Shown piece by piece: positions 1 through 57,121 of a DNA stretch of 57,121 bases. The first letter of the stretch is position 1. Every line of letters starts with the position of its first letter. Both the position numbers and the translations under genes were made by a program. The notes below the pieces were generated by a model that ran no database searches, was not told the origin of the DNA, and saw nothing but the letters and a program-made list of their open reading frames with translations. This stretch comes from Spirochaetales bacterium (lineage in GTDB: Bacteria; Spirochaetota; Spirochaetia; SZUA-6; JAFGRV01): positions 1-57,121 of the forward strand of contig JAFGHO010000020.1 in NCBI GenBank assembly GCA_016930085.1, given 5' to 3'.

Positions 1-79
1 GACGCAGTACTTGACGCAGTACTTGACGCAGTACTTGACGCAGTACTTGACGCAGTACTTGACGCAGTACTTGACGCAG
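1..79. repeat. 12-bp tandem repeat array (GACGCAGTACTT), open at the left edge
   Basis: Six perfect copies of the 12-mer GACGCAGTACTT fill bases 1-72, and a seventh partial copy (GACGCAG) ends at base 79. The array begins at the window edge, so its true length is unknown. Each unit joins to the next as CTTGACGCAG, so every junction creates a TTGACG hexamer, and the last one is well placed as the -35 box of the tRNA promoter. The 12-bp period keeps one frame open (a repeating Thr-Gln-Tyr-Leu peptide), but there is no sign that it is translated. There are no spacers, so this is a minisatellite-like array and not CRISPR. Confidence 0.95.
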
Positions 80-99
80 GATCAAAAAAAGTGTACATA
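71..99 (+). promoter_or_regulatory. Predicted sigma70-type promoter for the tRNA pair
   Basis: TTGACG (71-76) and TACATA (94-99) are separated by 17 bases. Transcription would start near base 106, a few bases before tRNA-Pro. The -35 hexamer is made by the junction between the last full repeat unit and the partial unit, so the tandem array physically supplies part of the promoter. Confidence 0.55.
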
Positions 100-111
100 T
101 AGACATGTTTT

Positions 112-185
112 CGGGATGTGGCCTAGGTGGCTAAGGCGCATGGTTTGGGACCATGAGATCGCAGGTTCAAGTCCTGCCATCCCGA
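112..185 (+). tRNA. tRNA-Pro (anticodon TGG)
   Basis: A 74-base cloverleaf. The acceptor stem CGGGATG (112-118) pairs with CATCCCG (178-184), followed by discriminator A185. The anticodon stem CATGG/CCATG encloses the loop TTTGGGA, giving anticodon TGG, which reads CCN proline codons. The T arm has GGTTCAAGTCC. The 3' CCA is not encoded. It is the first gene of a two-tRNA transcript, 33 bases before tRNA-Arg. Confidence 0.95.
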
Positions 186-218
186 TCGTGCTGTCTGTCA
201 TATCATGAACAAATATCT

Positions 219-292
<74 letters not shown>

Positions 293-295
293 TCA

Positions 296-1405
296 TCATT
301 TTCTTAAAGCGCCTTTTGCCCCGTACTCACGAAAAAGCTTTCCCCATTCGGATTCCCGCCGCCAGTGTTTATAGACGGCCCTTTTACTTGTCGGCCAATG
401 CATGATATCGTGATAGAAAAACGAATAAAAGTTGCCGAGGTATAAAACGGGCGGTCTGGTAAGAAAATCCTTCAGGAACCGGGTCGGCCCGAACCAGGTG
501 ATCCACGCTGCAAACTGATGGAAACATCTGCCCACATGAAAATGCCAGTTTTCCCGTGCCGCGTCCTGATCCCCGACCAATTCTATTTCCGAGGGGTCGC
601 CTTTTCCCAGTCCCGAATCATGGGCAAGGCGGATGTATTTGATGTTCATTGGGTTGAAACCCATCAGTTTCGCGGCCGCCGCATCGATGGCGACCTGGTC
701 TTCGCTCGCGAGGATGACGTTTTTTTGAACCGGCTTCATGATCCGGGGGCCGGTTCCGTTTCCCGCAGTGGTACCGTCCATAAGGGCGAAAATTCCCGGA
801 TGTATTTCCCTTGATATGGAAAGAAGATCGACGAGCGTTTCATGAATATAGTAATGGGTTTGATGGCGCTTGTGATTGAGAAGACCGCCGAAGGCATTTT
901 TCATCGCCCCGGTCGTCGTGGTATAGATATGGCATTTTGCCGTGGGCAGGTGAACGATATTTTTCCCTATGAAATAATCGGGGATTCTGATTCTCGAACC
1001 ATAGACGTTATTGAGTGCGTGCATCTTTGCCTTGGGTTTGTAGACGATCCATTTCATGTCTTTCCCCTTGAAATTATAGAGAACGTCGACATTGTGCGCC
1101 CTGAATACCTCCGAATATTTGTTGAGCCGTTCACCCTTGTACGCGTCGGTAACCTCCGTCTTGTTCTGTACGCAGCACAGATCACTGAACCCGTGTTTCT
1201 TCAATGCGAGGATCGAACCTTCGAGCTGCCATGGGGTGGTGTTCGCGGACGGGAATGGGTAGTGCCAGCTGATATTGTCCTTGAGGATCGTCGTCACTCC
1301 TTTTTTAAGGCTTTTTGGACCGTCCGCGAGTTCGAAAAGCCGTATATAATCATCGAGTACCGTTCGGGGATTCGTTCTTAAAATTGCTACCTTTGATTTT
1401 GCCAT
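296..1405 (-). CDS. DUF362-family protein
   Basis: A protein of 369 residues that matches the DUF362 family in its overall pattern, including the segment HLPTAKCHIYTTTTGAMKNA and the later SEDQVAIDAAAAKLMGF stretch. DUF362 proteins often accompany iron-sulfur or cofactor-related genes, but their reaction is not generally known, and no ferredoxin domain is visible here. Two ATG codons lie in tandem. The second is chosen because GGAG then sits six bases upstream, and the first would leave only three. No signal peptide is seen, so it is probably cytoplasmic. It lies downstream of the MMPL/LolA-like/barrel genes on the same strand, behind two hairpins, and has its own AT-rich promoter region containing TTAGTACTAA. 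Confidence 0.75.
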   Translation of the reverse strand: MAKSKVAILRTNPRTVLDDYIRLFELADGPKSLKKGVTTILKDNISWHYPFPSANTTPWQLEGSILALKKHGFSDLCCVQNKTEVTDAYKGERLNKYSEVFRAHNVDVLYNFKGKDMKWIVYKPKAKMHALNNVYGSRIRIPDYFIGKNIVHLPTAKCHIYTTTTGAMKNAFGGLLNHKRHQTHYYIHETLVDLLSISREIHPGIFALMDGTTAGNGTGPRIMKPVQKNVILASEDQVAIDAAAAKLMGFNPMNIKYIRLAHDSGLGKGDPSEIELVGDQDAARENWHFHVGRCFHQFAAWITWFGPTRFLKDFLTRPPVLYLGNFYSFFYHDIMHWPTSKRAVYKHWRRESEWGKLFREYGAKGALRK

Positions 1406-1441
1406 CATTTACTCCATTTATATATAATAATCGATGATTAA

Positions 1442-1451
1442 TTAGTACTAA
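1442..1451. promoter_or_regulatory. Operator-like palindrome TTAGTACTAA
   Basis: A perfect 10-bp palindrome about 35 bases upstream of the DUF362 start, near where a -35 box would lie. The 8-mer ATTAGTAC (1441-1448) also occurs twice in the exporter promoter near 6773-6807. This suggests a shared regulator, but an 8-mer can recur by chance in 57 kb. Confidence 0.3.
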
Positions 1452-1545
1452 AAAAGGGGGGATAAAGCAAGAGGATTTTTTTTACTTTCGCCAGGGGTGC
1501 GGCGGTCTTTTTATCCGATACGGAAGACTGAAGCGCAGAGAAAAG

Positions 1546-1577
1546 AAAAGGAGAATAGCGTGCGGCTTTCTCCTTTT
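1546..1577. terminator. Possible bidirectional terminator hairpin
   Basis: AAAAGGAGAA (1546-1555) pairs with TTCTCCTTTT (1568-1577) around a 12-base loop. The stem is flanked by A-rich and T-rich sequence on either side. It lies between the outer-membrane barrel gene and the DUF362 gene. Confidence 0.45.
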
Positions 1578-1610
1578 TATATTCATATTGTATCGTCCAA
1601 TCGACGAATA

Positions 1611-1632
1611 AAAGCCGGCCGGAACCGGCTTT
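1611..1632 (-). terminator. Rho-independent terminator after the barrel gene
   Basis: AAAGCCGG (1611-1618) pairs with CCGGCTTT (1625-1632) around a six-base loop. On the minus strand the stem runs into TTTTATT. It sits about 40 bases after the stop of the barrel gene and would end the MMPL-LolA-barrel transcript. Confidence 0.65.
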
Positions 1633-1669
1633 CGTAAGGATACCTCGGGTCCGGCCCGTCTTTTCCGCG

Positions 1670-3037
1670 TTAAAAACTGAGTTTTGCCCGTAGATAAAAG
1701 CCGGGTTGGATCAGATCGATATCGATCGGGACTCCATAATCGACTGTATACTCCCCGTTGAATTCGCTTCCGTCCGGCCCGAAGAAAATCATGCCGCCGC
1801 ATTCGACCTGAAAGTTGCCGTACATATCGTATGCGAACGACGGGACGATCGCCAGACTTCCGTCGTTCAGGTTGACGAATCCCGCAGTCGAAATACTGTA
1901 GTAATCGAGGAAGGTCTTTTCGAGAAAGAAGAAGAGATAATCCTCCGCCTGGAGGACCTGTTCGCCGGAAAGGATTTTAGTCGCGTCATAATCGTCCTTG
2001 TCGGCGGTCCCCGATCCCTGGTGGTAGTATTCGCATCGCGCATCGACGTCAATAACGGGAATGGTATAATCGAAGCCGCACGCGACCTCGATAAGGTCCT
2101 CGAAATCATAACCTTCGAAGTCGAATTCGCGGTCCGGGTTTTGCGGAAGCAGAAAGGCGGCTTCCCCATACACGCCGAAATCCCAGACCGCACCGGCAAA
2201 ATCCGCGCCGATGTAATAAGATCTCCGGTATTCCTCAATGAGGGGCGGCGGTAACGGATTGGGGAGGGCAATCACTTCCTTTATCCAGCCGGCCGAAAGA
2301 TCGAACGCCCCGATGATTCCCTTGATCTTGATGCCGTAGGGAAGATTATCCCAATCCGCGTCGCCTGTCACCGCATTCAGTTTGTGTGTCTTGTCCTGAA
2401 AAGCGACGTATCCCTGGATCGCGAGCCGGTCGGTAATGGAAACTCCCGGGGAGATGCCGTACGTGCCCGGGGTTTCCTCGGACACCGTATCCATAAACGG
2501 CGAAAGGCTCGTTTTTTGTGTGGGATTGAACGCGTAGCCGGTTCCCCAGGCGATCGGCATTTTACCGAACCGTATGTCGCATTGCCGGAAACTCACCGTG
2601 CCGTAGAAGTGATCGACGGTGAGTGATTGGACAAAGTCGTCGAGGGGAAAATTCTCCTGGGGTACCAATGGCGGAAGCCCGGCGGATTCGAAAAAAACCA
2701 TCGGGTTCTGGTTCCCGAACTGCGCTATGTAGGAGAGTTCTGCGTGGAAGGAGAGGTGTTCGCCCGGATTCCAGTCCCCCTTGAGTCGAAGATAGACGGT
2801 GTCGCCGAAATCGGCGTTATCGAACCGGTCCCCGTTCATATTGATATTCACGTTGAGAAGGTTTACCAGATACCCGTACAGTCCGAATTTTTCTTCCGTG
2901 ATTTCGTCGGAAACATCGTTTGGGATATCAAAATCCTCAGGGAGGGAAAAAAGATCTTCATTATCGTCGTTCTGTGCGGCGAGGGGTAGTGAGTATACGA
3001 AACAGATCGCCGCAATCGCTATTATCAGTTTTTTCAT
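1670..3037 (-). CDS. Outer-membrane beta-barrel (porin-like) protein
   Basis: A protein of 455 residues with a clear Sec signal peptide (MKKLIIAIAAICFVYSLPLAAQ, predicted cut after Ala-Gln near residue 22). The mature part is rich in alternating polar and hydrophobic strands with many aromatic residues (for example YLRLKGDWNPGEHLSFHAEL). It ends in FYLRAKLSF, with the terminal Phe typical of proteins inserted by the BAM machinery. I infer a porin or transport barrel, with no close family assigned. The ribosome site AAGGAGG precedes the ATG. It is the third gene after the MMPL exporter and the LolA-like protein, an arrangement seen in several diderm lineages, where the barrel may be the outer-membrane exit or acceptor. 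Confidence 0.7.
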   Translation of the reverse strand: MKKLIIAIAAICFVYSLPLAAQNDDNEDLFSLPEDFDIPNDVSDEITEEKFGLYGYLVNLLNVNINMNGDRFDNADFGDTVYLRLKGDWNPGEHLSFHAELSYIAQFGNQNPMVFFESAGLPPLVPQENFPLDDFVQSLTVDHFYGTVSFRQCDIRFGKMPIAWGTGYAFNPTQKTSLSPFMDTVSEETPGTYGISPGVSITDRLAIQGYVAFQDKTHKLNAVTGDADWDNLPYGIKIKGIIGAFDLSAGWIKEVIALPNPLPPPLIEEYRRSYYIGADFAGAVWDFGVYGEAAFLLPQNPDREFDFEGYDFEDLIEVACGFDYTIPVIDVDARCEYYHQGSGTADKDDYDATKILSGEQVLQAEDYLFFFLEKTFLDYYSISTAGFVNLNDGSLAIVPSFAYDMYGNFQVECGGMIFFGPDGSEFNGEYTVDYGVPIDIDLIQPGFYLRAKLSF

Positions 3038-3061
3038 GACAGCCTCCTTGAAAAAGTGTCA

Positions 3062-3099
3062 CCTGATGACGGTAAGCCGTACGGCTTACCGTCATCAGG
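3062..3099. repeat. 38-bp perfect palindrome between two genes of one operon
   Basis: The 19-base arm CCTGATGACGGTAAGCCGT is followed directly by its exact reverse complement, with the centre between bases 3080 and 3081. It occupies most of the 75-base gap between the LolA-like gene and the barrel gene. As RNA it could form a very stable hairpin, but there is no T run on either strand, so it is not a standard terminator. It may stabilise or attenuate the operon mRNA, or serve as a protein-binding site. Confidence 0.8.
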
Positions 3100-3112
3100 C
3101 ATCCCGTCCCGG

Positions 3113-3862
3113 TTATTTGTAAAACCTGTTCGGGTTGAAGTATTTGTCGTCGATCGGAACATCGTATTCGGCCGCGTTGGTGATGATGACGGTCATGCTT
3201 TCCTTGACGAGGTTCGCCATGATCATCTGCGTCGGCATAAGCCGGTCCCCGACCTTTTTTACTTCCTTCATGATAAGGTCCTTGTAGTGCCCGTCTTCTT
3301 CCGTGTAGTATTCGACCTTTTGAATCAGGTAGTCTTTTTTCCCCACATGGATGACGACCATCGAATATACGGAATCTTTGTCTTTCGGTATTCCCCGGAT
3401 TACCCATTTATCGTTGTAACTTGCTGTAACGGCAAGGCCGTATTTTTCCTCGAATTTACCGCCGCCCATGTCTTCGTATGAGAAATCGCCGCCCACGCCT
3501 TTGACCGATTCCCCCTTTGATTTGGCCGCGATCTTTCGAACGCGTCCCGTCGAGGGGAAATAGACCCACTGGTCGCCGCCCTTTGAAAGAATACTCAGTC
3601 CTTTGATCGTTTTCGGTGTGAGGAAAACCATATAGGAATCCTCGTCCCCTTTGCTGTAGGAAAGCACTTTCATGGAACGGTACGTCTCCTTGTCGTGAAC
3701 ATCGGGGTAGATCAGCATGGTGAGTTCCGTTTTGCTCGAATCCGCATTATGCATCTCTTCCATTTTCCTGATGATCGCGAGTGCGTCCTCTTCCCCGTAA
3801 AAAAGTACCGGCTGAATAAAAAAAAGTATCACACCGATTATTGTTGTTTTGATCTGTTTCAT
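3113..3862 (-). CDS. LolA-like outer-membrane lipoprotein-sorting protein
   Basis: 249 residues. The signal peptide MKQIKTTIIGVILFFIQPVLFYG is followed by EDALAIIRKMEEMHNADSS, the usual start of the LolA-like 'outer membrane lipoprotein-sorting' family (PF17131-type). Family features such as GGDQWVYFPSTGRVRKI and DFSYEDM are present. These proteins are thought to carry lipid or lipoprotein cargo in the periplasm and commonly lie beside MMPL/RND exporters. The start is set at the ATG preceded by AGAAGGAGG, not at upstream codons in the same frame. It lies 17 bases after the exporter gene and is surely in the same operon. Confidence 0.85.
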   Translation of the reverse strand: MKQIKTTIIGVILFFIQPVLFYGEEDALAIIRKMEEMHNADSSKTELTMLIYPDVHDKETYRSMKVLSYSKGDEDSYMVFLTPKTIKGLSILSKGGDQWVYFPSTGRVRKIAAKSKGESVKGVGGDFSYEDMGGGKFEEKYGLAVTASYNDKWVIRGIPKDKDSVYSMVVIHVGKKDYLIQKVEYYTEEDGHYKDLIMKEVKKVGDRLMPTQMIMANLVKESMTVIITNAAEYDVPIDDKYFNPNRFYK

Positions 3863-3879
3863 GATCAACCTCCTTCTTT

Positions 3880-6678
3880 TCATGTTTTCGTGTTTTTCGC
3901 CGTTACGGCGGGCCGTGCCGGACCCCTGCCTGAGGGATGTTTCGTCTTTATGAACGAAAGCAGGGCCGGAAGAATGATAAGGGTCGTGAGCAGACAGGCG
4001 GTAATCCCGAAAAAGAGAATCGACCCCATAGTACTTATGGACGGAAAGTTGCCGATGAGTCCGAGTGAACCGAACCCGATCATGGTGGTAAGCGCCGAAA
4101 GCAGTACCCCTTTTCCCGTATAACGGTAGGTGGTCTCGATGTCCTCCTCCATCATGTAGCGGTGTGCGATATGAATTCCGAAATCGATTCCCATCCCGAT
4201 GATAAGCGGTATAACAAGAACATTCACCATGTTCAGTTTGAAGCCGAAGAGGGGGTACATGCCGAGCATCCATATCATCCCGACAACAAGGGGAATGCTC
4301 GCGAATATCGTGTATTTCAGATTTCTGAAGGTGAGAACGAGGAAGAGGAGCACCGCGAGAAAGATGAAGAGCATCGCTTTTGGGGTCGCTTCATTGAACT
4401 CCTTCATCCACTCGATGGAGATCTGCACGGTACCGGTGATCTTCGGCGATATCCTTGCCATCCTGTCATTGAATCGCTCCATATTTTTGAGGTTCTCGAA
4501 CAATTTCTGGCCGGGATAGATGGTAATGAGGTTCTTTGTCCCGCTTTTATCGAAAAAGCCCTTTTTGTATTCTTCGGGCAAGGCGTTAAGGATGTCTTGC
4601 TGTGTCGTGTCTGCGGGAATATCGGCCATTTCGGAGACAAGTGAGTCCATTGCTTCGGCAAAAAAGCCGTCTATCGCCGTGAGCCGTTCGGCTGCCTTTG
4701 TTTTGTCTTCCCTCAACAGTGCAATAAGTTTCTGAAAGACCTCGTCCCCCGGTTCGCCCACTTCGGCGCCGAGGATTTCCCTGATCATCCTGTCTCGCTT
4801 TTTCACGATTTTGTTCTCTTCTCCAAGTCCCGCTACCGAGAGTTGGCCGATTTCGATGACGTTATCCTCGAGTCTGTCAAGCTGTTCGATAAAAGCGTCG
4901 ACTGTGTCCGACGTGAAGGTGAAATCGGTATAACGCTTCCCCATGTTCCGTATCTCCCGGACCGCGGCAAGCCGTTCTTCGAGTTCGTCGGCCGGGGGAA
5001 TAAGCTGCGAGATGGAACTCACCTCCGCAACGAGTTTTTCGTCCTCGAGTTTTTCCGTCAACTCGCGAGCCTCTTCGATACTCTCCGCGATATACATTGA
5101 CGCGAACGGATTGATATCGTACTTGTCGATGATCTTTCTGTACTGGACGATCGATTGCATATCCTGCGGCTCCAGTTTCAGAATGTCGTATTCGTATTCG
5201 TTGAGGAAGACGGCTGAAAGGACGAATCCGGCGGTGAGGATGAGACTGACGGCAAGGGCGGTCCATCTGTGTTTGAAGATCGATTTTCCGATCGATCCGA
5301 GAAAGTCGAAATCGATCTTGGGGATTTTCGTTTTTTCGAATTCCTTTTTCTTCCCGAACCAGAGGAGCAGTGAGGGGAGGATAAAGATCATCGCGATGAG
5401 GCACATGATAATGCCGATTCCCATGACGATACCGAACTGCGCAAAGGCCTTTGTCCCCGTTGCGGCAAGAACGAAGAACCCGATCGCCGTGGTCAGCGCG
5501 GCAAGGATAATGCCGAGACCCGCTTTTCTGAATGTACTGGTGATCGCGTCCTTCGAGTCGAGACCATCGGCCCGGTAGGTATTGAAGTTGGCAATGATCT
5601 GGATGCCGTAGTCGACGCCGAGTCCGATAAGAAGAACGGACATCATGCTGGTGAGGATGTTGACGACACCGATGGTGACTCCCAGCACCCCGAAACTGAA
5701 TATTATCCCGATAACCAGGGAGATGACGACAAAGAGAATCGCGCGAATCTGTTTGAACGAAAAGATGAAAAGCACGAGAATGAGAAGGAGCGCCACGTAA
5801 GCGGGAACGGTCATGTCCATACTCAAGGCATCCTGTTCGTCCCCCTGGACCGCGATATCACCGGTATAACCGACCGCGAGTCCCGGGAAATCCATTTGAA
5901 CCGTTTTCCTTATCGCCTTTATTTCACTCATCATCTCTTTTATCTTCTCGATCTCGATGGCATTGAAATCCGGAGAAATGGTGAACATAAGCATAGTATT
6001 GTCGTAGTTGAATCCGTACTCGTCGCCATAGAGAAAGCTTTCCGCCAGTATATTCCCTTCTCGCTCGAGCGTATCGTCGTTTCCGGCGGGCTCCGATATG
6101 TATTCCCTCAACAGGGTAAAGAATGTCTGGAGTTGGTTCAGCATGCCCACAGCCTCGTTCTCCTGCTTCCTTGTGTCGATTTCCTCCTCCGCCTCTTCTC
6201 CGGTATATGTTTCTTCAAAGGAATCGTTTAATGAGGTGATAAAAGGAAGCAGGTTGAGTTCCCTGAATGAGTCCTCCGTTTTTTCGAGATCCTCCGCTTT
6301 CTGGAGGAGAAGGCCCCACTCGCGGATGAATGACCTGTCCATTTTGAGATTGATGCTTCTGATGTTTTTCATCAGGCTTTCACTGTTTCTCACTTCTGAA
6401 GCGAATCGTTCGGCCGCCGTCGCCATGGCGGCCTTGTCCGTTCCCTCGAAGGTGATCATGATCATGGAACCACCGGAAAAGAGTTCGTCGAGCTCCGTAT
6501 ACATTTTAATTTTCGGATTGTTTTCCGGCATCATGTCCTTCAATTCGGTTTTGAGTTCGAGGTTCATTGCGGCCAGGATTGAAAGTACGATAAGTGCCCC
6601 CGCGATAAACGGGATGATTTTATGGTATTTGACAACAATATTGCCAAGAAAACCCATAATGCGTTCTTCTGCTTTCAT
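3880..6678 (-). CDS. MMPL/RND-superfamily exporter (HAE3-like)
   Basis: 932 residues with the duplicated RND layout. There is one N-terminal membrane helix (about 15-38), a periplasmic domain with long coiled segments, and a block of five to six helices (about 285-440). The second half has its own first helix (about 475-495), periplasmic domain and helices (about 755-915). The motif GLGVDYGIQIIANF in the first half and GMGIDFGIHIAHRY in the second are the paired acidic proton-relay segments of this superfamily. Such exporters move lipids or other hydrophobic compounds. The neighbouring LolA-like and barrel genes suggest export across or into the outer membrane. The ribosome site AAGGAGG supports the start. 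Its promoter carries repeated operator-like sites. Confidence 0.88.
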   Translation of the reverse strand: MKAEERIMGFLGNIVVKYHKIIPFIAGALIVLSILAAMNLELKTELKDMMPENNPKIKMYTELDELFSGGSMIMITFEGTDKAAMATAAERFASEVRNSESLMKNIRSINLKMDRSFIREWGLLLQKAEDLEKTEDSFRELNLLPFITSLNDSFEETYTGEEAEEEIDTRKQENEAVGMLNQLQTFFTLLREYISEPAGNDDTLEREGNILAESFLYGDEYGFNYDNTMLMFTISPDFNAIEIEKIKEMMSEIKAIRKTVQMDFPGLAVGYTGDIAVQGDEQDALSMDMTVPAYVALLLILVLFIFSFKQIRAILFVVISLVIGIIFSFGVLGVTIGVVNILTSMMSVLLIGLGVDYGIQIIANFNTYRADGLDSKDAITSTFRKAGLGIILAALTTAIGFFVLAATGTKAFAQFGIVMGIGIIMCLIAMIFILPSLLLWFGKKKEFEKTKIPKIDFDFLGSIGKSIFKHRWTALAVSLILTAGFVLSAVFLNEYEYDILKLEPQDMQSIVQYRKIIDKYDINPFASMYIAESIEEARELTEKLEDEKLVAEVSSISQLIPPADELEERLAAVREIRNMGKRYTDFTFTSDTVDAFIEQLDRLEDNVIEIGQLSVAGLGEENKIVKKRDRMIREILGAEVGEPGDEVFQKLIALLREDKTKAAERLTAIDGFFAEAMDSLVSEMADIPADTTQQDILNALPEEYKKGFFDKSGTKNLITIYPGQKLFENLKNMERFNDRMARISPKITGTVQISIEWMKEFNEATPKAMLFIFLAVLLFLVLTFRNLKYTIFASIPLVVGMIWMLGMYPLFGFKLNMVNVLVIPLIIGMGIDFGIHIAHRYMMEEDIETTYRYTGKGVLLSALTTMIGFGSLGLIGNFPSISTMGSILFFGITACLLTTLIILPALLSFIKTKHPSGRGPARPAVTAKNTKT

Positions 6679-6767
6679 AGATACCTCCTTGTCTTTTTAC
6701 GTCGACACCAACATCGCCTGGTATTTAAGATTTTTTTCACAGGCAATTGTTTTCGACAAATTGTCCT

Positions 6768-6807
6768 ATTGTATTAGTACAATAAAAATATAATACATTA
6801 GTACAAT
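6768..6807. promoter_or_regulatory. Repeated operator-like sites ATTAGTACAAT
   Basis: The 11-mer ATTAGTACAAT occurs at 6773-6783 and again at 6797-6807, 24 bases apart, a little over two helical turns. The first copy extends to an inverted repeat ATTGTA-N4-TACAAT (6768-6783). One copy covers the predicted start point of the exporter promoter and the other lies in its -35/-10 spacer, an ideal layout for a repressor such as a TetR or MarR protein. No such gene is in the window. Confidence 0.5.
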
Positions 6808-6815
6808 TGTGTCAA
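6787..6815 (-). promoter_or_regulatory. Predicted promoter of the MMPL exporter operon
   Basis: On the minus strand TTGACA (6815-6810) is separated by 17 bases from TATATT (6792-6787). Transcription would start near 6780, about 100 bases before the exporter ATG. The perfect -35 box and ideal spacing make this one of the strongest promoters in the window. Confidence 0.6.
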
Positions 6816-6903
6816 ACATTTTTTTTAAAAAATGATGATTTTCATACAGGATATGATACAATAAAATGGAATTTACGTTTGTAGCAGGTAAAGGAGAATG
6901 TAT

Positions 6904-8286
6904 ATGAAAATGAAAACGTTTTTTATCTTTTCTGTTTTCACCATGATTATGCTTCAATCTGCCGCTGCGGACGGCGGATTTTTCATCGAATTGATCGAAC
7001 AAGGAGAGGCAAGCAGGCCTATAACAGAACACGCCCAACGTGCTTTTCTCTATTATGATGAATCGAATGGACTCGAGAGACTTGTGGTCGAAGCGAAAAC
7101 GGAGTGGATACGGGGAAGCTTTGCCTGGTTCATCCCGATTCCATATGTCCCTTCTGATTTCAGTCAATATATATACGATCATGTCGATGAGGTTCTCGGC
7201 GGTGGAACGGAGTTCGACCGCCTGAACGATTTCTCCGCCCCCGTTCTCACATTGAAGACATACAGAAGAGAATATTCCGGGGGTATGAGTTATACTGTTT
7301 TCAGTTGTTTTGTTTCATCCGCATCCATGGATGCGGATGGCCGTGTTTCGGATTCGGAGACAGAGGAAACGGGGATCGATGATATACTCTGGTCGGAGAA
7401 GGTGACGGAAAACCTCTCTTTTTATCTGGTTTCCGGAACGGTTGATCAGATATCCGGATGGTTTCCGGATCATTCCTTCGGCTTTCTGCCCGATGAATAC
7501 AGGGATGTGTTCGGTCATTACGAACGAGAGGACGGCTTCAGTATTCTCCTGATCACGGGCCGTGAAAACACCGGGTCGGCTTTCCATAGCGGCGTCAGTG
7601 TCACCTTCCCTGCCGAAGAAGCTTTTTTTCCAATGAAGGTTTCCGGTCCCGGGTCGGGCGAAACACTCGATCTTCTTCTTTATATCTGTTCCGATATACC
7701 TATTGAACCCGCAGGCGAGGTCAGGGATTACCGGGCGGAAATGTTCTTTAATGCCGGGGAAGTTTTCCTCCTTGACCGGGATACGCCGTGGATGGATGAG
7801 TGGGAAGTGCAAAATAGAATAACTTTCGGGAGGCCGTACTGGTCAGGTGATGCGATGCACGATGAAGCCTTTATGGCAGTGTGTGATGGAATACTCGCCG
7901 AAATCGGTCTTTCGACGGACGGGTCGCTTCCCTCCGATACTTTCTGGCGGCAGCGTCGCGTTCATTTGACGGGGAATGATTGTCCATTTATTGCCGATCT
8001 TGCAGCGCCGGGAAACGAACTCACTCTCTCCCGTTTCCGGAAAAGCTATTACGGAAGATTATCGGAGCATTATCCTCCGGACGGACCGGATGATATCGCC
8101 TTTGTCCGTGCCCAACCGGATGAGTTCATGGGAGAGATACGTATCCATGCCCTCATTGATGACGGGTACAGCAGGGCCGCGCATTCAGACCCACCCGATA
8201 TTGGTTTTATCATCCCTTTTTTGTTTCCGTTATGGCTAAAAGGCTGCCAGTTCATGAAAAGAAGACGACAAAAAAGACGTTTCTGA
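6904..8286 (+). CDS. Exported DUF2330-like protein with C-terminal membrane anchor
   Basis: 460 residues. A signal peptide (MKTFFIFSVFTMIMLQSAAA) leads into DGGFFIELIEQGEASRPITE and then a stretch ending SFAWFIPIPYVP. This fits the DUF2330 pattern of a Gly-Gly-Phe start and an FAWxxPxP motif. Near the C-terminus IGFIIPFLFPLWLKG forms one hydrophobic helix followed by a very basic tail (KRRRQKRRF), so the bulk would face the periplasm and be held in the inner membrane. The start is taken at the second ATG, eight bases after AGGAG; the first is too close. It is transcribed away from the exporter operon and converges on the TolC-like gene with a one-base gap. Function unknown. Confidence 0.65.
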   Translation: MKMKTFFIFSVFTMIMLQSAAADGGFFIELIEQGEASRPITEHAQRAFLYYDESNGLERLVVEAKTEWIRGSFAWFIPIPYVPSDFSQYIYDHVDEVLGGGTEFDRLNDFSAPVLTLKTYRREYSGGMSYTVFSCFVSSASMDADGRVSDSETEETGIDDILWSEKVTENLSFYLVSGTVDQISGWFPDHSFGFLPDEYRDVFGHYEREDGFSILLITGRENTGSAFHSGVSVTFPAEEAFFPMKVSGPGSGETLDLLLYICSDIPIEPAGEVRDYRAEMFFNAGEVFLLDRDTPWMDEWEVQNRITFGRPYWSGDAMHDEAFMAVCDGILAEIGLSTDGSLPSDTFWRQRRVHLTGNDCPFIADLAAPGNELTLSRFRKSYYGRLSEHYPPDGPDDIAFVRAQPDEFMGEIRIHALIDDGYSRAAHSDPPDIGFIIPFLFPLWLKGCQFMKRRRQKRRF

Positions 8287-8287
8287 C

Positions 8288-9583
8288 TCAAGTTTCCGTG
8301 GTATCGATTTCCAGAAACAGAAAGGTTTCTCCCAATAAAAGCCCTATTCGCGCCCTGAGAAGAATGATGTCGAGGCCGAAAAATTTCGATTCCTTCTCCT
8401 TCTCCAGATACCTGTCCCGCGTTTCATAGAGATCGAGTACCGGGATGAGGCCGAGGTTGAAGCTTTCCTGCTTTTTATCATATTCCTTTTGAGCGCTGGC
8501 GACCCTTTTTTTCGAGATATTGAGCAGGTCGACGCTTCTGTTGTGCAGATCGACGATTTCGGCAAGATCATCTGTAACGTTTGTCCTGGCCGATTCAAGT
8601 TCGATAAGGGCTTTTTGAATGGCCAGCTCGCTTTTTTCGGCATTGATGCGCAGCCGGTTCTGGGAAAATAGATGAAAGGTCGCGGTAAAACTCAACGAGG
8701 TGTCGAGTTTCGGTTCACGGCCCACCCACCGCTCGATTGTCGAATTATAGTCATAGCGGTCATAGGTGAGTGAAAGTCCAAGGTTGAGTGAGGGAAGCCA
8801 CCTGTTCCGCTCTGCAAGGACTTTTTTCATTTTAAGGATCGCGAGCTCTTTTTCCCCCGTCTTGATTGAGAGCGATGACACCTCACCGGATAACGGCGCC
8901 TTTTCTTCAATATCTTCGAAACCGATATAGGCAAAGCGTTTTTCAGGTTCTTCCACCGCGCCGAGTTCACGGTCTCCAAGTTTTTTCCGGAGAGAGGAGA
9001 GGGCGATATCATAGTCGAGTCTGCTTTTCCTGCTAACATAAATGCTGTTGTCGTAATCCGCTTCCGCGTTCAGCAACTCGATATCGGAAATACTCCCCTG
9101 TCTGTTTTTGGAAAGCGCATACTCGTAGTTGAGTTTCGAAGCGGTTTCCGAAGTCTCCGCCAGCGTGAGAGCGAACTGTTTTTTGAGTACATCGACATAC
9201 AGTTCGAGTGTTTCATAGAGAAGCTGTTGGGAGAGCAATTCGTATTCGAGAAGCATTCGTTCGTATTCCATCCGCTGTATCCGGTTTTCAAACACCTTTA
9301 CGTCCGATAGGTTGAGGTAAGAGGAAAGCTCGACGGCATGATTGTGTGAAAAATCATCCGTAAAGGGCCGGGTGATTCCTCCCGTGTATGAAAGCTGGAG
9401 ATCGGGGAGATAGGTAAATGGCTGGTTGCGAACCTCGAGTCGCATGGCAATGAGATCGAGTTGTTTTGTTTTCAGTTCTTTCGAATTTTCAAGCAGGATA
9501 CCGGGAATATCGGAGATCGATAGTCCCTGACAAGGGCCGCAGATACATAAAAGAAAGCATGAAATGTATAAATATTTTACCAT
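8288..9583 (-). CDS. TolC-family outer-membrane efflux protein
   Basis: 431 residues. A signal peptide (KYLYISCFLLCICGPCQG) is followed by the two-fold helical-hairpin pattern of TolC-like channels, with long amphipathic coiled segments such as LSQQLLYETLELYVDVLKKQFAL and the C-terminal DLYETRDRYLEKEKESKF. It forms the outer-membrane exit of the preceding MacA/MacB-like exporter. Its ATG overlaps the permease stop as TAATG, indicating translational coupling. It is the last gene of the four-gene operon. The substrate is unknown. Confidence 0.85.
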   Translation of the reverse strand: MVKYLYISCFLLCICGPCQGLSISDIPGILLENSKELKTKQLDLIAMRLEVRNQPFTYLPDLQLSYTGGITRPFTDDFSHNHAVELSSYLNLSDVKVFENRIQRMEYERMLLEYELLSQQLLYETLELYVDVLKKQFALTLAETSETASKLNYEYALSKNRQGSISDIELLNAEADYDNSIYVSRKSRLDYDIALSSLRKKLGDRELGAVEEPEKRFAYIGFEDIEEKAPLSGEVSSLSIKTGEKELAILKMKKVLAERNRWLPSLNLGLSLTYDRYDYNSTIERWVGREPKLDTSLSFTATFHLFSQNRLRINAEKSELAIQKALIELESARTNVTDDLAEIVDLHNRSVDLLNISKKRVASAQKEYDKKQESFNLGLIPVLDLYETRDRYLEKEKESKFFGLDIILLRARIGLLLGETFLFLEIDTTET

Positions 9584-10947
9584 TATTCATACCTCAGCGC
9601 GGTAATGGGGTGAAGCCGTGAGGCTTTTATGGCGGGATAAATACCGAATATTATGCCGATAAAGCACGAAAAGAGAAGGGCAAGCATGATCGATCCGACG
9701 GAGATCGACGCGGCAAGACCGGAAAGCAGTGAAAGCAGTGACGCCGATAAAAACGAGAGGAGTATACCGGCAAATCCTCCGCACAAAGCCAGGATAACGG
9801 TTTCGATAATGAACTGGATGAATATGTCGAGATCGCTCGCGCCGACGCTTTTCCGGACGCCGATCTCCCGTATCCGCTGTGAGATCGAAGCGAGAATCAC
9901 GTTCATGATACCGATACCGCCGACAATCAGGGCGATTGCCGCGATACTGCCCAGCACAATATTGAAAAGACCGATCTGTTTATTCATCATCTCGTAATTT
10001 TCGGCCGCCGTGTTTATTTCGAAATCCTCGACACCCCTGCTTTCCTTCAGCGTTTTACTCATCAGCTCGACCTTTTCCGTGAGATTATCCGGACTTTTTA
10101 ATAGGATATTGACCTGATCGATCGTATTTTCTCCCCGGTACAGTATCTGTATGATCGAAAACGGAACGCAGATAATGTAGTTCTTGAACCAGAGGACATT
10201 CCCCTGTCCGTATTTCCTCCAGAACCCGCGTCTTCCCGAGGAATCCGTTTCCGGCTCCTTTTTGATTGCGTATTGCGGAATATTTGTTTTCGGTTTTTCC
10301 TCAGCCTTTTTCACCGGTCTCAACGGGTCGGTCATCTGATAGTGCTTGAAAATCCCGACAACAGTGAGGGGAACACCTTCGACGTCGATCCGCTGACCGA
10401 CGGGATCTTCGTATTCGGAAAATAACTCGCCCCGGATTACCGTGCCGATGACGCAGACCCGTGCAAGCGACCAGTCGTCGAATTGCGTCAGTTCGCGTCC
10501 GCTTTCGATTTCATATTGTTCGGCCTTCATGAATGCGGGGGTAATACCGATGATACGGTTGACATGAAGTGCCCGGTCCGCCCGCTTCACCAGCGCCCAT
10601 TCCCTGACCAGCGGGGAGATAACATCGATGATATCGGAGTGGTTTTTAAAGAGGACCTCCACATCCTCGAAGGTGATGCCGGTCCGTTTGGCGCCAAAAG
10701 TGAGGTTTCCCGTACCCGCTGTCTCTTCACCGGAATACGAAAGACGGATATTGTTCAACCCTCCCCACTGGTTCATGATCTCGATCGTACTTATTTTCGC
10801 CCCTTCGACGATACTCGCCATGGTGATGAGGGAGGCGACCCCCAGAGTAATACCGAGCATGGTAAGCAACGAGCGTGTTTTGTTATGAAAAATCTCTTTT
10901 ATTCCCGTAAGGATGGATTCGAGGACCGTGAGGAGGAGTGTTTTCAT
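9583..10947 (-). CDS. MacB/FtsX-type ABC transporter permease
   Basis: 454 residues. One N-terminal membrane helix (about 20-45) carries the typical KTRSLLTMLGITLGVASLI segment, followed by a large periplasmic MacB_PCD-like domain (about 50-320). Three C-terminal helices contain the FtsX signature (VGGIGIMNVILASISQRIREIG and GVRKSVGASDLDI). MacB-type permeases do not translocate through the membrane themselves; they drive the adaptor and TolC to expel substrate from the periplasm. An internal stretch (about 210-240) rich in Lys, Glu and Pro is probably a disordered insertion. It overlaps the ATPase gene by four bases (ATGA) and the TolC gene by one. Confidence 0.88.
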   Translation of the reverse strand: MKTLLLTVLESILTGIKEIFHNKTRSLLTMLGITLGVASLITMASIVEGAKISTIEIMNQWGGLNNIRLSYSGEETAGTGNLTFGAKRTGITFEDVEVLFKNHSDIIDVISPLVREWALVKRADRALHVNRIIGITPAFMKAEQYEIESGRELTQFDDWSLARVCVIGTVIRGELFSEYEDPVGQRIDVEGVPLTVVGIFKHYQMTDPLRPVKKAEEKPKTNIPQYAIKKEPETDSSGRRGFWRKYGQGNVLWFKNYIICVPFSIIQILYRGENTIDQVNILLKSPDNLTEKVELMSKTLKESRGVEDFEINTAAENYEMMNKQIGLFNIVLGSIAAIALIVGGIGIMNVILASISQRIREIGVRKSVGASDLDIFIQFIIETVILALCGGFAGILLSFLSASLLSLLSGLAASISVGSIMLALLFSCFIGIIFGIYPAIKASRLHPITALRYE

Positions 10948-11624
10948 GACCGTTCATCCCCCCTTATTCTCCCGTCGACAATCATCACCTGACGCTCCGC
11001 CCTTTCGGAAACGGCGATGTCGTGCGTGACCAAGATGATAGTACGACAATTGTCGATGAGTCTGCGGAAAATACCGATTATTTCCCCGCCCGTGACAGTA
11101 TCGAGGTTGCCGGTTGGTTCATCGGCCAGAATTATAGCGGGTTCGTTCACCAGCGCGCGGGCGATCGCCACACGCTGTTTTTCTCCGCCCGAAAGTTCGT
11201 TCGGCCTGTGCTTTATCCTGTCAGAAAGACCCACCTGTTCGATTGCCGCGTGCACCCTCCTCTTTCTTTCGCTTCTGTTCAGCCCGGAGTAAATGAGGGG
11301 AAGTTCCACGTTATGGTAAACATTGTAGCGGGGCAGGAGGTTGAAGTTTTGAAATATGAACCCTATCTTTTTGTTTCGTATGTATGAGAGTTTTCTTTTT
11401 CCTTCGCCGAAAATATCGATTCCGTCGAGAAAATAGCTTCCCTCCGTCGGGACATCGAGACAGCCTATGATGTTCATGAGGGTCGATTTGCCGCTTCCCG
11501 ACGGTCCCACGATTGCGATAAACGACCCGGCTTCGATATCCAGACTGATACCGGTCAGCGCCCTTACCTCGATACGGCCGATAAAATATGACTTTGATAC
11601 GTTTGCGCACCGGATAAGCATCAA
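10944..11624 (-). CDS. MacB/LolD-type ABC transporter ATP-binding protein
   Basis: 226 residues, a single nucleotide-binding domain. Walker A is GPSGSGKST, the signature is [15 protein letters not shown], Walker B is [12 protein letters not shown] and the switch His is in LVTHD. The closest type is the MacB/LolD/FtsE group that pairs with FtsX-fold permeases. Here the ATPase is separate from the permease, unlike E. coli MacB where they are fused. ATGA overlaps join it to both the adaptor upstream and the permease downstream. Confidence 0.92.
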
Positions 11625-12811
11625 AACTCTTTTCTCATATTGTATGCGGGGATGGTGCCACCGTTCTTGCCGAGCAGTTGATAGGGAATATCGCTGTATA
11701 TTTTGTCTCCTTCGCTCAGTCCCTCCGTGATTTCCACATGCCGGCTGTCATTGATCCCCCGTTTAACGAACCGTTTGTTGATGCCGTTTCCCTCCGCGGG
11801 AACGATCACGTATTCCCTGTTGTCTTCGATAAAAAGTGCGGTGACCGGGATTGCGAGCACGTTTTTCCTCGCGTTGATCGCTATACGGACGACCGCGCTC
11901 ATGCCGGGGCGTAATTTCGTGTCCTGTTCGGAAAGCATGATTTCCGTGGAAAATACCTTTATTCCTTTTTCGTCGATCGCGTACGGCGATATTTTTGTCA
12001 CCGTTCCGGTATAGGCGCCCTGCGGATTGGCGGCGATGAGGATGTCCGCCGTGTTGCCCGTATCGATTTTGTAAATATCGACCTCATTGATCGAAACTCG
12101 TATGACGAGTCTGCGCAGATCGGCGATCGTAAACAGAAGTGTTCCGCTTCTGGACGATGATTCGCCGCTAATCAGTTCTCCCTCTTCGACATCCCTTATG
12201 AGGACGATCCCGGCCAGGGGGGAGAGAATGGATAACCTTTCAACGGTAATGCTTGAATGGGAGCCGATTTCGCTCTTAAAGAGAGTGTATTCTTCATAAC
12301 TCGCATTGTATTCCATTTCCGCAAGCGAAAGCGCGTCCTCGGTATTCTGAAATTCGCTTCTTGAAATAAAACCCTTTTCGTACAATTGTTTCTTTTGTTC
12401 GTATTCGGCCTTCATGTTGGTCATCGCGATTTCTTTTTCCTTGAGGTTGTTCACGAGTGAGGTAATGATTCTCGCCTGTTCGAGATCCGGTTCTATTTTT
12501 GCGATAACGTCGTTTTTCTCGACATAATCGCCTTCATCGACAAGTATTTCGGCCACCCTTCCGCTGATTCGTGATTTGACTTCCGCACTCGTTTCCGGTG
12601 CGATCTCTCCGTTTTCTTCGAGTATCTGCGTAATATCCGCGCGGTAAACACTGATAACGGGCGGGGTGTCCGGCTTTTTCCGATCGCCGCTATTTGGATT
12701 CTTCCCCGGATTCGACGAACCGCCGCATGAATAAAGCAGCAGGAAAACAGTGAGGATGAAAGTGCTTCGTATGATCATAGTCATTAAAAGTCTATTTGTT
12801 TTCACGAGCAT
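11621..12811 (-). CDS. MacA-like periplasmic adaptor lipoprotein
   Basis: 396 residues. A hydrophobic N-terminus ends in LLYSCGG, a lipobox that puts Cys near residue 29 as the lipid anchor. It is followed by a low-complexity Gly/Asn/Pro stretch. The biotinyl-lipoyl-like halves (SRISGRVAEILVDEGDYVEK and later LSPLAGIVLIRDVEEGELI) flank a coiled-coil hairpin (about 115-185), then comes the beta-barrel region. This is the adaptor of a tripartite pump, linking the MacB-like permease to the TolC-like channel. The ATG has only AAGG two bases upstream; a GTG two codons later (12805) is better spaced and may be the real start. It is the first gene of the operon. Confidence 0.87.
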   Translation of the reverse strand: MLVKTNRLLMTMIIRSTFILTVFLLLYSCGGSSNPGKNPNSGDRKKPDTPPVISVYRADITQILEENGEIAPETSAEVKSRISGRVAEILVDEGDYVEKNDVIAKIEPDLEQARIITSLVNNLKEKEIAMTNMKAEYEQKKQLYEKGFISRSEFQNTEDALSLAEMEYNASYEEYTLFKSEIGSHSSITVERLSILSPLAGIVLIRDVEEGELISGESSSRSGTLLFTIADLRRLVIRVSINEVDIYKIDTGNTADILIAANPQGAYTGTVTKISPYAIDEKGIKVFSTEIMLSEQDTKLRPGMSAVVRIAINARKNVLAIPVTALFIEDNREYVIVPAEGNGINKRFVKRGINDSRHVEITEGLSEGDKIYSDIPYQLLGKNGGTIPAYNMRKEF

Positions 12812-12949
12812 ACCTTACTTCCATACTACAGGAAATACCATGTTGAATCAATCATGAGATACCGCATATAATGAATATTCTCCCGGAGGTATTGTAAAAA
12901 GAAACAATGGGGAAACGAAAAGGTAACAGATTTCTTTTTCACCGTGAGA

Positions 12950-12979
12950 TTGACTCGGGATTGCCATTCACGCGATACT
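12950..12979 (+). promoter_or_regulatory. Possible promoter for the MBL-fold hydrolase
   Basis: TTGACT (12950-12955) and GATACT (12974-12979) are separated by 18 bases, about 100 bases upstream of the ATG. The surrounding 12812-13076 gap between divergent genes shows no other gene. Confidence 0.35.
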
Positions 12980-13076
12980 ATCGGGTATGAGGCGATTGTC
13001 CGGTTATTGATCACGGGGTATTCGCCCGGCAAGTACGAGCCGCTTCCGGTAAAACATATGAAAAGAGGAGGAGGAG

Positions 13077-13760
13077 ATGATCAGGATAAAAGATAATGTC
13101 TTTCAGGTAGAGAAACTCAAAAGCGGGCAGGTGTATGTCCTCGTCGATAACGGCTCTGTCATTCTCATTGATTCGGGATTCATCGGCGATATGGCCGTTA
13201 TCGAACGGCAGCTGGATGAAATGAACATAAAAATGAAACGGATTTCGACTATTATCCTCACCCATTGTCATATCGACCATACGGCCAACCTCAATGCAAT
13301 AAAAAGGGCCTCAAATGCACGAATCATTGCGCATAAGGATGAGAGACAATATCTTGAAAATAAAAAGAAAATGGAATACAGTCGGTTGTATAAAAAGCTA
13401 TTGTGGTCGTTCCTGCATCTTCTCATGAAAACGGAAACGATCGTTATCGACAGGGAAGTCGCCGGCGGGGATATTATCGATGTATACGGCGGACTCGAGG
13501 TGATACACACACCCGGTCACACGCCGGGGAGTATCGCGTTGTATCAAAAGAAAGAAAAGATACTTTTTTCAGGTGATTGCCTGCTTAATGAAAAGGGATT
13601 ACGGATAGCACGCGGCATATATAACCAGGATGATCATGAATTGTATGAATCGGTAAAAAAACTCAAGGCTTTTGACATTCAGATCATTTGTCCCGGCCAT
13701 GGAAAAGCGATAACGGAAGACGGGAATCAAAGAATAAATGATGCCGTCCTGAGTTACTGA
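13077..13760 (+). CDS. MBL-fold metallo-hydrolase
   Basis: 227 residues with the metallo-beta-lactamase fold. The metal motif is HCHIDHT (HxHxDH, about residues 61-66). Later ligands are the His in THTPGHTPGS, the Asp in FSGDCL and the His in CPGHG. It lacks a signal peptide and extra domains, so it is a cytoplasmic hydrolase of the glyoxalase II-like group with unknown substrate. Residues 95-130 contain an extra, very basic helical segment (ENKKKMEYSRLYKKLLWSF) between the metal motifs. The ribosome site GAGGAGGAG supports the start. It is probably transcribed alone and ends at a hairpin. Confidence 0.85.
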   Translation: MIRIKDNVFQVEKLKSGQVYVLVDNGSVILIDSGFIGDMAVIERQLDEMNIKMKRISTIILTHCHIDHTANLNAIKRASNARIIAHKDERQYLENKKKMEYSRLYKKLLWSFLHLLMKTETIVIDREVAGGDIIDVYGGLEVIHTPGHTPGSIALYQKKEKILFSGDCLLNEKGLRIARGIYNQDDHELYESVKKLKAFDIQIICPGHGKAITEDGNQRINDAVLSY

Positions 13761-13784
13761 GATACGGTGATTTTTTATACCGCG

Positions 13785-13807
13785 CAAGCGGTACGGGAAA
13801 CCGCTTG
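13785..13807 (+). terminator. Hairpin after the MBL-fold gene
   Basis: CAAGCGGT (13785-13792) pairs with ACCGCTTG (13800-13807) around a seven-base loop, followed by AATTTT. The short T run makes it a moderate terminator. Confidence 0.45.
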
Positions 13808-13821
13808 AATTTTAAAAAAGC

Positions 13822-13850
13822 TTGCATTTTCTACGATAATATGATACCAT
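13822..13850 (+). promoter_or_regulatory. Predicted promoter of the mannanase gene
   Basis: TTGCAT (13822-13827) and TACCAT (13845-13850) are separated by 17 bases in an AT-rich segment. Transcription would start near 13857, so the LacI-type palindrome at 13885-13908 falls in the early transcribed region, a normal position for roadblock repression. Confidence 0.4.
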
Positions 13851-13884
13851 AAGGCCGCATTATAAAAAAGGGTGTATAGCGCAA

Positions 13885-13908
13885 CGCAACTAAACCGGTT
13901 TAGTTGCG
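13885..13908. promoter_or_regulatory. LacI-family-type operator (24-bp perfect palindrome)
   Basis: The half-site CGCAACTAAACC is followed by its exact reverse complement, with the central CG typical of LacI/GalR-family operators (core TAAACCGGTTTA). It ends about 40 bases before the mannanase ATG. This implies sugar-responsive control of the enzyme by a LacI-type repressor. No such regulator is encoded in the window. Confidence 0.65.
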
Positions 13909-13948
13909 GGCGGGAATTAAGAAAATTTGAATGTAAATGGAGGGAGTG

Positions 13949-15448
13949 ATGAAAAAAAATAAAAGCCGGATAATTTTCATTTGTCTTTTCTTATTTATTT
14001 TTTTCTGTACCGGATTACAGGCCTATGTGGGATTTCGCGTGAACAATGGATGGCTGTATGATGGAAACGGGAATCAATTTGTCATGTACGGCATCAGCCA
14101 TGCCCACTGCTGGTATACGGACAGGACGAGCGCGTTGGCGGATATTAAACGGGCCGGTGCCAATACCGTCCGCGTGGTCCTGAGTGCGGGGCAGCACGGC
14201 GAGGGATGGCCCAAAAGTGAAGCCGCCGATGTTCAGAATATCATCAGCATATGTAAATCGAACAGGCTCGTCGCCATGCTTGAATGTCACGATACGACCG
14301 GTTACGGTGAGAAATCGGGTGCGGTTTCGCTCGCGACCGCCGTCAGTTACTGGAGGGAAATTAAAAGTGTTCTCGACGGCGAGGAGGATTATGTTCTCAT
14401 CAATATCGGTAACGAGCCCTACGGAAACACCAATGCATCGGCCTGGGTAAACGATACCAGGAACGCCATCCAGTCGATGCGAAGCGCCGGATTCGACCAT
14501 ACCCTGGTCGTCGACGCCCCGAACTGGGGTCAGGATTGGGAGCATATCATGCGGGACAACGCCCAATCCATTTACAATGCCGACTCGACGGGAAACACAA
14601 TGTTATCCATTCATATGTACGGCGTATACAAGAAGGACGATACGATCAACAGTTACATAAAGACGATCAAGGATCAGGGATTGCCCCTGATCATCGGTGA
14701 GTTCGGGTGGGATCATTCGGACGGCGACCCGGACGAGGATTCGATCATGTACCGGGCCGTCGAATACAATATCGGGTATATCGGCTGGTCGTGGTGCGGC
14801 AATGGCGGGGGCGTCGAGTACCTCGATATGGTCAACAACTGGAATGCCTCGAGTCTTTCCAGCTGGGGGGATCGTATTGTCAATGGCGCCAATGGCCTGA
14901 AATCGAAGGCGGTCGAATGCTCGATATTCGGGGGCGGTTATCAACCGCCGTCGACGCAACCAGACCCGACACAGCCGCCGCCGAGCGCGGGTAGTTGCGT
15001 GAATATCCCCGTCTGGAACGCGAATGACGTCTACGATCAGACCGGAACGAGGGTCCAGTACAACGGCCGGGTATATCAAAACAACTGGTATTCAAAAGGA
15101 GAGAACCCGGAAGAATATTCCAATGACAATCAAGTCTGGACATTTATCGGTGTCTGTGACGACGGCGGAACCACCAACCCGCCCGCAGAGACTCCACCAC
15201 CGAGCAATCCGCCCACGAATCCCCCGGCACAGACACAGGTTCCGTCATCCGTAACCGGTGATGTGAACGGGGACGGGACGATCAACATCGTCGATGCCCT
15301 GATGGTCGCCCAGTTTTATGTGGGATTGTCGCCGGATAATTTTATTCAGTCCCGTGCGGATTCAAATTGCGACGGGTCGATCAATATCGTCGATGCGTTG
15401 CTTATCGCACAGTACTATGTGGGTCTGGTAAACGGATTCGACTGCTGA
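13949..15448 (+). CDS. Secreted GH5 (subfamily 8-like) mannanase with CBM5/12 and dockerin
   Basis: 499 residues. Signal peptide about 1-25. Catalytic domain about 27-327, resembling bacterial GH5_8 endo-beta-mannanases (GISHAHCWYTD, ANTVRVVLS, IHMYGVY); the acid/base is Glu156 in NIGNEPYG and the nucleophile Glu251 in IIGEFGWDH. After a Pro/Gln/Thr linker, residues 353-403 form a CBM5/12-type module (WNANDVYD, VQYNGRVYQNNWYSKGENP, WTFIGVC). A second Pro/Thr linker leads to a type I-like dockerin (about 437-499) with two nearly identical calcium loops (DVNGDGTINIVDAL, DSNCDGSINIVDAL). It should attack mannan polysaccharide outside the cell and dock to a cohesin. The start is the second ATG because GGAGGG lies between the two. 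LacI-type operator upstream, strong terminator downstream. Confidence 0.9.
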   Translation: MKKNKSRIIFICLFLFIFFCTGLQAYVGFRVNNGWLYDGNGNQFVMYGISHAHCWYTDRTSALADIKRAGANTVRVVLSAGQHGEGWPKSEAADVQNIISICKSNRLVAMLECHDTTGYGEKSGAVSLATAVSYWREIKSVLDGEEDYVLINIGNEPYGNTNASAWVNDTRNAIQSMRSAGFDHTLVVDAPNWGQDWEHIMRDNAQSIYNADSTGNTMLSIHMYGVYKKDDTINSYIKTIKDQGLPLIIGEFGWDHSDGDPDEDSIMYRAVEYNIGYIGWSWCGNGGGVEYLDMVNNWNASSLSSWGDRIVNGANGLKSKAVECSIFGGGYQPPSTQPDPTQPPPSAGSCVNIPVWNANDVYDQTGTRVQYNGRVYQNNWYSKGENPEEYSNDNQVWTFIGVCDDGGTTNPPAETPPPSNPPTNPPAQTQVPSSVTGDVNGDGTINIVDALMVAQFYVGLSPDNFIQSRADSNCDGSINIVDALLIAQYYVGLVNGFDC

Positions 15449-15492
15449 CTCATATCGGAACAGGAATTTCCTTTCTTTTATGGGAATCATTG

Positions 15493-15527
15493 AAGAGTCC
15501 GGGTGAATCGTTCCGGACTCTTTTTTT
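15493..15527 (+). terminator. Rho-independent terminator of the mannanase gene
   Basis: AAGAGTCCGG (15493-15502) pairs with CCGGACTCTT (15513-15522) around a ten-base loop, and the stem ends in a run of seven T. This is the clearest terminator in the window. Confidence 0.9.
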
Positions 15528-15796
15528 AGTGCGCCCGGCATCCCTTCAGCATAGTTTGATATATCGTTATTTCCGGGACACCTGAGATAGTCGTGTACTT
15601 CGGTACCGCTTTGCTCTATGGATAATTCAACCCTTTCCGTACCGTCACGTAAACAATAAGGATTGAAACAGATACATTATTCTTTTATCATGGTAACATC
15701 ATACCGGAGATGCATAGCATCTATTGAAAACAGGTTGTCGTTAATGACATGGGTTAATTCCCGCTTTTTTATTTGAAACAATGAGGGGGCAAGAAA
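15528..15796. other. Non-coding gap before the TauE/SafE-like gene
   Basis: About 270 bases with no supported gene, tRNA or strong hairpin. It presumably holds the promoter of the TauE/SafE-like gene, but no convincing -35/-10 pair was found. Confidence 0.4.
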
Positions 15797-16159
15797 ATGG
15801 TAAAAGTCATTTTATACCTGATTCTGGGTTTGTTTTCGGGAACGATAAGCGGTGTCGTCGGCATAGGCGGAGGTGTCATTATTGTGCCGTCTTTGATATT
15901 CTTATTCGGATTTACGCAGCAGCAGGCCCAGGGTACGACCCTGGCGCTTCTGGTGCCGCCGATAGGGCTGCTCGCTGCCTACACCTATTACACGAAAGGT
16001 CTTGTCGATGTCAAGGTGGCTTCACTGATCTGTATCGGTTTTTTTATCGGCGGGCTGCTCGGGTCGAAAATCGCGATTAATCTGTCGAATGAAATCTTAC
16101 GGAAGATATTCGGGAGTATCATCATATTAATCGGTTTATACATGCTTGTAAAAAAATAG
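15797..16159 (+). CDS. Half-size TauE/SafE-family membrane protein
   Basis: 120 residues with four predicted membrane helices. It starts with the family hallmark GLFSGTISGVVGIGGGVIIVPSL and continues with QQAQGTTLALLVPPIGLLAAYTYY. Full-length TauE/SafE proteins (about 250 residues, exporters of sulfite or organosulfonates) have two such halves; this one corresponds to a single half and ends cleanly in a basic tail. Short versions like this occur widely and may work as dimers. The ribosome site GAGGGGG precedes the ATG. The substrate cannot be predicted. Confidence 0.8.
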   Translation: MVKVILYLILGLFSGTISGVVGIGGGVIIVPSLIFLFGFTQQQAQGTTLALLVPPIGLLAAYTYYTKGLVDVKVASLICIGFFIGGLLGSKIAINLSNEILRKIFGSIIILIGLYMLVKK

Positions 16160-16194
16160 GGATTTACCATGTACATGATGAGGGAGGCATGCGG

Positions 16195-16263
16195 ATGAAA
16201 GACGGATTTGGCTGCAATGACGGCAAACGGAAACCCTTGGTAACACTTGATGAGGATAGATGA
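16195..16263 (+). other. Small ORF with strong ribosome site, in frame with a ferredoxin-like motif past a TGA
   Basis: A 22-codon frame starts seven bases after AGGGAGG and ends LVTLDEDR-TGA. Directly after the TGA the same frame reads KQCGVCIEKE and runs without another stop into the next gene at 16300. The context DEDR-x-KQCGVC looks like the start of a [4Fe-4S] ferredoxin motif, with TGA at the position where the first Cys would be expected. It may be a decayed ferredoxin-type gene, a TGC-to-TGA mutation, or a selenocysteine codon. No convincing SECIS hairpin is seen just downstream. It could also simply be a short leader peptide. Confidence 0.3.
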
Positions 16264-16299
16264 AAACAATGCGGTGTTTGTATCGAAAAGGAGATGAAT

Positions 16300-16707
16300 A
16301 TGCGTAAAAGAATTACCCTGCTTATCGATGCCTTAATCAATGCCGTGTTGGGCGGACTTCTGCTTATGTTTCCTTTTGTTTCGAATTTTCTGGGTGTTCC
16401 TCAGACGAATACTTCTTTTTATCCGAATATATTGGGGGGCGTTCTTGCCGGTGTCGCCGTCGCCCTGGTTATCGAAGCTTTGAAAAAAGAAAAAAGCCGT
16501 TTCACCGGTCTGGGGCTGATCGGTGCGGTAAGCATCAATCTGTGCGGCGGGATCGTCCTGACATTCTGGCTTTTATTCGGGAATTTGGTTCTCCCCCTTC
16601 AGGGGTCGGTGTTCCTCTGGACACTGGCCGGAATACTGCTTGTGATCAATGTCTTCGAATTGATTTTTCAGATCGGAAGCACAAAAAGCAGCGGGGGCAG
16701 GGACTGA
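16300..16707 (+). CDS. Small four-helix membrane protein, unknown function
   Basis: 135 residues with four hydrophobic segments (about 6-26, 40-60, 68-92 and 100-122) and short polar tails; the C-terminus is STKSSGGRD. I do not recognise a family. The start is set at the second ATG because AAGGAG lies six to seven bases before it, and the first ATG touches the ribosome site. The gene converges on fliG. It may be co-transcribed with the TauE/SafE-like gene 140 bases upstream. The same reading frame continues upstream through a ferredoxin-like motif up to a TGA (see 16195-16263). Confidence 0.6.
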   Translation: MRKRITLLIDALINAVLGGLLLMFPFVSNFLGVPQTNTSFYPNILGGVLAGVAVALVIEALKKEKSRFTGLGLIGAVSINLCGGIVLTFWLLFGNLVLPLQGSVFLWTLAGILLVINVFELIFQIGSTKSSGGRD

Positions 16708-16777
16708 CAGCGTATATACATATTTCGGCGACGGAAGCTGTCCGGCATCCGGCAAAGTGATGACGCAGGCGTTCACG

Positions 16778-17833
16778 TTAATCGATATATTCCTCGTTTT
16801 TGTCGAAAATGGTGATTTCCTCGTTTTCCGCCATATTCCGTATTTTTAAGAGAAAGTCGGTATCCGATTTCTCGACATCGGATTTCAGCACGCGGCCGAT
16901 ACTTTGATGTTCGAGTCTGATGATTTCCGCCCTGCGGTTCGATACGTTTCGTATGATCCGCTGGCTGAAGTCCCCGTCTTTTCCCTTGAGAAGAAAGGCG
17001 ATATCCTTGTCGTCGTATTCACGCAGTACTTTCTGAAGGTCCTTGTTCGATATCCTGTAGACGACATCGAGATTGAAAAGGCGGGTTTCGATATCCTCGG
17101 CGAGTTCGGGATTGCAGATGGAAAGATCGGAGAGGATTTCCTTTTCTTTCTGGACATCCATATGTTTGAGTATTTCAGTCAGTGCCAGTTTCCCGTCGAC
17201 CTCCTGTGTTATCATGTCTCCCTGGGCGCGCACCTTTTCTCTTAACACCTCTTCCGTCTTTCGCAGTATCTCCGGGGTTATTTTATCCATTCTGGCGATT
17301 CTCGCCACTGTATCCCTCCTGGTATCGGGCGGAAGGGCGGTGAGAAGTTTTGCGGAAAGGGTTGGATCGATGTGAGAGAGAATGACCGCGACCACGGGGG
17401 CCGATTCGTTTTTTATAAGGGTCAATACCTGTTCGATGGGAAGATCATTGAGAAAAGAAAAGGGATGCGGGACGGTCCGTTCGATTATTTTATTGTAAAA
17501 AACTTCGCCCTTTTCCTCTCCAAAAGCGGTGAAAAGCATTTCTTTCGCTTTTTCAAGACCGCCTTTTGCCACGAGGTTTTTGACTTTGAGAAGGTAACCG
17601 AACTCTTCAAGTACTTTTTCCGCTTCCCTGTTGTCGATCTTTTTTATCGATGCGATTTCCTTTGCAATTCCCAGTGCTTCTTCCTCAGTGAGGTGTTTCA
17701 GTACCTCGGAAGAATGTTCCTTCCCCAGGATGATGAGAAGCATGGCGGCTTTCTTGTATCCCTTGTCCCGTTTTCTGGTTTTCAGAAAAGCGTCTTTTTC
17801 CGGGTATCTCTTCTTGCCTGAATCGACGGCCAT
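16778..17833 (-). CDS. fliG: Divergent flagellar motor switch protein FliG (FliG1-like)
   Basis: 351 residues. Its three-part layout is normal for FliG: the N domain (about 28-110, KKAAMLLIILGKE), the middle domain (about 125-205) and the C domain with ARM-like helices and the torque helix (about 225-335). Several usual key residues are changed. The middle-domain EHPQ motif reads ESAP. In the torque helix, by visual comparison with E. coli, the Lys and first Arg are kept (LLKGK, SNRRAEIIR), but the first acidic residue of the Asp-Asp pair is Leu, the second is Glu, and the later Arg is Leu. Spirochaetes carry two FliG proteins, and this looks like the divergent copy. It lies 20 bases after the EF-G-like gene. 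Confidence 0.87.
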   Translation of the reverse strand: MAVDSGKKRYPEKDAFLKTRKRDKGYKKAAMLLIILGKEHSSEVLKHLTEEEALGIAKEIASIKKIDNREAEKVLEEFGYLLKVKNLVAKGGLEKAKEMLFTAFGEEKGEVFYNKIIERTVPHPFSFLNDLPIEQVLTLIKNESAPVVAVILSHIDPTLSAKLLTALPPDTRRDTVARIARMDKITPEILRKTEEVLREKVRAQGDMITQEVDGKLALTEILKHMDVQKEKEILSDLSICNPELAEDIETRLFNLDVVYRISNKDLQKVLREYDDKDIAFLLKGKDGDFSQRIIRNVSNRRAEIIRLEHQSIGRVLKSDVEKSDTDFLLKIRNMAENEEITIFDKNEEYID

Positions 17834-17853
17834 TTCTTCCTTTCCTGTTGGTT

Positions 17854-19920
17854 CTATTCACTTTCTTTTGACGCCTGGGCAGCCTTTATCACGTCCTCCG
17901 CAACCTTGCCGGAAATCGGGTTGTAATGGCTGAACTCCATTTCAAATGAAGCGGTTCCGGATGTTATGGATTTGAGATCTATCGAATAGCGCAGCAATTC
18001 GGACTGGGGAACCTGTGCCTTGATTTCCTGAATTCCACCGCCTATCGGTTCCTGACCCAAAACCCTGCCCCGCCGTGAACTGAGATCGGAGAGAACGTCT
18101 CCGAGGTATTGGTCTTCGACAAAGACGTCGAGATTCATGACCGGTTCGAGCAGGACGCATTTCGCTTTCTCGAGGCAGGCCTTGAGCGCGCCGCGAGCGG
18201 CGAGCTTGAACGACATTTCGGATGAATCGACCGGGTGCTCCTTTCCGTCGACGATTTTCGCTTCGAGATCCACGACGGGATACCCCGCGAGGATACCTTC
18301 TTCCATTCCTTCGAGCACACCCTTTTCGACACCGGGGATATACCCCTTGGAAACGGCGCCACCGAAAATGGCATTGACGAACCGGAACATCTCTCCCCGT
18401 TCGAGCGGCTGTATTTCGAGGACCACTTTCGCGTACTGGCCGTGTCCACCGGTTTGTTTTTTATGCTGATATTCCGCGCCGGCGGATTTTGTAATGGTCT
18501 CCCTGTAGGCCACCTTCGGCACTTTTGTTTCCATTTCGATTTTCTGTTTTTCCTTGATCCTGTCGAGAATAATCGAAAGGTGGAGTTCTCCCATCGAGGA
18601 TATTACCGTTTCCCGTGTTTCCTTGTTGTACGTAAGCTTGAATGTGAGATCTTCGGTCGAGACCTTTTGCAGAAGCTGGTTCAGCTTGTCCTCGTCTTTT
18701 TTCGCCGCAGCCGAGATCGCGACGGAATGAACGGGCTGCGGAAGATTGAGGCTTTCATAGGTAATCAGGTGATCTGACGTGGAAAATGTCTGGTTTGTTT
18801 CCGCTGTCGTCACTTTTGCCATAATACCGATGTCGCCGGTCTCGAGGGTAGTAACGTCTTCGAGTTTTTTACCCTGGCAGGTGAATAATTTGGAAATCTT
18901 CTCCTTTTTATTCTCCCGGACATTGTAGAGTTCCGAATCCGTCGAGATTGAACCCGACATCACCTTGATGAATGAGAGTTTTCCTGAAAATTGATCGATA
19001 AATGTCTTGAAAATGAAACAGGAGGGGAACGCATCCGCCGTTACTTCGATTTCCGTGTTTTCCTTTGTCAGGGCCTTGACCGCTGCCGCGGGGGATGGGG
19101 CCGCTTTTTCGATGAAATTAAGCAGCGAGACCATTCCCGAATGAAGTATCGCCGCCCCACAGAAAACCGGAACAAAATTATTCTTTTTAAACGCCTCTTT
19201 AAGACCCTTTCTCAATTCCTCCTCGGAGAGGGTTTCTTCCATCAGATATTTTTCCATAAGTTCGTCATTGCCCTCCGCAGCCGCTTCGATAAGCGCGGCC
19301 CGCTTGCCTTCCGCTTCGTCTTTCATGTCGGCTGGAATATCCTGTGCCTGGGATTTGCCGCCGGAGGTATGCATGTAGGCTTTTTGATCGATAAGGTCGA
19401 CGACACCCTTGAAGTTGTTTCCTTCCCCGACGGGTATGGTAATGGGAATGACATTCACCTTGAACTTGTCCTTCACATCATTAAGGGATTTGTTATAATC
19501 GGCATGTTCCTTGTCCATTTTATTGAGAAAGACGACCCTGGGCAGGTTGTTTCTGTCAAGCCGCCGCCAGGTTTTAATTGTTTCTATCTGAACGCCGGAA
19601 TCTGCGGCAACAAGAACAACGGCCGATTCACACGCGCGAAATCCCGCGACCACTTCACCGACAAAATCGGCGGCACCCGGTGTATCGAGCAGATTGATTT
19701 TGATATCATTCCACATAATATGGGAGAGTGATGTGTGAATCGATATCTGCCGTGCGATTTCTTCTTCCGTATAATCACTGACGGTTTTCCCGGATTCCAC
19801 GGTTTCCGGTTTCGGGATGGCACCGCCCAAAGCGAGGATTTGTTCTACCAGTGATGTTTTGCCTGTTCCGCCGTGACCTGAAAATGCAATATTTCTGATT
19901 TGTTCCAACCTAATACCCAT
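17854..19920 (-). CDS. EF-G-like translational GTPase (EF-G2 type)
   Basis: 688 residues with all EF-G domains. G1 is GHGGTGKTS, and NKMD (G4) is present. The switch II motif reads DTPGAADF where ordinary EF-G has DTPGHVDF, so the catalytic His is replaced by Ala. The pattern VAADSGVQIETIKTWR resembles the EF-G2 paralogues rather than the main translocase. The frame could be extended 29 codons upstream, but the ATG preceded by AAGGAG and eight bases is chosen, giving the natural start MGIRLEQIRNIAFSGHGG. It is the first gene of a probable two-gene operon with fliG. A main EF-G gene should exist elsewhere. Confidence 0.88.
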   Translation of the reverse strand: MGIRLEQIRNIAFSGHGGTGKTSLVEQILALGGAIPKPETVESGKTVSDYTEEEIARQISIHTSLSHIMWNDIKINLLDTPGAADFVGEVVAGFRACESAVVLVAADSGVQIETIKTWRRLDRNNLPRVVFLNKMDKEHADYNKSLNDVKDKFKVNVIPITIPVGEGNNFKGVVDLIDQKAYMHTSGGKSQAQDIPADMKDEAEGKRAALIEAAAEGNDELMEKYLMEETLSEEELRKGLKEAFKKNNFVPVFCGAAILHSGMVSLLNFIEKAAPSPAAAVKALTKENTEIEVTADAFPSCFIFKTFIDQFSGKLSFIKVMSGSISTDSELYNVRENKKEKISKLFTCQGKKLEDVTTLETGDIGIMAKVTTAETNQTFSTSDHLITYESLNLPQPVHSVAISAAAKKDEDKLNQLLQKVSTEDLTFKLTYNKETRETVISSMGELHLSIILDRIKEKQKIEMETKVPKVAYRETITKSAGAEYQHKKQTGGHGQYAKVVLEIQPLERGEMFRFVNAIFGGAVSKGYIPGVEKGVLEGMEEGILAGYPVVDLEAKIVDGKEHPVDSSEMSFKLAARGALKACLEKAKCVLLEPVMNLDVFVEDQYLGDVLSDLSSRRGRVLGQEPIGGGIQEIKAQVPQSELLRYSIDLKSITSGTASFEMEFSHYNPISGKVAEDVIKAAQASKESE

Positions 19921-20200
19921 TATTGTAGCTCCTTGTTTTTTTATTAAAAATTCCCTGTCCGTAAACCCGGATTTCACCGGATAACCGTGAACAGCTTTCC
20001 CTTTCATGTATGACGGGAGGTTACGGAATAATTTCTATCCCTTTATGTCGCGGCATATAAGCCGGACTGCTGAGTAAGCTTTACTATAACGTTAAAGAAA
20101 ATATCTGTCAAGAATATAGCTTGAATCGTATGGTACCGGGAGCGGCCGATTATAAAACCCTCTCATAATGCCGGTGAATGAGAAAAAGAAGAAAATGTCC

Positions 20201-20243
20201 TTGACAGATACTGGTTAAGTGAAATATAAATTAATTAAGTGAA
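20201..20243 (+). promoter_or_regulatory. Promoter with direct-repeat operator for the ArsR/ABC operon
   Basis: TTGACA (20201-20206) is separated by 18 bases from TATAAA (20225-20230). The direct repeats TTAAGTGAA lie at 20215-20223 and 20235-20243, exactly 20 bases apart, so they face the same side of the helix; one is in the spacer and the other covers the start point. The predicted transcription start (about 20237) nearly coincides with the GTG start codon at 20239, implying a leaderless mRNA. The layout suggests autorepression by the ArsR-type product. This promoter is the main content of the 19921-20238 intergenic gap. Confidence 0.5.
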
Positions 20244-20562
20244 TACTAAATTAGATTCGCCCAATGATATCAGTAAATCCCTGCCCGCCATGTTTAAAGC
20301 GCTCGGTGACGACACACGCTTTGCCATCGTTACCCTGATCGCGAAACGTCCCCTGTGCGGAAAGGCGATCGCGCGCATACTCACGTTATCCGAATCGGCC
20401 ATTTCGCAGCATCTGAAAATATTGAGGGAATGCGGACTGGTATCGGGTGAAAAACGGGGATATTGGGTGCATTACACAGTCAATCACCCAATTATAGATG
20501 AGCTTTTACAGGAACTCAAGAAGGCGGCGGGATCAAAGGAAAACGGTGTATGGAACGAATAA
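20239..20562 (+). CDS. ArsR-family winged-helix regulator
   Basis: 107 residues, a single winged helix-turn-helix domain. MFKALGDDTRFAIVTLIAK is the usual N-terminal helix, and LSESAISQHLKILRECGLV is the recognition helix. No CxCxxC or other classic metal-site motif is visible, so the signal is unknown. The GTG start has no ribosome site; it fits a leaderless transcript, or an internal ATG at 20290 could be used. The end overlaps the ABC ATPase gene by 13 bases, so it almost certainly controls the exporter it is co-transcribed with. Confidence 0.85.
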   Translation: MNTKLDSPNDISKSLPAMFKALGDDTRFAIVTLIAKRPLCGKAIARILTLSESAISQHLKILRECGLVSGEKRGYWVHYTVNHPIIDELLQELKKAAGSKENGVWNE

Positions 20563-21521
20563 TCGAGGCCAAGGGCTTAACGAAACATTACGGGGATGTT
20601 ACCGCGGTACGTGATGTCGGTTTTTATGTGAATAAAGGAGAAATTTTCGGATTTTTGGGCCCGAACGGGGCGGGAAAAACAACGACGATAAACATGCTGA
20701 TCGGTATGGCAAAAATAAACGGGGGGAAGATATACTATAAGAATGAAGATTTGACAAAAAATATAAAAAAAGCCCAGAATATTATCGGTGTTATTGCCGA
20801 CGAAAGCAATCTTTACAATGAAATGAGCGGTTATGAAAATCTCTGCTTTTGCGGGTCACTCTACGGCCTGCCGAAGCCGGTACGGTCGCGGAAAGCCCGC
20901 GAACTGCTTGCAGCCTTTCAATTGACGGAAGCCTCCCATAAAAAGTTCGGCGCGTATTCGAAAGGGATGAAGCGGAAACTGACAATCGCGGCGGCACTGA
21001 TTCATGAACCCGAGATAATCTTTATGGACGAACCGACGACCGGCATCGATGTCGCGAGTGTCAGACAGATCAGGGGCCTGATCAAACGCCTCAATGAGGC
21101 CGGGACGACCATTTTCCTGACAACCCACTATATCGAGGAAGCCGAACGCCTTTGCGACAGGGTCGCTTTCATTCATCGGGGAAGCATTATCAGAATCGAT
21201 ACGGTCGGCAGGCTGATCGAGGATGCACGGGAAGCCAATGTGATCGAAGTGGTTTTCGAACAGGGGTATACCGATCGTCCTTTACTGCCGGAACAACTGA
21301 TGCGGGAATTCCCCGATGTCGAATGCAGCCTGAAAAACGATGATACGGTAAAGGTAACCGGCCGGGATACAATCGACATAACACCGATCGTCTGCTTTTT
21401 ATCGGGCCGCGGCGTTCGCATCCGTGAAGCCAGATTGATACGGCCCACCCTCGAAGACGCCTTTGTCAAACTGACCGGCATCGAAATCGCCATGATGAAA
21501 AAGGAGAAAGAAAAAAAATGA
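20550..21521 (+). CDS. ABC-2 type exporter ATP-binding protein
   Basis: 323 residues. Walker A is GPNGAGKTTT, the signature-like segment is YSKGMKRKLTIAAALI, Walker B is IIFMDEPTTGID and the switch is LTTHY. This is the DrrA/CcmA-like group of ATPases that drive ABC-2 permeases for drugs, polysaccharides or lipids. The last ~100 residues form the extra C-terminal domain common in that group. It lies between the ArsR regulator (13-base overlap) and the permease (ATGA overlap). The substrate is unknown. Confidence 0.92.
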   Translation: MERIIEAKGLTKHYGDVTAVRDVGFYVNKGEIFGFLGPNGAGKTTTINMLIGMAKINGGKIYYKNEDLTKNIKKAQNIIGVIADESNLYNEMSGYENLCFCGSLYGLPKPVRSRKARELLAAFQLTEASHKKFGAYSKGMKRKLTIAAALIHEPEIIFMDEPTTGIDVASVRQIRGLIKRLNEAGTTIFLTTHYIEEAERLCDRVAFIHRGSIIRIDTVGRLIEDAREANVIEVVFEQGYTDRPLLPEQLMREFPDVECSLKNDDTVKVTGRDTIDITPIVCFLSGRGVRIREARLIRPTLEDAFVKLTGIEIAMMKKEKEKK

Positions 21522-22261
21522 AGGTGTCGAAATCGTTCACGGCGTTCCGGAGTATCCTGTTGAAAGATATGAAAAACTATTATCTCAAACCGCCGAACAT
21601 CAGCTGGGGAATTATATTTCCGTTCGCCTGGATGCTGATGATGTTCATCAAATCAAAATCCGCCTTTGATATTACGGAAGTATTCCCCGGCATTGTCGCG
21701 ATGTCGATATTATTCGGGACGACCTCGATGCTTTCCGTCACCATCACCTTCGAACGGAAGTCGCGCTCGTTCGAACGGCTGCTTCTGGCGCCGGTCCGTA
21801 TCGAACTTCTGGTACTGGCCAAAGTGACCGGGGCGATCCTGTTCGGGATTGTCAACAGCGTGCTGCCCGTTCTGATTTCCGTTTTATATTTCAGGTCCGG
21901 GGTCATGCACTGGGCGACACTCGTTTCCGGTATCGCGTTGTTGTCGGTCATATCCACATTCATGGGGCTGTTTATCGCCGTCTCGGCGAAAGAAGTCTTC
22001 GAGGCCCAGACCTATTCGAATTTCTACCGCTTTCCCATGATTTTTCTCTGCGGCCTGTTTGTCCCGGTACCGGTCCTTCCTCTTTTCATACAACCGCTTT
22101 CCTGTCTCCTGCCCGTTACCTATGGGGTCGATATCCTGCGGTATTCGATCTCGGAAAGCAACTTCCTTCCGGTCGCCTTCGACCTGGGTATCCTCGTTGT
22201 CTTCTGTCTGGCTATGTTTTATATCAGTATTTTCAACATACGGAGGAAATGGATCGTGTAA
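21518..22261 (+). CDS. ABC-2 type exporter permease
   Basis: 247 residues with six predicted membrane helices and the ABC-2 arrangement. An N-terminal amphipathic segment (AFRSILLKDMKNYYLKPPN) is followed by helices beginning ISWGIIFPFAWMLMMF. The TFERKSRSFERLLLAPV loop is typical for this family. A second half includes IFLCGLFVPVPVLPLFIQPLSCLLPVTYGVDILR. Its ATG overlaps the ATPase stop, so the two proteins are made together and would form a homodimeric permease with two ATPases. It converges on the lipoprotein gene with a 10-base gap. Confidence 0.9.
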   Translation: MKVSKSFTAFRSILLKDMKNYYLKPPNISWGIIFPFAWMLMMFIKSKSAFDITEVFPGIVAMSILFGTTSMLSVTITFERKSRSFERLLLAPVRIELLVLAKVTGAILFGIVNSVLPVLISVLYFRSGVMHWATLVSGIALLSVISTFMGLFIAVSAKEVFEAQTYSNFYRFPMIFLCGLFVPVPVLPLFIQPLSCLLPVTYGVDILRYSISESNFLPVAFDLGILVVFCLAMFYISIFNIRRKWIV

Positions 22262-22271
22262 TTGGTGCGGG

Positions 22272-22679
22272 TTAGTCCTCATCCGGCGGGTTGTCGAATC
22301 CGATGGCGTATACCCCCACGTACTCGGGAACGGCACCCCCGGTGTTCCAGCCGGTGTTGCATGTCCTCGTTCCCGAGCTTTCACCGGTATTCAAATAGAT
22401 CCCCCCGGACGGCCACCACGTCGCGGTTATATAATCATAGCTGACCGTATTCCCGCCCGATAATACATCATCGATACCGAACTTGACCTGGCAGTTCTCG
22501 AGGTCGACGGACCCGACATTCGTCAATCTGTATTGGATGACGACATAATTGCTGCCATCCAGGTACCATGAGACAACCTCCGCCTGCAGATAACATTCGG
22601 GCGGGAAAATATCGCAACCGGTCAATGAAAGTAAAACGGGTATAAATATAAAGAGAAAGAAAAAGATTCCCTTATTCAT
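22272..22679 (-). CDS. Small lipoprotein, unknown function
   Basis: 135 residues. The signal sequence MNKGIFFFLFIFIPVLLSLTGC has a lipobox LSLTGC with Cys at residue 22. The mature part (about 113 residues) resembles a single beta-sandwich (VVIQYRLTNVGSVDLENCQVKFGI, then DYITATWWPSGGIYLN), as in small FxLYD-like or adhesin-like domains, and ends in acidic PPDED. The start is taken at the ATG eight bases after AAGGAG, not at the ATG six codons upstream. Likely a monocistronic surface or periplasmic lipoprotein. Confidence 0.7.
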   Translation of the reverse strand: MNKGIFFFLFIFIPVLLSLTGCDIFPPECYLQAEVVSWYLDGSNYVVIQYRLTNVGSVDLENCQVKFGIDDVLSGGNTVSYDYITATWWPSGGIYLNTGESSGTRTCNTGWNTGGAVPEYVGVYAIGFDNPPDED

Positions 22680-22808
22680 GATTATGTCTCCTTTCATGGT
22701 TGATCACCTGTAAATATACCACGCTTTTTGAAAAACACGATAAGCACACGGAGATTCGTTATCCGGCGCATTTTTTACCGGAACGGGGGGCGTACCGGAT
22801 GGTTGTTT

Positions 22809-23237
22809 CTATTGTTGTGAAAGCAGGTCGCTGACTATCTTGATGAGCATTTCCTTTTTGAATGGTTTGAGAATATAGTTGTCGATACCGATCGTCAAAA
22901 TCGATTTGATTTCTTCTTTTTCCTGAACCGCGGAGATAAAAATGATTTTCGTGTTGTATCCGCCGTCGAGGCACCTGATTTGTTCGACAAGCTGGATGCC
23001 GGACATGTCGGGAAGTTTCTGATCCACGGTGATCAGGTGCGGTTTGTATTTGCCGAACTTCTCGATCGCTTCCTTGCCCGTCATGGCCGAAATAACGAAA
23101 TAACCCTGGCTTCTGAGAATTTTTGTTATCGATTTCACCACATAGGTGATATCGTCGATGACGAGGATTCGTTTTACGTTCGAGTCGGCGGGCGGAAGCT
23201 CGATAAGTTCGCCCTCAATTTGTTCTTCGTCGGCCAT
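22809..23237 (-). CDS. Single-domain response regulator (receiver protein)
   Basis: 142 residues. A flexible N-terminal tail (about 20 residues, rich in Glu) is followed by a full receiver domain: acidic pair IDD, phospho-acceptor Asp in LITVDQKLPD, Ser in IIFISAV and Lys in LKPFKKE. There is no output domain, so it acts by protein contact, like CheY-type or diguanylate-related adaptors. The ATG at 23237 is preferred over a TTG two codons upstream. The kinase is probably the one encoded at 23747-26137, but it could be elsewhere. Confidence 0.82.
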   Translation of the reverse strand: MADEEQIEGELIELPPADSNVKRILVIDDITYVVKSITKILRSQGYFVISAMTGKEAIEKFGKYKPHLITVDQKLPDMSGIQLVEQIRCLDGGYNTKIIFISAVQEKEEIKSILTIGIDNYILKPFKKEMLIKIVSDLLSQQ

Positions 23238-23360
23238 CTGCAACTCGCTTCATCGTATCGATCTTCATCGATATCAGTATAACATTCCATGGTTTGTTTT
23301 TCCATGGATTTTCATGGACGCCCGTGGTGAAAAAACCGGAGGCTTTCCGGGAACACGCGT

Positions 23361-23744
23361 CTAACCGGGCGAGGCCGGTCCACCCCCGTCATCCACCGCT
23401 TGTCTGATCGTCTCGATCAGTTTTTCTCTCCGCACGGGTTTTGTAATAAAGGCAAAACTTCCCATCCGTTTTGCCTTTTCACTCACGTTTTTGTCGATAA
23501 AACCGGTCAACATGATGACGGGAATATGGGGGTAGGTCGCCTTTAACTCCTTCAGCAGGATAAAGCCCGTCGTATCTTTCATCTTGATGTCACAGATGAT
23601 GACATCGACGGGGGAGCCGCGGAGCGTTTCGAGCGCGATCTCCCTGTTGTCCGCTTCAAGGAGGTTGAAATCGGTCTTGTGCAGCTGAATTTTTATGATA
23701 TGGCGAATGCGTTCGTCATCGTCGATAATAAGAACGTTCTTCAT
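23361..23744 (-). CDS. Single-domain response regulator paired with the histidine kinase
   Basis: 127 residues, a receiver domain only. Key residues are the Asp pair in IIDDDERI, the phospho-acceptor in VIICDIKMKD, Thr in MLTGF and Lys in ITKPVRRE. The ATG is preceded by AAAGGAG, which overlaps the end of the kinase gene; the kinase stop is two bases before the start, so they are coupled and are almost surely a signalling pair. A short Gly/Pro tail ends the protein. There is no DNA-binding domain, so the output is likely through protein interaction. Confidence 0.88.
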   Translation of the reverse strand: MKNVLIIDDDERIRHIIKIQLHKTDFNLLEADNREIALETLRGSPVDVIICDIKMKDTTGFILLKELKATYPHIPVIMLTGFIDKNVSEKAKRMGSFAFITKPVRREKLIETIRQAVDDGGGPASPG

Positions 23745-23746
23745 TT

Positions 23747-26137
23747 CTACTCCTTTACCGGTAGTTTGATGGTAAACTGGGCCCCCTCACCCGGTGAACT
23801 TTTCACGGTGATGAATCCGTTGTATTTGGTGACGAGCCTGTATACGATATTCAGCCCGATACCGGTCCCTTCTCCCGCGGGCTTGGTGGTAAAGAACGGA
23901 TCGAATATTTTAGAGATAATCTTTTGGGGGATACCCGGGCCCGTATCGGCTATCGTAATTATAATGAAATGTTCCTTACAGTATGTGTTGATGACGAGTT
24001 CTCCCCGGCCTTTCAACGCCTGGATGGCGTTGTTGATGATATTCATGAAAATTTGTCTCATTTCTCCGCCGATGGCTTCGAAGGGCGGGATATCGTTCAA
24101 TTCCTTGTTTACCTTTATATCGATAAAGTTCGGGCTGTAGCTGATAATCCGAAGCGTCTCCTCGATCAAATTGTTTATATCGACTTCTTTTGACTTTTCT
24201 TCTCTCAGACTGCGCGAATAGGTGGAAAGATCCTTCACGATATCCGAACATTGCATCGAAAAATCGATGATTTCCTTCGCGAGGTCCTTGATTTCATCAT
24301 TGTCGGTTTCATCGACAATCACTTCGGCGGTTCCGAGTATCCCGTAAAGCGGGTTGTTTATCTCGTGGGCGATACCCGATGCGAGGGTTCCGAGTGCGGC
24401 AAGCTTTTCCCCGCGAAGCAGCTGTTCCTGTAGGTCCCGTTGTTCGGTGATATCCTTCATGATAATGCCTATTTCATTCTTTCCGCCGGTTTCATCCGGC
24501 ATAGTGAACAGGGTATATCCGATCGTCCTCTGTCCGACCTGGTATTCCTGGTCGAGCATGTTCTTCTTTTGCTGAAGTCTGTCTATCTGTATTTTGAATC
24601 GTTCCTTGTAGTGTTCGGGGATTTTGAGAAAGTCAAAGACGTTCTCGCCCAACACGTTTCGTATTTCCTGATTGAAATTCTTGAGGTATGTCGTATTGAC
24701 ATATGATATTTTCAGGGTATTCCGGTCAAAAACGACGATCGAAGAGGGGATACTCGAAAGCACGTTGCGGGCGGCGCGCAGGGAATAGATATTGTTCATG
24801 GCGATTTCCAGCTGTCTGCCGACGGTAGAAAAAAACTGCATGTTTTTTTCCTTGATTTCTTTCCCCGACGAAAAGTTATCGAACCCGATCAGGTAAAAGA
24901 ACGTGTTGTGGACGGCCAGGGGAATGAAGATGATGTCATTGTCGTTCTCCCCCCCGATCAAATCTTTCTGTGAGATGATCTGCGGTCTTTTTTTTGTAAA
25001 AATGGATGTAATCCATCTTTTGTTTTGTGTGTATTGTACGAGTTCGGGTTGTTTTTTTATTTTACTGTCGAGTTTATTGAAACTCAAAGGTTCTTTGAGC
25101 ACGTCGAAGTAATTGTTCATGCAGTAGTAAAATCCCCTTTCAAAACCGATACAATCAATAATAATTTTTATAATAAGCAGGAGCATGTCGTCTTCCTGAT
25201 CTATTTTACTTATTTCCTCCGATATATAGTTGAGAATCGAGAGTTTGTTCGCTTTTTCGACTATCTGAAGGTTCGCCTCCTGCAGTTCCATATATTCTTT
25301 CTTGCTGATGGCGATGGCACGCTCGAGCTCACGCGTCCGCTCCTTCTGAATCTCTTCGTTCTCCTTTAATATGGTCCTGAATTTGAAGATTTTGTTGATG
25401 AAATAAATGATGGTAAAAAATCCGGCGGACAATAACAGGTGTTCTATTCTTAAAAGCGGTTCTTTTTGTACAAAAAAGAAAATAATCTCGCCGATCAGAA
25501 TACAGACGGTGCCGATGGTAAAGAGGATGTTTTTAAACGGGCGCGGTATCCAGCTGATCTCGTAGATACAGGATTCCGCCCCTTCCGCCGCGCACTGTAT
25601 TTCTTTCACTCTCGCAAAAGGAAGGTCCCAGAAACGGGGGATCGCCGCCGCTATTCCCTTGATCGCATCGCAATTATACCTGGTCTGTTTGTATCCTTCG
25701 AACAATTTGGATTTAAAGAGAATCTTCCGTCTTCGCGTCTGCAGCAATTCGAATTTGCCGATATTCGATATGGAACTCGTCAGCTCCGCGATACGTTTGA
25801 AAAACATACCGGGTGTGGCGAACAGTTTGAGTACGATCAGAATCGCCCTGAGCGACGGATAGGATTGCGGTGAAAGAACATAAATGCCCGCTTCGAAAGG
25901 CGCCTTGGGATTATCGGTAAACTCGACGAGTTTTTTCAGAAAGAGATTGTAGTAATCGAAGGAGATCCAGTTGTGTCCGTTTTCGAGAAACTCGATATCC
26001 ATACCGGTTTCACGGACGAACTGGATGAGGGCGGCCTTATCGTATTTCTTTTCGATATAAATGAGGAACGGTTTGAGAAGGCTGGTGGCGACATCCGGTT
26101 TTGTCTTGTCGATATTCTGAAAACTAATTCTGCTCAT
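23747..26137 (-). CDS. Sensor histidine kinase (ligand-binding-like domain, 2 TM, GAF, PAS, HisKA, HATPase)
   Basis: 796 residues. Residues about 1-205 are a soluble region ending ECAAEGAESCIYEISW-like (C-x-x-x-G-x-x-x-C), reminiscent of V4R or activator-type ligand-binding domains; this is a weak assignment. Two membrane helices follow (about 210-265), then a coiled coil, a GAF-like domain (about 300-450), a PAS domain (about 460-570) and a kinase core. The H box is SGIAHEINNPLYGILG (His near 590), the N box NIINNAIQAL, and the G boxes ADTGPGIP and GEGTGIGL. It overlaps the upstream acyltransferase-PilZ gene by 14 bases and is followed two bases later by its receiver. Confidence 0.88.
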   Translation of the reverse strand: MSRISFQNIDKTKPDVATSLLKPFLIYIEKKYDKAALIQFVRETGMDIEFLENGHNWISFDYYNLFLKKLVEFTDNPKAPFEAGIYVLSPQSYPSLRAILIVLKLFATPGMFFKRIAELTSSISNIGKFELLQTRRRKILFKSKLFEGYKQTRYNCDAIKGIAAAIPRFWDLPFARVKEIQCAAEGAESCIYEISWIPRPFKNILFTIGTVCILIGEIIFFFVQKEPLLRIEHLLLSAGFFTIIYFINKIFKFRTILKENEEIQKERTRELERAIAISKKEYMELQEANLQIVEKANKLSILNYISEEISKIDQEDDMLLLIIKIIIDCIGFERGFYYCMNNYFDVLKEPLSFNKLDSKIKKQPELVQYTQNKRWITSIFTKKRPQIISQKDLIGGENDNDIIFIPLAVHNTFFYLIGFDNFSSGKEIKEKNMQFFSTVGRQLEIAMNNIYSLRAARNVLSSIPSSIVVFDRNTLKISYVNTTYLKNFNQEIRNVLGENVFDFLKIPEHYKERFKIQIDRLQQKKNMLDQEYQVGQRTIGYTLFTMPDETGGKNEIGIIMKDITEQRDLQEQLLRGEKLAALGTLASGIAHEINNPLYGILGTAEVIVDETDNDEIKDLAKEIIDFSMQCSDIVKDLSTYSRSLREEKSKEVDINNLIEETLRIISYSPNFIDIKVNKELNDIPPFEAIGGEMRQIFMNIINNAIQALKGRGELVINTYCKEHFIIITIADTGPGIPQKIISKIFDPFFTTKPAGEGTGIGLNIVYRLVTKYNGFITVKSSPGEGAQFTIKLPVKE

Positions 26138-27626
26138 GCTGTCCCTGTAATTTCATTATTTCAAGAAGGTTTTTCAGTTTCTCTTTGGAAGATTTTCTGT
26201 TTTTTGAGAATTTGCATCCTGCCATGATTCCATCTTTCATGCGTCGCAACCAGACAATTCTGCCCCTCATGGTAAAGGTGTTGATGGTATTGGGAAAGCG
26301 GAATTCGAAAATAAGCAAATCATTCTTTTTTAACTGGTTTTTCGTTTTGATGAAAATACCGCTTGCACTGATATTATACGCTGTCGCGTTATAGATATGG
26401 TTCTTGTAGAGGTATTGTATGGAAAAATCGGTATAAATACGTTCGAAGTACCTCCTGTTGAACACATGCTTGATGATTTCGCGCGGTTTCGGTGAAAACA
26501 GAACGAAAAGATTCGGGATAATCTTGTTCAAAATCGGAGAGAGGTGTTTCATAAAAGCGTAAAGGGGGACGATCTCGGCTCCCATTTCGAGCTTTGGGTT
26601 CATGGTCGTTATCCCCATTTCGATGAGTTTTTTGTTCCTTTCGATCCCCATTTTGACACTCTGACACAGGATGTTAAAATAAAGTTTGTTTTCTTCATTA
26701 TAATTGTAATCGATCCCGACAAAAAGCGGGCGTAATGTATTGTCATCGATGATGACGAAATCGAATCCGATAAGGCTATCGCCTTTTTTAAAGAGTATCA
26801 TTTTCGATCGTTTTCCCAGGTATTTGTCCATATTCCTGAAATAATCGGGCGTGAGAATTTCCCGTTTGTATTCCTTTGCGTGTTCGTAAATCTGAAACCA
26901 GAGCCGTGTGCATTCTTCCGCGATATCGGAAAAAGAGTCGCGTATTTCGATATCGATTGTCGATTTTTCGAGGCTTCTGAGGAATCTGTTGATCCTGTAA
27001 CGGTACCTGCTTCTCATATCGGAAAGATAATCGTCAAAACTTTTCCAGTCGTTGACGATTTCCGAATTGGGAAGCATGTTGACCCGCTTGAAATGATCGA
27101 TGATAAGCCGGTTGTAAAAAAAGAGTTCTTCTTCATAAAAATCCCTGAATATGAGGATATTGATATTCTTCTCCCGGGCAAACGCCTCCATTTCCCGGAC
27201 GATGATTTCGAGAATTTCCGGTCTGTCGGATTCATCCGCATAGGAGATGGTATTTCCCAAAGCGGTCGGTGTGCCGCATTCGATTACCTTGATATAGAAG
27301 AATCTCGGGAAGAAACGTTTCCTGATTATGTCGATAATACGCTTCATTTTCCCCGTGTTAAAGATATCGAGTTCGAAACTCATGGCATAGACACAGGTAT
27401 GGGCGATAAGCCGGGTTCCCCTGAATATCATCAGATAGCGGTAATCGCAATCATTGATTCCGGACTCTTCCACCGCCCTGAGGTGGTCGTACGAACAAAT
27501 AATGCGGTCCTGCCTGAGGATCGAGTCCCAGAGGGATTTCTTCACATTTTTCAGGCTTGCGTATCGCTTCACCTCGAGAGGGGTCGGAGTGGTTTGTGTT
27601 TCTATCCTGTCTTTATTTTGCTGCAT
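26124..27626 (-). CDS. GNAT/FemAB-like acyltransferase fused to a C-terminal PilZ domain
   Basis: 500 residues. Residues about 1-370 form an acyltransferase-like region with repeated GNAT-fold features, similar to FemAB-like or 'peptidogalycan' families (YDHLRAVEESG, DYLSDMRSRYRYRINR, GIDYNYNEENKLYFNILCQSV). Residues about 400-490 form a PilZ domain: RRYFERI provides an Arg-rich start and NISASGIFIKTK matches the [DN]xSxxG motif that binds cyclic di-GMP. The combination suggests a transferase controlled by c-di-GMP. It overlaps the radical SAM gene upstream and the kinase gene downstream by 14 bases each, so the three are tightly coupled. Substrate unknown. Confidence 0.75.
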   Translation of the reverse strand: MQQNKDRIETQTTPTPLEVKRYASLKNVKKSLWDSILRQDRIICSYDHLRAVEESGINDCDYRYLMIFRGTRLIAHTCVYAMSFELDIFNTGKMKRIIDIIRKRFFPRFFYIKVIECGTPTALGNTISYADESDRPEILEIIVREMEAFAREKNINILIFRDFYEEELFFYNRLIIDHFKRVNMLPNSEIVNDWKSFDDYLSDMRSRYRYRINRFLRSLEKSTIDIEIRDSFSDIAEECTRLWFQIYEHAKEYKREILTPDYFRNMDKYLGKRSKMILFKKGDSLIGFDFVIIDDNTLRPLFVGIDYNYNEENKLYFNILCQSVKMGIERNKKLIEMGITTMNPKLEMGAEIVPLYAFMKHLSPILNKIIPNLFVLFSPKPREIIKHVFNRRYFERIYTDFSIQYLYKNHIYNATAYNISASGIFIKTKNQLKKNDLLIFEFRFPNTINTFTMRGRIVWLRRMKDGIMAGCKFSKNRKSSKEKLKNLLEIMKLQGQHEQN

Positions 27627-28983
27627 GGTCCTTGTTCCAGGCGGCGGCCCTGAATCGTTTCTTGAAATCGTAGAGATCGATACTGTCCTTGTTCATCCCG
27701 TACGTGAGCAGTGTCGCTACGATACTCCTGGTCCTGAGAAATGTTTTGAGTGCCTGAAACCGGACTTCCCTTTTCGTAAAAATCTCGTGGGCGATATAAT
27801 CATAACCCCTGATGAGGTCGATAACGGAGATGTTAAGGGGCTTGAAATTAATGTGCTCCGTATCGTAACGATCCCAGTCGGACGGATAGTTGTCATAAAC
27901 GAGTCTGCGGTCATCTTTCATCCGTTCGAATATCTTCAGCCCTGGGTATGGCGTCAGGATACCGATCTGAATCACATCGAGACCGCATTTTTTCATGAAC
28001 TCGAGTGTCGGCTGAAAAATGGTGTTATCATCCCTGTCATTCCCGAAAATGAACGCCCCCGCGACCGAAATCCCGTACTTGTGGATTGTTTTTATCGCCT
28101 TGATCATGCCTTCCGTTTTCAATTTATAATTGACGGTTTTATTAAGCTGTTTGAGTGTTTCGGGATATATCGATTCAATGCCGACATAGACGCCGCGGCA
28201 TCCGCTTCGATATGCCCATTTAAGGGCTTCGGGATATTCCGCGATATTGAGAGAAGCCTGCGTTGCCCAGAATTTATTGATTTTTCGGCTGACGATACCC
28301 TTACAGAGTTCGATCACCCTTTCTGCGCCCTTTTTCCCAAAGCCGAAAAAATTGTCGTCGATAAAATAGACCATTCTCTTCTTCAATGTCTGGAATTCGT
28401 CAAGCACATCTTTCACCGGCCTTACCCTGTACTGCTTCCCGTACACCTTGCTTATACAGCAATATTCGCATTCGAACGGGCAGCCCCTCGTTGTCTGCAT
28501 GACATCCATGATATATCTTTCCGAATAGAGATCTCTCCGGGGGATGGGAAGATTGTCGAGGGGGATTTTATCCCCGATATATTTTTTTTTGAGTTTGCCT
28601 TTTTCAAAATCCTTTATTAATTTCGGCCATACCGATTCCGCCTCACCGACAACCACCGAATCGGCGTGCCCGAGGACTTCATCCGGTACCATTGACGTAT
28701 GGACACCGCCCATGACGACTTTTACTTTCCGTTTTTTAAATTCCCCGCATAGTTCGTATGCCCTCATGATGTTGCTTGTCGTTGCCGTTATCCCGACAAG
28801 ATCGTACGATGCGTGGACAGTGAAGGGAGCAAGGTATTCATCGACGATAGTAATATCCCAATTCCCGGGGGTGAGTGCGGCGATGTAACCGAGATTAATC
28901 GGCGGCATACCAAGGGATTCCGTATCGCCAAGACCGATACTTCGCGATCGGGTTGCAGGATGCAATAAAAGTAATTTATTCAT
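27613..28983 (-). CDS. B12-binding-domain radical SAM protein
   Basis: 456 residues. An N-terminal Rossmann-like B12-binding domain (about 1-140; GLGDTESLGMPPINLGYIAAL, VMGGVHTSMVPDEVL) is followed by the radical SAM core with the cluster motif RGCPFECEYCC (CxxxCxxC). The C-terminal part is DUF4070-like or otherwise unassigned. The usual DxHxxG motif that binds the cobalamin base is absent. Such enzymes methylate, cyclise or rearrange many substrates and cannot be assigned from sequence alone. The start is the ATG after AAGGAGG; an extension of 10 codons is rejected. It is the first gene of the signalling operon and lies divergent to a PilZ protein. Confidence 0.82.
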   Translation of the reverse strand: MNKLLLLHPATRSRSIGLGDTESLGMPPINLGYIAALTPGNWDITIVDEYLAPFTVHASYDLVGITATTSNIMRAYELCGEFKKRKVKVVMGGVHTSMVPDEVLGHADSVVVGEAESVWPKLIKDFEKGKLKKKYIGDKIPLDNLPIPRRDLYSERYIMDVMQTTRGCPFECEYCCISKVYGKQYRVRPVKDVLDEFQTLKKRMVYFIDDNFFGFGKKGAERVIELCKGIVSRKINKFWATQASLNIAEYPEALKWAYRSGCRGVYVGIESIYPETLKQLNKTVNYKLKTEGMIKAIKTIHKYGISVAGAFIFGNDRDDNTIFQPTLEFMKKCGLDVIQIGILTPYPGLKIFERMKDDRRLVYDNYPSDWDRYDTEHINFKPLNISVIDLIRGYDYIAHEIFTKREVRFQALKTFLRTRSIVATLLTYGMNKDSIDLYDFKKRFRAAAWNKDHAAK

Positions 28984-29308
28984 TTTTTTCACCCTCCTTA
29001 TAGCGGCTGTCACGGATATCCCGTATCCGGTTTCCTGTATTTAGAGTGAGCACGTGTGTGAAAATAGGAAAAAAACGAAGATGCAAAAAAATGATTGCGA
29101 TGAGTCCCATCAATATAAATAATAATAGATTTTATCGACAAAAACAAATATTCATTTTTTTTTCTCTCCGCCTGTTTTTCTTGCTTTTACACCTTCAAGG
29201 TAATACAATCAATGGTAGTGCGTGTCACTGTTTTCGAACAAGAAAACGACTTCAAAAGGAAGTCTCTCCTTTGCTGGCGGATTTTTACTTGATCGAGGGG
29301 CAAAAACC
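28984..29308. other. Divergent promoter region (radical SAM operon / PilZ gene)
   Basis: About 325 bases, AT-rich, between two divergent starts. No gene is supported here. It must hold promoters for both sides, but no single -35/-10 pair stands out clearly. Confidence 0.5.
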
Positions 29309-29671
29309 ATGAATGAAAGCAAATTTATAAGCAGAAAAAATCCACGGGTAAAAAGTGATATCAATGCGGAATTTCGATCTCAAAGCCGCGAAAGCGGCTC
29401 ATTTTCACAGGGGATTATTACCAATTTTTCACGCTCCGGACTTTTTATCGCATCGGAAACCGTTTTTCAGGCGGGAACGCTTATTGAATTACGGGTATAT
29501 CTCGACGAAACGGAACATGTCGTCACGCTGAAAGGGACGGTCGTTACCCGTAAAGCGGACCCGGAGAAGGGAATGGGGGTTGCGATCGATATCGGTTTTA
29601 TTTCGGAGACCGATAAAATAAAATTGAAGGAATTCTTCGATCTCAACCATATTTACGGGTGGTTTTGTTGA
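29309..29671 (+). CDS. Single-domain PilZ protein (c-di-GMP receptor)
   Basis: 120 residues forming one PilZ domain. The c-di-GMP contact motifs are present: RKNPR near the N-terminus (RxxxR) and NFSRSGLFI (NxSxxG), followed by the beta-barrel strands. The start is the ATG eight bases after GAGGGG; the open frame upstream is rejected. Standing divergent to an operon whose second protein also ends in a PilZ domain, it suggests local c-di-GMP signalling. A GC hairpin follows the stop. Confidence 0.88.
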   Translation: MNESKFISRKNPRVKSDINAEFRSQSRESGSFSQGIITNFSRSGLFIASETVFQAGTLIELRVYLDETEHVVTLKGTVVTRKADPEKGMGVAIDIGFISETDKIKLKEFFDLNHIYGWFC

Positions 29672-29699
29672 AAATCCGGTGTACGAAGGGGTTCGCGGA

Positions 29700-29718
29700 G
29701 CCCGCTTGAATCGCGGGC
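29700..29718. other. GC-rich hairpin between PilZ and oxoamine synthase genes
   Basis: GCCCGC (29700-29705) pairs with GCGGGC (29713-29718) around a seven-base loop. No T run follows, so it is at best a weak or Rho-dependent stop, or a stabilising element. Confidence 0.3.
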
Positions 29719-29785
29719 CGTGCGGCACCAGGCCACCGTTATCATAATTAAAAAAAGAAAAGACTGGTGAGGGGGAAGCAGATAT

Positions 29786-31036
29786 ATGAATTCCGATAAC
29801 TATTCATTATCAGATTTTATCGAGTACAATGACAGGGATATTTTCAAGAAAACGTCCTTTTTTTATGAATATGCCCGGGATTATATTTCCAAGAAATACT
29901 TTACCTATTTCAGGACACTCCTTTCCGACTGCAGCCCGCGGGTGAAGATTCTTGACCGTTATACGGGAAAAGAAAAAGAAATGATCATGCTCGCGTCGAA
30001 CAACTATCTCGGCCTTTCTTCGCGTCCAGAAGTTATCGAGGCGGGCATTCATGCCCTTGAACAATACGGTTCGGGCCTCTGCGGTTCTCCCCTGTTGTGC
30101 GGTTATTCGGCATTACACAGGCGCCTGGAAGAAGCACTCGCCGGGTTCAAATCGAGTGAGGACGCGATGCTGTTCCCGACCGGGTTTTCAACGAATATCG
30201 GCACGCTTACCGCACTTCTCAGAAAAAACGATGTCGTCATAACCGACAGACTCGATCACGCGAGCATTATCGACGGGGCCCTTTTTTCAGGGGCTGTCTT
30301 TCGGACGTTCGGCCATAACGATCTCGAAAAATGTGAACGGATTCTCAAGACATATGACAAAGAAGGCAAACTCGTGATTATCGAGGGCGTCTACAGCATG
30401 GACGGCGATATCAGCCCCCTTCCGGAAATAAAAAAACTCTGTGATACTTACGGCGCCCGCCTTATGGTCGATGAGGCCCATGCGACAGGCGTGCTGGGTA
30501 AAACGGGAAGGGGAAGTATCGAACATTTCAACCTTGAAGGCCAGATCGATATCGTCATGGGTACATTCAGCAAGGCCCTCGGTGCAATGGGAGGATTCAT
30601 CTGTGCTTCGAAAGAGGTGATCAATTATATACGATTCTATGCCCGCTCCTACTTTTTTTCCGCTTCGCTTTCACCGGTAATCGTCGCTTCGGTCCTCAAA
30701 TCACTGGAGATCCTCGTTTCGGAACCGCAATTAATACAAAAACTTCGGGATAATATCGGGTACATGAAATCACGCCTTCTTGACCTCGGCTTCAATATCG
30801 GTCATTCATCCTCGGCGATCATTCCGATCTTTATCGGTGATGATATTTTGCTTCGCAAAATGGCGGTCGATATTCATGAGCGGGGACTTTTTCTCAATGC
30901 CGTCTTTTACCCGGCCGTTCCAAAAGGCAATTCACGGATACGGCTGTCTCTCATGGCGACACATTCGAAAGACGATCTGGATGAAGCGTTGAAAATACTC
31001 GAGGAAGTCGGGAAAAAATACGGCGTTCTGTCCTGA
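29786..31036 (+). CDS. Alpha-oxoamine synthase family PLP enzyme (BioF/Kbl/SPT-like)
   Basis: 416 residues. The core (about 60-410) has all family marks: LASNNYLGLSSRPEVIEAG, YGSGLCGSPLLCGY, DRLDHASIIDGA, VDEAHATGVLGKTGRGS and the PLP lysine in GTFSKALGAMGG. These enzymes condense an amino acid with an acyl-CoA: 8-amino-7-oxononanoate synthase, glycine C-acetyltransferase or serine palmitoyltransferase. An N-terminal extension of about 55 residues (RDIFKKTSFFYEYARDYISKKYF) is longer than in typical BioF and more like lipid-forming relatives. No biotin gene or thiolation partner is adjacent. It lies before ddl and could start a three-gene unit. Confidence 0.85.
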   Translation: MNSDNYSLSDFIEYNDRDIFKKTSFFYEYARDYISKKYFTYFRTLLSDCSPRVKILDRYTGKEKEMIMLASNNYLGLSSRPEVIEAGIHALEQYGSGLCGSPLLCGYSALHRRLEEALAGFKSSEDAMLFPTGFSTNIGTLTALLRKNDVVITDRLDHASIIDGALFSGAVFRTFGHNDLEKCERILKTYDKEGKLVIIEGVYSMDGDISPLPEIKKLCDTYGARLMVDEAHATGVLGKTGRGSIEHFNLEGQIDIVMGTFSKALGAMGGFICASKEVINYIRFYARSYFFSASLSPVIVASVLKSLEILVSEPQLIQKLRDNIGYMKSRLLDLGFNIGHSSSAIIPIFIGDDILLRKMAVDIHERGLFLNAVFYPAVPKGNSRIRLSLMATHSKDDLDEALKILEEVGKKYGVLS

Positions 31037-31052
31037 AACTTATGGGTACTTA

Positions 31053-31077
31053 TATAAACCTGTTTTGCAGGTTTATA
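31053..31077. other. Inverted repeat in the gap before ddl
   Basis: TATAAACCTG (31053-31062) pairs exactly with CAGGTTTATA (31068-31077) around a five-base loop, 17 bases after the synthase stop. No T run follows on the plus strand, so it is a hairpin without the usual terminator tail. The remainder of 31037-31259 shows no convincing gene on the plus strand. Confidence 0.5.
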
Positions 31078-31259
31078 GTGGTGCCCGTATTTGTTTTTCT
31101 TTTTGATTCCCGGAACGACAAGTAAGGCGGCAACGATCACCGCAACGACGCCGATAAGAATTATCCGGAGCAGCGGGAGGTCGTTGCTCCTGCGTGAAAT
31201 AGCTTTTCGATTCCCGATAATTATTGAATGAGGTATTGATGTCATCTTTCTGAGGGTGT

Positions 31260-32399
31260 ATGATACCGATTATTCCAATAACGGATATGTTTATGGCAAG
31301 GAAAATAACGGTAGGAGTTCTGTTCGGCGGCAGATCGGCGGAACATGAAATTTCATTACGATCCGCATATAATGTGATCGGTGCCATTAATAGGGAAAGA
31401 TACGGTATCGTACTTATCGGCATAGATAAAGGCGGGACATGGCGCCACTTGCGTCCTGATTTTTTTTCGGGATGCGGAGAAAATACTGATCGTCTCGATC
31501 TGCGTTCGAAAGGGGATCCGGTGTTCCTTTCTCCGGGGATGGACGGGAGAAAGCTCGTCGTCACCGTGAAACCGGAAACGGAGCTCTCCATTGATGTGTT
31601 TTTTCCCGTCCTTCACGGGCCTTACGGTGAGGATGGTACCATACAGGGCCTTCTCAAACTACTCAACGTTCCTTTTGTCGGAGCGGATGTCCTTGGTTCG
31701 GCCGTGGGTATGGACAAAGACGTGATGAAACGGCTCCTGCGGGACGCGGGAATACCGATTGCCAGGTTCCTGTGTTTTCGCAAAGGAGAAGACGAACGTA
31801 TCGGTTTCAATGGCATAAGCGCGGAACTCGGACTCCCGCTTTTTGTCAAACCGGCGAACCTCGGCTCGTCCGTCGGTGTGAGTAAGGTGGAAAGCGAACG
31901 GGAGTTCGATCGTGCGGTTTCCGAAGCCTTCGGTTACGACAAGAAAATCATCATCGAAGAGATGATAGAAGGAAGGGAAATCGAATGTTCGGTACTCGGG
32001 AACGAGAATCCCGTCGCCTCACTTCCCGGGGAGATTACAAGCAGGGACGGATTTTACTCTTATCGGGCGAAATATATCGATGAAGACGGCGCGGTACTCG
32101 GCATTCCCGCCGAACTTCCCGGCGGGGTCGTCCGTGAAGTGCAGGAATACGCCGTCCGCACCTATCGGGCGCTCTGTTGCGAAGGAATGGCCCGCGTCGA
32201 TATGTTTCTTGCCGGGGGCAACAGGGTCGTTGTCAATGAACTGAATACGATTCCCGGTTTTACCCGTATCAGTATGTACCCGAAATTATGGGAAATCAGC
32301 GGAATTCCTTACGATACCCTTATAGACCGCCTAATCGAGCTTGCCATGGATCGGTTCGAAAATGAAAGAATATTAAGGACGTCGTTTTTAACCGGCTAA
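31260..32399 (+). CDS. ddl: D-alanine--D-alanine ligase
   Basis: 379 residues. ATP-grasp ligase forming the D-Ala-D-Ala dipeptide for peptidoglycan. Family motifs include GVLFGGRSAEHEISLRSA (N domain), HGPYGEDGTIQGLL, a Lys-bearing KPANLGSSVGVSKV, and the C-terminal NELNTIPGF with metal ligands. The frame starts at an ATG four bases after GAGGG; the homologous sequence really begins near MARKITVGV, so an ATG at 31293 may be the true start. The C-terminal part is slightly longer than in E. coli DdlB. It stands between the oxoamine synthase and the DUF5312-like gene. Confidence 0.93.
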   Translation: MIPIIPITDMFMARKITVGVLFGGRSAEHEISLRSAYNVIGAINRERYGIVLIGIDKGGTWRHLRPDFFSGCGENTDRLDLRSKGDPVFLSPGMDGRKLVVTVKPETELSIDVFFPVLHGPYGEDGTIQGLLKLLNVPFVGADVLGSAVGMDKDVMKRLLRDAGIPIARFLCFRKGEDERIGFNGISAELGLPLFVKPANLGSSVGVSKVESEREFDRAVSEAFGYDKKIIIEEMIEGREIECSVLGNENPVASLPGEITSRDGFYSYRAKYIDEDGAVLGIPAELPGGVVREVQEYAVRTYRALCCEGMARVDMFLAGGNRVVVNELNTIPGFTRISMYPKLWEISGIPYDTLIDRLIELAMDRFENERILRTSFLTG

Positions 32400-32424
32400 A
32401 GGAGGAGCCAAAACCATAGATCGT

Positions 32425-34131
32425 ATGGAAGCGAGTTCATTATTTGACAAACTTGTCCTCGATCTCAGTTCCCAGGAAAGACGGGATCTGCTCGAAAAAA
32501 TACAGGGCGTGAAGAATGTTTCGGTGGAACCCCTTTTGACCGAAACCTTTGAACAGGAAGAGACCAATTTCGATAATGAATACGACAAGCTGAGTTTGTT
32601 CCGGAAAATAATTCTGTTCATTCTCTCCCTTTTTACCGGAAAGAAACGCCGGGTGCTCGTCGAAGAGTATCTGCTAAAAAAATTGCGGGATCGTATTTAT
32701 ACGAGACATCCTGGACTTGTCGATTTTTCCCGAAAGGTATTGCTCAAGGGATTCAGGGACGAAATTGAAAGCCTGAGCCGTGCCATTTCGATATTCAAGG
32801 AACCCCTTCACCGGGTCATGAGTACGGATCGCGGCAGTTTTTTTGCGTTTCTCATCAGTATGGAGCTCGAGTTTATTCAGCAGCGAATAATCGAGGAGAC
32901 GGATCCGGTCAATATCTATGATTCACAGCATTTCACCGAGGTCGCGGAAGTAAGGGGGGAGATGGAGCGGCGCTTCAGCCATATCCTTGATTCGATTTCT
33001 CCCGAAGACAGAACACGGATATATCAGTATGCGCTTTCCCTCGATTATTTCAACCAGTTGTGCGGTTTCAACTTCGACGATATCGTGATGCAGTTCGACA
33101 ACAACCGGTTCGGGGGCAGGGGCGCTTTGGGTTTTATGATCGCAAAGAACAAACTCATGAAACTTTCCGACATTCTTCAGAGTGTCGGCTATCCGCCGCC
33201 TTCGGATGCCCTGAAAGCGGTGTTCCTGTTTCATTACCACAGCATGATCGACGATCCTGATTTCAACATGCAGAAACGGCTCGAACAGTCGCTCGAAGAG
33301 GCGGATAACGGGTTCAACTATGTGCGGAGATTCAACAACAAGGTTCCCGTGGCCGACATCGTCAAATGTATCCTCAAAAATTATAATTACAGACCGCAAA
33401 AGATAAAGGGGGGCGAAGACTGGTTTGTTCTTTTTAAAAACTACTGGCAAAACCGCTTTGACGCCATGTTCAGGACGTTTTACAAGGAGAAAAAGGTCAG
33501 GGTATTGATCGAACAGGTCCACTATTTCCTCGAAGCGGATTTCGTTTCGGAACCGCAATATTACAACCAAAATCTTTCCTATGAAAATCTGGGAATAAAA
33601 TATTACCTCTCCGTCATATTCATCAAGAATTTTTATGAGCGGCTTTTTCTCCAGAAGATCAACAGGTATATGAAAGTACTCCTTATCAATGGAAATTTTT
33701 TCAAAAAGGAAAACAGAAGTGACTTTACCGACGCGTTTAACGGTATGAATGTCGGTTATGAAATGATAGGTGCCCTGGACAAGGATGTGTCTCCGGCCGG
33801 TGAATCGGGAGCCAGGCTCGAACAACTGAACTCGGAAGTAATCAAATCGAAAGAGGTGAGAAAAAGGGCTGAAAATCTGTTCAAGAGTATCGACGCGCGG
33901 GCAAAAAAAATAGTCGAGGACGGCATCAACTGTTTCACCATTATGATCAATGTGCTTGACGGCATCCTTTACGGTAAAATCGGCGGGAAATACGATACGA
34001 TATCGAATCTCAAAAGCATCGGGGGGCGGGAAAATAACGACCTTATCGCCGCATGGCGCAGTTCGATCAATTACTTTACGAAAGGACTTCAGCTTCTCAA
34101 GGATATCTATCAACTCGAAAGCAGGGGGTAG
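32425..34131 (+). CDS. DUF5312-like conserved protein (probable spirochaete family)
   Basis: 568 residues. The opening FDKLVLDLSSQERRDLLEKI, a hydrophobic segment RKIILFILSLFTG (about 60-72) and the all-helical body resemble the spirochaete family annotated as DUF5312; this is my recollection, not a search. One membrane-associated stretch and many charged helices suggest a peripheral membrane protein. No catalytic motif is seen. It starts 25 bases after ddl, next to an AGGAGG-like site, and is probably co-transcribed with it. Confidence 0.6.
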   Translation: MEASSLFDKLVLDLSSQERRDLLEKIQGVKNVSVEPLLTETFEQEETNFDNEYDKLSLFRKIILFILSLFTGKKRRVLVEEYLLKKLRDRIYTRHPGLVDFSRKVLLKGFRDEIESLSRAISIFKEPLHRVMSTDRGSFFAFLISMELEFIQQRIIEETDPVNIYDSQHFTEVAEVRGEMERRFSHILDSISPEDRTRIYQYALSLDYFNQLCGFNFDDIVMQFDNNRFGGRGALGFMIAKNKLMKLSDILQSVGYPPPSDALKAVFLFHYHSMIDDPDFNMQKRLEQSLEEADNGFNYVRRFNNKVPVADIVKCILKNYNYRPQKIKGGEDWFVLFKNYWQNRFDAMFRTFYKEKKVRVLIEQVHYFLEADFVSEPQYYNQNLSYENLGIKYYLSVIFIKNFYERLFLQKINRYMKVLLINGNFFKKENRSDFTDAFNGMNVGYEMIGALDKDVSPAGESGARLEQLNSEVIKSKEVRKRAENLFKSIDARAKKIVEDGINCFTIMINVLDGILYGKIGGKYDTISNLKSIGGRENNDLIAAWRSSINYFTKGLQLLKDIYQLESRG

Positions 34132-34153
34132 CGGACGCGGCCTTTATGTCGAT

Positions 34154-34170
34154 CCGCTTGAGCGGTTTTT
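34154..34170 (+). terminator. Short terminator after the DUF5312-like gene
   Basis: CCGC (34154-34157) pairs with GCGG (34162-34165) around a four-base loop, followed by TTTTT. The stem is short, so the call is moderate. It lies in the gap between convergent genes. Confidence 0.45.
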
Positions 34171-34262
34171 GTGCAAACAAGCACGTATATTTAATCCGGA
34201 CTGTTGCAGGGAAAACCGCATTGACCCTGACGACGGCCTGACGGAAGGCGTTATTCACAAGC

Positions 34263-35843
34263 TCAGCCGGCAAACCTGAATATGATCTGAATCATACCGA
34301 TCAACGCCCCCAGGATCGCGCCGAACACGTTTATCCATTTGAGTTGTTTGGCGATCACCATGAGGATGAGTTTTTCGACCTCCGAGACATCAAGCGCGTC
34401 GATCTTGTTCACCACGATGGTCTTGATATCCAGGCTCGAAAGGAGATCCGGCAGCTTTTCGTCAAGAAGGCCGATGAGGTTGTCGAAAATGAAACGGTCC
34501 AGCGCAGCTTTTGTCTCCGCATCGAGATCCAGTATCTCGGCCAGCGGGCGGTCTTCCATGCTTTGCAACAGCGAGGTGATGAGTTTCACCACCACCTGCG
34601 ACAATACCTCCGCCGTTTCGGGCCGCGTGAGTGTTTTTGTGACGAATGATTGTATTGCCAGAACGATATCCTCTTCACTGACAGCCAGCTGTTTTTCCAG
34701 TATTTCCTTTATTGTTTTATCCTTTTGTCCGTCGATGAATGAAGTGATATTGGAGGCGATGAACGCCTCCGTTTTTCCGCTTTTCAGAATGGAGAAGAGG
34801 TTTTCCGCCACGAGCCGTATCTTCGCATTGATATCGATTGATTCCGAATAGAAAAGATCGAACACACCCTGTTTGAGCCATCTGTGCATTCCCTTCTTCG
34901 AGGATTCGATAAAATGAGTCTGATTGACGGGATCCTTTGCGGCTTCCTCGATATAATTGAGCGCATCGTCGATGATTTCGGGCATTTTTTCCGCCAGGGT
35001 CTTGTCGTACTGGGCGACGGACACGACGATCTGCTGAAAGATATTGAGTTTTTTAAAAATTTCCTTGAGAAGTTCCCTTCCCTGTGTTTCAAGGTCCTTT
35101 TTCGTATATTCGGAACGCAGCCAGATAAACAGAGAGGCAAGCAGATCGGGAAGAAAAAGCCTGAAACTCGTAACGGCGGCATCGACCAGATCCGCTGGAA
35201 TAATATCTTTCAGAGGGGTGTTTTTTGCAAGCTGGTTGTTCGTCCATTCGGTGATTTCCTGAAGCAGCCATGCCCGTAATTTTTCACCGGTTAAAAAAGG
35301 AAGGAGGTAAGCGGTGGTTATCGCTTTTATATCGATTTTTTCCGTGACGGCGGAGAATTTCCGGCCGGTAAACGACCGGACGAAATCTCCCGTCATGGAA
35401 GCGATCCCCTCTCCGACCTTTCCCGAAGAGAAGAAGGAATGAAGGGCCCCCGAAAGAAACGACTCGATATAATCGTAGACCACGGCGAATTTTCTGCTTT
35501 TGAGAATAGCGACGGGGGAGTCAAGGATATGTTCCGTCAAATTCGAGATATTGAGGTAAAGGCTTTCACGGAATGCCTGGTTTGCGATATGGTTTCTGAG
35601 CGCCTCCGTGGTGAGAAGATTTCTGGAAACCATGTTCCCGATACTGTCCGCAAGCTGATGCCGCTGTTTCGGGATGATACCGGGTGTGAACGGTATCCTG
35701 ATGCCGAACACCCGCTTTTCATGCAGCGGCCGGAAAAGCATTTTTATCGCCACCATATTGGTCACATAGCCGATAATCGCCCCGAGAAGGGGGGGGAGGA
35801 TCCATGGAAGAAGCCGGATGATGGTGTCGGTGAATGCCGTCAT
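34263..35843 (-). CDS. DUF445 (YheB-like) membrane protein
   Basis: 526 residues. It starts with a helix (LPWILPPLLGAIIGYVTNMVAIKMLF) and the family mark RPLHEKRVFGIRIPFTPGIIPKQRH, runs through a long helical region of about 430 residues, and ends with a second helix (NVFGAILGALIGMIQIIF). DUF445 proteins are anchored at both ends of a helical stalk; in Bacillus the YheB relative affects spore or envelope properties. The exact role is unknown. It is the last gene after the cohesin lipoprotein and SH3 lipoprotein, 102 bases downstream of the latter. Confidence 0.88.
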   Translation of the reverse strand: MTAFTDTIIRLLPWILPPLLGAIIGYVTNMVAIKMLFRPLHEKRVFGIRIPFTPGIIPKQRHQLADSIGNMVSRNLLTTEALRNHIANQAFRESLYLNISNLTEHILDSPVAILKSRKFAVVYDYIESFLSGALHSFFSSGKVGEGIASMTGDFVRSFTGRKFSAVTEKIDIKAITTAYLLPFLTGEKLRAWLLQEITEWTNNQLAKNTPLKDIIPADLVDAAVTSFRLFLPDLLASLFIWLRSEYTKKDLETQGRELLKEIFKKLNIFQQIVVSVAQYDKTLAEKMPEIIDDALNYIEEAAKDPVNQTHFIESSKKGMHRWLKQGVFDLFYSESIDINAKIRLVAENLFSILKSGKTEAFIASNITSFIDGQKDKTIKEILEKQLAVSEEDIVLAIQSFVTKTLTRPETAEVLSQVVVKLITSLLQSMEDRPLAEILDLDAETKAALDRFIFDNLIGLLDEKLPDLLSSLDIKTIVVNKIDALDVSEVEKLILMVIAKQLKWINVFGAILGALIGMIQIIFRFAG

Positions 35844-35945
35844 GCGTTCGCTTCCCCCTGCCGGATCGTTTTTTTTCGGTTTTTACGGCAGGCGGAAAAA
35901 GGAAAAAAGGGATTTCGTCCTTTCCACCCCTTTTTGTCCCGCCTT

Positions 35946-36338
35946 TTACAAAAGGTCCTGGGCATAGGTTCCGGCATCTTTTTGGGAATTGAATATGACC
36001 ATATACGCACCGAATACCCACCCGCGGTCCCCGTCAAAGGTGATGTGGTACCAGTAGTCGGTCTTGTCTTCAATAACGGATTTTTCCTCTGTTTTGGATA
36101 TTATTTCCACGATCATCCCCCGCGGAATTCCCGTCAGCATCCGGGCCTGTTTTGACGGGCGTTCCCGCAGCCTGAGAAAATTACTCGTCACCACACCCCA
36201 TGTGGTACGTGAGGAAAGCACCGACGTGGGGGGGAGGGTGATCGTTTCCACTTCCGCCTCCCTTCCGCAGGACAGACCGCACAGGGTTATACACGTGAAG
36301 ACAAGAAAATAAAGCATGGATTTGTGCATAATCTTCAT
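35946..36338 (-). CDS. Lipoprotein with bacterial SH3 domain
   Basis: 130 residues. The signal peptide ends LCGLSC (lipobox, Cys near residue 24). A Thr/Pro-rich spacer leads to a bacterial SH3 domain (about 49-117; VTSNFLRLRERPSKQARMLT, then WYHITFDGDRGWVFGAYM). Such domains often bind peptidoglycan peptides. The ATG lies six bases after the cohesin lipoprotein stop, so the two are one operon. A nearby in-frame ATG three codons later is equally possible. It may help hold the system at the cell wall. Confidence 0.82.
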   Translation of the reverse strand: MKIMHKSMLYFLVFTCITLCGLSCGREAEVETITLPPTSVLSSRTTWGVVTSNFLRLRERPSKQARMLTGIPRGMIVEIISKTEEKSVIEDKTDYWYHITFDGDRGWVFGAYMVIFNSQKDAGTYAQDLL

Positions 36339-36344
36339 TACCCC

Positions 36345-38131
36345 TTATTTAACCGTTACACGCGCACTGATGCCGCGTTTGTTTCCGATCGGATCCGTAT
36401 TTGCATCCGTCAGGTCCTTGACCGTCACGCTGATCGTCGCGGTGCCCGTCCCGACGGCCGTCCAGTTGAGTCTGAGGAGGTAGAGATCCTCACCCGGCCC
36501 CTTTCCCGACGTATCGAATCCACCTATAACAAGCCTGCCCGGCGTGAGATTGACGGCGGCGACGAATCCCTGGGGTCCCGCTTCCACTCCCTTGTTGCCG
36601 ACTCCGGTATTGACATTGAGGATGCCGGAATCGAATCCGATTTCAATTCCATATGCCGCGATTTTCTGATTCCCGCTGTTCACGTGCACTTCGTTCGAAA
36701 ACCTGGCCCCCATACTGACGGAACCCGATGCCGGTTCGATCCAGACTTCTCCGGTGCCGGGCGCCGCGGGGGCGGGAGCGGATGTCGCTTTGGGACTGGG
36801 AGAAGGGGAAGGTGTATCCGTCGGCGTCGGAGAAGGTGTCGCCGTCGCGGTAACAACGGGAGGCGCCGTGGGCGCATCGGTATACACGGGTTCCTCATAA
36901 TACGCGTCTGTCCGGCGGGGAGGGCCGGTCGGCGCGTCCGTCTTTCCGGCGTTGCCCGGGCCGGGCGGCTGCGTCGAATAATTATCTTCATATGGCGGTT
37001 GATCGTCGTTACCGTATTCATCATAATCCCGGTAATCGTCGTCATTCCGCGCGATATACTCATCTCCGGCATTCTCTTCCCATACCCCTTCCCCGTCATT
37101 GCCGGGCTGATTGTCGCCGCCGTATTGATTGTCATACCCTGATTGGCTTTGGTAATCGCCCTGATTGCCGTTTGCAATCAGGGCTTCTTTCGTGTCCGCG
37201 ATCCCGACCACCCCTTCGATGCTGAATGGTTTTTCGAACAACGCCTTTTTTTTGCTTTTCACCTCGATCAGACCGATTTTGAGCGTCGAAACGCCCGGTT
37301 TGAGGGCGATGAAGTGAATGGAAAGCAGATGTACGTCCGGAAGCGGCCCGATGCCGTTCCCGGACGTCCCTTCGACGGTCAGGTATCCTTCCTCTTTTGC
37401 ATCCACCGATAAGGAAAAATCCCCGATCCCCATCGTGATACCCTTCTCCCCTTTCCCGGCATCGGGTTTCATCAATTCTTTCGGATAGGAAACAATAATG
37501 TCAAAGGAAGTCAGTTTTTCGCTTCCGGTATTGAGATGCAATGCGGTTGAAAAGGAGTCGTTCTTTTCCGCAATGAGATAGTTCGGCTCGAGCCACGCAT
37601 GCTTCCCGCTTTTTTCCGCCGCCGGAAGCCGGAGAGAAATTCCCGTTTTTTCCGGCTTTTTTACAATACCCGTTCCGGTAGGTTCAGGTTTCGGCTTTTC
37701 TTCGACGGGAGGTTTCAGGACGATTTCCTTCAGAACGATGTTGACGACGACTTCATTCGAATAGATGGATCGTTTTTTATCCTTGAAGGCAAACGCCCTG
37801 TATGCATATGTGGTGATGTCGTCCGTTATTGCCGTATCTTCGTAGTCCCGTTCGGATTTGCCGCGAGAAACGATCTCCCGGAATCCCTCCGTTTCATCGG
37901 TTTTTTTTTCGATGATAAAACCTTCGATATCGTCTTCTTTTCCTTCCCATTTCCAGCTTAACCGTATGGTATTGTCTTTTGTAAATAGGGCGGAAAGGTT
38001 ATACGGAAAATTGAGGTTTTGCGGATTCACATCCTTTGTGGGACAGGTAAAAAGCAGCAAAAGGAGTGTAAAAAAAAAAGGAGGATTGTGGGGAGTGTTA
38101 CGACAACGATTTTTTTTGGATCGATTTCCAT
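36345..38131 (-). CDS. Cohesin-like surface lipoprotein (FnIII + two cohesin-like modules), reading frame broken by one base in the signal peptide
   Basis: The main frame (571 residues from a TTG at 38060) holds an FnIII domain (about 18-110), a cohesin-like module (155-290), a long linker rich in Asp, Tyr, Asn, Gln, Pro and Thr (295-435) and a second cohesin-like module (438-571), each with a beta-sandwich pattern such as AAYGIEIGFDSGILNV and a Gly-rich GGFDTSGKGPGEDLYLLRL. It begins with LLFTCPT, the end of a lipoprotein signal peptide. The rest of that signal (a basic start, then a long hydrophobic run) is encoded from an ATG at 38131 but one base out of phase; adding a single T to the run at 38070-38079 joins them perfectly. 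A promoter lies just upstream. It leads an operon with the SH3 lipoprotein. Confidence 0.72.
38070..38079. repeat. Run of ten T (coding strand) in the cohesin lipoprotein signal sequence
   Basis: Ten consecutive A on the plus strand, read as ten T in the mRNA sense, inside the hydrophobic part of the signal peptide. The ATG at 38131 and the body of the protein are out of phase by one base; eleven T would join them into an intact lipoprotein signal with a lipobox. The simplest biological reading is slipped-strand phase variation or transcriptional slippage. A sequencing or assembly error must be excluded. A second run of eight (38109-38117 region) lies nearby. Confidence 0.75.
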
Positions 38132-38175
38132 GATTTTTAGTCCAGTATGTTCTCGATATTGAAATATACTGATCT

Positions 38176-38205
38176 ATTATATCACGATTTCCCCAATCAT
38201 GTCCA
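38176..38205 (-). promoter_or_regulatory. Predicted promoter of the cohesin lipoprotein operon
   Basis: On the minus strand TGGACA (38205-38200) and TATAAT (38181-38176) are 18 bases apart. Transcription would start near 38169, about 38 bases before the ATG at 38131. This supports the ATG as the intended start even though its frame is out of phase with the body. Confidence 0.5.
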
Positions 38206-38233
38206 GTGCCATGAAAGGGTTTTTCGTTTTCTG

Positions 38234-38250
38234 TCCGCGGCCGCCGCGGA
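38234..38250. other. GC hairpin just after uvrB
   Basis: TCCGCGG (38234-38240) pairs with CCGCGGA (38244-38250) around a three-base loop, starting three bases after the uvrB stop. On the minus strand no T run follows (the next bases are A-rich), so it is not a canonical terminator for uvrB. Confidence 0.4.
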
Positions 38251-38252
38251 CC

Positions 38253-40241
38253 TCAGACATTCATTTCCTTAATTCGTTTTATCTCGTCCCTTACAACGGC
38301 AGCGCGCTCGAACTCGAGATTTTTCGCATACTTAAGCATTTCCGCCTCCAGGGTTTTTATCAGTTCCGCTTTTTGTTTTGGAATGACGAGATTGTAACTC
38401 TGTTTTATGAGGTCGATACTCATTTTTTCGTCCCTCTTTTTCTCCTCTTCCTTGCGAAGGAGGATATCCTGGATCGATTTTGATATGGTTCTTGGAGTGA
38501 TATTGTGTTTCCGGTTGTATTCCAGCTGGACCGTTCGTCTCCGTTGCGTTTCATCGATTGCCGTTTTCATGGCATCCGATACCTTGTCCGCGTACATGAT
38601 GACCCTCCCGTTGATATTCCGGGCGGCCCGTCCGATGGTCTGGATGAGGGAAGTCGCGGAACGGAGAAACCCGATTTTCTCCGCGTCGAGAATCGCGATA
38701 AGCGACACTTCCGGAATATCGAGTCCTTCCCTGAGAAGGTTGATGCCGACCACCACGTCGAAATCTCCGGTTCTCAGCGCCTTTATGATGCGGACGCGTT
38801 CGAATGTGTCGATCTCGGAATGGAGGTAGCTTACCTTGAGACCGAGTTCGGAAAGGTAGGCAGAGAGGTCTTCCGCCATTTTTTTCGTCAGGGTGGTGAC
38901 GAGGGTTCTCTCGTTTTTTCCGATTTGTTTCCTGATTTCCGCGTAGAGGTCGTCGATCTGGCCCTCCGTCGGCCTCACCTCGACTTCGGGATCGAGAAGG
39001 CCGGTGGGACGGATAATCTGCTCGACAATGGCCGCCGATTTTTCGAGTTCTTCCGCACCCGGTGTCGCCGATACATAAATGACCTTGTTGAGAAGGCTTT
39101 CCACCTCTCTCGCCATAAGGGGCCGGTTGTCGAGCGCGGAAGGAAGCCTGAATCCGTATCTGACGAGTGAGAGTTTACGCGACCGGTCCCCCTCATACAT
39201 TCCCCGGATCTGCGGAATCGTGACATGCGATTCATCGATAAAGGCGAGAAAATTATCCGGGAAGAAATCGATAAGGACGGCGGGACGTTCCCCCTCCTTT
39301 CTGCCGCTTAAGTGCCGTGAATAATTCTCGATACCCGAGCAGTATCCCATTTCGGTCAGCATTTCGAGGTCGTATTCGGTACGGGATTTTAGCCGCTCCG
39401 CTTCGAGTTGTTTTCCTTCGGCAATAAGTTCTTCGTATCGGTCCTTCAATTCCAGCCGTATCGCCTCGAGTGCGTGATGAACGCGTTCTTCGGGCATGAC
39501 AAAGTATTTGGCCGGATAAATGACGCAAAAATCGCGTTCTTCAATGGTTTCCCCCGTGAGGGGGTCGATCGTGCGAATACGCTCCACTTCATCGAACGAC
39601 AATTCGATCCTGATCGCTTTCAGCGAATAGGAGGGATATACTTCAAGGACGTCTCCCCGAACCCTGAATTTCGACCGCTCCAATACCGAATCGTTTCTTG
39701 TGTACTGGAGTGCTACCAGGTGTCTGAGAAGATCGCGCAGATCGATGGACGAACCCTTTTCGATTCGCAGGCGCATCTCCCTGTAGTCGGACGGGTTGCC
39801 GATACCATAGATACAGGATACCGTTGCCACGATAATGACGTCCTGCCGTTCGAGAAGTGACGCCGTGGCGGAAAGTCTCAGCCTGTCGATTTCATCGTTT
39901 ATCGAAGCGTCTTTCGCTATATAAAGGTCTTTTCCCGGAACATACGCTTCCGGCTGATAATAGTCATAGTAGGATACAAAGTATTCCACCGCGTTTTCGG
40001 GGAAAAAATCCTTGAACTCACGGTAGAGCTGCGCGGCGAGGGTCTTGTTATGGGAGATGACGAGGGTGGGAAGCTGCGTCGCTTCGATTATTTTCGCCAT
40101 GGTAAAGGTTTTTCCCGAACCTGTAACCCCTTTCAGGGTCTGAAACCGTGTATGTTCCTTCACCTTTTCGGATAATTTACGAATCGCCTCTCCCTGGTCT
40201 CCGGCGGGAGAAAATTTGGATATGACCCTGAACTTTTTCAT
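38253..40241 (-). CDS. uvrB: UvrABC excinuclease subunit B
   Basis: 662 residues, full length. Damage-recognition helicase subunit that loads UvrC. Walker A is GVTGSGKT; the beta-hairpin is [21 protein letters not shown]; helicase motifs include FIDESHV, YVSATP and IGRAARN. The UVR domain at the C-terminus ([28 protein letters not shown]) binds UvrC. No unusual insertion is seen. It is transcribed in the same direction as htrA upstream but probably from its own promoter. Confidence 0.97.
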
Positions 40242-40278
40242 CCGCTTTATTCTACACTTTTTTACGGATATTGTCAGA

Positions 40279-41520
40279 CTACCAGCTGTATTTTTTCGGC
40301 CGTTCCGATAATATAATGGAAAATGATTTATATGAAGCGCCGCGCAATACCGTTACCGGCACGCTTTCACCCGGCTTGTTGTCTTCGAGGGCGCTGTAGA
40401 GATCGGTAAGGTCCTTTACCGACATGCCGTCTATGTCAACGATAATGTCGCCGCCGAGATAGATAATGCTTCTGCCGTAACGTACCGGTGTGGTTCCGCC
40501 TTTTATCCCCGCCTTTTCCGCATTCCCGCCCTTGATTGTCTGAGATACCAGGATGCCGTGATCGATTTTGTATCCCGCGTATCGGACCAGTGTGGGGAAA
40601 AGCTGTACCGGAACGATTTCAATCCAACCCCTTTTAACCTTGCCGTAGGTAATGAGATCGGGAATAACGCGCCGTGCCGTATCAACGGGAACGGCGAAAC
40701 CGATACCCACCGAACCCCCGGAAGGTGAGACGATCATCGTATTCACCCCTATCATCTTGCCGTGTGAATTGAGTAGCGGCCCCCCCGAGTTACCGGGATT
40801 TATGGATGCATCCGTTTGAATCGTTTCCTTGATAATCAGTCCAGAATCCGTTTTCAGCGGCCTTCCCAAAGCGGAAATGATACCCTCGGTCATCGTTCGC
40901 TGGAGTCCGAAAGGATTTCCGATAGCGAGGACCTTTTGACCGACGGCAAGATTATCCGATTCCCCGAAAGGGATCGTCGTCAGTTTCTTGCCGCCCGGAT
41001 CGAATTTCAGGACCGCGAGGTCGTTTTCGGGATCGACACCAAGAACGGTTCCGGTATATTCTGAACCGTCCGCCAGTGTTATACTCAGGCTGTCGGCGTC
41101 TTCGACGACATGGTAATTGGTGAGGACCCGTCCTTCCTGGTCGATGATCGAACCGGACCCCGAGCCGCCTTCCTGCGGAACTGGTTCCAGAAACCAGTTG
41201 TAGCTGTAGATGATGGTCGTGATATTGACCACAGCATGATTCAAACGCCTGTATACGTCGATATTTTCATGCTCCGATTCGGAAAGCAGATCGTCCGTTT
41301 CAGAGGCCGACAATGAATCATATAATACCGGTGTTGCATCATTATTATAATATTCGTCGTGTGATGATGATGTTTTTTCGTCCTGATAAGCGGCGCCGGG
41401 AGTGTGCCGGTTTGCCCCTCCCGGCATGGCGATAAGAAAGAAAATGCCGGCAAGTGATACGGTCAGAAGTGAACTGATGACGGAATAAAAAACGAGCTGA
41501 CGTTTTGAGTACAACTTCAT
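40279..41520 (-). CDS. htrA: HtrA/DegP-family serine protease with PDZ domain
   Basis: 413 residues. One N-terminal helix (about 10-35) anchors the protein to the inner membrane. A linker rich in Ser, His and acidic residues leads to a trypsin-like domain: His in [10 protein letters not shown], Asp in DPENDLAVL, Ser in INPGNSGGP. One PDZ domain follows (about 310-400; [18 protein letters not shown]). It cleaves or refolds damaged envelope proteins. The start is the ATG with GAGAGGAGG upstream; an extension of 29 codons is rejected. The gap 41521-41840 upstream separates it from a divergent gene and contains no other supported gene. Confidence 0.93.
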
Positions 41521-41840
41521 GAAAGCCTCCTCTCTTACCTTCGTGTGGATGTTTTCGCACCCGGCCGCCCATGTATGAAAAATAGCCATCTTCGTGAAAA
41601 GTATCAAGATGAAAATGGAAAAAAATCGGAGTTCCCGGACGGCCGAAATATGACCTTGTCATCGTTTCCGTTTTCCGGAATCATCCGTGCGGGCATTGCG
41701 AAAGTTGATAAATTTATATTGAATTTTTTCGAAACGAATATTATTGTGTACTATAATCCCGGTGAAAAATCCTTTTCGATAATATGAGAAGCGTGATTTA
41801 CATTAACAAATGACGTCCGGGGGGAGGCATTGATCCAACG

Positions 41841-44387
41841 ATGAAAATGAAAGCGGTATTCTTTCTGATTGCCATATCCGTCTTGTTTGCGGGCTGCGGG
41901 GGTGTGGTCGTAGACGAGTCCGTCAATCTTGTTGAGAACGGAAACTTCGAAGAGGGCGGGGTGACGCTCCCTCTGAGGTGGATGAAGGATGTCTACGATA
42001 TCAACCACCGGACGGTAAACATTTTTATTGACGATGAGGGGGCCTACTCGGGAAGCCACTGTGTGGTCGTCGAAAATATAACCGCAGCAGACGCACGGAT
42101 TATCCAGGACATCGGTGTCCGTCCCAATACCGTTTATCGGTTTTCATGCCGGATAAAAGCGCAGGGTGTTCCTCCCGGCCACCATGGCGGACATCTTTCC
42201 GTCATGGGAAACGGTGTATACGCATCGTCTGGTCCCTTCCGCGATACCGGCGGTAAATGGGAGGAGGCGGTGTTTTTCGGCCGTACGGGCCCGTACCAAA
42301 ACCAAATCGTTCTGGCATGCCGGGTGGGAAACTATGGTGAGGAAAGTATCGGCCGGGTTTACTTCGACGATGTGGCCATTCATGCCGTTAAAGGCACGCC
42401 GATGGGTGTGGAGGTATTCAACCTTTATGCCGATTACAAAGCCGCACAACAACAAGAGCACATCCCCTTGAGCGTTCAGGAAGCGCGCAAGAAAACAAAC
42501 GCCCTCTTCTGGATCGTCCTTTTTTCAATCCTGTTTATTCTGCTTTTTATCCCGGTCTACTACTTTTTTATCAGGGAAGACAGGCTGCGTCTTTCCGAAA
42601 AGAAAACGAAACTGGTCGTGTTTTTTATCGTACTTATGGTCGCCGCATTGCTTCTCAGGGTCATTATAGGTTACGCGATAGAAGGACAGGAAGGTGACCT
42701 TTCATGCTTCAAGGGATGGGGAAACCACGCGGCCGCGAAGCCCTGGCCCGACTATTATGATTATTTCAGCGCCTATCATAACAACCTGCACCTGTTCGAC
42801 GTCGATGATACGGGCCGCGCCGGTCTCGATGCCGGAACCGTGCCCGAAAAACTCAAAACGGCCTTCGAAAAGCACGGCCATCCCCTGTCGGATGATGTGG
42901 CGGTCACGACGAACAGTGCAGGGATGGAATGGGCGATAAAGGATAACGTAAACAACAAGCGTTTTATCGTTGAACGAAACGGCTCGGTATTGAGTGTCAA
43001 TGGAAGGGCGGATTACTGGTGCGACTATCCCCCCGTCTACGTGATGATCCTTGCCCTCCTCGCCTTTTTACAGCACCTGTTTCATGCCGGAAGCCAGTTG
43101 TATACGCTTCTTATAAAACTCCCGAACATCATATCGGACATGATCTGCTGTTATCTTATCTATATCCTTGCCCGTCGCCGCCTCAATGAAACAGCTGCGG
43201 TGGCGCTCTCCATCCTCTACGCATTCAATCCGGCTATCGTCATCAATGCGTCGATCTGGGGCCAGGCCGACGCCATCTACACACTTCTGGCTCTCCTCGT
43301 GGTGATTTTCATTCTCGACAATAAATACTGGCTTGCCGCAGTCATCCTGGGCATCGCCCTGCTCATAAAGATACAGACCGCCTTTGTGATGTTTGCCGGA
43401 ATATATGCCCTGATCGAAAAAAGAAGCGTAAAAACGGGTATCGTCACCGTGGGGGCCGGACTGGGGGCGTTCTTTCTTTTCACGCTTCCTTTCGGCATCA
43501 AACTTCCCTTTGAATGGATTTTCGTCCAGCTGTACGGCACCCTCACGGGGTATCCCTACGCATCGGTCAACGCCTATAACTTTTTTTCCATGATCGGCGC
43601 GAACTGGGTGAAATCGAACCGGCCGCTTCCGTTTATCGCTATTTCCGCAGACTGGTTCGGGATTATCGCGGGGTACCTCTTTCTGGTGTTTACGATTTTC
43701 GTCTACTTCTGGTCAAAGGATAAATCGAAGAATTTTTATGTCAGCTGCCTCATCATGAGCGTCATTTTCATGTTCATCCCCGGCATGCACGAACGCTATC
43801 TTTATGCGACGATTCTCTTTTCACTCATGACCTATGTGTATTCAAGGGACAGGCGCTTTCTCTTTCTCTTTGCCGCCCTCTCGATATCGGTATACGTAAA
43901 CGTCTACCATATTCTCGATGTCTTTATCGTCCATTATCTTTCCAGGGTGGATCCCTATTATCCAATGGAACCCCTGAAGCATCCGGTCATGGTGATCACC
44001 TCGATCGCCAACCTCCTCATCATCGCGTATATGGTCAAGGTGGGGGTCGATGTTTACATTCGAAATGCACGAGCTACAGACAGAAAAGCGAAATTTGTGA
44101 GTCTGCCGGAAACGGGCGACAGGGGTGAAGCTGACGGGGTAAAAAAAGTGGGAAAGAAAATGCCGGTATTGAGTCCGAATCGTATACCGCTTTTTGCGGC
44201 CGGGCTTGCGAGTGTGGTTATTTTCCCCGTAGGGCTTTACCCGTGGATTGCGGGGAATAATGAGAAGAAACACTATCCGGATGACAGACTGGTCAGGGCG
44301 GGGGTACTTCTCGGGAAAAGCGTCTTCATTCTCTGGATTCTCGGGGGGATATTATATTTGGGCATGAAAGCGGTCGGTGCCGTATGA
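41841..44387 (+). CDS. Membrane GT-C glycosyltransferase with an N-terminal CBM-like lipoprotein domain
   Basis: 848 residues. The N-terminus has a signal with lipobox LFAGC (Cys near residue 19). Residues about 30-190 look like a CBM4/9-type jelly roll (LVENGNFEEG, YFDDVAIH). Then comes a membrane helix and, from about residue 250, a multi-spanning GT-C domain related to Gpi18/COG5542-type mannosyltransferases: GDLSCFKGWG, DYPPVYVMILALLAF, SIWGQADAIYTLL, PGMHERYLY. It probably uses a polyprenyl-phosphate sugar to build an extracellular glycan. Such a lipoprotein-CBM head on a GT-C enzyme is unusual. The GtrA gene overlaps its stop (ATGA), so they function together. Confidence 0.78.
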   Translation: MKMKAVFFLIAISVLFAGCGGVVVDESVNLVENGNFEEGGVTLPLRWMKDVYDINHRTVNIFIDDEGAYSGSHCVVVENITAADARIIQDIGVRPNTVYRFSCRIKAQGVPPGHHGGHLSVMGNGVYASSGPFRDTGGKWEEAVFFGRTGPYQNQIVLACRVGNYGEESIGRVYFDDVAIHAVKGTPMGVEVFNLYADYKAAQQQEHIPLSVQEARKKTNALFWIVLFSILFILLFIPVYYFFIREDRLRLSEKKTKLVVFFIVLMVAALLLRVIIGYAIEGQEGDLSCFKGWGNHAAAKPWPDYYDYFSAYHNNLHLFDVDDTGRAGLDAGTVPEKLKTAFEKHGHPLSDDVAVTTNSAGMEWAIKDNVNNKRFIVERNGSVLSVNGRADYWCDYPPVYVMILALLAFLQHLFHAGSQLYTLLIKLPNIISDMICCYLIYILARRRLNETAAVALSILYAFNPAIVINASIWGQADAIYTLLALLVVIFILDNKYWLAAVILGIALLIKIQTAFVMFAGIYALIEKRSVKTGIVTVGAGLGAFFLFTLPFGIKLPFEWIFVQLYGTLTGYPYASVNAYNFFSMIGANWVKSNRPLPFIAISADWFGIIAGYLFLVFTIFVYFWSKDKSKNFYVSCLIMSVIFMFIPGMHERYLYATILFSLMTYVYSRDRRFLFLFAALSISVYVNVYHILDVFIVHYLSRVDPYYPMEPLKHPVMVITSIANLLIIAYMVKVGVDVYIRNARATDRKAKFVSLPETGDRGEADGVKKVGKKMPVLSPNRIPLFAAGLASVVIFPVGLYPWIAGNNEKKHYPDDRLVRAGVLLGKSVFILWILGGILYLGMKAVGAV

Positions 44388-44821
44388 GTGATAAAGCGGA
44401 AGGGCCGACGGGCGGAATAGCGGCCGTTATCGAAAAATACGGAAAAGGTATCGTCCAGTTCGTCAAGTTCAATGCCGTCGGGATTATCAACACGGCTATC
44501 ACCTTTTTGGTCTTTACGCTGTTGAACAAACTGATCGGACTCGATAAATTCATAGCCGAACCCTCAGGATATGTTTGCGGACTCATCAACAGCTATTTTC
44601 TCAACAAAATCTGGACATTCGGGAAAAAACATCACTACCGTCTGTCGGAAGCACTGAAGTTTATCATTGTCAATGCATTCGCCCTTGGAGGGACACTTTT
44701 AATCCTTCATGTGGCCGAAGATATCCTCTCGATCGATGTGCTCTGGGGAAAACTCATGGCCTACTGCTACAGTGTTCCGGTCAATTATATCGGTTTCAAA
44801 TACTGGGTGTTCAGGACATAG
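44384..44821 (+). CDS. GtrA-family membrane protein
   Basis: 145 residues with four predicted helices and the GtrA marks FVKFNAVGIINTAITF and LINSYFLNKIWTFGKK. GtrA-type proteins help move lipid-linked sugars across the membrane or assist a partner glycosyltransferase. The overlap with the upstream GT-C gene (ATGA) makes that protein the obvious partner. Together they resemble a small glycan-decoration pair. Confidence 0.9.
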   Translation: MSDKAEGPTGGIAAVIEKYGKGIVQFVKFNAVGIINTAITFLVFTLLNKLIGLDKFIAEPSGYVCGLINSYFLNKIWTFGKKHHYRLSEALKFIIVNAFALGGTLLILHVAEDILSIDVLWGKLMAYCYSVPVNYIGFKYWVFRT

Positions 44822-44968
44822 GATTCCATTTCCCGGGGACCGGTACTACAATCCTCCGGCCCCGATGTACCCCGTCCATTCAACACGGAAACAGATCAAT
44901 AAAATAAAGAAAGTTCCCATTTTACCGAGCTCGAAATGTTCTTACAATAAATTTATAAAGGAGGAAAC

Positions 44969-45505
44969 ATGAATATATTATACAGGCATTTATTCCGGTC
45001 CAATCTTGCAAGCGGTATGCTGGTGACGATTATGGGTATTCTGTTTCTCTTTTTACCGGGGATCTCATTCATTGCAATTATTTTTGCATTTGCCTTTTAC
45101 CTGATTCTGGCAAGCATCATTCAGATAATCGTCATGTATCAATATTCCAGAAAGGGAAAGATGATATGGCTGCCGGTCGTCAAAGGTTTTGCGGGCTTTG
45201 CCCTGGGTATCGTTACATTGTTGATTCCCCGTATAACATCAATCGTGTTTCTTTATTTAATCGCGATATGGTTTCTCTATACGGGGGTGATGGAGATAAT
45301 GATATTCATTCAGTATCGGAAAGAAATCAGGTATTCCGTGACAATGATTGCGGTCGGTATCATATCGGTGCTGTTTGCCGTCGCGCTGATGTTGTTTCCC
45401 GGAACGGGGGTGTATGCGGTCGCGTGGATCATCGGGGTCGCCTCTTTTGTGTGGGGAGGCATGTATTTCTTTCAGGCATATGATTTTTATAAATTATCCG
45501 GATAA
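44969..45505 (+). CDS. HdeD-like (DUF308) membrane protein
   Basis: 178 residues with six predicted helices; the repeated motif pairs (TIMGILFLFLPGISF and ITSIVFLYLIAIWFLYTGVMEI) are typical of HdeD/DUF308, linked to acid and envelope stress in E. coli. The ribosome site AAAGGAGG precedes the ATG. It is followed 70 bases later by the triple BON gene, with which it forms a probable envelope-stress pair. Confidence 0.85.
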   Translation: MNILYRHLFRSNLASGMLVTIMGILFLFLPGISFIAIIFAFAFYLILASIIQIIVMYQYSRKGKMIWLPVVKGFAGFALGIVTLLIPRITSIVFLYLIAIWFLYTGVMEIMIFIQYRKEIRYSVTMIAVGIISVLFAVALMLFPGTGVYAVAWIIGVASFVWGGMYFFQAYDFYKLSG

Positions 45506-45576
45506 TTTATGCGGGTTCGCCGGAAGATGAATGGATTTTTTGATTTGGATTGATATTTTTTAAAAGGAGTTGTTTT

Positions 45577-46239
45577 GTGTCGAGAACAAAAGAAAAAATA
45601 AAAAAGGATATCGTCGATCATCTTTATTGGGATTCGAGGGTCGACTCATCCGATATCAAAGTGGTTGTCGATGACAATGATGTCGTTCTGGAAGGGAATG
45701 TCACGTCTTTTTCCGCGCTGACCGCAGTAGAGGAGGACGCGAAAGAAGTGGCGGGGCTGAAACATGTGAGAAATTATATTACCGTCAAATTCCCCGACAG
45801 TATCACCCTTCCCTCCGACAGTGAAATGGAGACAATAATAACCAATATGCTCAGGTGGAATTCGGACATTGACGCCGGCAAGATAAAGGTTTCGGTGACG
45901 GGGGGCAAAGCGACACTTGAAGGGAATGTCAACTCATACTGGAAGAAGATCAAAGCCGCCCGGCTGGCGGGCTCAGTATTCGGAGTCATTGACGTCGATA
46001 ACAAGATTTCGATTGTTCCGAATGAAGACGCTATCGATGAAATGGTGGCAAACAATATCGTACAGGCATTCACGCGAAACTCATTAATCGATCCCGCGAC
46101 GATTGATGTCAAGGTGGCGGACGGTATCGTTACCCTGACCGGGACGGTTCCGCATCTATCGGCTTATGAAAAGGCCGAAAGCATCGTCTATTTTACCCAG
46201 GGTGTATTGTTTTTACATAATAATCTTGCGATAGTCTGA
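45577..46239 (+). CDS. Triple BON-domain protein
   Basis: 220 residues with three BON domains (about 8-75, 85-150 and 155-218), each with a repeated pattern such as DIKVVVDDNDVVLEGNVTSF, KIKVSVTGGKATLEGNVNSY and TIDVKVADGIVTLTGTVPHL. BON domains bind phospholipid or membrane surfaces and are found in OsmY-type stress proteins. No signal peptide is visible, so it may be cytoplasmic or use an unrecognised route. The start is a GTG with AAGGAG seven bases upstream; an earlier TTG is rejected. Confidence 0.88.
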   Translation: MSRTKEKIKKDIVDHLYWDSRVDSSDIKVVVDDNDVVLEGNVTSFSALTAVEEDAKEVAGLKHVRNYITVKFPDSITLPSDSEMETIITNMLRWNSDIDAGKIKVSVTGGKATLEGNVNSYWKKIKAARLAGSVFGVIDVDNKISIVPNEDAIDEMVANNIVQAFTRNSLIDPATIDVKVADGIVTLTGTVPHLSAYEKAESIVYFTQGVLFLHNNLAIV

Positions 46240-46278
46240 TCCGGTTCTTGTCCTTTGATAACGGAACGTCCCCCTTCA

Positions 46279-46317
46279 CCGGGGCGTCCTGCCTGCGTCA
46301 GAGCGCCCCGGTCTTTT
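46279..46317 (+). terminator. Terminator after the BON-domain gene
   Basis: CCGGGGCG (46279-46286) pairs with CGCCCCGG (46304-46311), followed by TCTTTT. The 17-base loop is long, but the GC-rich stem and T-rich tail fit a Rho-independent terminator. Confidence 0.65.
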
Positions 46318-46370
46318 AAAGCGCTGGGTGCTGCATACATAACGGAGGCATTCGCACAACGACGATAATA

Positions 46371-46691
46371 TTATTTTTTGTCTGAATCGTCCGAATGAAA
46401 ATATTTCGAATCCAAAGCCGATGTGGCTTTTTTCAGTTCCTCCTGCAGGGATTTAATGCCGGCCTCCGTCCCCGCTTTCAGTGTTTCCCATGTCGAGGCC
46501 CCCGCCTTCTTTATTTCTTCGAGCTTTTCAGCGGCGGCATCCCGCTTTTCCTTGAGTTTTTCAAGTCCTCCGCCGGCCATGTTTCCGGCATTTTTCGCCG
46601 CAGACGAAACCCTGGACTGGACCTCGTTTACCGCGTTGTTCAATTCATCGAATTGTTTTTTTAGTGCGTCATACATTTCATCTTTGTTCAT
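46371..46691 (-). CDS. Small coiled-coil stress-type protein
   Basis: 106 residues, almost entirely alpha-helical with heptad-like spacing (KKQFDELNNAVNEVQSRVSSAAK, KEKRDAAAEKLEEIKKAG, EELKKATSALDSKYF). It resembles the short coiled-coil proteins often found next to BON or CsbD-type stress genes; the exact family is not named. No signal peptide. A ribosome site AAAGGAG precedes the start. It is transcribed convergently to the BON gene. Confidence 0.65.
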   Translation of the reverse strand: MNKDEMYDALKKQFDELNNAVNEVQSRVSSAAKNAGNMAGGGLEKLKEKRDAAAEKLEEIKKAGASTWETLKAGTEAGIKSLQEELKKATSALDSKYFHSDDSDKK

Positions 46692-47009
46692 AAAACATAC
46701 ACTCCTTTCTTAACCAAATGTATCCGGATATTGCGTTTTTGTAGACTGGATGGTTCCGTATAATATTGATCTTTTTCTTTTTTGTTTACATTTTGTTGCC
46801 GTTGTAGACAGAATCACGTAAAGTGTCTATGGTAAATGGCGGTTGGGGTGCTTGCTTTCCGCCGTCCAATACCATATACTTGTAACTCACGACAGGTTTT
46901 TTTCATCGGCATGAGGAGACCGGGCCGTGAATGGAATAACGGGGTATACGGCAGGAGAGAACGGGATTGCCGCATTTTCCTTGACTATGACGAAGCAGGA
47001 TACATAACT
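46692..47009. other. Divergent promoter region before the orphan ABC ATPase
   Basis: About 318 bases. A TAGACA-N13-TGTCTA inverted repeat (about 46805-46829) is present and may be a regulatory site. A longer open frame runs through the right part in frame with the ATPase gene, but it looks like non-coding sequence rather than an extension. Confidence 0.35.
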
Positions 47010-47789
47010 ATGGAAGATATTGTTTTTGAGAATATTACCTTTTCATATCCGGAAACGGAACGCCCGGTTTTCGGTAATTTCTCTCACGCATTTCCCCGTG
47101 GTGTCATTTCTCTGGTCGGGCAGAACGGAACGGGGAAATCCACCCTCCTGCTTCTTGCGGGTGCGGTTTTACTGCCGCAGCAGGGCAGGGTCATGGTGTG
47201 CGGCCGGGATTCCCGAACCCTTAAGGAAGAGAGGGAACGGCACCGTTATGTTTCGTTTATTTACCAGAACATGGAGTTCGAAACCGAAGAGGTAATCGGG
47301 GACCTTTTTTCGTTTGTCTTTCACAATGGGTTTATCGAAGGAAAAGACGAAACGATAATAAAAAGCCTTGTCGATGTATTCGAACTCGAACATGTGCTGA
47401 ACAAAAAGACACAGGAAGTAAGCAAGGGCGAATTGCAGCGTACGATTTTGGCGTTCAGTCTTCTTTACGGTTCACGTATCATTATGATGGATGAACCGAT
47501 TTTTGCCATGGAAAACTATCAGAAAGTGCGGACAATGGATTTTATTACTTCGTATGCCAAAAAGGAAGGAATCAGTGTCTATTATTCGGTGCACGAACTC
47601 GATATAACGGAAAAGTATTCGGATTATATGCTGCTTTTTTTTAAAAGCGGAATAATGAAGTTCGGTCCGACGAAAGAAGTCTTCTCGATAAAGAATCTGG
47701 AAGAAGCGTATGAGGCGCCTTATGTTATGTTGAAGAAAAAGGAGGCTTTTTTCCGGAGTTATCTCATGTCAAAGAAAACAGGCAATTGA
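47010..47789 (+). CDS. Orphan ABC transporter ATP-binding protein
   Basis: 259 residues, a single nucleotide-binding domain. Walker A is GQNGTGKST, the signature is VSKGELQRTILAFSLL, Walker B is IIMMDEPIFAM and the switch His is in YYSVHELD. In Walker B the usual Asp-Glu pair is kept, but the D-loop reads IFAMEN, which differs from typical SGLD. No permease gene is close, so the partner is elsewhere or the protein acts in another role. The start is the ATG with AGGA upstream; a longer frame of 58 codons is rejected. The stop lies inside a hairpin stem. Confidence 0.85.
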   Translation: MEDIVFENITFSYPETERPVFGNFSHAFPRGVISLVGQNGTGKSTLLLLAGAVLLPQQGRVMVCGRDSRTLKEERERHRYVSFIYQNMEFETEEVIGDLFSFVFHNGFIEGKDETIIKSLVDVFELEHVLNKKTQEVSKGELQRTILAFSLLYGSRIIMMDEPIFAMENYQKVRTMDFITSYAKKEGISVYYSVHELDITEKYSDYMLLFFKSGIMKFGPTKEVFSIKNLEEAYEAPYVMLKKKEAFFRSYLMSKKTGN

Positions 47790-47819
47790 GGTTGTTTTCC
47801 AACCTCAATGACGTATAAT
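47785..47819 (+). promoter_or_regulatory. Hairpin over the ABC stop and -10 box for the cNMP-binding gene
   Basis: ATTGAGGTTG (47785-47794) pairs exactly with CAACCTCAAT (47800-47809); the ABC stop codon TGA lies inside the stem. Five bases after the hairpin is TATAAT (47814-47819), a perfect -10 box, with the ATG of the next gene 24 bases downstream. No well-spaced -35 is seen, so expression may need an activator or be linked to the hairpin. Confidence 0.4.
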
Positions 47820-47843
47820 ACTGAGAGGCGGAGGTGCCGGTAT

Positions 47844-48245
47844 ATGGAAAAAAAGAAATTCAAAAAAGGCGAGCTTATCTGCAAGGAAGGCTCGCCGGGT
47901 CAGGAAATGTACGTTATTCTGGAAGGCAAAGTCAATGTGTTCAAAACGGTAAATGCGGAAAAAATCTATCTTTCCACCCTGGAGCGTAATGATTTTTTCG
48001 GAGAAATACGGCTGCTTCTCGGTTTCCCGCGAACCGCTTCGGTCGAGGCGGCGGAAGATACGGAAGTAATCGTGATCAAGCGGGAGAACCTGCTTGAAAA
48101 AATCCAGAAGAATCCAAAATTCGCGGTCCAGATGCTTACGGTCATGGCGCAACGGCTTACCGAAGCACACTCGATTATCAGCAATCTCGAAGGAATGAAG
48201 CGAAGCCTCGAAATCATGTATAAATCAGGGAAAAAGGAAGCGTAA
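47844..48245 (+). CDS. Cyclic-nucleotide-binding-domain protein
   Basis: 133 residues forming one cNMP-binding fold. The phosphate-binding cassette reads FFGEIRLLLGFPRTASV, close to the family form FGExALLxxxxRxASV. There is no DNA-binding helix-turn-helix, so it is not a CRP-type regulator; it may bind cAMP or cGMP and work by protein contact. The ATG with GGAGGTG upstream is chosen; an earlier in-frame ATG is rejected. The relationship to the ABC ATPase upstream is suggestive but unproven. Confidence 0.87.
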   Translation: MEKKKFKKGELICKEGSPGQEMYVILEGKVNVFKTVNAEKIYLSTLERNDFFGEIRLLLGFPRTASVEAAEDTEVIVIKRENLLEKIQKNPKFAVQMLTVMAQRLTEAHSIISNLEGMKRSLEIMYKSGKKEA

Positions 48246-48263
48246 CATTTTTAATGTATCGGG

Positions 48264-50639
48264 TCATACCGGCTTTTTTTTGATGTCCGTCATCACAAAG
48301 GCAAACAGGGTTATGCCGTAGGCGATTCCGGCACAGATAAAGAGGGTGTCGATACCGGCACCCATGGCCGTGGGAACGGCAATGATCGAAGAGAGAACCG
48401 AAGCGCTTCCGTTTGCGGCCCAGCCGTATACCCTGCCCATGGGATGGTCGGTGATAAGCCGCATGCCGACGGGGAAAGGTACGCCCATGAATATCGAGAC
48501 CGGAAGGATGAGAACTCCCATGCAGCAATACCTGAAAAACGGGTGAAGACCGATTATAAAACGGTTTATATGGTTTATGAGGACGAACAGAATCAAAACA
48601 ATGCCGATAAGCACGACAAGCAGAAGACGGAGGGTTTTCCGCTCGACACGGGAGGAAAGAAATCCGCCGATACCGGAAAAAACCAGTACAAGACAAAGAA
48701 CAAAACTGAATGCAAGGACGGACTCCCCTGTCAGAAACGTATATGTCTTTATAAAGGCCATTTCGATAAACATAAATCCCGCACCGACACCCAGAAAATA
48801 CAGAAGCGGGAGGGGCCTGTATGCATATCTTTTTTTCGGGACAATGACGACCGGGAGAACGAGAAGAAAAAAACCGATAAAGAGTGCGGTGAAGAACACA
48901 ACCCAGACGATCAGTTCGCCGGAAAGCAAAATGGCGTAGGAACGTTCGCCGGTGCTATCGTACAGATCGAAGATTCTGTCCCACCTGATAAAATTGCTTT
49001 GAAAGGGCTTATTGTCCGTTGAGGGAGATACGGAGAGGTAATAGTTGCCGAAAAAGCAGGCCATCGCCTTTTTACCGCCAAGCAGGTTGTGTAACGTTAT
49101 GGTGTGGGCCCGTGCGGCCGATTTAACGTACCGGTCCGCTTCGGCGGGATCCATGCCGTCGTAAAAGAGGACGTCGAAGTTCATCGAATCGCAAAATGCT
49201 TTCATGCGGCCGATTCTCTCTTCGGAAAAAGGAGAAGGGGAAAGGAAAAGCGCATAGATATCCCACGATTTAAGCAGGATTATGTGTTTCAGGGGCGAGG
49301 CGATACCCTCGCGTTCGAGGGCTTCGTATGCCGTTGCCGCGACCCGGAGGGAATCCGACGGCGGAATGAGAAGTTTTCTGGCAACGACAAGAATACCATC
49401 GGGCTCGAGATGATCGATGTACTGCGTGAAGGCCTCGACGGTAAGAAGGTATTGCTCGTTCAAACTCGCCATGGCGGGAATCGATGTTCCCCAGTCTTCG
49501 ACCTGTATGATATCATAGGTTTCTTTTACACGTGCAAGGTGCACCCGGCAGCTTTCACCCGCCACCCTGATGCGGCCGGATTTGTAGAAATCGTCAACAT
49601 AGGCGGCAATCCATGGATGTTCCTCTACAACCGTGATACGGGAAGCCCGCGAACGTAACGCGGAAAGCAGGCCTATCCCGCCTCCGCGCTGTATGACGAG
49701 GATGTTCTCCGGCTTCCGGTGCAGGGTATAACCGCAGAATGGAAGCGTGTATGCGGGTAGATCCGGCGGGTCGTCCGGATCGATATCGTAGAGGACGAGT
49801 TTTTCGTCTGCGTCCCTGATGACGACGCGTTGTCCGGGCATGGGGAGGCCGTATTTGAGGCTGAGTCCGGGTGCGAAGCGAATCGACGGTGACTCCACCA
49901 CATCGATCCTGCCGCGGATCGAGTGGTGCGTTTCGACAACACGCGTTCCGGGTTGTTTTAGAAGCTGGGGGAGGGTCTTGTAGGCGGACGGGGCGGCCTC
50001 GGTCAAACCACCGCCGTCCCACGTGAGTAAAAAAACCAGAACCACGAAGCAGGCCGAAAACTTAAGGACGGCAGGAAGGGGTTTCATATCGGTATAAAAA
50101 AGAAGAAGCACGGGGATAAATGCCGATATGACGATACAGCCGCCCGGTCCGAAAAGAGGGAGAAGAAAAACCGGAAGAATGGCGCCGCACATTGAACCGA
50201 GCATGGAGAGGAAATAGACGAACCCCGGCCGTTCGGGATTGCAGACATAGGCGAGTGCGGTGAGGAGTCCGGCGAAGAAGAAGGGGAACGAGAGGAGGAG
50301 AAAGGTTAGAATAAGCCGCACCGTCTCGAAGGGATCAAAGGGGAGTCTGAAATAATCCAGCGGTATCGCGTTCGCCGCCAGGTACGATCCGGATGCCGAA
50401 AGAAAAAAAAGAAGGACAAACCGGCGAATCCATTTTTTTTCCGCAAAGCCGTGTTCAAAACCGGGACGTCGAAACGAGACGAGATTGAGAAAAATACCGC
50501 TTGCCGCAAATCCCATAAGGGCAATGCTGATGACCATAAAGGAGAGGTTGTTCCATTGAGAAATCGAGAAAAACCGCGCAAGCAGTACTTCAAACGAGAG
50601 GGATGAAAGAGAAAGCAAAAAAACGGCGGCTAAAAGCAT
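48264..50639 (-). CDS. Integral membrane spermidine-synthase-like protein
   Basis: 791 residues. Multiple membrane helices at the N-terminus (about 1-215) and C-terminus (about 580-780) flank a soluble Rossmann-type domain (about 300-530) like the aminopropyltransferase/spermidine synthase fold (ENILVIQRGGGIGLLSAL, VEEHPWIAAY, YDIIQVEDWG). Such large hybrid proteins are common in diderms but poorly characterised, and the fold does not prove polyamine synthesis. The usual SAM-site pattern Gly-Gly-Gly-x-Gly is only partly kept. The start is ATG 50639. It is followed on the same strand, after a gap, by no other gene. Confidence 0.82.
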   Translation of the reverse strand: MLLAAVFLLSLSSLSFEVLLARFFSISQWNNLSFMVISIALMGFAASGIFLNLVSFRRPGFEHGFAEKKWIRRFVLLFFLSASGSYLAANAIPLDYFRLPFDPFETVRLILTFLLLSFPFFFAGLLTALAYVCNPERPGFVYFLSMLGSMCGAILPVFLLPLFGPGGCIVISAFIPVLLLFYTDMKPLPAVLKFSACFVVLVFLLTWDGGGLTEAAPSAYKTLPQLLKQPGTRVVETHHSIRGRIDVVESPSIRFAPGLSLKYGLPMPGQRVVIRDADEKLVLYDIDPDDPPDLPAYTLPFCGYTLHRKPENILVIQRGGGIGLLSALRSRASRITVVEEHPWIAAYVDDFYKSGRIRVAGESCRVHLARVKETYDIIQVEDWGTSIPAMASLNEQYLLTVEAFTQYIDHLEPDGILVVARKLLIPPSDSLRVAATAYEALEREGIASPLKHIILLKSWDIYALFLSPSPFSEERIGRMKAFCDSMNFDVLFYDGMDPAEADRYVKSAARAHTITLHNLLGGKKAMACFFGNYYLSVSPSTDNKPFQSNFIRWDRIFDLYDSTGERSYAILLSGELIVWVVFFTALFIGFFLLVLPVVIVPKKRYAYRPLPLLYFLGVGAGFMFIEMAFIKTYTFLTGESVLAFSFVLCLVLVFSGIGGFLSSRVERKTLRLLLVVLIGIVLILFVLINHINRFIIGLHPFFRYCCMGVLILPVSIFMGVPFPVGMRLITDHPMGRVYGWAANGSASVLSSIIAVPTAMGAGIDTLFICAGIAYGITLFAFVMTDIKKKPV

Positions 50640-50691
50640 CGTCTGTCTTGTTCATGGCGGGTATAGCGGCGTCCGGTACCGTGATTATTCA

Positions 50692-51408
50692 TCATTCAAT
50701 CGCCTTTCCCGTCATGGGAACAAAGGCTACCCCGCAGATTTCTTCGATACTATAATCCTCTCCATCTTTCGTCACAAGAACAAGGGTTTGAAAACTGTAA
50801 GGGTTCCCCAGCGGAAGAATCATCTTTCCCCCGTCTTTGAGTTGATCGAGAAGCGGGGCCGGAATATGATTCACTGCGGCGGTAATCATGATGGCGTCAT
50901 ACGGCGCGTGTTCCTTCCATCCGAAATATCCGTCCGCAAACATCGTTCTCACGTTCGTAATCCCCACGGCCCCGATTGTTTCGGTCGATTTTTTGTAAAG
51001 GGTTTCCTTGATTTCGATCGAATAGACCTCTTCGACGATAAAGGCGAGGATCGAGGCCTGGTAACCTGAACCCGTCCCTATCTCGAGGACCCGTTCGTCT
51101 CCTTCGAGCCCGAGCGATTCGGTCATGAGTGCGACGACATACGGCTGGGATATCGTCTGGCCTTCTCCGATGCCGACGGGATGGTCGCCGTAGGCGAGAT
51201 GCCGGACACCTTCAGGCATGAAGAGGTGGCGGGGAATCGTTTTCATTGCCTGAAGCACACCGGGATCGGTTATATTTCGCGCCATGATCTGGGTTCGTAC
51301 CATCCGCTCGCGAAGCACTTCGTATTCGGCCGCTTCCTTCCGGCCTTCGGTAAAGAGGGGGGTAACGGACAGAAACCATACGGTGAGAAAAAAAAGGATT
51401 TTTTTCAT
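50692..51408 (-). CDS. pcm: Exported protein-L-isoaspartate O-methyltransferase
   Basis: 238 residues. A signal peptide (MKKILFFLTVWFLSVTPLFTEG) precedes a full PIMT domain: the SAM motif VLEIGTGSGYQAS, the isoaspartyl-site segment IGEGQTISQPYVVALMTE, and the motif GGKMILPLG. PIMT repairs damaged aspartyl residues in proteins; the common enzyme is cytoplasmic, but a secreted form would need SAM in the periplasm. Periplasmic versions exist in some Gram-negative bacteria. The ribosome site GCAGGAGG supports the start. Confidence 0.88.
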   Translation of the reverse strand: MKKILFFLTVWFLSVTPLFTEGRKEAAEYEVLRERMVRTQIMARNITDPGVLQAMKTIPRHLFMPEGVRHLAYGDHPVGIGEGQTISQPYVVALMTESLGLEGDERVLEIGTGSGYQASILAFIVEEVYSIEIKETLYKKSTETIGAVGITNVRTMFADGYFGWKEHAPYDAIMITAAVNHIPAPLLDQLKDGGKMILPLGNPYSFQTLVLVTKDGEDYSIEEICGVAFVPMTGKAIE

Positions 51409-51787
51409 GTCGGCCTCCTGCTGCAGGCATATGGCCGCCGTGAGTGTCCGTCATGTGCCGTCAATCGGGCCGAACGTAATACGGAACGGCAGCCGCTCCC
51501 GCATCGAGATAGAACCCGTATGTTCTTTTATCGTTATCAATAATATATACCGTTATAACGGATGTTGCAATAAGGCAATTCCTGCTTCTCGAGGAGAAGA
51601 ACCTGTATATTTTTTTAACCCGCACTGTTAAATATTTTTACGGTTATTGTTCAGAATTTTTATACCACCCCGCGAATATAAAAAAAAAGATAAGAGCAAC
51701 CCCGAAAGAACAAATGTGGTGCCTTTTCCGGAACATCGGCCTGGCACACTATTTGCTTTTATACATGAAAAGAAAGGAGAGCCAACA
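51409..51787. other. Intergenic region with small palindrome
   Basis: About 380 bases between divergent genes. A 12-bp palindrome CCGTTATAACGG (51549-51560) is the only notable element. No gene or convincing paired promoter was identified. It presumably holds the promoter of the regulator and complex genes. Confidence 0.4.
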
Positions 51788-52786
51788 ATGCAGAGAAATA
51801 TTTTACTGGTCGATGACGAAGCGTCATTGAGGACAACCCTTTCATTGGGGCTTATGCAGCACGGCTTTACCCCCATACCCTGTGAAAACGGATTGATGGC
51901 ACTAAAGAAACTGGAGACCTACATCCGGAACAATATTCCTCCCGATATCATTATCGCCGATATCAGGTTGCCCGATATCGACGGCATCAAACTCGTGAAA
52001 ATTATCAAATTCAAGTACCCGAATATCCCGGTCATCGTTATTACCGCATACGGGGAGATGGTGAACTCCGAGGAAATCTCCACACTCAATATCAACGCCT
52101 TTATGGAGAAACCCTTTACCGCCGACGCACTTTCCGAGGAATGTGAAAAAATTTTCGAACTCGACATCAAAAAGGAAGTACCTCCCGTTCGGGAAGCCGT
52201 AAAACCTCAGCCTGTCTGTTCCGCGTACGTTCTCATAAAGGCGAATTCGGGCTGCGACATTATCACACTCTACCAGGACCTGTTCAATCGGGAGAATGTT
52301 CTCTATTGCGATGCGACGAGGGGTGAATACGATATTTTTCTCCTGCTGCAGGCGGCGACCCCCCGCGAACTCGAGAAAACGGTCGAGACCCGGATACGCA
52401 CCCTCGACGGGGTGGAGACAATCGAGTATCTGGGGGTTACCGTTCCCGTGTTGGATTACGCAACGCAAGAAATCCTCCTGAATGCGGAGAAAGCTCTTGC
52501 CGCGGAACAGGAGTCGTTCGGGCAGACACGCGACAGGAAACACCGCGTGTGTTCATATCTTCTCGTCGAACTGGAACATGAAAAACTCGATACGATTTAC
52601 CCGGTTCTCAGGCTGAACGACCGTATTGTGTATTGTGACTGCACAACCGGAGGCTATGACCTGGTATTACTTGTCACTGGCGGCGATTACAATGACATCG
52701 ACAGAATGGTGAACTCGAGAATTCTTACGATCGACGGGATACTCCGAATCAAGGAACTTCCGGTGGTCAATCTCATGGAAATGTAA
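51788..52786 (+). CDS. Receiver domain with two Lrp/AsnC-type RAM domains
   Basis: 332 residues. The N-terminal receiver (about 1-125) has the acidic pair in VDDEAS, the phospho-acceptor in IIIADIRLPD, Thr in VITAYG and Lys in EKPFTA. It is followed by two repeats of about 80 residues (about 140-225 and 250-330), each with the RAM/AsnC ligand-binding pattern (CSAYVLIKANSGCDIITLYQDL and CSYLLVELEHEKLDTIYPVLRL, then GEYDIFLLL and GGYDLVLLV). There is no helix-turn-helix. The ATG with AAGGAG upstream is chosen. It lies 17 bases before the NuoE-type gene and probably senses amino acids or redox state for that operon. Confidence 0.85.
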   Translation: MQRNILLVDDEASLRTTLSLGLMQHGFTPIPCENGLMALKKLETYIRNNIPPDIIIADIRLPDIDGIKLVKIIKFKYPNIPVIVITAYGEMVNSEEISTLNINAFMEKPFTADALSEECEKIFELDIKKEVPPVREAVKPQPVCSAYVLIKANSGCDIITLYQDLFNRENVLYCDATRGEYDIFLLLQAATPRELEKTVETRIRTLDGVETIEYLGVTVPVLDYATQEILLNAEKALAAEQESFGQTRDRKHRVCSYLLVELEHEKLDTIYPVLRLNDRIVYCDCTTGGYDLVLLVTGGDYNDIDRMVNSRILTIDGILRIKELPVVNLMEM

Positions 52787-52803
52787 CCGGAAAGGAATGG
52801 AAT

Positions 52804-53310
52804 ATGGGACTGAAAAATGAAAGTGTTTTACGGGAAGAGAAGGGAATACATCGGTTTAAAATCGATTTACTCAGAAAAACGAATGAAAGCAGTTCATTGA
52901 TCCCCCTTTTACAGTCCGCACAGGAATCTTACGGCTACATTCCGGAAGACGCGATTTACTATATCAGCGAACTTGTCGGCATTCCCGCAGCCGACATATA
53001 CGGGGTGATTACCTTTTACACCCAATTCAGGTTACGGCCCCTGGGGAAATACCTCATCAAGGTCTGTGAAGGGACCGCCTGTCATGTCAACGGCGCGAAG
53101 AAAATCGTCAAGGCCATTCACAGCGAACTGGGAATAAACATTGGTGAAACGGACCCGGACGGGTTTTTTTCACTTCAATCAGTCGCGTGTTTAGGTTGTT
53201 GTTCGTTGTCACCGGCGATGATGATAGGGGACCGGACATACGGAAGTCTGACGGTGGAGACTGTGCGGAAGATTCTGAAAAACTACAGGGAAGGCGCCAT
53301 AGAGGAGTGA
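52804..53310 (+). CDS. nuoE: NuoE/HydC-type [2Fe-2S] thioredoxin-fold subunit
   Basis: 168 residues. The family cysteines are present: CEGTACHVNGA and CLGCCSLSPAMMIGD, which bind one [2Fe-2S] cluster. The helical N-terminus (LIPLLQSAQESYGYIPEDAIYYISELVGIP) is typical. It is the small subunit that receives electrons in NADH-linked complexes. It stands first of three Fe-S genes and is separated from NuoF by five bases. An upstream receiver-RAM gene is 17 bases away. Confidence 0.93.
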   Translation: MGLKNESVLREEKGIHRFKIDLLRKTNESSSLIPLLQSAQESYGYIPEDAIYYISELVGIPAADIYGVITFYTQFRLRPLGKYLIKVCEGTACHVNGAKKIVKAIHSELGINIGETDPDGFFSLQSVACLGCCSLSPAMMIGDRTYGSLTVETVRKILKNYREGAIEE

Positions 53311-53315
53311 AAAAA

Positions 53316-55079
53316 ATGAAAGAGATTAAAGTCGGACTCGCGACGTGCGGCATATCCGCCGGGGGTACGGCGGTTTTCAATGAATTCAAACAACAGGTAT
53401 CGGAAAAAAATCTCCCGGTCTCACTCAGGGAAACGGGGTGCATGGGTATGTGTTATGAGGAGGTGCTGGTAGAGATTATCGAGAACGGTTCCCGGTACCT
53501 TTACGGGAGTGTGACGCCGGAAAAGGTAAAACGTATTGTCGCCGAACACATCATCGAAAACAAGCCGGTATCCGAATGGATCGTCCGGGGTCCGGATTCC
53601 GGAGAACAAACGGATTTTTTCAGGAAACAGAAACGTATCGTCCTCAGGAACTGCGGCGATATCGATCCCGGTAACATCGACGAATATACCGCACGCGGCG
53701 GGTACAATGCGATCCGGATGGTATTGTCGTCATTGAGTCCTGAGGAGGTTATCGGAACAATACTTGACTCCGGACTGAGGGGGAGGGGGGGGGGCGGTTT
53801 CCCGACTGGACTGAAGTGGCGGTTCGCTCGTCAGGCCGAAGGCGATAAAAAGTATATTATCTGTAATGCCGACGAGGGGGACCCCGGTGCCTTTATGGAC
53901 AGAAGCGTTCTCGAAAGCGATCCCCATTCGGTACTCGAAGGGATGATGATCGCCGCTTTTGCGATCGGTGCCGAGAAAGGCTACATTTATGTCCGTGCCG
54001 AATACCCAAGGGCGATCGAACGCCTTCGCCGTGCCATTGGTGAGTGCGGGGCCAGGGGCTATCTCGGGTCCCGAATCCTCGGTTCTCCGATGAATCTCGA
54101 TATCGTCATCAAGGAAGGAGCGGGGGCGTTTGTCTGCGGCGAGGAGACGGCACTCATTGCTTCGATCGAAGGGAAACGGGGGGTTCCCCGGCTCAGGCCG
54201 CCATTTCCCGCACAAAGCGGGCTTTTCGGTAAACCGACAAACATCAATAATGTGGAAACATACGCGAATGTCCCGTGGATCGTTGTCAATGGGGCGGAAG
54301 CTTTTTCCCGTCTGGGATCGGAAAAAAGCAAGGGAACAAAGGTCTTCGCTCTGGCCGGAAAAATCAAACGAAGCGGACTCGTCGAAGTCCCGATGGGTAT
54401 CACGATCAACGAGATCGTCTTTGATATCGGCGGCGGAATAAGGGACGGCAAGGCTTTCAAGGCGGTGCAAATGGGCGGTCCGTCGGGCGGGTGCATACCG
54501 GCCTCGATGGGCGAACTCAGAATCGATTACGACGAAATTACAAAAACCGGCGCAATCATGGGTTCGGGAGGTATGATCGTGCTTGATGAAACGACCTGCA
54601 TGGTCGATGTGGCAAGATATTTTCTCACCTTTACCCAGAACGAATCGTGCGGAAAATGCACCTTTTGCAGAATCGGAACAAAGCGGATGCTCGAGATTCT
54701 GGAAAGGATAACCTCCGGGGACGGCAAAGAGGAGGACCTCGATATCCTCGAAGACCTGGCGCAAACGATAAAGCGGAGCAGCCTTTGCGGTCTTGGTCAG
54801 ACCGCGCCGAATCCCGTCCTCACCACACTCCGGTATTTCAGGGACGAGTATATCGCCCATATCAAGGAAAAGAGGTGTCCGGCGCACAGCTGTCCGCACC
54901 TGATTACCTACAGGATCGACCCGGAAAAATGTACGGGCTGTACCCTCTGTGTAAAACGGTGTCCATCGGGCGCCATAGCGGGAGAAAAAAAGAAACCGCA
55001 CACGATTGATCCGGACAAATGCATTAAATGTGAATTGTGTTATGACGCATGCCGCTTTCATGCGGTGATCAAAATATAG
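53316..55079 (+). CDS. nuoF: NuoF/HydB-type NADH-binding subunit with extra ferredoxin domains
   Basis: 587 residues. An N-terminal [2Fe-2S] thioredoxin-like domain (about 1-85; ATCGISAGG, ETGCMGMC) is followed by the FMN- and NADH-binding core (LRGRGGGGFPTGLKW, NADEGDPGAFMDRSVLESDP, GEETALIASIEGKRG). The [4Fe-4S] site is ESCGKCTFCRIGTKR with a later Cys. The C-terminus adds two ferredoxin clusters (CTGCTLCVKRCPSGA and CIKCELCYDACRF), which ordinary complex I NuoF lacks. This is the form seen in bifurcating hydrogenases and Stn-type complexes. The start is the ATG after GAGGAG. It lies between NuoE and the large subunit. Confidence 0.94.
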   Translation: MKEIKVGLATCGISAGGTAVFNEFKQQVSEKNLPVSLRETGCMGMCYEEVLVEIIENGSRYLYGSVTPEKVKRIVAEHIIENKPVSEWIVRGPDSGEQTDFFRKQKRIVLRNCGDIDPGNIDEYTARGGYNAIRMVLSSLSPEEVIGTILDSGLRGRGGGGFPTGLKWRFARQAEGDKKYIICNADEGDPGAFMDRSVLESDPHSVLEGMMIAAFAIGAEKGYIYVRAEYPRAIERLRRAIGECGARGYLGSRILGSPMNLDIVIKEGAGAFVCGEETALIASIEGKRGVPRLRPPFPAQSGLFGKPTNINNVETYANVPWIVVNGAEAFSRLGSEKSKGTKVFALAGKIKRSGLVEVPMGITINEIVFDIGGGIRDGKAFKAVQMGGPSGGCIPASMGELRIDYDEITKTGAIMGSGGMIVLDETTCMVDVARYFLTFTQNESCGKCTFCRIGTKRMLEILERITSGDGKEEDLDILEDLAQTIKRSSLCGLGQTAPNPVLTTLRYFRDEYIAHIKEKRCPAHSCPHLITYRIDPEKCTGCTLCVKRCPSGAIAGEKKKPHTIDPDKCIKCELCYDACRFHAVIKI

Positions 55080-55096
55080 CTTAGAAAGGTTTATTG

Positions 55097-57121
55097 ATGA
55101 AATCGGTAACAGTAACGATAAACGGAAAAAAAATACCAACGACAGACGATAAAACGATACTTCAGGTCGTGAGAGAACACAATATCGACGATATACCCAC
55201 ACTCTGTCACGACGACAGGCTTGCCCCTTACGGCTCGTGTTTTCTCTGCGTCGTCGAAGTCGAGGGGGTAGGCAGACTGCTGCCTTCATGTTCCACCCCG
55301 GTCTCGGACAACATGATAATAACAACTAACAATGGAAAAGTGCGGGAAGCGCGTAAGGCGGCGCTGGCTCTTCTCCTCTCGAATCATTATGCCGATTGTA
55401 TCGGGCCGTGTAAAGACAGATGTCCGGCAGGTATCGACATCCAGGAATATATCACCTTTTTAAGCAATGGAAACGTCAGGGAAGCGATCAAGGTCATCAA
55501 GAAAAGCAATCCCCTTCCGCTTGTCTGCGGGAGGGTGTGTCCGCATGAATGTGAAATCGCGTGCAGGAGAAACCTGGTGGACGAGGCGGTCGCGATCAAT
55601 CCCCTCAAACGTTATGCGGCGGATACGGACGCCGAAGATCCGTGGACGCCTGTTCCCGAGAAACCGAACGGTAAAAAGGTGGCCGTCATCGGGGGCGGGC
55701 CGTCGGGATTGTCATGCGCGTATTACCTTACCCTCAGGGGGTACAAGGTAACGATATTCGATATGATGCCAATGCTTGGGGGGATGCTGCGTTACGGTAT
55801 TCCCGAATACCGTCTCCCGAAAAAAATTCTCGACCGGGAAATAGGGGAGATAATCGGGCTAGGTATCGATGTCGAGACGGGAAGCGAAATCGGGAAAGGG
55901 AAAACGCTCGACGGTCTTTTGAACGACGGTTTCGATGCGGTCTATATCGCAGTCGGTGCCTGGAAACCCGCCAGGCTGAGGCTTGATAAAGAGGATTGTG
56001 TTTCCGGGATTATTCCGGGCATCGACTTTCTCAGGGATGTCCAGTGTGAAGGTATCCCGCGGTTCGGCGGCATCGTTGCCGTTGTCGGGGGCGGAAACAC
56101 GGCGATCGACGCGGCACGGACGGCCCTTCGGTGCGGCGCGGAAGCGGTAAAACTCGTTTACCGGCGTTCGGTGGCAGAGATGCCCGCCCACCATCTCGAA
56201 GTCGAAGCGGCGGAGAAAGAGGGGGTCGAATTCCATTTTCTCACCAATCCCGTGAAAATTATGGAAAATGGCAACCAATTACGGGGAATCGAATGTACGA
56301 AAATGAAACTCGAAAAAGCGGAAGACGGGAAACGTCCGTCGCCGGTACCTGTCGCCGGCTCGGAGTTTTTTCTCCAATGCGATTACCTGATCAGCGCAAT
56401 CGGCCAGGGGGTCGATGCCGGGGGGATCAATACCGGCTCGGGATGTTCCCTGGAACCCCGAGGAACCATCAGCGTGAAAAAGGAAACCCTCGAAACATCG
56501 AGGCCCGGGGTGTTCGCGGGCGGGGATGCGGTGACCGGCCCCCTGACTGCGGTGAATGCCGTCGCGCAAGGCCGTCAAGCGGCCGAATCGATAGACCGTT
56601 ACCTGAAGTCCGGAAAAGCGGAAGGGGAAAAAAGTCCGTTCTACAGCCTGAAACATCGCCTCGATACGGTGAGTGAAAACGAATATTCCCACCTCGATAA
56701 AAAAAAGCGTTGTTCGCTTCGGGAAACCGATGCGAAAGAACGGATTAAAAATTTCGAAGAAGTGGAGAAAGGGCTTTTAAGAGATGAAGCGATCGGGGAG
56801 GCGTCACGGTGCCTTCAGTGCGGGTGCGATTCGACTTTTGAATGTGAACTCAGATTACTCGCGGACAGACTCGGTGTGGATATCGAACAATACAGGGGTG
56901 AGGTGAGAAAATTCAGAACCGATTCACTGCATCCCTTCATATCACTCGATCCGAACAAATGCATCAATTGCGGCAGGTGCGTGAGAACCTGTTCGGAGAT
57001 TCTCGGCGTTGCCGCCCTCGGGTTCGTTTACAGGGGTTTCAAGGCGGTTGTGACCCCTTCAATGGAAAAACCGCTACTGGAGACCTCATGCATCTCGTGC
57101 GGAAACTGCATCGACGCGTGC
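55097..57121 (+). CDS. Large Fe-S/FAD subunit (2Fe-2S + GltD/NfnB-like oxidoreductase + ferredoxin domain), 3' partial
   Basis: At least 675 residues, cut by the window end. An N-terminal NuoG/HydA-type domain has the [2Fe-2S] cysteines (TLCHDDRLAPYGSCFLC, LLPSC) at about 1-75. A GltD/NfnB-type domain follows: cysteine motifs CIGPCKDRCPAG and CGRVCPHECEIACRR, an FAD motif VAVIGGGPSGLSCAYYL, a nucleotide motif VAVVGGGNTAIDAARTA and GVFAGGDAV (about 95-505). Then come CLQCGCD and ferredoxin-type clusters (CINCGRCVRTC and CISCGNCIDAC). With NuoE and NuoF it resembles the Stn-type complex that links NADH, NADPH and ferredoxin; a formate dehydrogenase or hydrogenase module beyond the edge is also possible. 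The ribosome site is weak (AAAGG). Confidence 0.88.
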   Translation, partial: MKSVTVTINGKKIPTTDDKTILQVVREHNIDDIPTLCHDDRLAPYGSCFLCVVEVEGVGRLLPSCSTPVSDNMIITTNNGKVREARKAALALLLSNHYADCIGPCKDRCPAGIDIQEYITFLSNGNVREAIKVIKKSNPLPLVCGRVCPHECEIACRRNLVDEAVAINPLKRYAADTDAEDPWTPVPEKPNGKKVAVIGGGPSGLSCAYYLTLRGYKVTIFDMMPMLGGMLRYGIPEYRLPKKILDREIGEIIGLGIDVETGSEIGKGKTLDGLLNDGFDAVYIAVGAWKPARLRLDKEDCVSGIIPGIDFLRDVQCEGIPRFGGIVAVVGGGNTAIDAARTALRCGAEAVKLVYRRSVAEMPAHHLEVEAAEKEGVEFHFLTNPVKIMENGNQLRGIECTKMKLEKAEDGKRPSPVPVAGSEFFLQCDYLISAIGQGVDAGGINTGSGCSLEPRGTISVKKETLETSRPGVFAGGDAVTGPLTAVNAVAQGRQAAESIDRYLKSGKAEGEKSPFYSLKHRLDTVSENEYSHLDKKKRCSLRETDAKERIKNFEEVEKGLLRDEAIGEASRCLQCGCDSTFECELRLLADRLGVDIEQYRGEVRKFRTDSLHPFISLDPNKCINCGRCVRTCSEILGVAALGFVYRGFKAVVTPSMEKPLLETSCISCGNCIDAC

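Follow-up and report, generated by a model that had tools for sequence, protein, structure and literature searches.

Bacterial sphingolipids are now thought to be common. In alpha-hydroxyketone signalling by CqsA/CqsS and LqsA/LqsS, an alpha-oxoamine synthase is encoded together with a sensor kinase. The Spt-bCerS-CerR pathway of Caulobacter and E. coli BL21 pairs an SPT-type synthase with a GNAT-type N-acyltransferase; according to PMC11087976, Spt and bCerS work in the cytoplasm and bCerS acylates an amino ketone. Caulobacter HfsK is a FemX-like tandem GNAT enzyme that binds c-di-GMP and carries a C-terminal control element. In the available part of its description, binding is helped by a tail of 25 residues and no PilZ domain is involved, the enzyme is thought to act on the holdfast polysaccharide, and no SPT-like partner is reported (PMC5362036). 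Here we describe a cassette at positions 22809-31036 of the window, which is the whole stretch of 57,121 nucleotides analysed (Spirochaetales bacterium, GCA_016930085.1, contig JAFGHO010000020.1, positions 1-57,121, forward strand). Similar to Spt-bCerS-CerR, it combines a synthase of the SPT clade with a GNAT-type acyltransferase. However, this acyltransferase belongs to the FemAB_like family (PF04339) and not to YghO/bCerS, and a kinase, receivers and PilZ are added. It resembles HfsK in having a FemX-like tandem GNAT enzyme with putative c-di-GMP control through a C-terminal element, whereas that element is a PilZ domain and the partner an SPT-like synthase. In contrast to CqsA/CqsS and LqsA/LqsS, the synthase is SPT-like, the sensor has a predicted H-NOX-like fold, and an acyltransferase and a radical SAM enzyme are the partners. 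A search of the open-licence literature found no direct link of c-di-GMP to sphingolipid synthesis. From gene order, domains, motifs, predicted folds and co-occurrence we infer, at roughly even odds (about 0.5), a pathway for a sphingolipid-like N-acyl lipid that is coupled to sensing by a dedicated kinase and, in the spirochaete family of the window, stands under c-di-GMP control; its substrates, product and ligand, the binding of c-di-GMP and the direction of control are likewise inferred.

The sequence-only reading had described overlapping genes for a radical SAM enzyme, an acyltransferase-PilZ fusion, a kinase and a receiver, followed by a second receiver and facing a divergent PilZ gene. 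This layout is real; all six genes were found, the PilZ gene on the plus strand and the others on the minus strand. The radical SAM gene (27613..28983) overlaps the FemAB_like-PilZ gene (26124..27626) by 14 bp, which in turn overlaps the kinase gene (23747..26137) by 14 bp. REC1 (23361..23744) lies 2 bp beyond the kinase and 117 bp from the second receiver, REC2 (22809..23237, with a most likely start at about 23237). The radical SAM protein most likely starts at ATG 28983, with aaggagg upstream, and the homologue of locus L033 is alignable from residue 11. The intergenic region 28984..29308 separates the two divergent transcription units. No RNA element was matched by Rfam in 20000-33000. Promoter-like sites numbered 13 (13.3 expected from shuffles) and terminator-like sites 16 (11.2 expected), and neither kind was used. 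The PilZ protein (29309..29671) most likely starts at ATG 29309 and not at 29222, as the L074 and L075 orthologues align from 29309. Directly after it follows a gene which had been left out, the SPT-like synthase gene (29786..31036, plus strand). It is conserved together with the set and is part of the cassette.

The synthase is a PLP enzyme of the alpha-oxoamine synthase type, with the GTFSK lysine motif shared by most of its cassette relatives. Its best solved relative is the Sphingobacterium SPT with 317 bits, against 271 bits for the next enzyme and 119 bits for CqsA. In the tree it groups with the SPT sequences of Sphingobacterium and E. coli in a starred clade (99/98) that is separate from KBL, BioF and HemA. 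Three kinds of row, HemA, KBL-like and the SPT of E. coli, have long branches, and their placement is less sure. The match stays below the curated SPT cut-offs (NF047600, 397.7 bits against 640; NF047599, 332.7 against 500) as well as that of the autoinducer synthases (NF005526, 217.8 against 428). Synthases of four further genomes, G307, G326, G303 and G306 (L120-L123), have other surroundings with neither FemAB_like nor kinase; three of them (L068, L071 and L073) sit inside the cassette clade on a weakly supported branch. The synthase points to the formation of a sphingoid-like lipid of the long-chain amino-ketone type, in place of an acyl transfer of unspecified kind.

The histidine kinase comprises a sensor domain, membrane helices and, by Pfam, PAS, HisKA and HATPase domains, with full-length orthologues of 50-59% identity in the same family and 33% in L124. 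Its sensor domain (residues 16-197, 25547..26092, minus strand) is predicted to adopt an H-NOX-like fold over its whole length, the AlphaFold2 model (pLDDT 84.7) matching H-NOX with a Foldseek E of 9e-7 and a VIA Z of 15.1 (RMSD 3.0 over 172 aligned residues). However, no invariant or near-invariant histidine was found across the 11 aligned sensor domains and the kinase gave no match to the Pfam HNOB profile at E up to 1; an H-NOX heme sensor was rejected because the heme histidine is not conserved. All 11 rows keep three invariant cysteines, C-x25-C-x7-C, within a metal-site-like motif C156-E179-C182-C190. The cysteines are spaced as the zinc cysteines 151/177/185 of the V4R protein DmpR (PMC7264223), whereas the V4R profile (DmpR/MopR) matches only below its cut-off of 31 bits, scoring 13 bits in the window and 18.5 bits in L082. 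PDB sequence searches with the sensor domain and with the acyltransferase returned nothing useful, a result that excludes no PDB family. REC1 (PF00072, E 1e-26) has kinase-adjoining orthologues in L074 (68%), L053 (48%) and L124 (39%), and REC2 (PF00072, E 3e-25) has a 64% orthologue following the kinase and REC1 in L074. Both receivers are without an output domain, which counts against the preferred reading.

The pairing of an alpha-oxoamine synthase with a dedicated kinase and receiver, linked across phyla, could also be explained by a lipid quorum-sensing or autocrine circuit, in which a diffusible signal, a long-chain amino-ketone or acylamino-ketone, comes from the synthase, the FemAB_like enzyme and the radical SAM enzyme and is sensed by the co-encoded kinase, in the manner of CqsA/CqsS and LqsA/LqsS with alpha-hydroxyketones. 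It would agree with the LuxR-type response regulator that follows in L083, with the FadL-type porin adjoining or near the synthase in L082 and L033, and with the sensor domain occurring once in the query genome, in the cassette only; the last two observations speak for the preferred reading as well. However, the scores above set the synthase well apart from CqsA and the autoinducer synthases, the presence of an acyltransferase speaks for a membrane lipid with two chains over a small signal, and no paper in the open-licence literature was found to join an oxoamine synthase, a histidine kinase and an autoinducer. We regard this circuit as rather unlikely.

The acyltransferase matches PF04339 with 57.7 bits (cut-off 27) and its PilZ domain (26163..26459, minus strand) matches PF07238 with 52.8 bits (cut-off 22.5); against strong PF04339 members it gives a full-length profile match with a probability of 98.5. 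An hhalign comparison of the FemAB_like family with the bCerS relative of E. coli, YghO, revealed no sequence relation (probability 0.1%, E 0.45), and no YghO-like match was found in the query genome. Orthology to bCerS was rejected, since YghO has neither a PF04339 match nor profile similarity; for the same reason, a PF04339 match in Caulobacter is not evidence for bCerS. The acyltransferase is therefore unrelated by sequence to the ceramide synthase family known from bacteria. Its predicted model (pLDDT 86.7) has FemX, FemA and Sbb17 as the nearest solved folds, followed by A-PGS/MprF. The aminoacyl-tRNA-dependent FemX/FemA folds, the missing relation to YghO and the SPT cut-off that the synthase does not reach count against the preferred reading. 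The folds favor a FemX/MprF-like transferase, which would load an amino acid from tRNA onto the amino-ketone lipid, onto another lipid or onto a precursor of peptidoglycan, c-di-GMP controlling the charge of the cell surface. However, a structural likeness at 12% identity does not fix the donor, N-myristoyltransferase stands on the same list, and the fusion and adjacency with the SPT-like synthase favor a lipid acceptor over peptidoglycan. We judge such a tRNA-dependent transfer to be unlikely.

The radical SAM enzyme contains both the B12-binding (PF02310) and radical SAM (PF04055) domains with the CxxxCxxC motif. It stays below the cut-offs of the lipid enzymes HpnJ (102.7/577.6 bits), ladderane (97.9/360) and HpnR (91.2/650). 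The L033 cassette encodes a homologue of 52% identity; the L074 enzyme may be a paralogue, as it shares only 33%. The gene is absent from the loci of G296, G174 and G087 and from L082 and L083, which also counts against the preferred reading, as does a cassette in which no CerR-type reductase was noticed. At L037 two radical SAM genes stand beside a FemAB-related gene with no synthase, and L055, from the same family as the window, holds four radical SAM genes, a FemAB paralogue and a YghO-like gene.

The c-di-GMP motifs of PilZ domains are RxxxR and [D/N]xSxxG. Both motifs are kept in all seven PilZ domains checked, including RYFER ... NISASG in the fusion and RKNPR ... NFSRSG in the single-domain protein (PF07238), which has a conserved C-terminal HIYGWFC. 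Orthologues of this protein with 44% identity are encoded immediately ahead of the synthase in L074 and L075. Since the query genome has 36 PilZ matches, a PilZ gene nearby means little by itself. No PilZ-fused acyltransferase occurs in the two other-phylum loci or in the f50 loci, and because PilZ is not universal among the loci, c-di-GMP control looks like a later add-on to an older core. The proposal of a signalling-plus-modification cassette with c-di-GMP input is supported by the kept motifs and by the recurrence of the set in L053, L074, L031-L033, L082, L083 and L124, although it missed the synthase. The sequence-only reading as a whole is supported in part.

The gene set recurs in other spirochaete families and other phyla, and the gene order, whose conservation the sequence-only reading had asked about, is not confined to the query genome. 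Synthase and FemAB_like genes stand within three genes of each other in 8 of 9 FemAB loci, spanning three spirochaete families, one Verrucomicrobia MAG and one Ca. Desantisbacteria MAG; the count leaves out the weaker FemAB loci L035-L044 and L055 and the loci L056, L057 and L063, in which related proteins are fused into one FemAB-synthase polypeptide of 795-820 residues. A kinase with the cassette sensor domain lies inside seven of the nine loci; in the genomes of the other two it is encoded at a different place (L074, L124), next to a receiver and a radical SAM gene. Among 296 genomes of the phylum, the same 5, the query genome being one, have the strong matches to both FemAB and the sensor domain. 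The seven genomes with weak sensor-domain matches (E 1e-16 to 1e-24) and the four with weak FemAB matches (E 1e-22 to 1e-40) have no member in common. Five of these seven were inspected (L125-L129) and none has FemAB_like or synthase; in L125 and L129 a related radical SAM gene is close to the weak sensor domain. A chance neighbourhood of unrelated lipid enzyme genes beside a common two-component system would fit the abundance of PilZ and radical SAM paralogues (16 radical SAM matches in G297) and the variation of these two genes from locus to locus, but the linkage over three phyla and the five shared genomes make it highly improbable. Because G087 has a separate SPT-like and YghO-like cluster besides the cassette, the product of the cassette does not have to be ordinary ceramide, and the idea that the cassette replaces the ceramide pathway is weakened.

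Based on these comparisons, we propose the following scheme for the making and sensing of a sphingolipid-like N-acyl lipid. From a fatty-acyl thioester and serine or a related amino acid, the SPT-like synthase would form a long-chain amino ketone by condensation. Its amine may then receive an acyl or aminoacyl group from the FemAB_like double-GNAT enzyme, which would play the part of bCerS in known ceramide pathways while belonging to another protein family. The B12-radical SAM enzyme, present in a subset of loci, might tailor the lipid, for instance by adding a methyl group to carbon or by forming a C-C bond. Through its H-NOX-fold domain, the membrane-bound kinase would read a ligand that is hydrophobic, most probably the lipid itself or one of its precursors, and hand the phosphate to the stand-alone receivers. 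In the family of the window, c-di-GMP may act on the acyltransferase through the PilZ domain fused to it; the single PilZ protein, encoded directly before the synthase, may act on the same pathway.

A bolder version, a lipid messenger circuit across phyla in which the synthase, the non-bCerS acyltransferase and the B12-radical SAM enzyme make a sphingoid-type signal, a heme-free H-NOX-fold kinase binds it and the spirochaete PilZ lets c-di-GMP gate its synthesis, is unlikely as it stands. If it were true, the loop would be closed from the lipid back to c-di-GMP in G102 (L125), where a relative of the sensor domain is part of an HD-GYP c-di-GMP phosphodiesterase with a related radical SAM gene next to it. 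The preferred reading, if true, would give SPT-like enzymes a second, unrelated acyltransferase partner. It would also provide a sensor kinase devoted to a lipid and an instance, open to testing, in which c-di-GMP gates an enzyme of lipid formation, and suggests a lipid that is tuned or sensed by the cells upon a change of lifestyle.

The minus strand carries genes for the B12-binding radical SAM enzyme (27613-28983), the FemAB_like-PilZ fusion (26124-27626), the histidine kinase (23747-26137), a first receiver (23361-23744) and, 117 bp beyond it, a second receiver (about 22809-23237), all present as the sequence-only reading had claimed. At the first two junctions the genes overlap by 14 bp each, and at the third they are separated by a 2-bp gap. 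The gene starts given here were corrected on the basis of ribosome-site-like sequence and of alignments to orthologues. Its gene set also included the PilZ protein on the opposite strand (29309-29671, plus) but left out the pyridoxal-phosphate (PLP) enzyme, an alpha-oxoamine synthase encoded 114 bp after the PilZ gene (29786-31036, plus). Upstream of the cassette region, on the opposite strand (20239-22261, plus), a small ArsR-like regulator gene precedes genes for an ABC ATPase and an ABC-2-like permease, all assigned by eye. A 141-aa ORF at 22272-22697 (minus) is small secreted or lipoprotein-like, with no Pfam match over the cut-off.

The comparison covered nine loci that carry a clear FemAB relative: the window, L053 (genome G296), L054 (G297), L031 (G174), L032 (G087), L033 (G131), L034 (G027), L082 (a Verrucomicrobia MAG) and L083 (a Ca. 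Desantisbacteria MAG). The synthase lies no more than three genes from the FemAB relative in eight of them, the exception being L054, and seven, all except L054 and L034, have a kinase that carries the same sensor domain. In both G297 and G027, this kinase is found elsewhere in the genome. At locus L074 of G297 the synthase, PilZ and radical SAM genes come first, followed by a divergent kinase and two receivers, with identities to the window proteins of 73, 44, 33, 59, 68 and 64%, respectively, and L124 of G027 reads radical SAM, kinase (33% identity, full length) and receiver. The radical SAM gene stands beside or within the sensor-kinase gene group in four of the nine genomes (the window's own G000, G297, G131 and G027); G297 has 16 matches to radical SAM enzymes of this type. 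Among 296 phylum genomes, at E 1e-50 or better, the FemAB and sensor-domain profiles each matched five, and these were the identical five (G000, G027, G087, G131 and G174). The naive chance of this, 5e-11, overstates the case because the query's own genome is counted, three of the five belong to one family and these genomes themselves supplied the sequences for the profiles. The weaker matches of the two profiles in the 296 genomes shared no genome. There is good support for the synthase, acyltransferase and kinase working as one functional unit.

The best solved relative of the synthase is the Sphingobacterium serine palmitoyltransferase (SPT) at 317 bits, compared with 271 bits for the next enzyme. 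In a tree of 29 proteins a starred branch (99/98) groups it with the SPTs of Sphingobacterium and E. coli BL21 and leaves KBL, BioF and HemA outside. It reached no cut-off of the curated SPT families. The acyltransferase is a PF04339 member by Pfam, and its profile resembles, along the full length, those of strong PF04339 proteins in related genomes. In structure prediction (pLDDT 86.7) it comes nearest to FemX, FemA and Sbb17; MprF domains and N-myristoyltransferase rank lower. It is not related by sequence to the known bacterial ceramide synthase (bCerS) family as represented by YghO, which PMC9386255 gives as the E. coli counterpart of CC_1154. Its partnership with an SPT-like enzyme is thus like that of Spt and bCerS, but the acyltransferase protein itself is not like bCerS. 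A Black Sea metagenome study describes Spt-like genes without nearby bCerS or CerR and suggests possible non-homologous replacements (PMC11334938), which would fit a FemAB_like partner. A FemAB-like part and a synthase part are joined in single proteins of 795-820 aa (L063:8156-10618, L057:8158-10545 and L056:5808-8195); in L063 there is an overlapping 364-aa gene downstream. The cassette product is likely a sphingolipid-like two-chain lipid. A possible signalling role for this product is the most interesting alternative.

In G299, of the same family, a cluster (L055:6280-14495) holds four B12-radical SAM genes together with a FemAB_like paralogue and one YghO/bCerS-like gene. G087, which also has the cassette, carries a second SPT-like gene and a YghO-like gene with a 273-aa gene between them (L114:2097-5379). 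In family f32, a 619-aa protein (L039:8233-10092) has a FemAB-like GNAT part after a VTT membrane domain, and the other f32 matches are of similar length.

The sensor domain (kinase residues 16-197; 25547-26092, minus) occurs once in G000. Kinase residues 1-291 were modelled from 11 sequences (pLDDT 84.7), and in this predicted model the domain matches H-NOX domains with Z 15.1 (172 aligned, rmsd 3.0) and TRAPP/Bet3 proteins with Z about 8. All 11 sequences share the motif C-x22-[E/H]-x2-C-x7-C, and no heme-ligand histidine is conserved among them. The cysteines have the spacing of the zinc site in DmpR, a phenol-sensing V4R domain; the glutamate position printed for DmpR differs (PMC7264223). 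The simplest inference is that a metal stabilises a pocket that binds a hydrophobic ligand. A distant copy in G102 is fused to GAF and HD-GYP domains next to a B12-radical SAM gene (L125:9126-11225 and 11610-13073); the c-di-GMP phosphodiesterase motif HHEKLDGSGYP is intact, and the radical SAM protein is 32% identical to that of the window.

Our literature search, mostly at listing level and lacking most subscription journals, found no description of a cassette joining these parts. The idea of a c-di-GMP-controlled acyltransferase has a precedent in HfsK, a FemX-like GNAT under such control, although HfsK is described as having a short extension at its C-terminus and not a PilZ domain (PMC5362036). 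Pfam accepts a PilZ domain on the acyltransferase in three of the nine loci (window, L053 and L054), and L034 has the PilZ motifs alone. The single PilZ gene precedes the synthase in three of the four same-family genomes with an orthologous synthase (G000, G297 and G299, not G296); the fifth family member, G298, has a synthase relative at 37% only and a strong PF04339 protein of another type. Across the whole G000 genome there are 36 matches to PilZ, some of them arranged in tandem (several cases: C70, C104 and C110). RxxxR and [D/N]xSxxG are kept in all seven PilZ domains compared, namely both window domains and five relatives. From the intact motifs and the gene fusion, it is plausible that c-di-GMP acts on the cassette in this spirochaete family.

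What the first reader, a model, noticed from the sequence alone, without database searches (positions are those of the whole stretch)
38058..38131. One-base phase break at a T10 tract splits the cohesin lipoprotein signal peptide
From ATG 38131 the sequence encodes a basic start and long hydrophobic stretch. The lipobox and mature protein are in another frame, and adding exactly one T to the ten-T run joins them into an ideal lipoprotein signal. A promoter with TATAAT sits 38 bases upstream. This is what is expected for contingency-locus phase variation or for transcriptional slippage of a surface protein. A homopolymer sequencing error would look the same.
Basis: partly seen in the sequence, partly recalled or inferred. 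Interest (0 to 1): 0.8.

Follow-up and report, generated by a model that had tools for sequence, protein, structure and literature searches.

The report
Conserved slippery T-run splits lipoprotein signal
In three species of environmental spirochaetes a gene for a probable surface anchor protein is stably written out of frame at a run of nine or ten Ts inside its export signal, so the protein can be made only if RNA polymerase, the ribosome or DNA replication slips on that run.

Summary
On the minus strand, ATG 38131 opens a basic, hydrophobic signal start. A T10 tract (38070-38079) puts it one base out of phase with the lipobox Cys (38043-38045) and a 566-aa mature protein (FN3-like domain plus two cohesins). 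Orthologues occur in four of the five genomes held of this spirochaete family. Two species of another genus carry the same break at the same place (T9, then TAA), needing the same shift (+1 base, or -1 by the ribosome). A fourth has T8 and an intact, in-frame signal that aligns with the joined peptides. Synonymous sites are saturated between all pairs, yet the mature protein is under purifying selection and the pre-tract ATG frame is conserved. In 1.65 Mb sampled from the three genomes this gene is the only credible broken signal; other T9 tracts and A9-A11 runs inside genes leave the frame intact. Assembly error and pseudogene are therefore very unlikely. Best explanation: programmed transcriptional slippage at T9/T10, as in Shigella mxiE; a -1 ribosomal shift gives the same protein, and DNA phase variation remains possible. 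These genomes hold 127-150 dockerins each, so the protein probably anchors a cellulosome-like system.

The parts
38176..38205 (-). Promoter: TGGACA (38205-38200), 18-nt spacer, TATAAT (38181-38176), 44 nt before the ATG
   Evidence: 11 of 12 consensus matches; TGGACA with a TATATT/TATTAT box 17-18 nt on also precedes the G002 and G004 genes
38027..38131 (-). ATG-frame (zero-frame) ORF of 34 aa: basic start and hydrophobic stretch of the signal peptide, then out-of-frame residues to TGA
   Evidence: pre-tract ATG frame conserved in orthologues (BLOSUM62 total 160 against 59.5 and 54.5 for the other frames)
38070..38079 (-). T10 tract (A10 on + strand): slippery site where the frame must change by +1 base or -1 ribosomal step
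   Evidence: T9 at the same place and phase in G002 and G004, T8 in frame in G003
38043..38069 (-). Second half of the hydrophobic core and lipobox TLLLLLFTC in the mature frame; Cys codon 38043-38045
   Evidence: FTC conserved in all four orthologues
36345..38045 (-). Mature lipoprotein, 566 aa: FN3-like domain, cohesin 1, low-complexity linker, cohesin 2
   Evidence: pN/pS about 0.4 between G002 and G004
37713..38012 (-). FN3-like N-terminal domain, specific to these orthologues
   Evidence: weak Pfam fn3 hits, below the cut-off; alignment A1; all-beta in the model
37197..37598 (-). Cohesin 1
   Evidence: alignment A2; cohesin hits in the G003 orthologue
36348..36746 (-). Cohesin 2
   Evidence: Pfam Cohesin E 0.008 in the window copy, best 1.6e-13 among orthologues; the model matches solved cohesins, e.g. 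2jh2_A TMt 0.81 (which of the two domains aligned was not checked)
37901..37909 (-). A9 run (in mRNA) inside the same gene that does not break the frame: internal control
35946..36338 (-). Downstream SH3-domain lipoprotein, 6 nt after the stop; same order in all four genomes
34263..35843 (-). DUF445 membrane protein, conserved neighbour

Best explanation
The gene encodes a cohesin-bearing lipoprotein, probably a cell-surface anchor for dockerin-bearing enzymes. Its signal peptide is split between two frames by a conserved recoding site. RNA polymerase starts at the TGGACA/TATAAT promoter, reaches T10 (T9 in the sister genus) about 100 nt downstream and slips on the rU:dA hybrid, so that part of the mRNA carries an extra U (or loses two). 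Only those messages join the basic ATG start to the second half of the hydrophobic core, the lipobox and the mature protein. The rest give a short hydrophobic peptide of 20-34 aa. Slippage efficiency would thus set how much anchor reaches the envelope. Shown here: the break, its conservation at the same site and phase in three species of two genera, an intact in-frame version in a fourth, purifying selection on both sides, and its uniqueness in the sampled DNA. Inferred: that the slip happens during transcription, its efficiency, lipidation, surface location and enzyme anchoring.
For: Same break at the same site in G000 (T10), G004 and G002 (T9 then TAA); ATG-to-Cys distances are all 2 mod 3, and 0 mod 3 in intact G003. 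Joined peptides align with the intact G003 signal: a Pro 13-15 residues before Cys, FTC at the end. The pre-tract ATG frame is conserved, the other frames are not. Synonymous sites saturated, pN/pS about 0.4. No other credible broken signal at A/T runs of 9 or more in 0.85+0.53+0.27 Mb; other T9 tracts in signal peptides are in frame, and the other complete cohesin proteins sampled from these genomes show in-frame signal regions. T9 to T10 lies in the range where bacterial RNA polymerase slips, with a bias to poly(T) and to insertion in E. coli (PMC6260861); mxiE T9 is the precedent, and a conserved 9T run with a conserved shifted extension has been proposed as the mark of purposeful slippage (PMC1088944). 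No conserved RNA structure that would point to classic -1 ribosomal frameshifting.
Against: No RNA, peptide or read data. A -1 ribosomal shift on U_UUU_UUU/U_UUU_UUA yields the identical protein. T9/T10 tracts are also replication-slippery, and only three tract-bearing species are known, two of one genus, so a shared OFF state by chance or descent is not excluded. Tract length is not identical between genera (10 against 9).
Confidence: 0.52

Rival explanations
1. Phase variation: replication slippage changes the DNA tract length, so that a few cells are ON and most OFF. The assemblies show the majority OFF state.
For: A homopolymer early in the coding region of a surface lipoprotein is classic contingency-locus anatomy; M. 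fermentans p78 (poly-A, surface lipoprotein) is a named precedent (PMC3711429). The tract length differs between genera (10, 9).
Against: All three tract-bearing species are in the same one of two OFF states despite saturated synonymous sites, and none is ON; by simple chance that is about 2 in 27 for three lineages and weaker if two share it by descent. Other cohesin lipoproteins in the sample show no broken tract.
Confidence: 0.22
2. Programmed -1 ribosomal frameshifting on the U-run (U_UUU_UUA in the window, U_UUU_UUU followed by UAA in the sister genus), giving the same joined protein.
For: The heptamers are in the correct phase in all three genes and a zero-frame stop follows at once in two. 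Ribosomal recoding on homopolymers is documented, e.g. atpB (PMC8254509).
Against: No stable or conserved downstream structure (z -1.4, -0.1, -0.3) and no Shine-Dalgarno-like stimulator seen upstream; the run is longer than ribosomal slipping needs but matches the length RNA polymerase needs.
Confidence: 0.15
3. Homopolymer sequencing or assembly error; the real gene is in frame.
For: A missing base in a homopolymer looks the same in a single assembly; read data were not available.
Against: Same site and same phase in three separately assembled genomes, two of them public MAGs of another genus; A10 and A11 inside other genes of these genomes lie in open frames; A9 in the same gene is in frame.
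Confidence: 0.04
4. Decayed pseudogene.
For: The ORF has no working signal as written.
Against: More than 560 codons open in four species, pN/pS about 0.4 at saturated synonymous divergence, conserved promoter and neighbours.
Confidence: 0.03
5. Translation starts in the mature frame at a rare codon, or a shift happens earlier at the A-run (A_AAA_AAG / A8), so no slip at the T-run is needed.
For: An aligned ATT occurs in that frame in G002 and G004; A_AAA_AAG or A8 is in -1 phase near the start in all three.
Against: No such start codon in the window copy before the tract. The A-run join gives poorly hydrophobic signals (mean hydropathy 0.14, 1.53, 0.95 against 2.67, 3.03, 1.64) and aligns less well with intact G003, clearly in G000 and G004, only slightly in G002.
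Confidence: 0.04

Closest known systems
Shigella flexneri mxiE (transcriptional slippage at T9)
   Same: Run of nine T/U; one added base joins two overlapping ORFs into the functional longer protein
   Different: mxiE encodes a transcription activator and the join is in its body; here the join is inside the signal peptide of a lipoprotein of an environmental spirochaete, and slippage has not been measured
Citrobacter rodentium / Yersinia tssM (A11 transcriptional frameshifting)
   Same: Homopolymer restores an interrupted cell-envelope gene; both products needed in C. rodentium (PMC4256274)
   Different: Poly-A before the last domain of an inner-membrane protein gene; demonstrated by experiment
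[quoted passage not shown]
   Same: Homopolymer frame break in a surface lipoprotein gene (cited in PMC3711429)
   Different: DNA-level ON/OFF switching is established there; here no length variation has been seen or could be looked for
Blochmannia/Buchnera frameshifts kept at poly-A and corrected by polymerase slippage
   Same: Frame breaks kept and corrected in 12-50% of transcripts (PMC5009743)
   Different: Reduced AT-rich endosymbionts; here one gene in a 5.4-Mb genome of about 47% GC
Cellulosome anchoring scaffoldins (cohesin proteins such as OlpA/OlpC of Clostridium thermocellum)
   Same: Cohesin modules on a surface-bound protein, many dockerin proteins in the genome
   Different: Lipoprotein signal in a spirochaete with an FN3-like domain; binding not tested

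Membership tests
Programmed transcriptional slippage sites | A/T run of about 9 or more at the frame junction | tested here: met
   T10, T9, T9
Programmed transcriptional slippage sites | Run and shifted extension conserved among homologues | tested here: met
   Three species of two genera with the same offset; extension under purifying selection; run length 10 or 9
Programmed transcriptional slippage sites | mRNA with heterogeneous run length from homogeneous DNA | not testable with these tools
   No RNA or read data held
Programmed -1 ribosomal frameshifting | Slippery heptamer X_XXY_YYZ in phase | tested here: met
   U_UUU_UUA (window), U_UUU_UUU (G002, G004)
Programmed -1 ribosomal frameshifting | Downstream RNA structure or upstream stimulator (usual, not universal) | tested here: not met
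   No significant or shared fold
Contingency-locus phase variation | Homopolymer in the coding region whose length sets the frame | tested here: met
Contingency-locus phase variation | Tract length varies between cells or strains, with ON and OFF states seen | not testable with these tools
   One assembly per species; all three tract-bearing species OFF in the same phase, the T8 species in frame
Bacterial lipoprotein | Basic n-region, hydrophobic core and lipobox Cys in one precursor | tested here: met
   Only after the join in three species, directly in G003
Bacterial lipoprotein | Canonical lipobox [LVI][ASTVI][GAS]C | tested here: not met
   LFTC/IFTC with Thr at -1 in all four orthologues; lipidation is therefore inferred, not established
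Cohesin (PF00963) | Cohesin domain by profile or fold | tested here: met
   Orthologues over the cut-off, best E 1.6e-13; window copy alone below it (E 0.008); model matches solved cohesins
Cellulosome anchoring scaffoldin | Binds dockerins and holds them on the cell surface | not testable with these tools
   Only genomic context: 127-150 dockerin hits in the genomes that have the gene, 1 in G001, which lacks it

The most novel reading that the evidence does not exclude
A conserved slippage site placed inside a signal peptide acts as a built-in valve that sets how much surface cohesin anchor a spirochaete with a very large dockerin repertoire makes: polymerase slippage gating protein export and cellulosome-like assembly.
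Probability: 0.4. Interest if true: 0.7.

Novelty: new member of a known kind. Interest (0 to 1): 0.58.

Why it matters
If true, ordinary gene calling loses the start and signal of this lipoprotein in every affected genome, and the case adds a recoding site kept under selection in free-living bacteria, at an unusual place: the hydrophobic core of an export signal. It would give a directly testable link between polymerase slippage and the amount of surface-bound enzyme machinery, and the intact T8 relative is a ready natural control.

Tried and rejected
Single-sequence scan of genome contigs with the window protein found nothing; the alignment query worked. No phage match. No orthologue of the N-terminal domain elsewhere in the order (26 genomes). 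The UvrB tree did not resolve the order of genera within the family, so whether the break is ancestral or arose twice is open. A stimulatory structure for ribosomal shifting or for slippage was looked for and not found. H. pylori fapH/hp0838, surfaced by a text search, turned out not to describe a T-tract break. Rare starts and a shift at the A-run were considered and disfavoured. The structure model is modest (mean pLDDT 54), so only the cohesin matches were used.

Full report
WHAT IS THERE. On the minus strand, ATG 38131 opens a frame reading MEIDPKKIVVVTLPTILLFF and then leaves the reading frame of the gene at ten T (38070-38079), ending at 38027. The other frame carries TLLLLLFTC and a 566-residue protein to 36345, with no usable start before the tract. 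A one-base gain at the run, or a one-base backward step of the ribosome, joins them as MEIDPKKIVVVTLPTILLFFFTLLLLLFTC|PTKD. The promoter is TGGACA-18-TATAAT, 44 nt before the ATG.

RELATIVES SETTLE THE ERROR QUESTION. The gene exists in four of the five genomes held of this family, and its N-terminal domain was not found elsewhere in the order. G002, G003 and G004 correspond to the Spirochaetales MAG contigs JAFGQK010000318, JAFGWI010000170 and JAFGRV010000068 (contig lengths and positions agree). In G004 the ATG frame reads MDTDLKKLLFIVTPVLLVFF and stops at TAA right after T9; in G002 it reads MSINIDVKKTLFLVTPLFVFF and also stops at TAA right after T9. In both, the lipobox frame (LILFLIFTCQPT, LSLYLIFTCQPT) is reached by the same shift as in the window. 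The ATG-to-tract distance is 52, 52 and 55 nt, the same codon phase, and the ATG-to-Cys length is 2 mod 3 in all three. G003, a third genus, has T8 and is in frame: MNRNNLVMIISPIIIILFFIFIIFTCQ. It shows what the joined signal looks like: a Pro 13-15 residues before Cys and FTC at the end.

SELECTION. All pairs are saturated at synonymous sites; G002 and G004 have pN 0.30 and pS 0.74 over 564 codons. The segment before the tract is conserved in the ATG frame (summed BLOSUM62 score 160 over six pairs) and not in the other two frames (59.5, 54.5). Both sides of the break are therefore coding and functional together. A pseudogene would have decayed at this distance.

IS IT A GENOME-WIDE HABIT OR AN ASSEMBLY HABIT? 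I scanned 0.85 Mb of this genome, 0.53 Mb of G002 and 0.27 Mb of G004 for A/T runs of 9 or more that separate an ATG-led start from a long frame. The scan lists several mechanical candidates; judged by eye, the only credible broken export signal in each genome is this same gene. Other T9 tracts, including some in signal peptides (L061:13861, L097:2810, L135:7040), are in frame, and A10 and A11 runs lie inside open genes. The other complete cohesin proteins sampled, lipoproteins among them, show in-frame signal regions. Only part of each genome was scanned.

MECHANISM. Runs of about 9 A or T make bacterial RNA polymerase slip; E. coli RNA polymerase prefers poly(T), and insertion outweighed deletion at the runs measured (PMC6260861). 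Shigella mxiE uses a run of U in this way, and a conserved 9-base run with a conserved shifted extension has been proposed as the mark of purposeful slippage (PMC1088944). I therefore favour transcriptional slippage. The ribosome could give the same protein, because U_UUU_UUA or U_UUU_UUU is in phase, but no stimulator was found. Phase variation at the DNA level would need length mixtures that cannot be seen in consensus assemblies; against it stands that all three species are in the same OFF phase, for it that the tract length differs by one between genera. That count is small and two species share a genus, so the preference is moderate. The UvrB tree leaves the four genera unresolved, so the age of the break relative to the intact G003 copy is unknown.

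WHAT THE PROTEIN DOES. The mature part has an FN3-like domain (weak Pfam hits) and two cohesins (solved cohesins match the model). The four genomes with the gene hold 127-150 dockerin hits each (the search scores at most 150 candidates), while G001, which lacks the gene, has one dockerin and no cohesin. An anchor for dockerin-bearing enzymes is the natural inference; it was not tested. Slippage would then set the dose of this anchor. The gene is followed by an SH3 lipoprotein and DUF445 in all four genomes; if they are co-transcribed, early termination of translation in unslipped messages could also lower them, as slippage in mxiE affects its downstream gene (PMC5009743).

VERDICT. Real, conserved, and very unlikely to be a sequencing error. 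Most likely a new member of the known class of homopolymer recoding sites, in an unusual position.

Noticed in passing
G000, G002, G003, G004 (whole genomes); window genome 5.36 Mb: Very large dockerin repertoire (148, 127, 142 and 150 hits, with at most 150 candidates scored) and many cohesin domains in this spirochaete family, including proteins of about 990-1900 aa with 3-10 cohesin domains; G001 of the same family has one dockerin and no cohesin. A cellulosome-like system in spirochaetes.
   Followed up: partly
window 53785-53794 (+): G10 tract, the longest G/C run in 0.85 Mb of this genome, but in frame: it encodes part of GRGGGGFPTGLKW in a NuoF-like flavoprotein subunit. Ordinary.
   Followed up: yes
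window 38110-38117 (-): A8 run near the start of the same gene (A6 with A_AAA_AAG in the orthologues), also in -1 slippery phase; a shift there would give poorer signal peptides.
   Followed up: yes
L074 (G000 C18), T12 at minus-strand offset 3429-3440 of the locus: T12 tract just upstream of a long frame, listed by the scan as a possible break; it looks like upstream non-coding sequence, since an ATG follows about 26 codons later.
   Followed up: partly
L038 (JAFGHJ010000002, candidate division WOR-3 MAG): A cohesin-bearing protein related to this one (43% identity in the best segment) in a WOR-3 MAG from the same Zodletone series; shared domain family, gene transfer or mis-binning.
   Followed up: no
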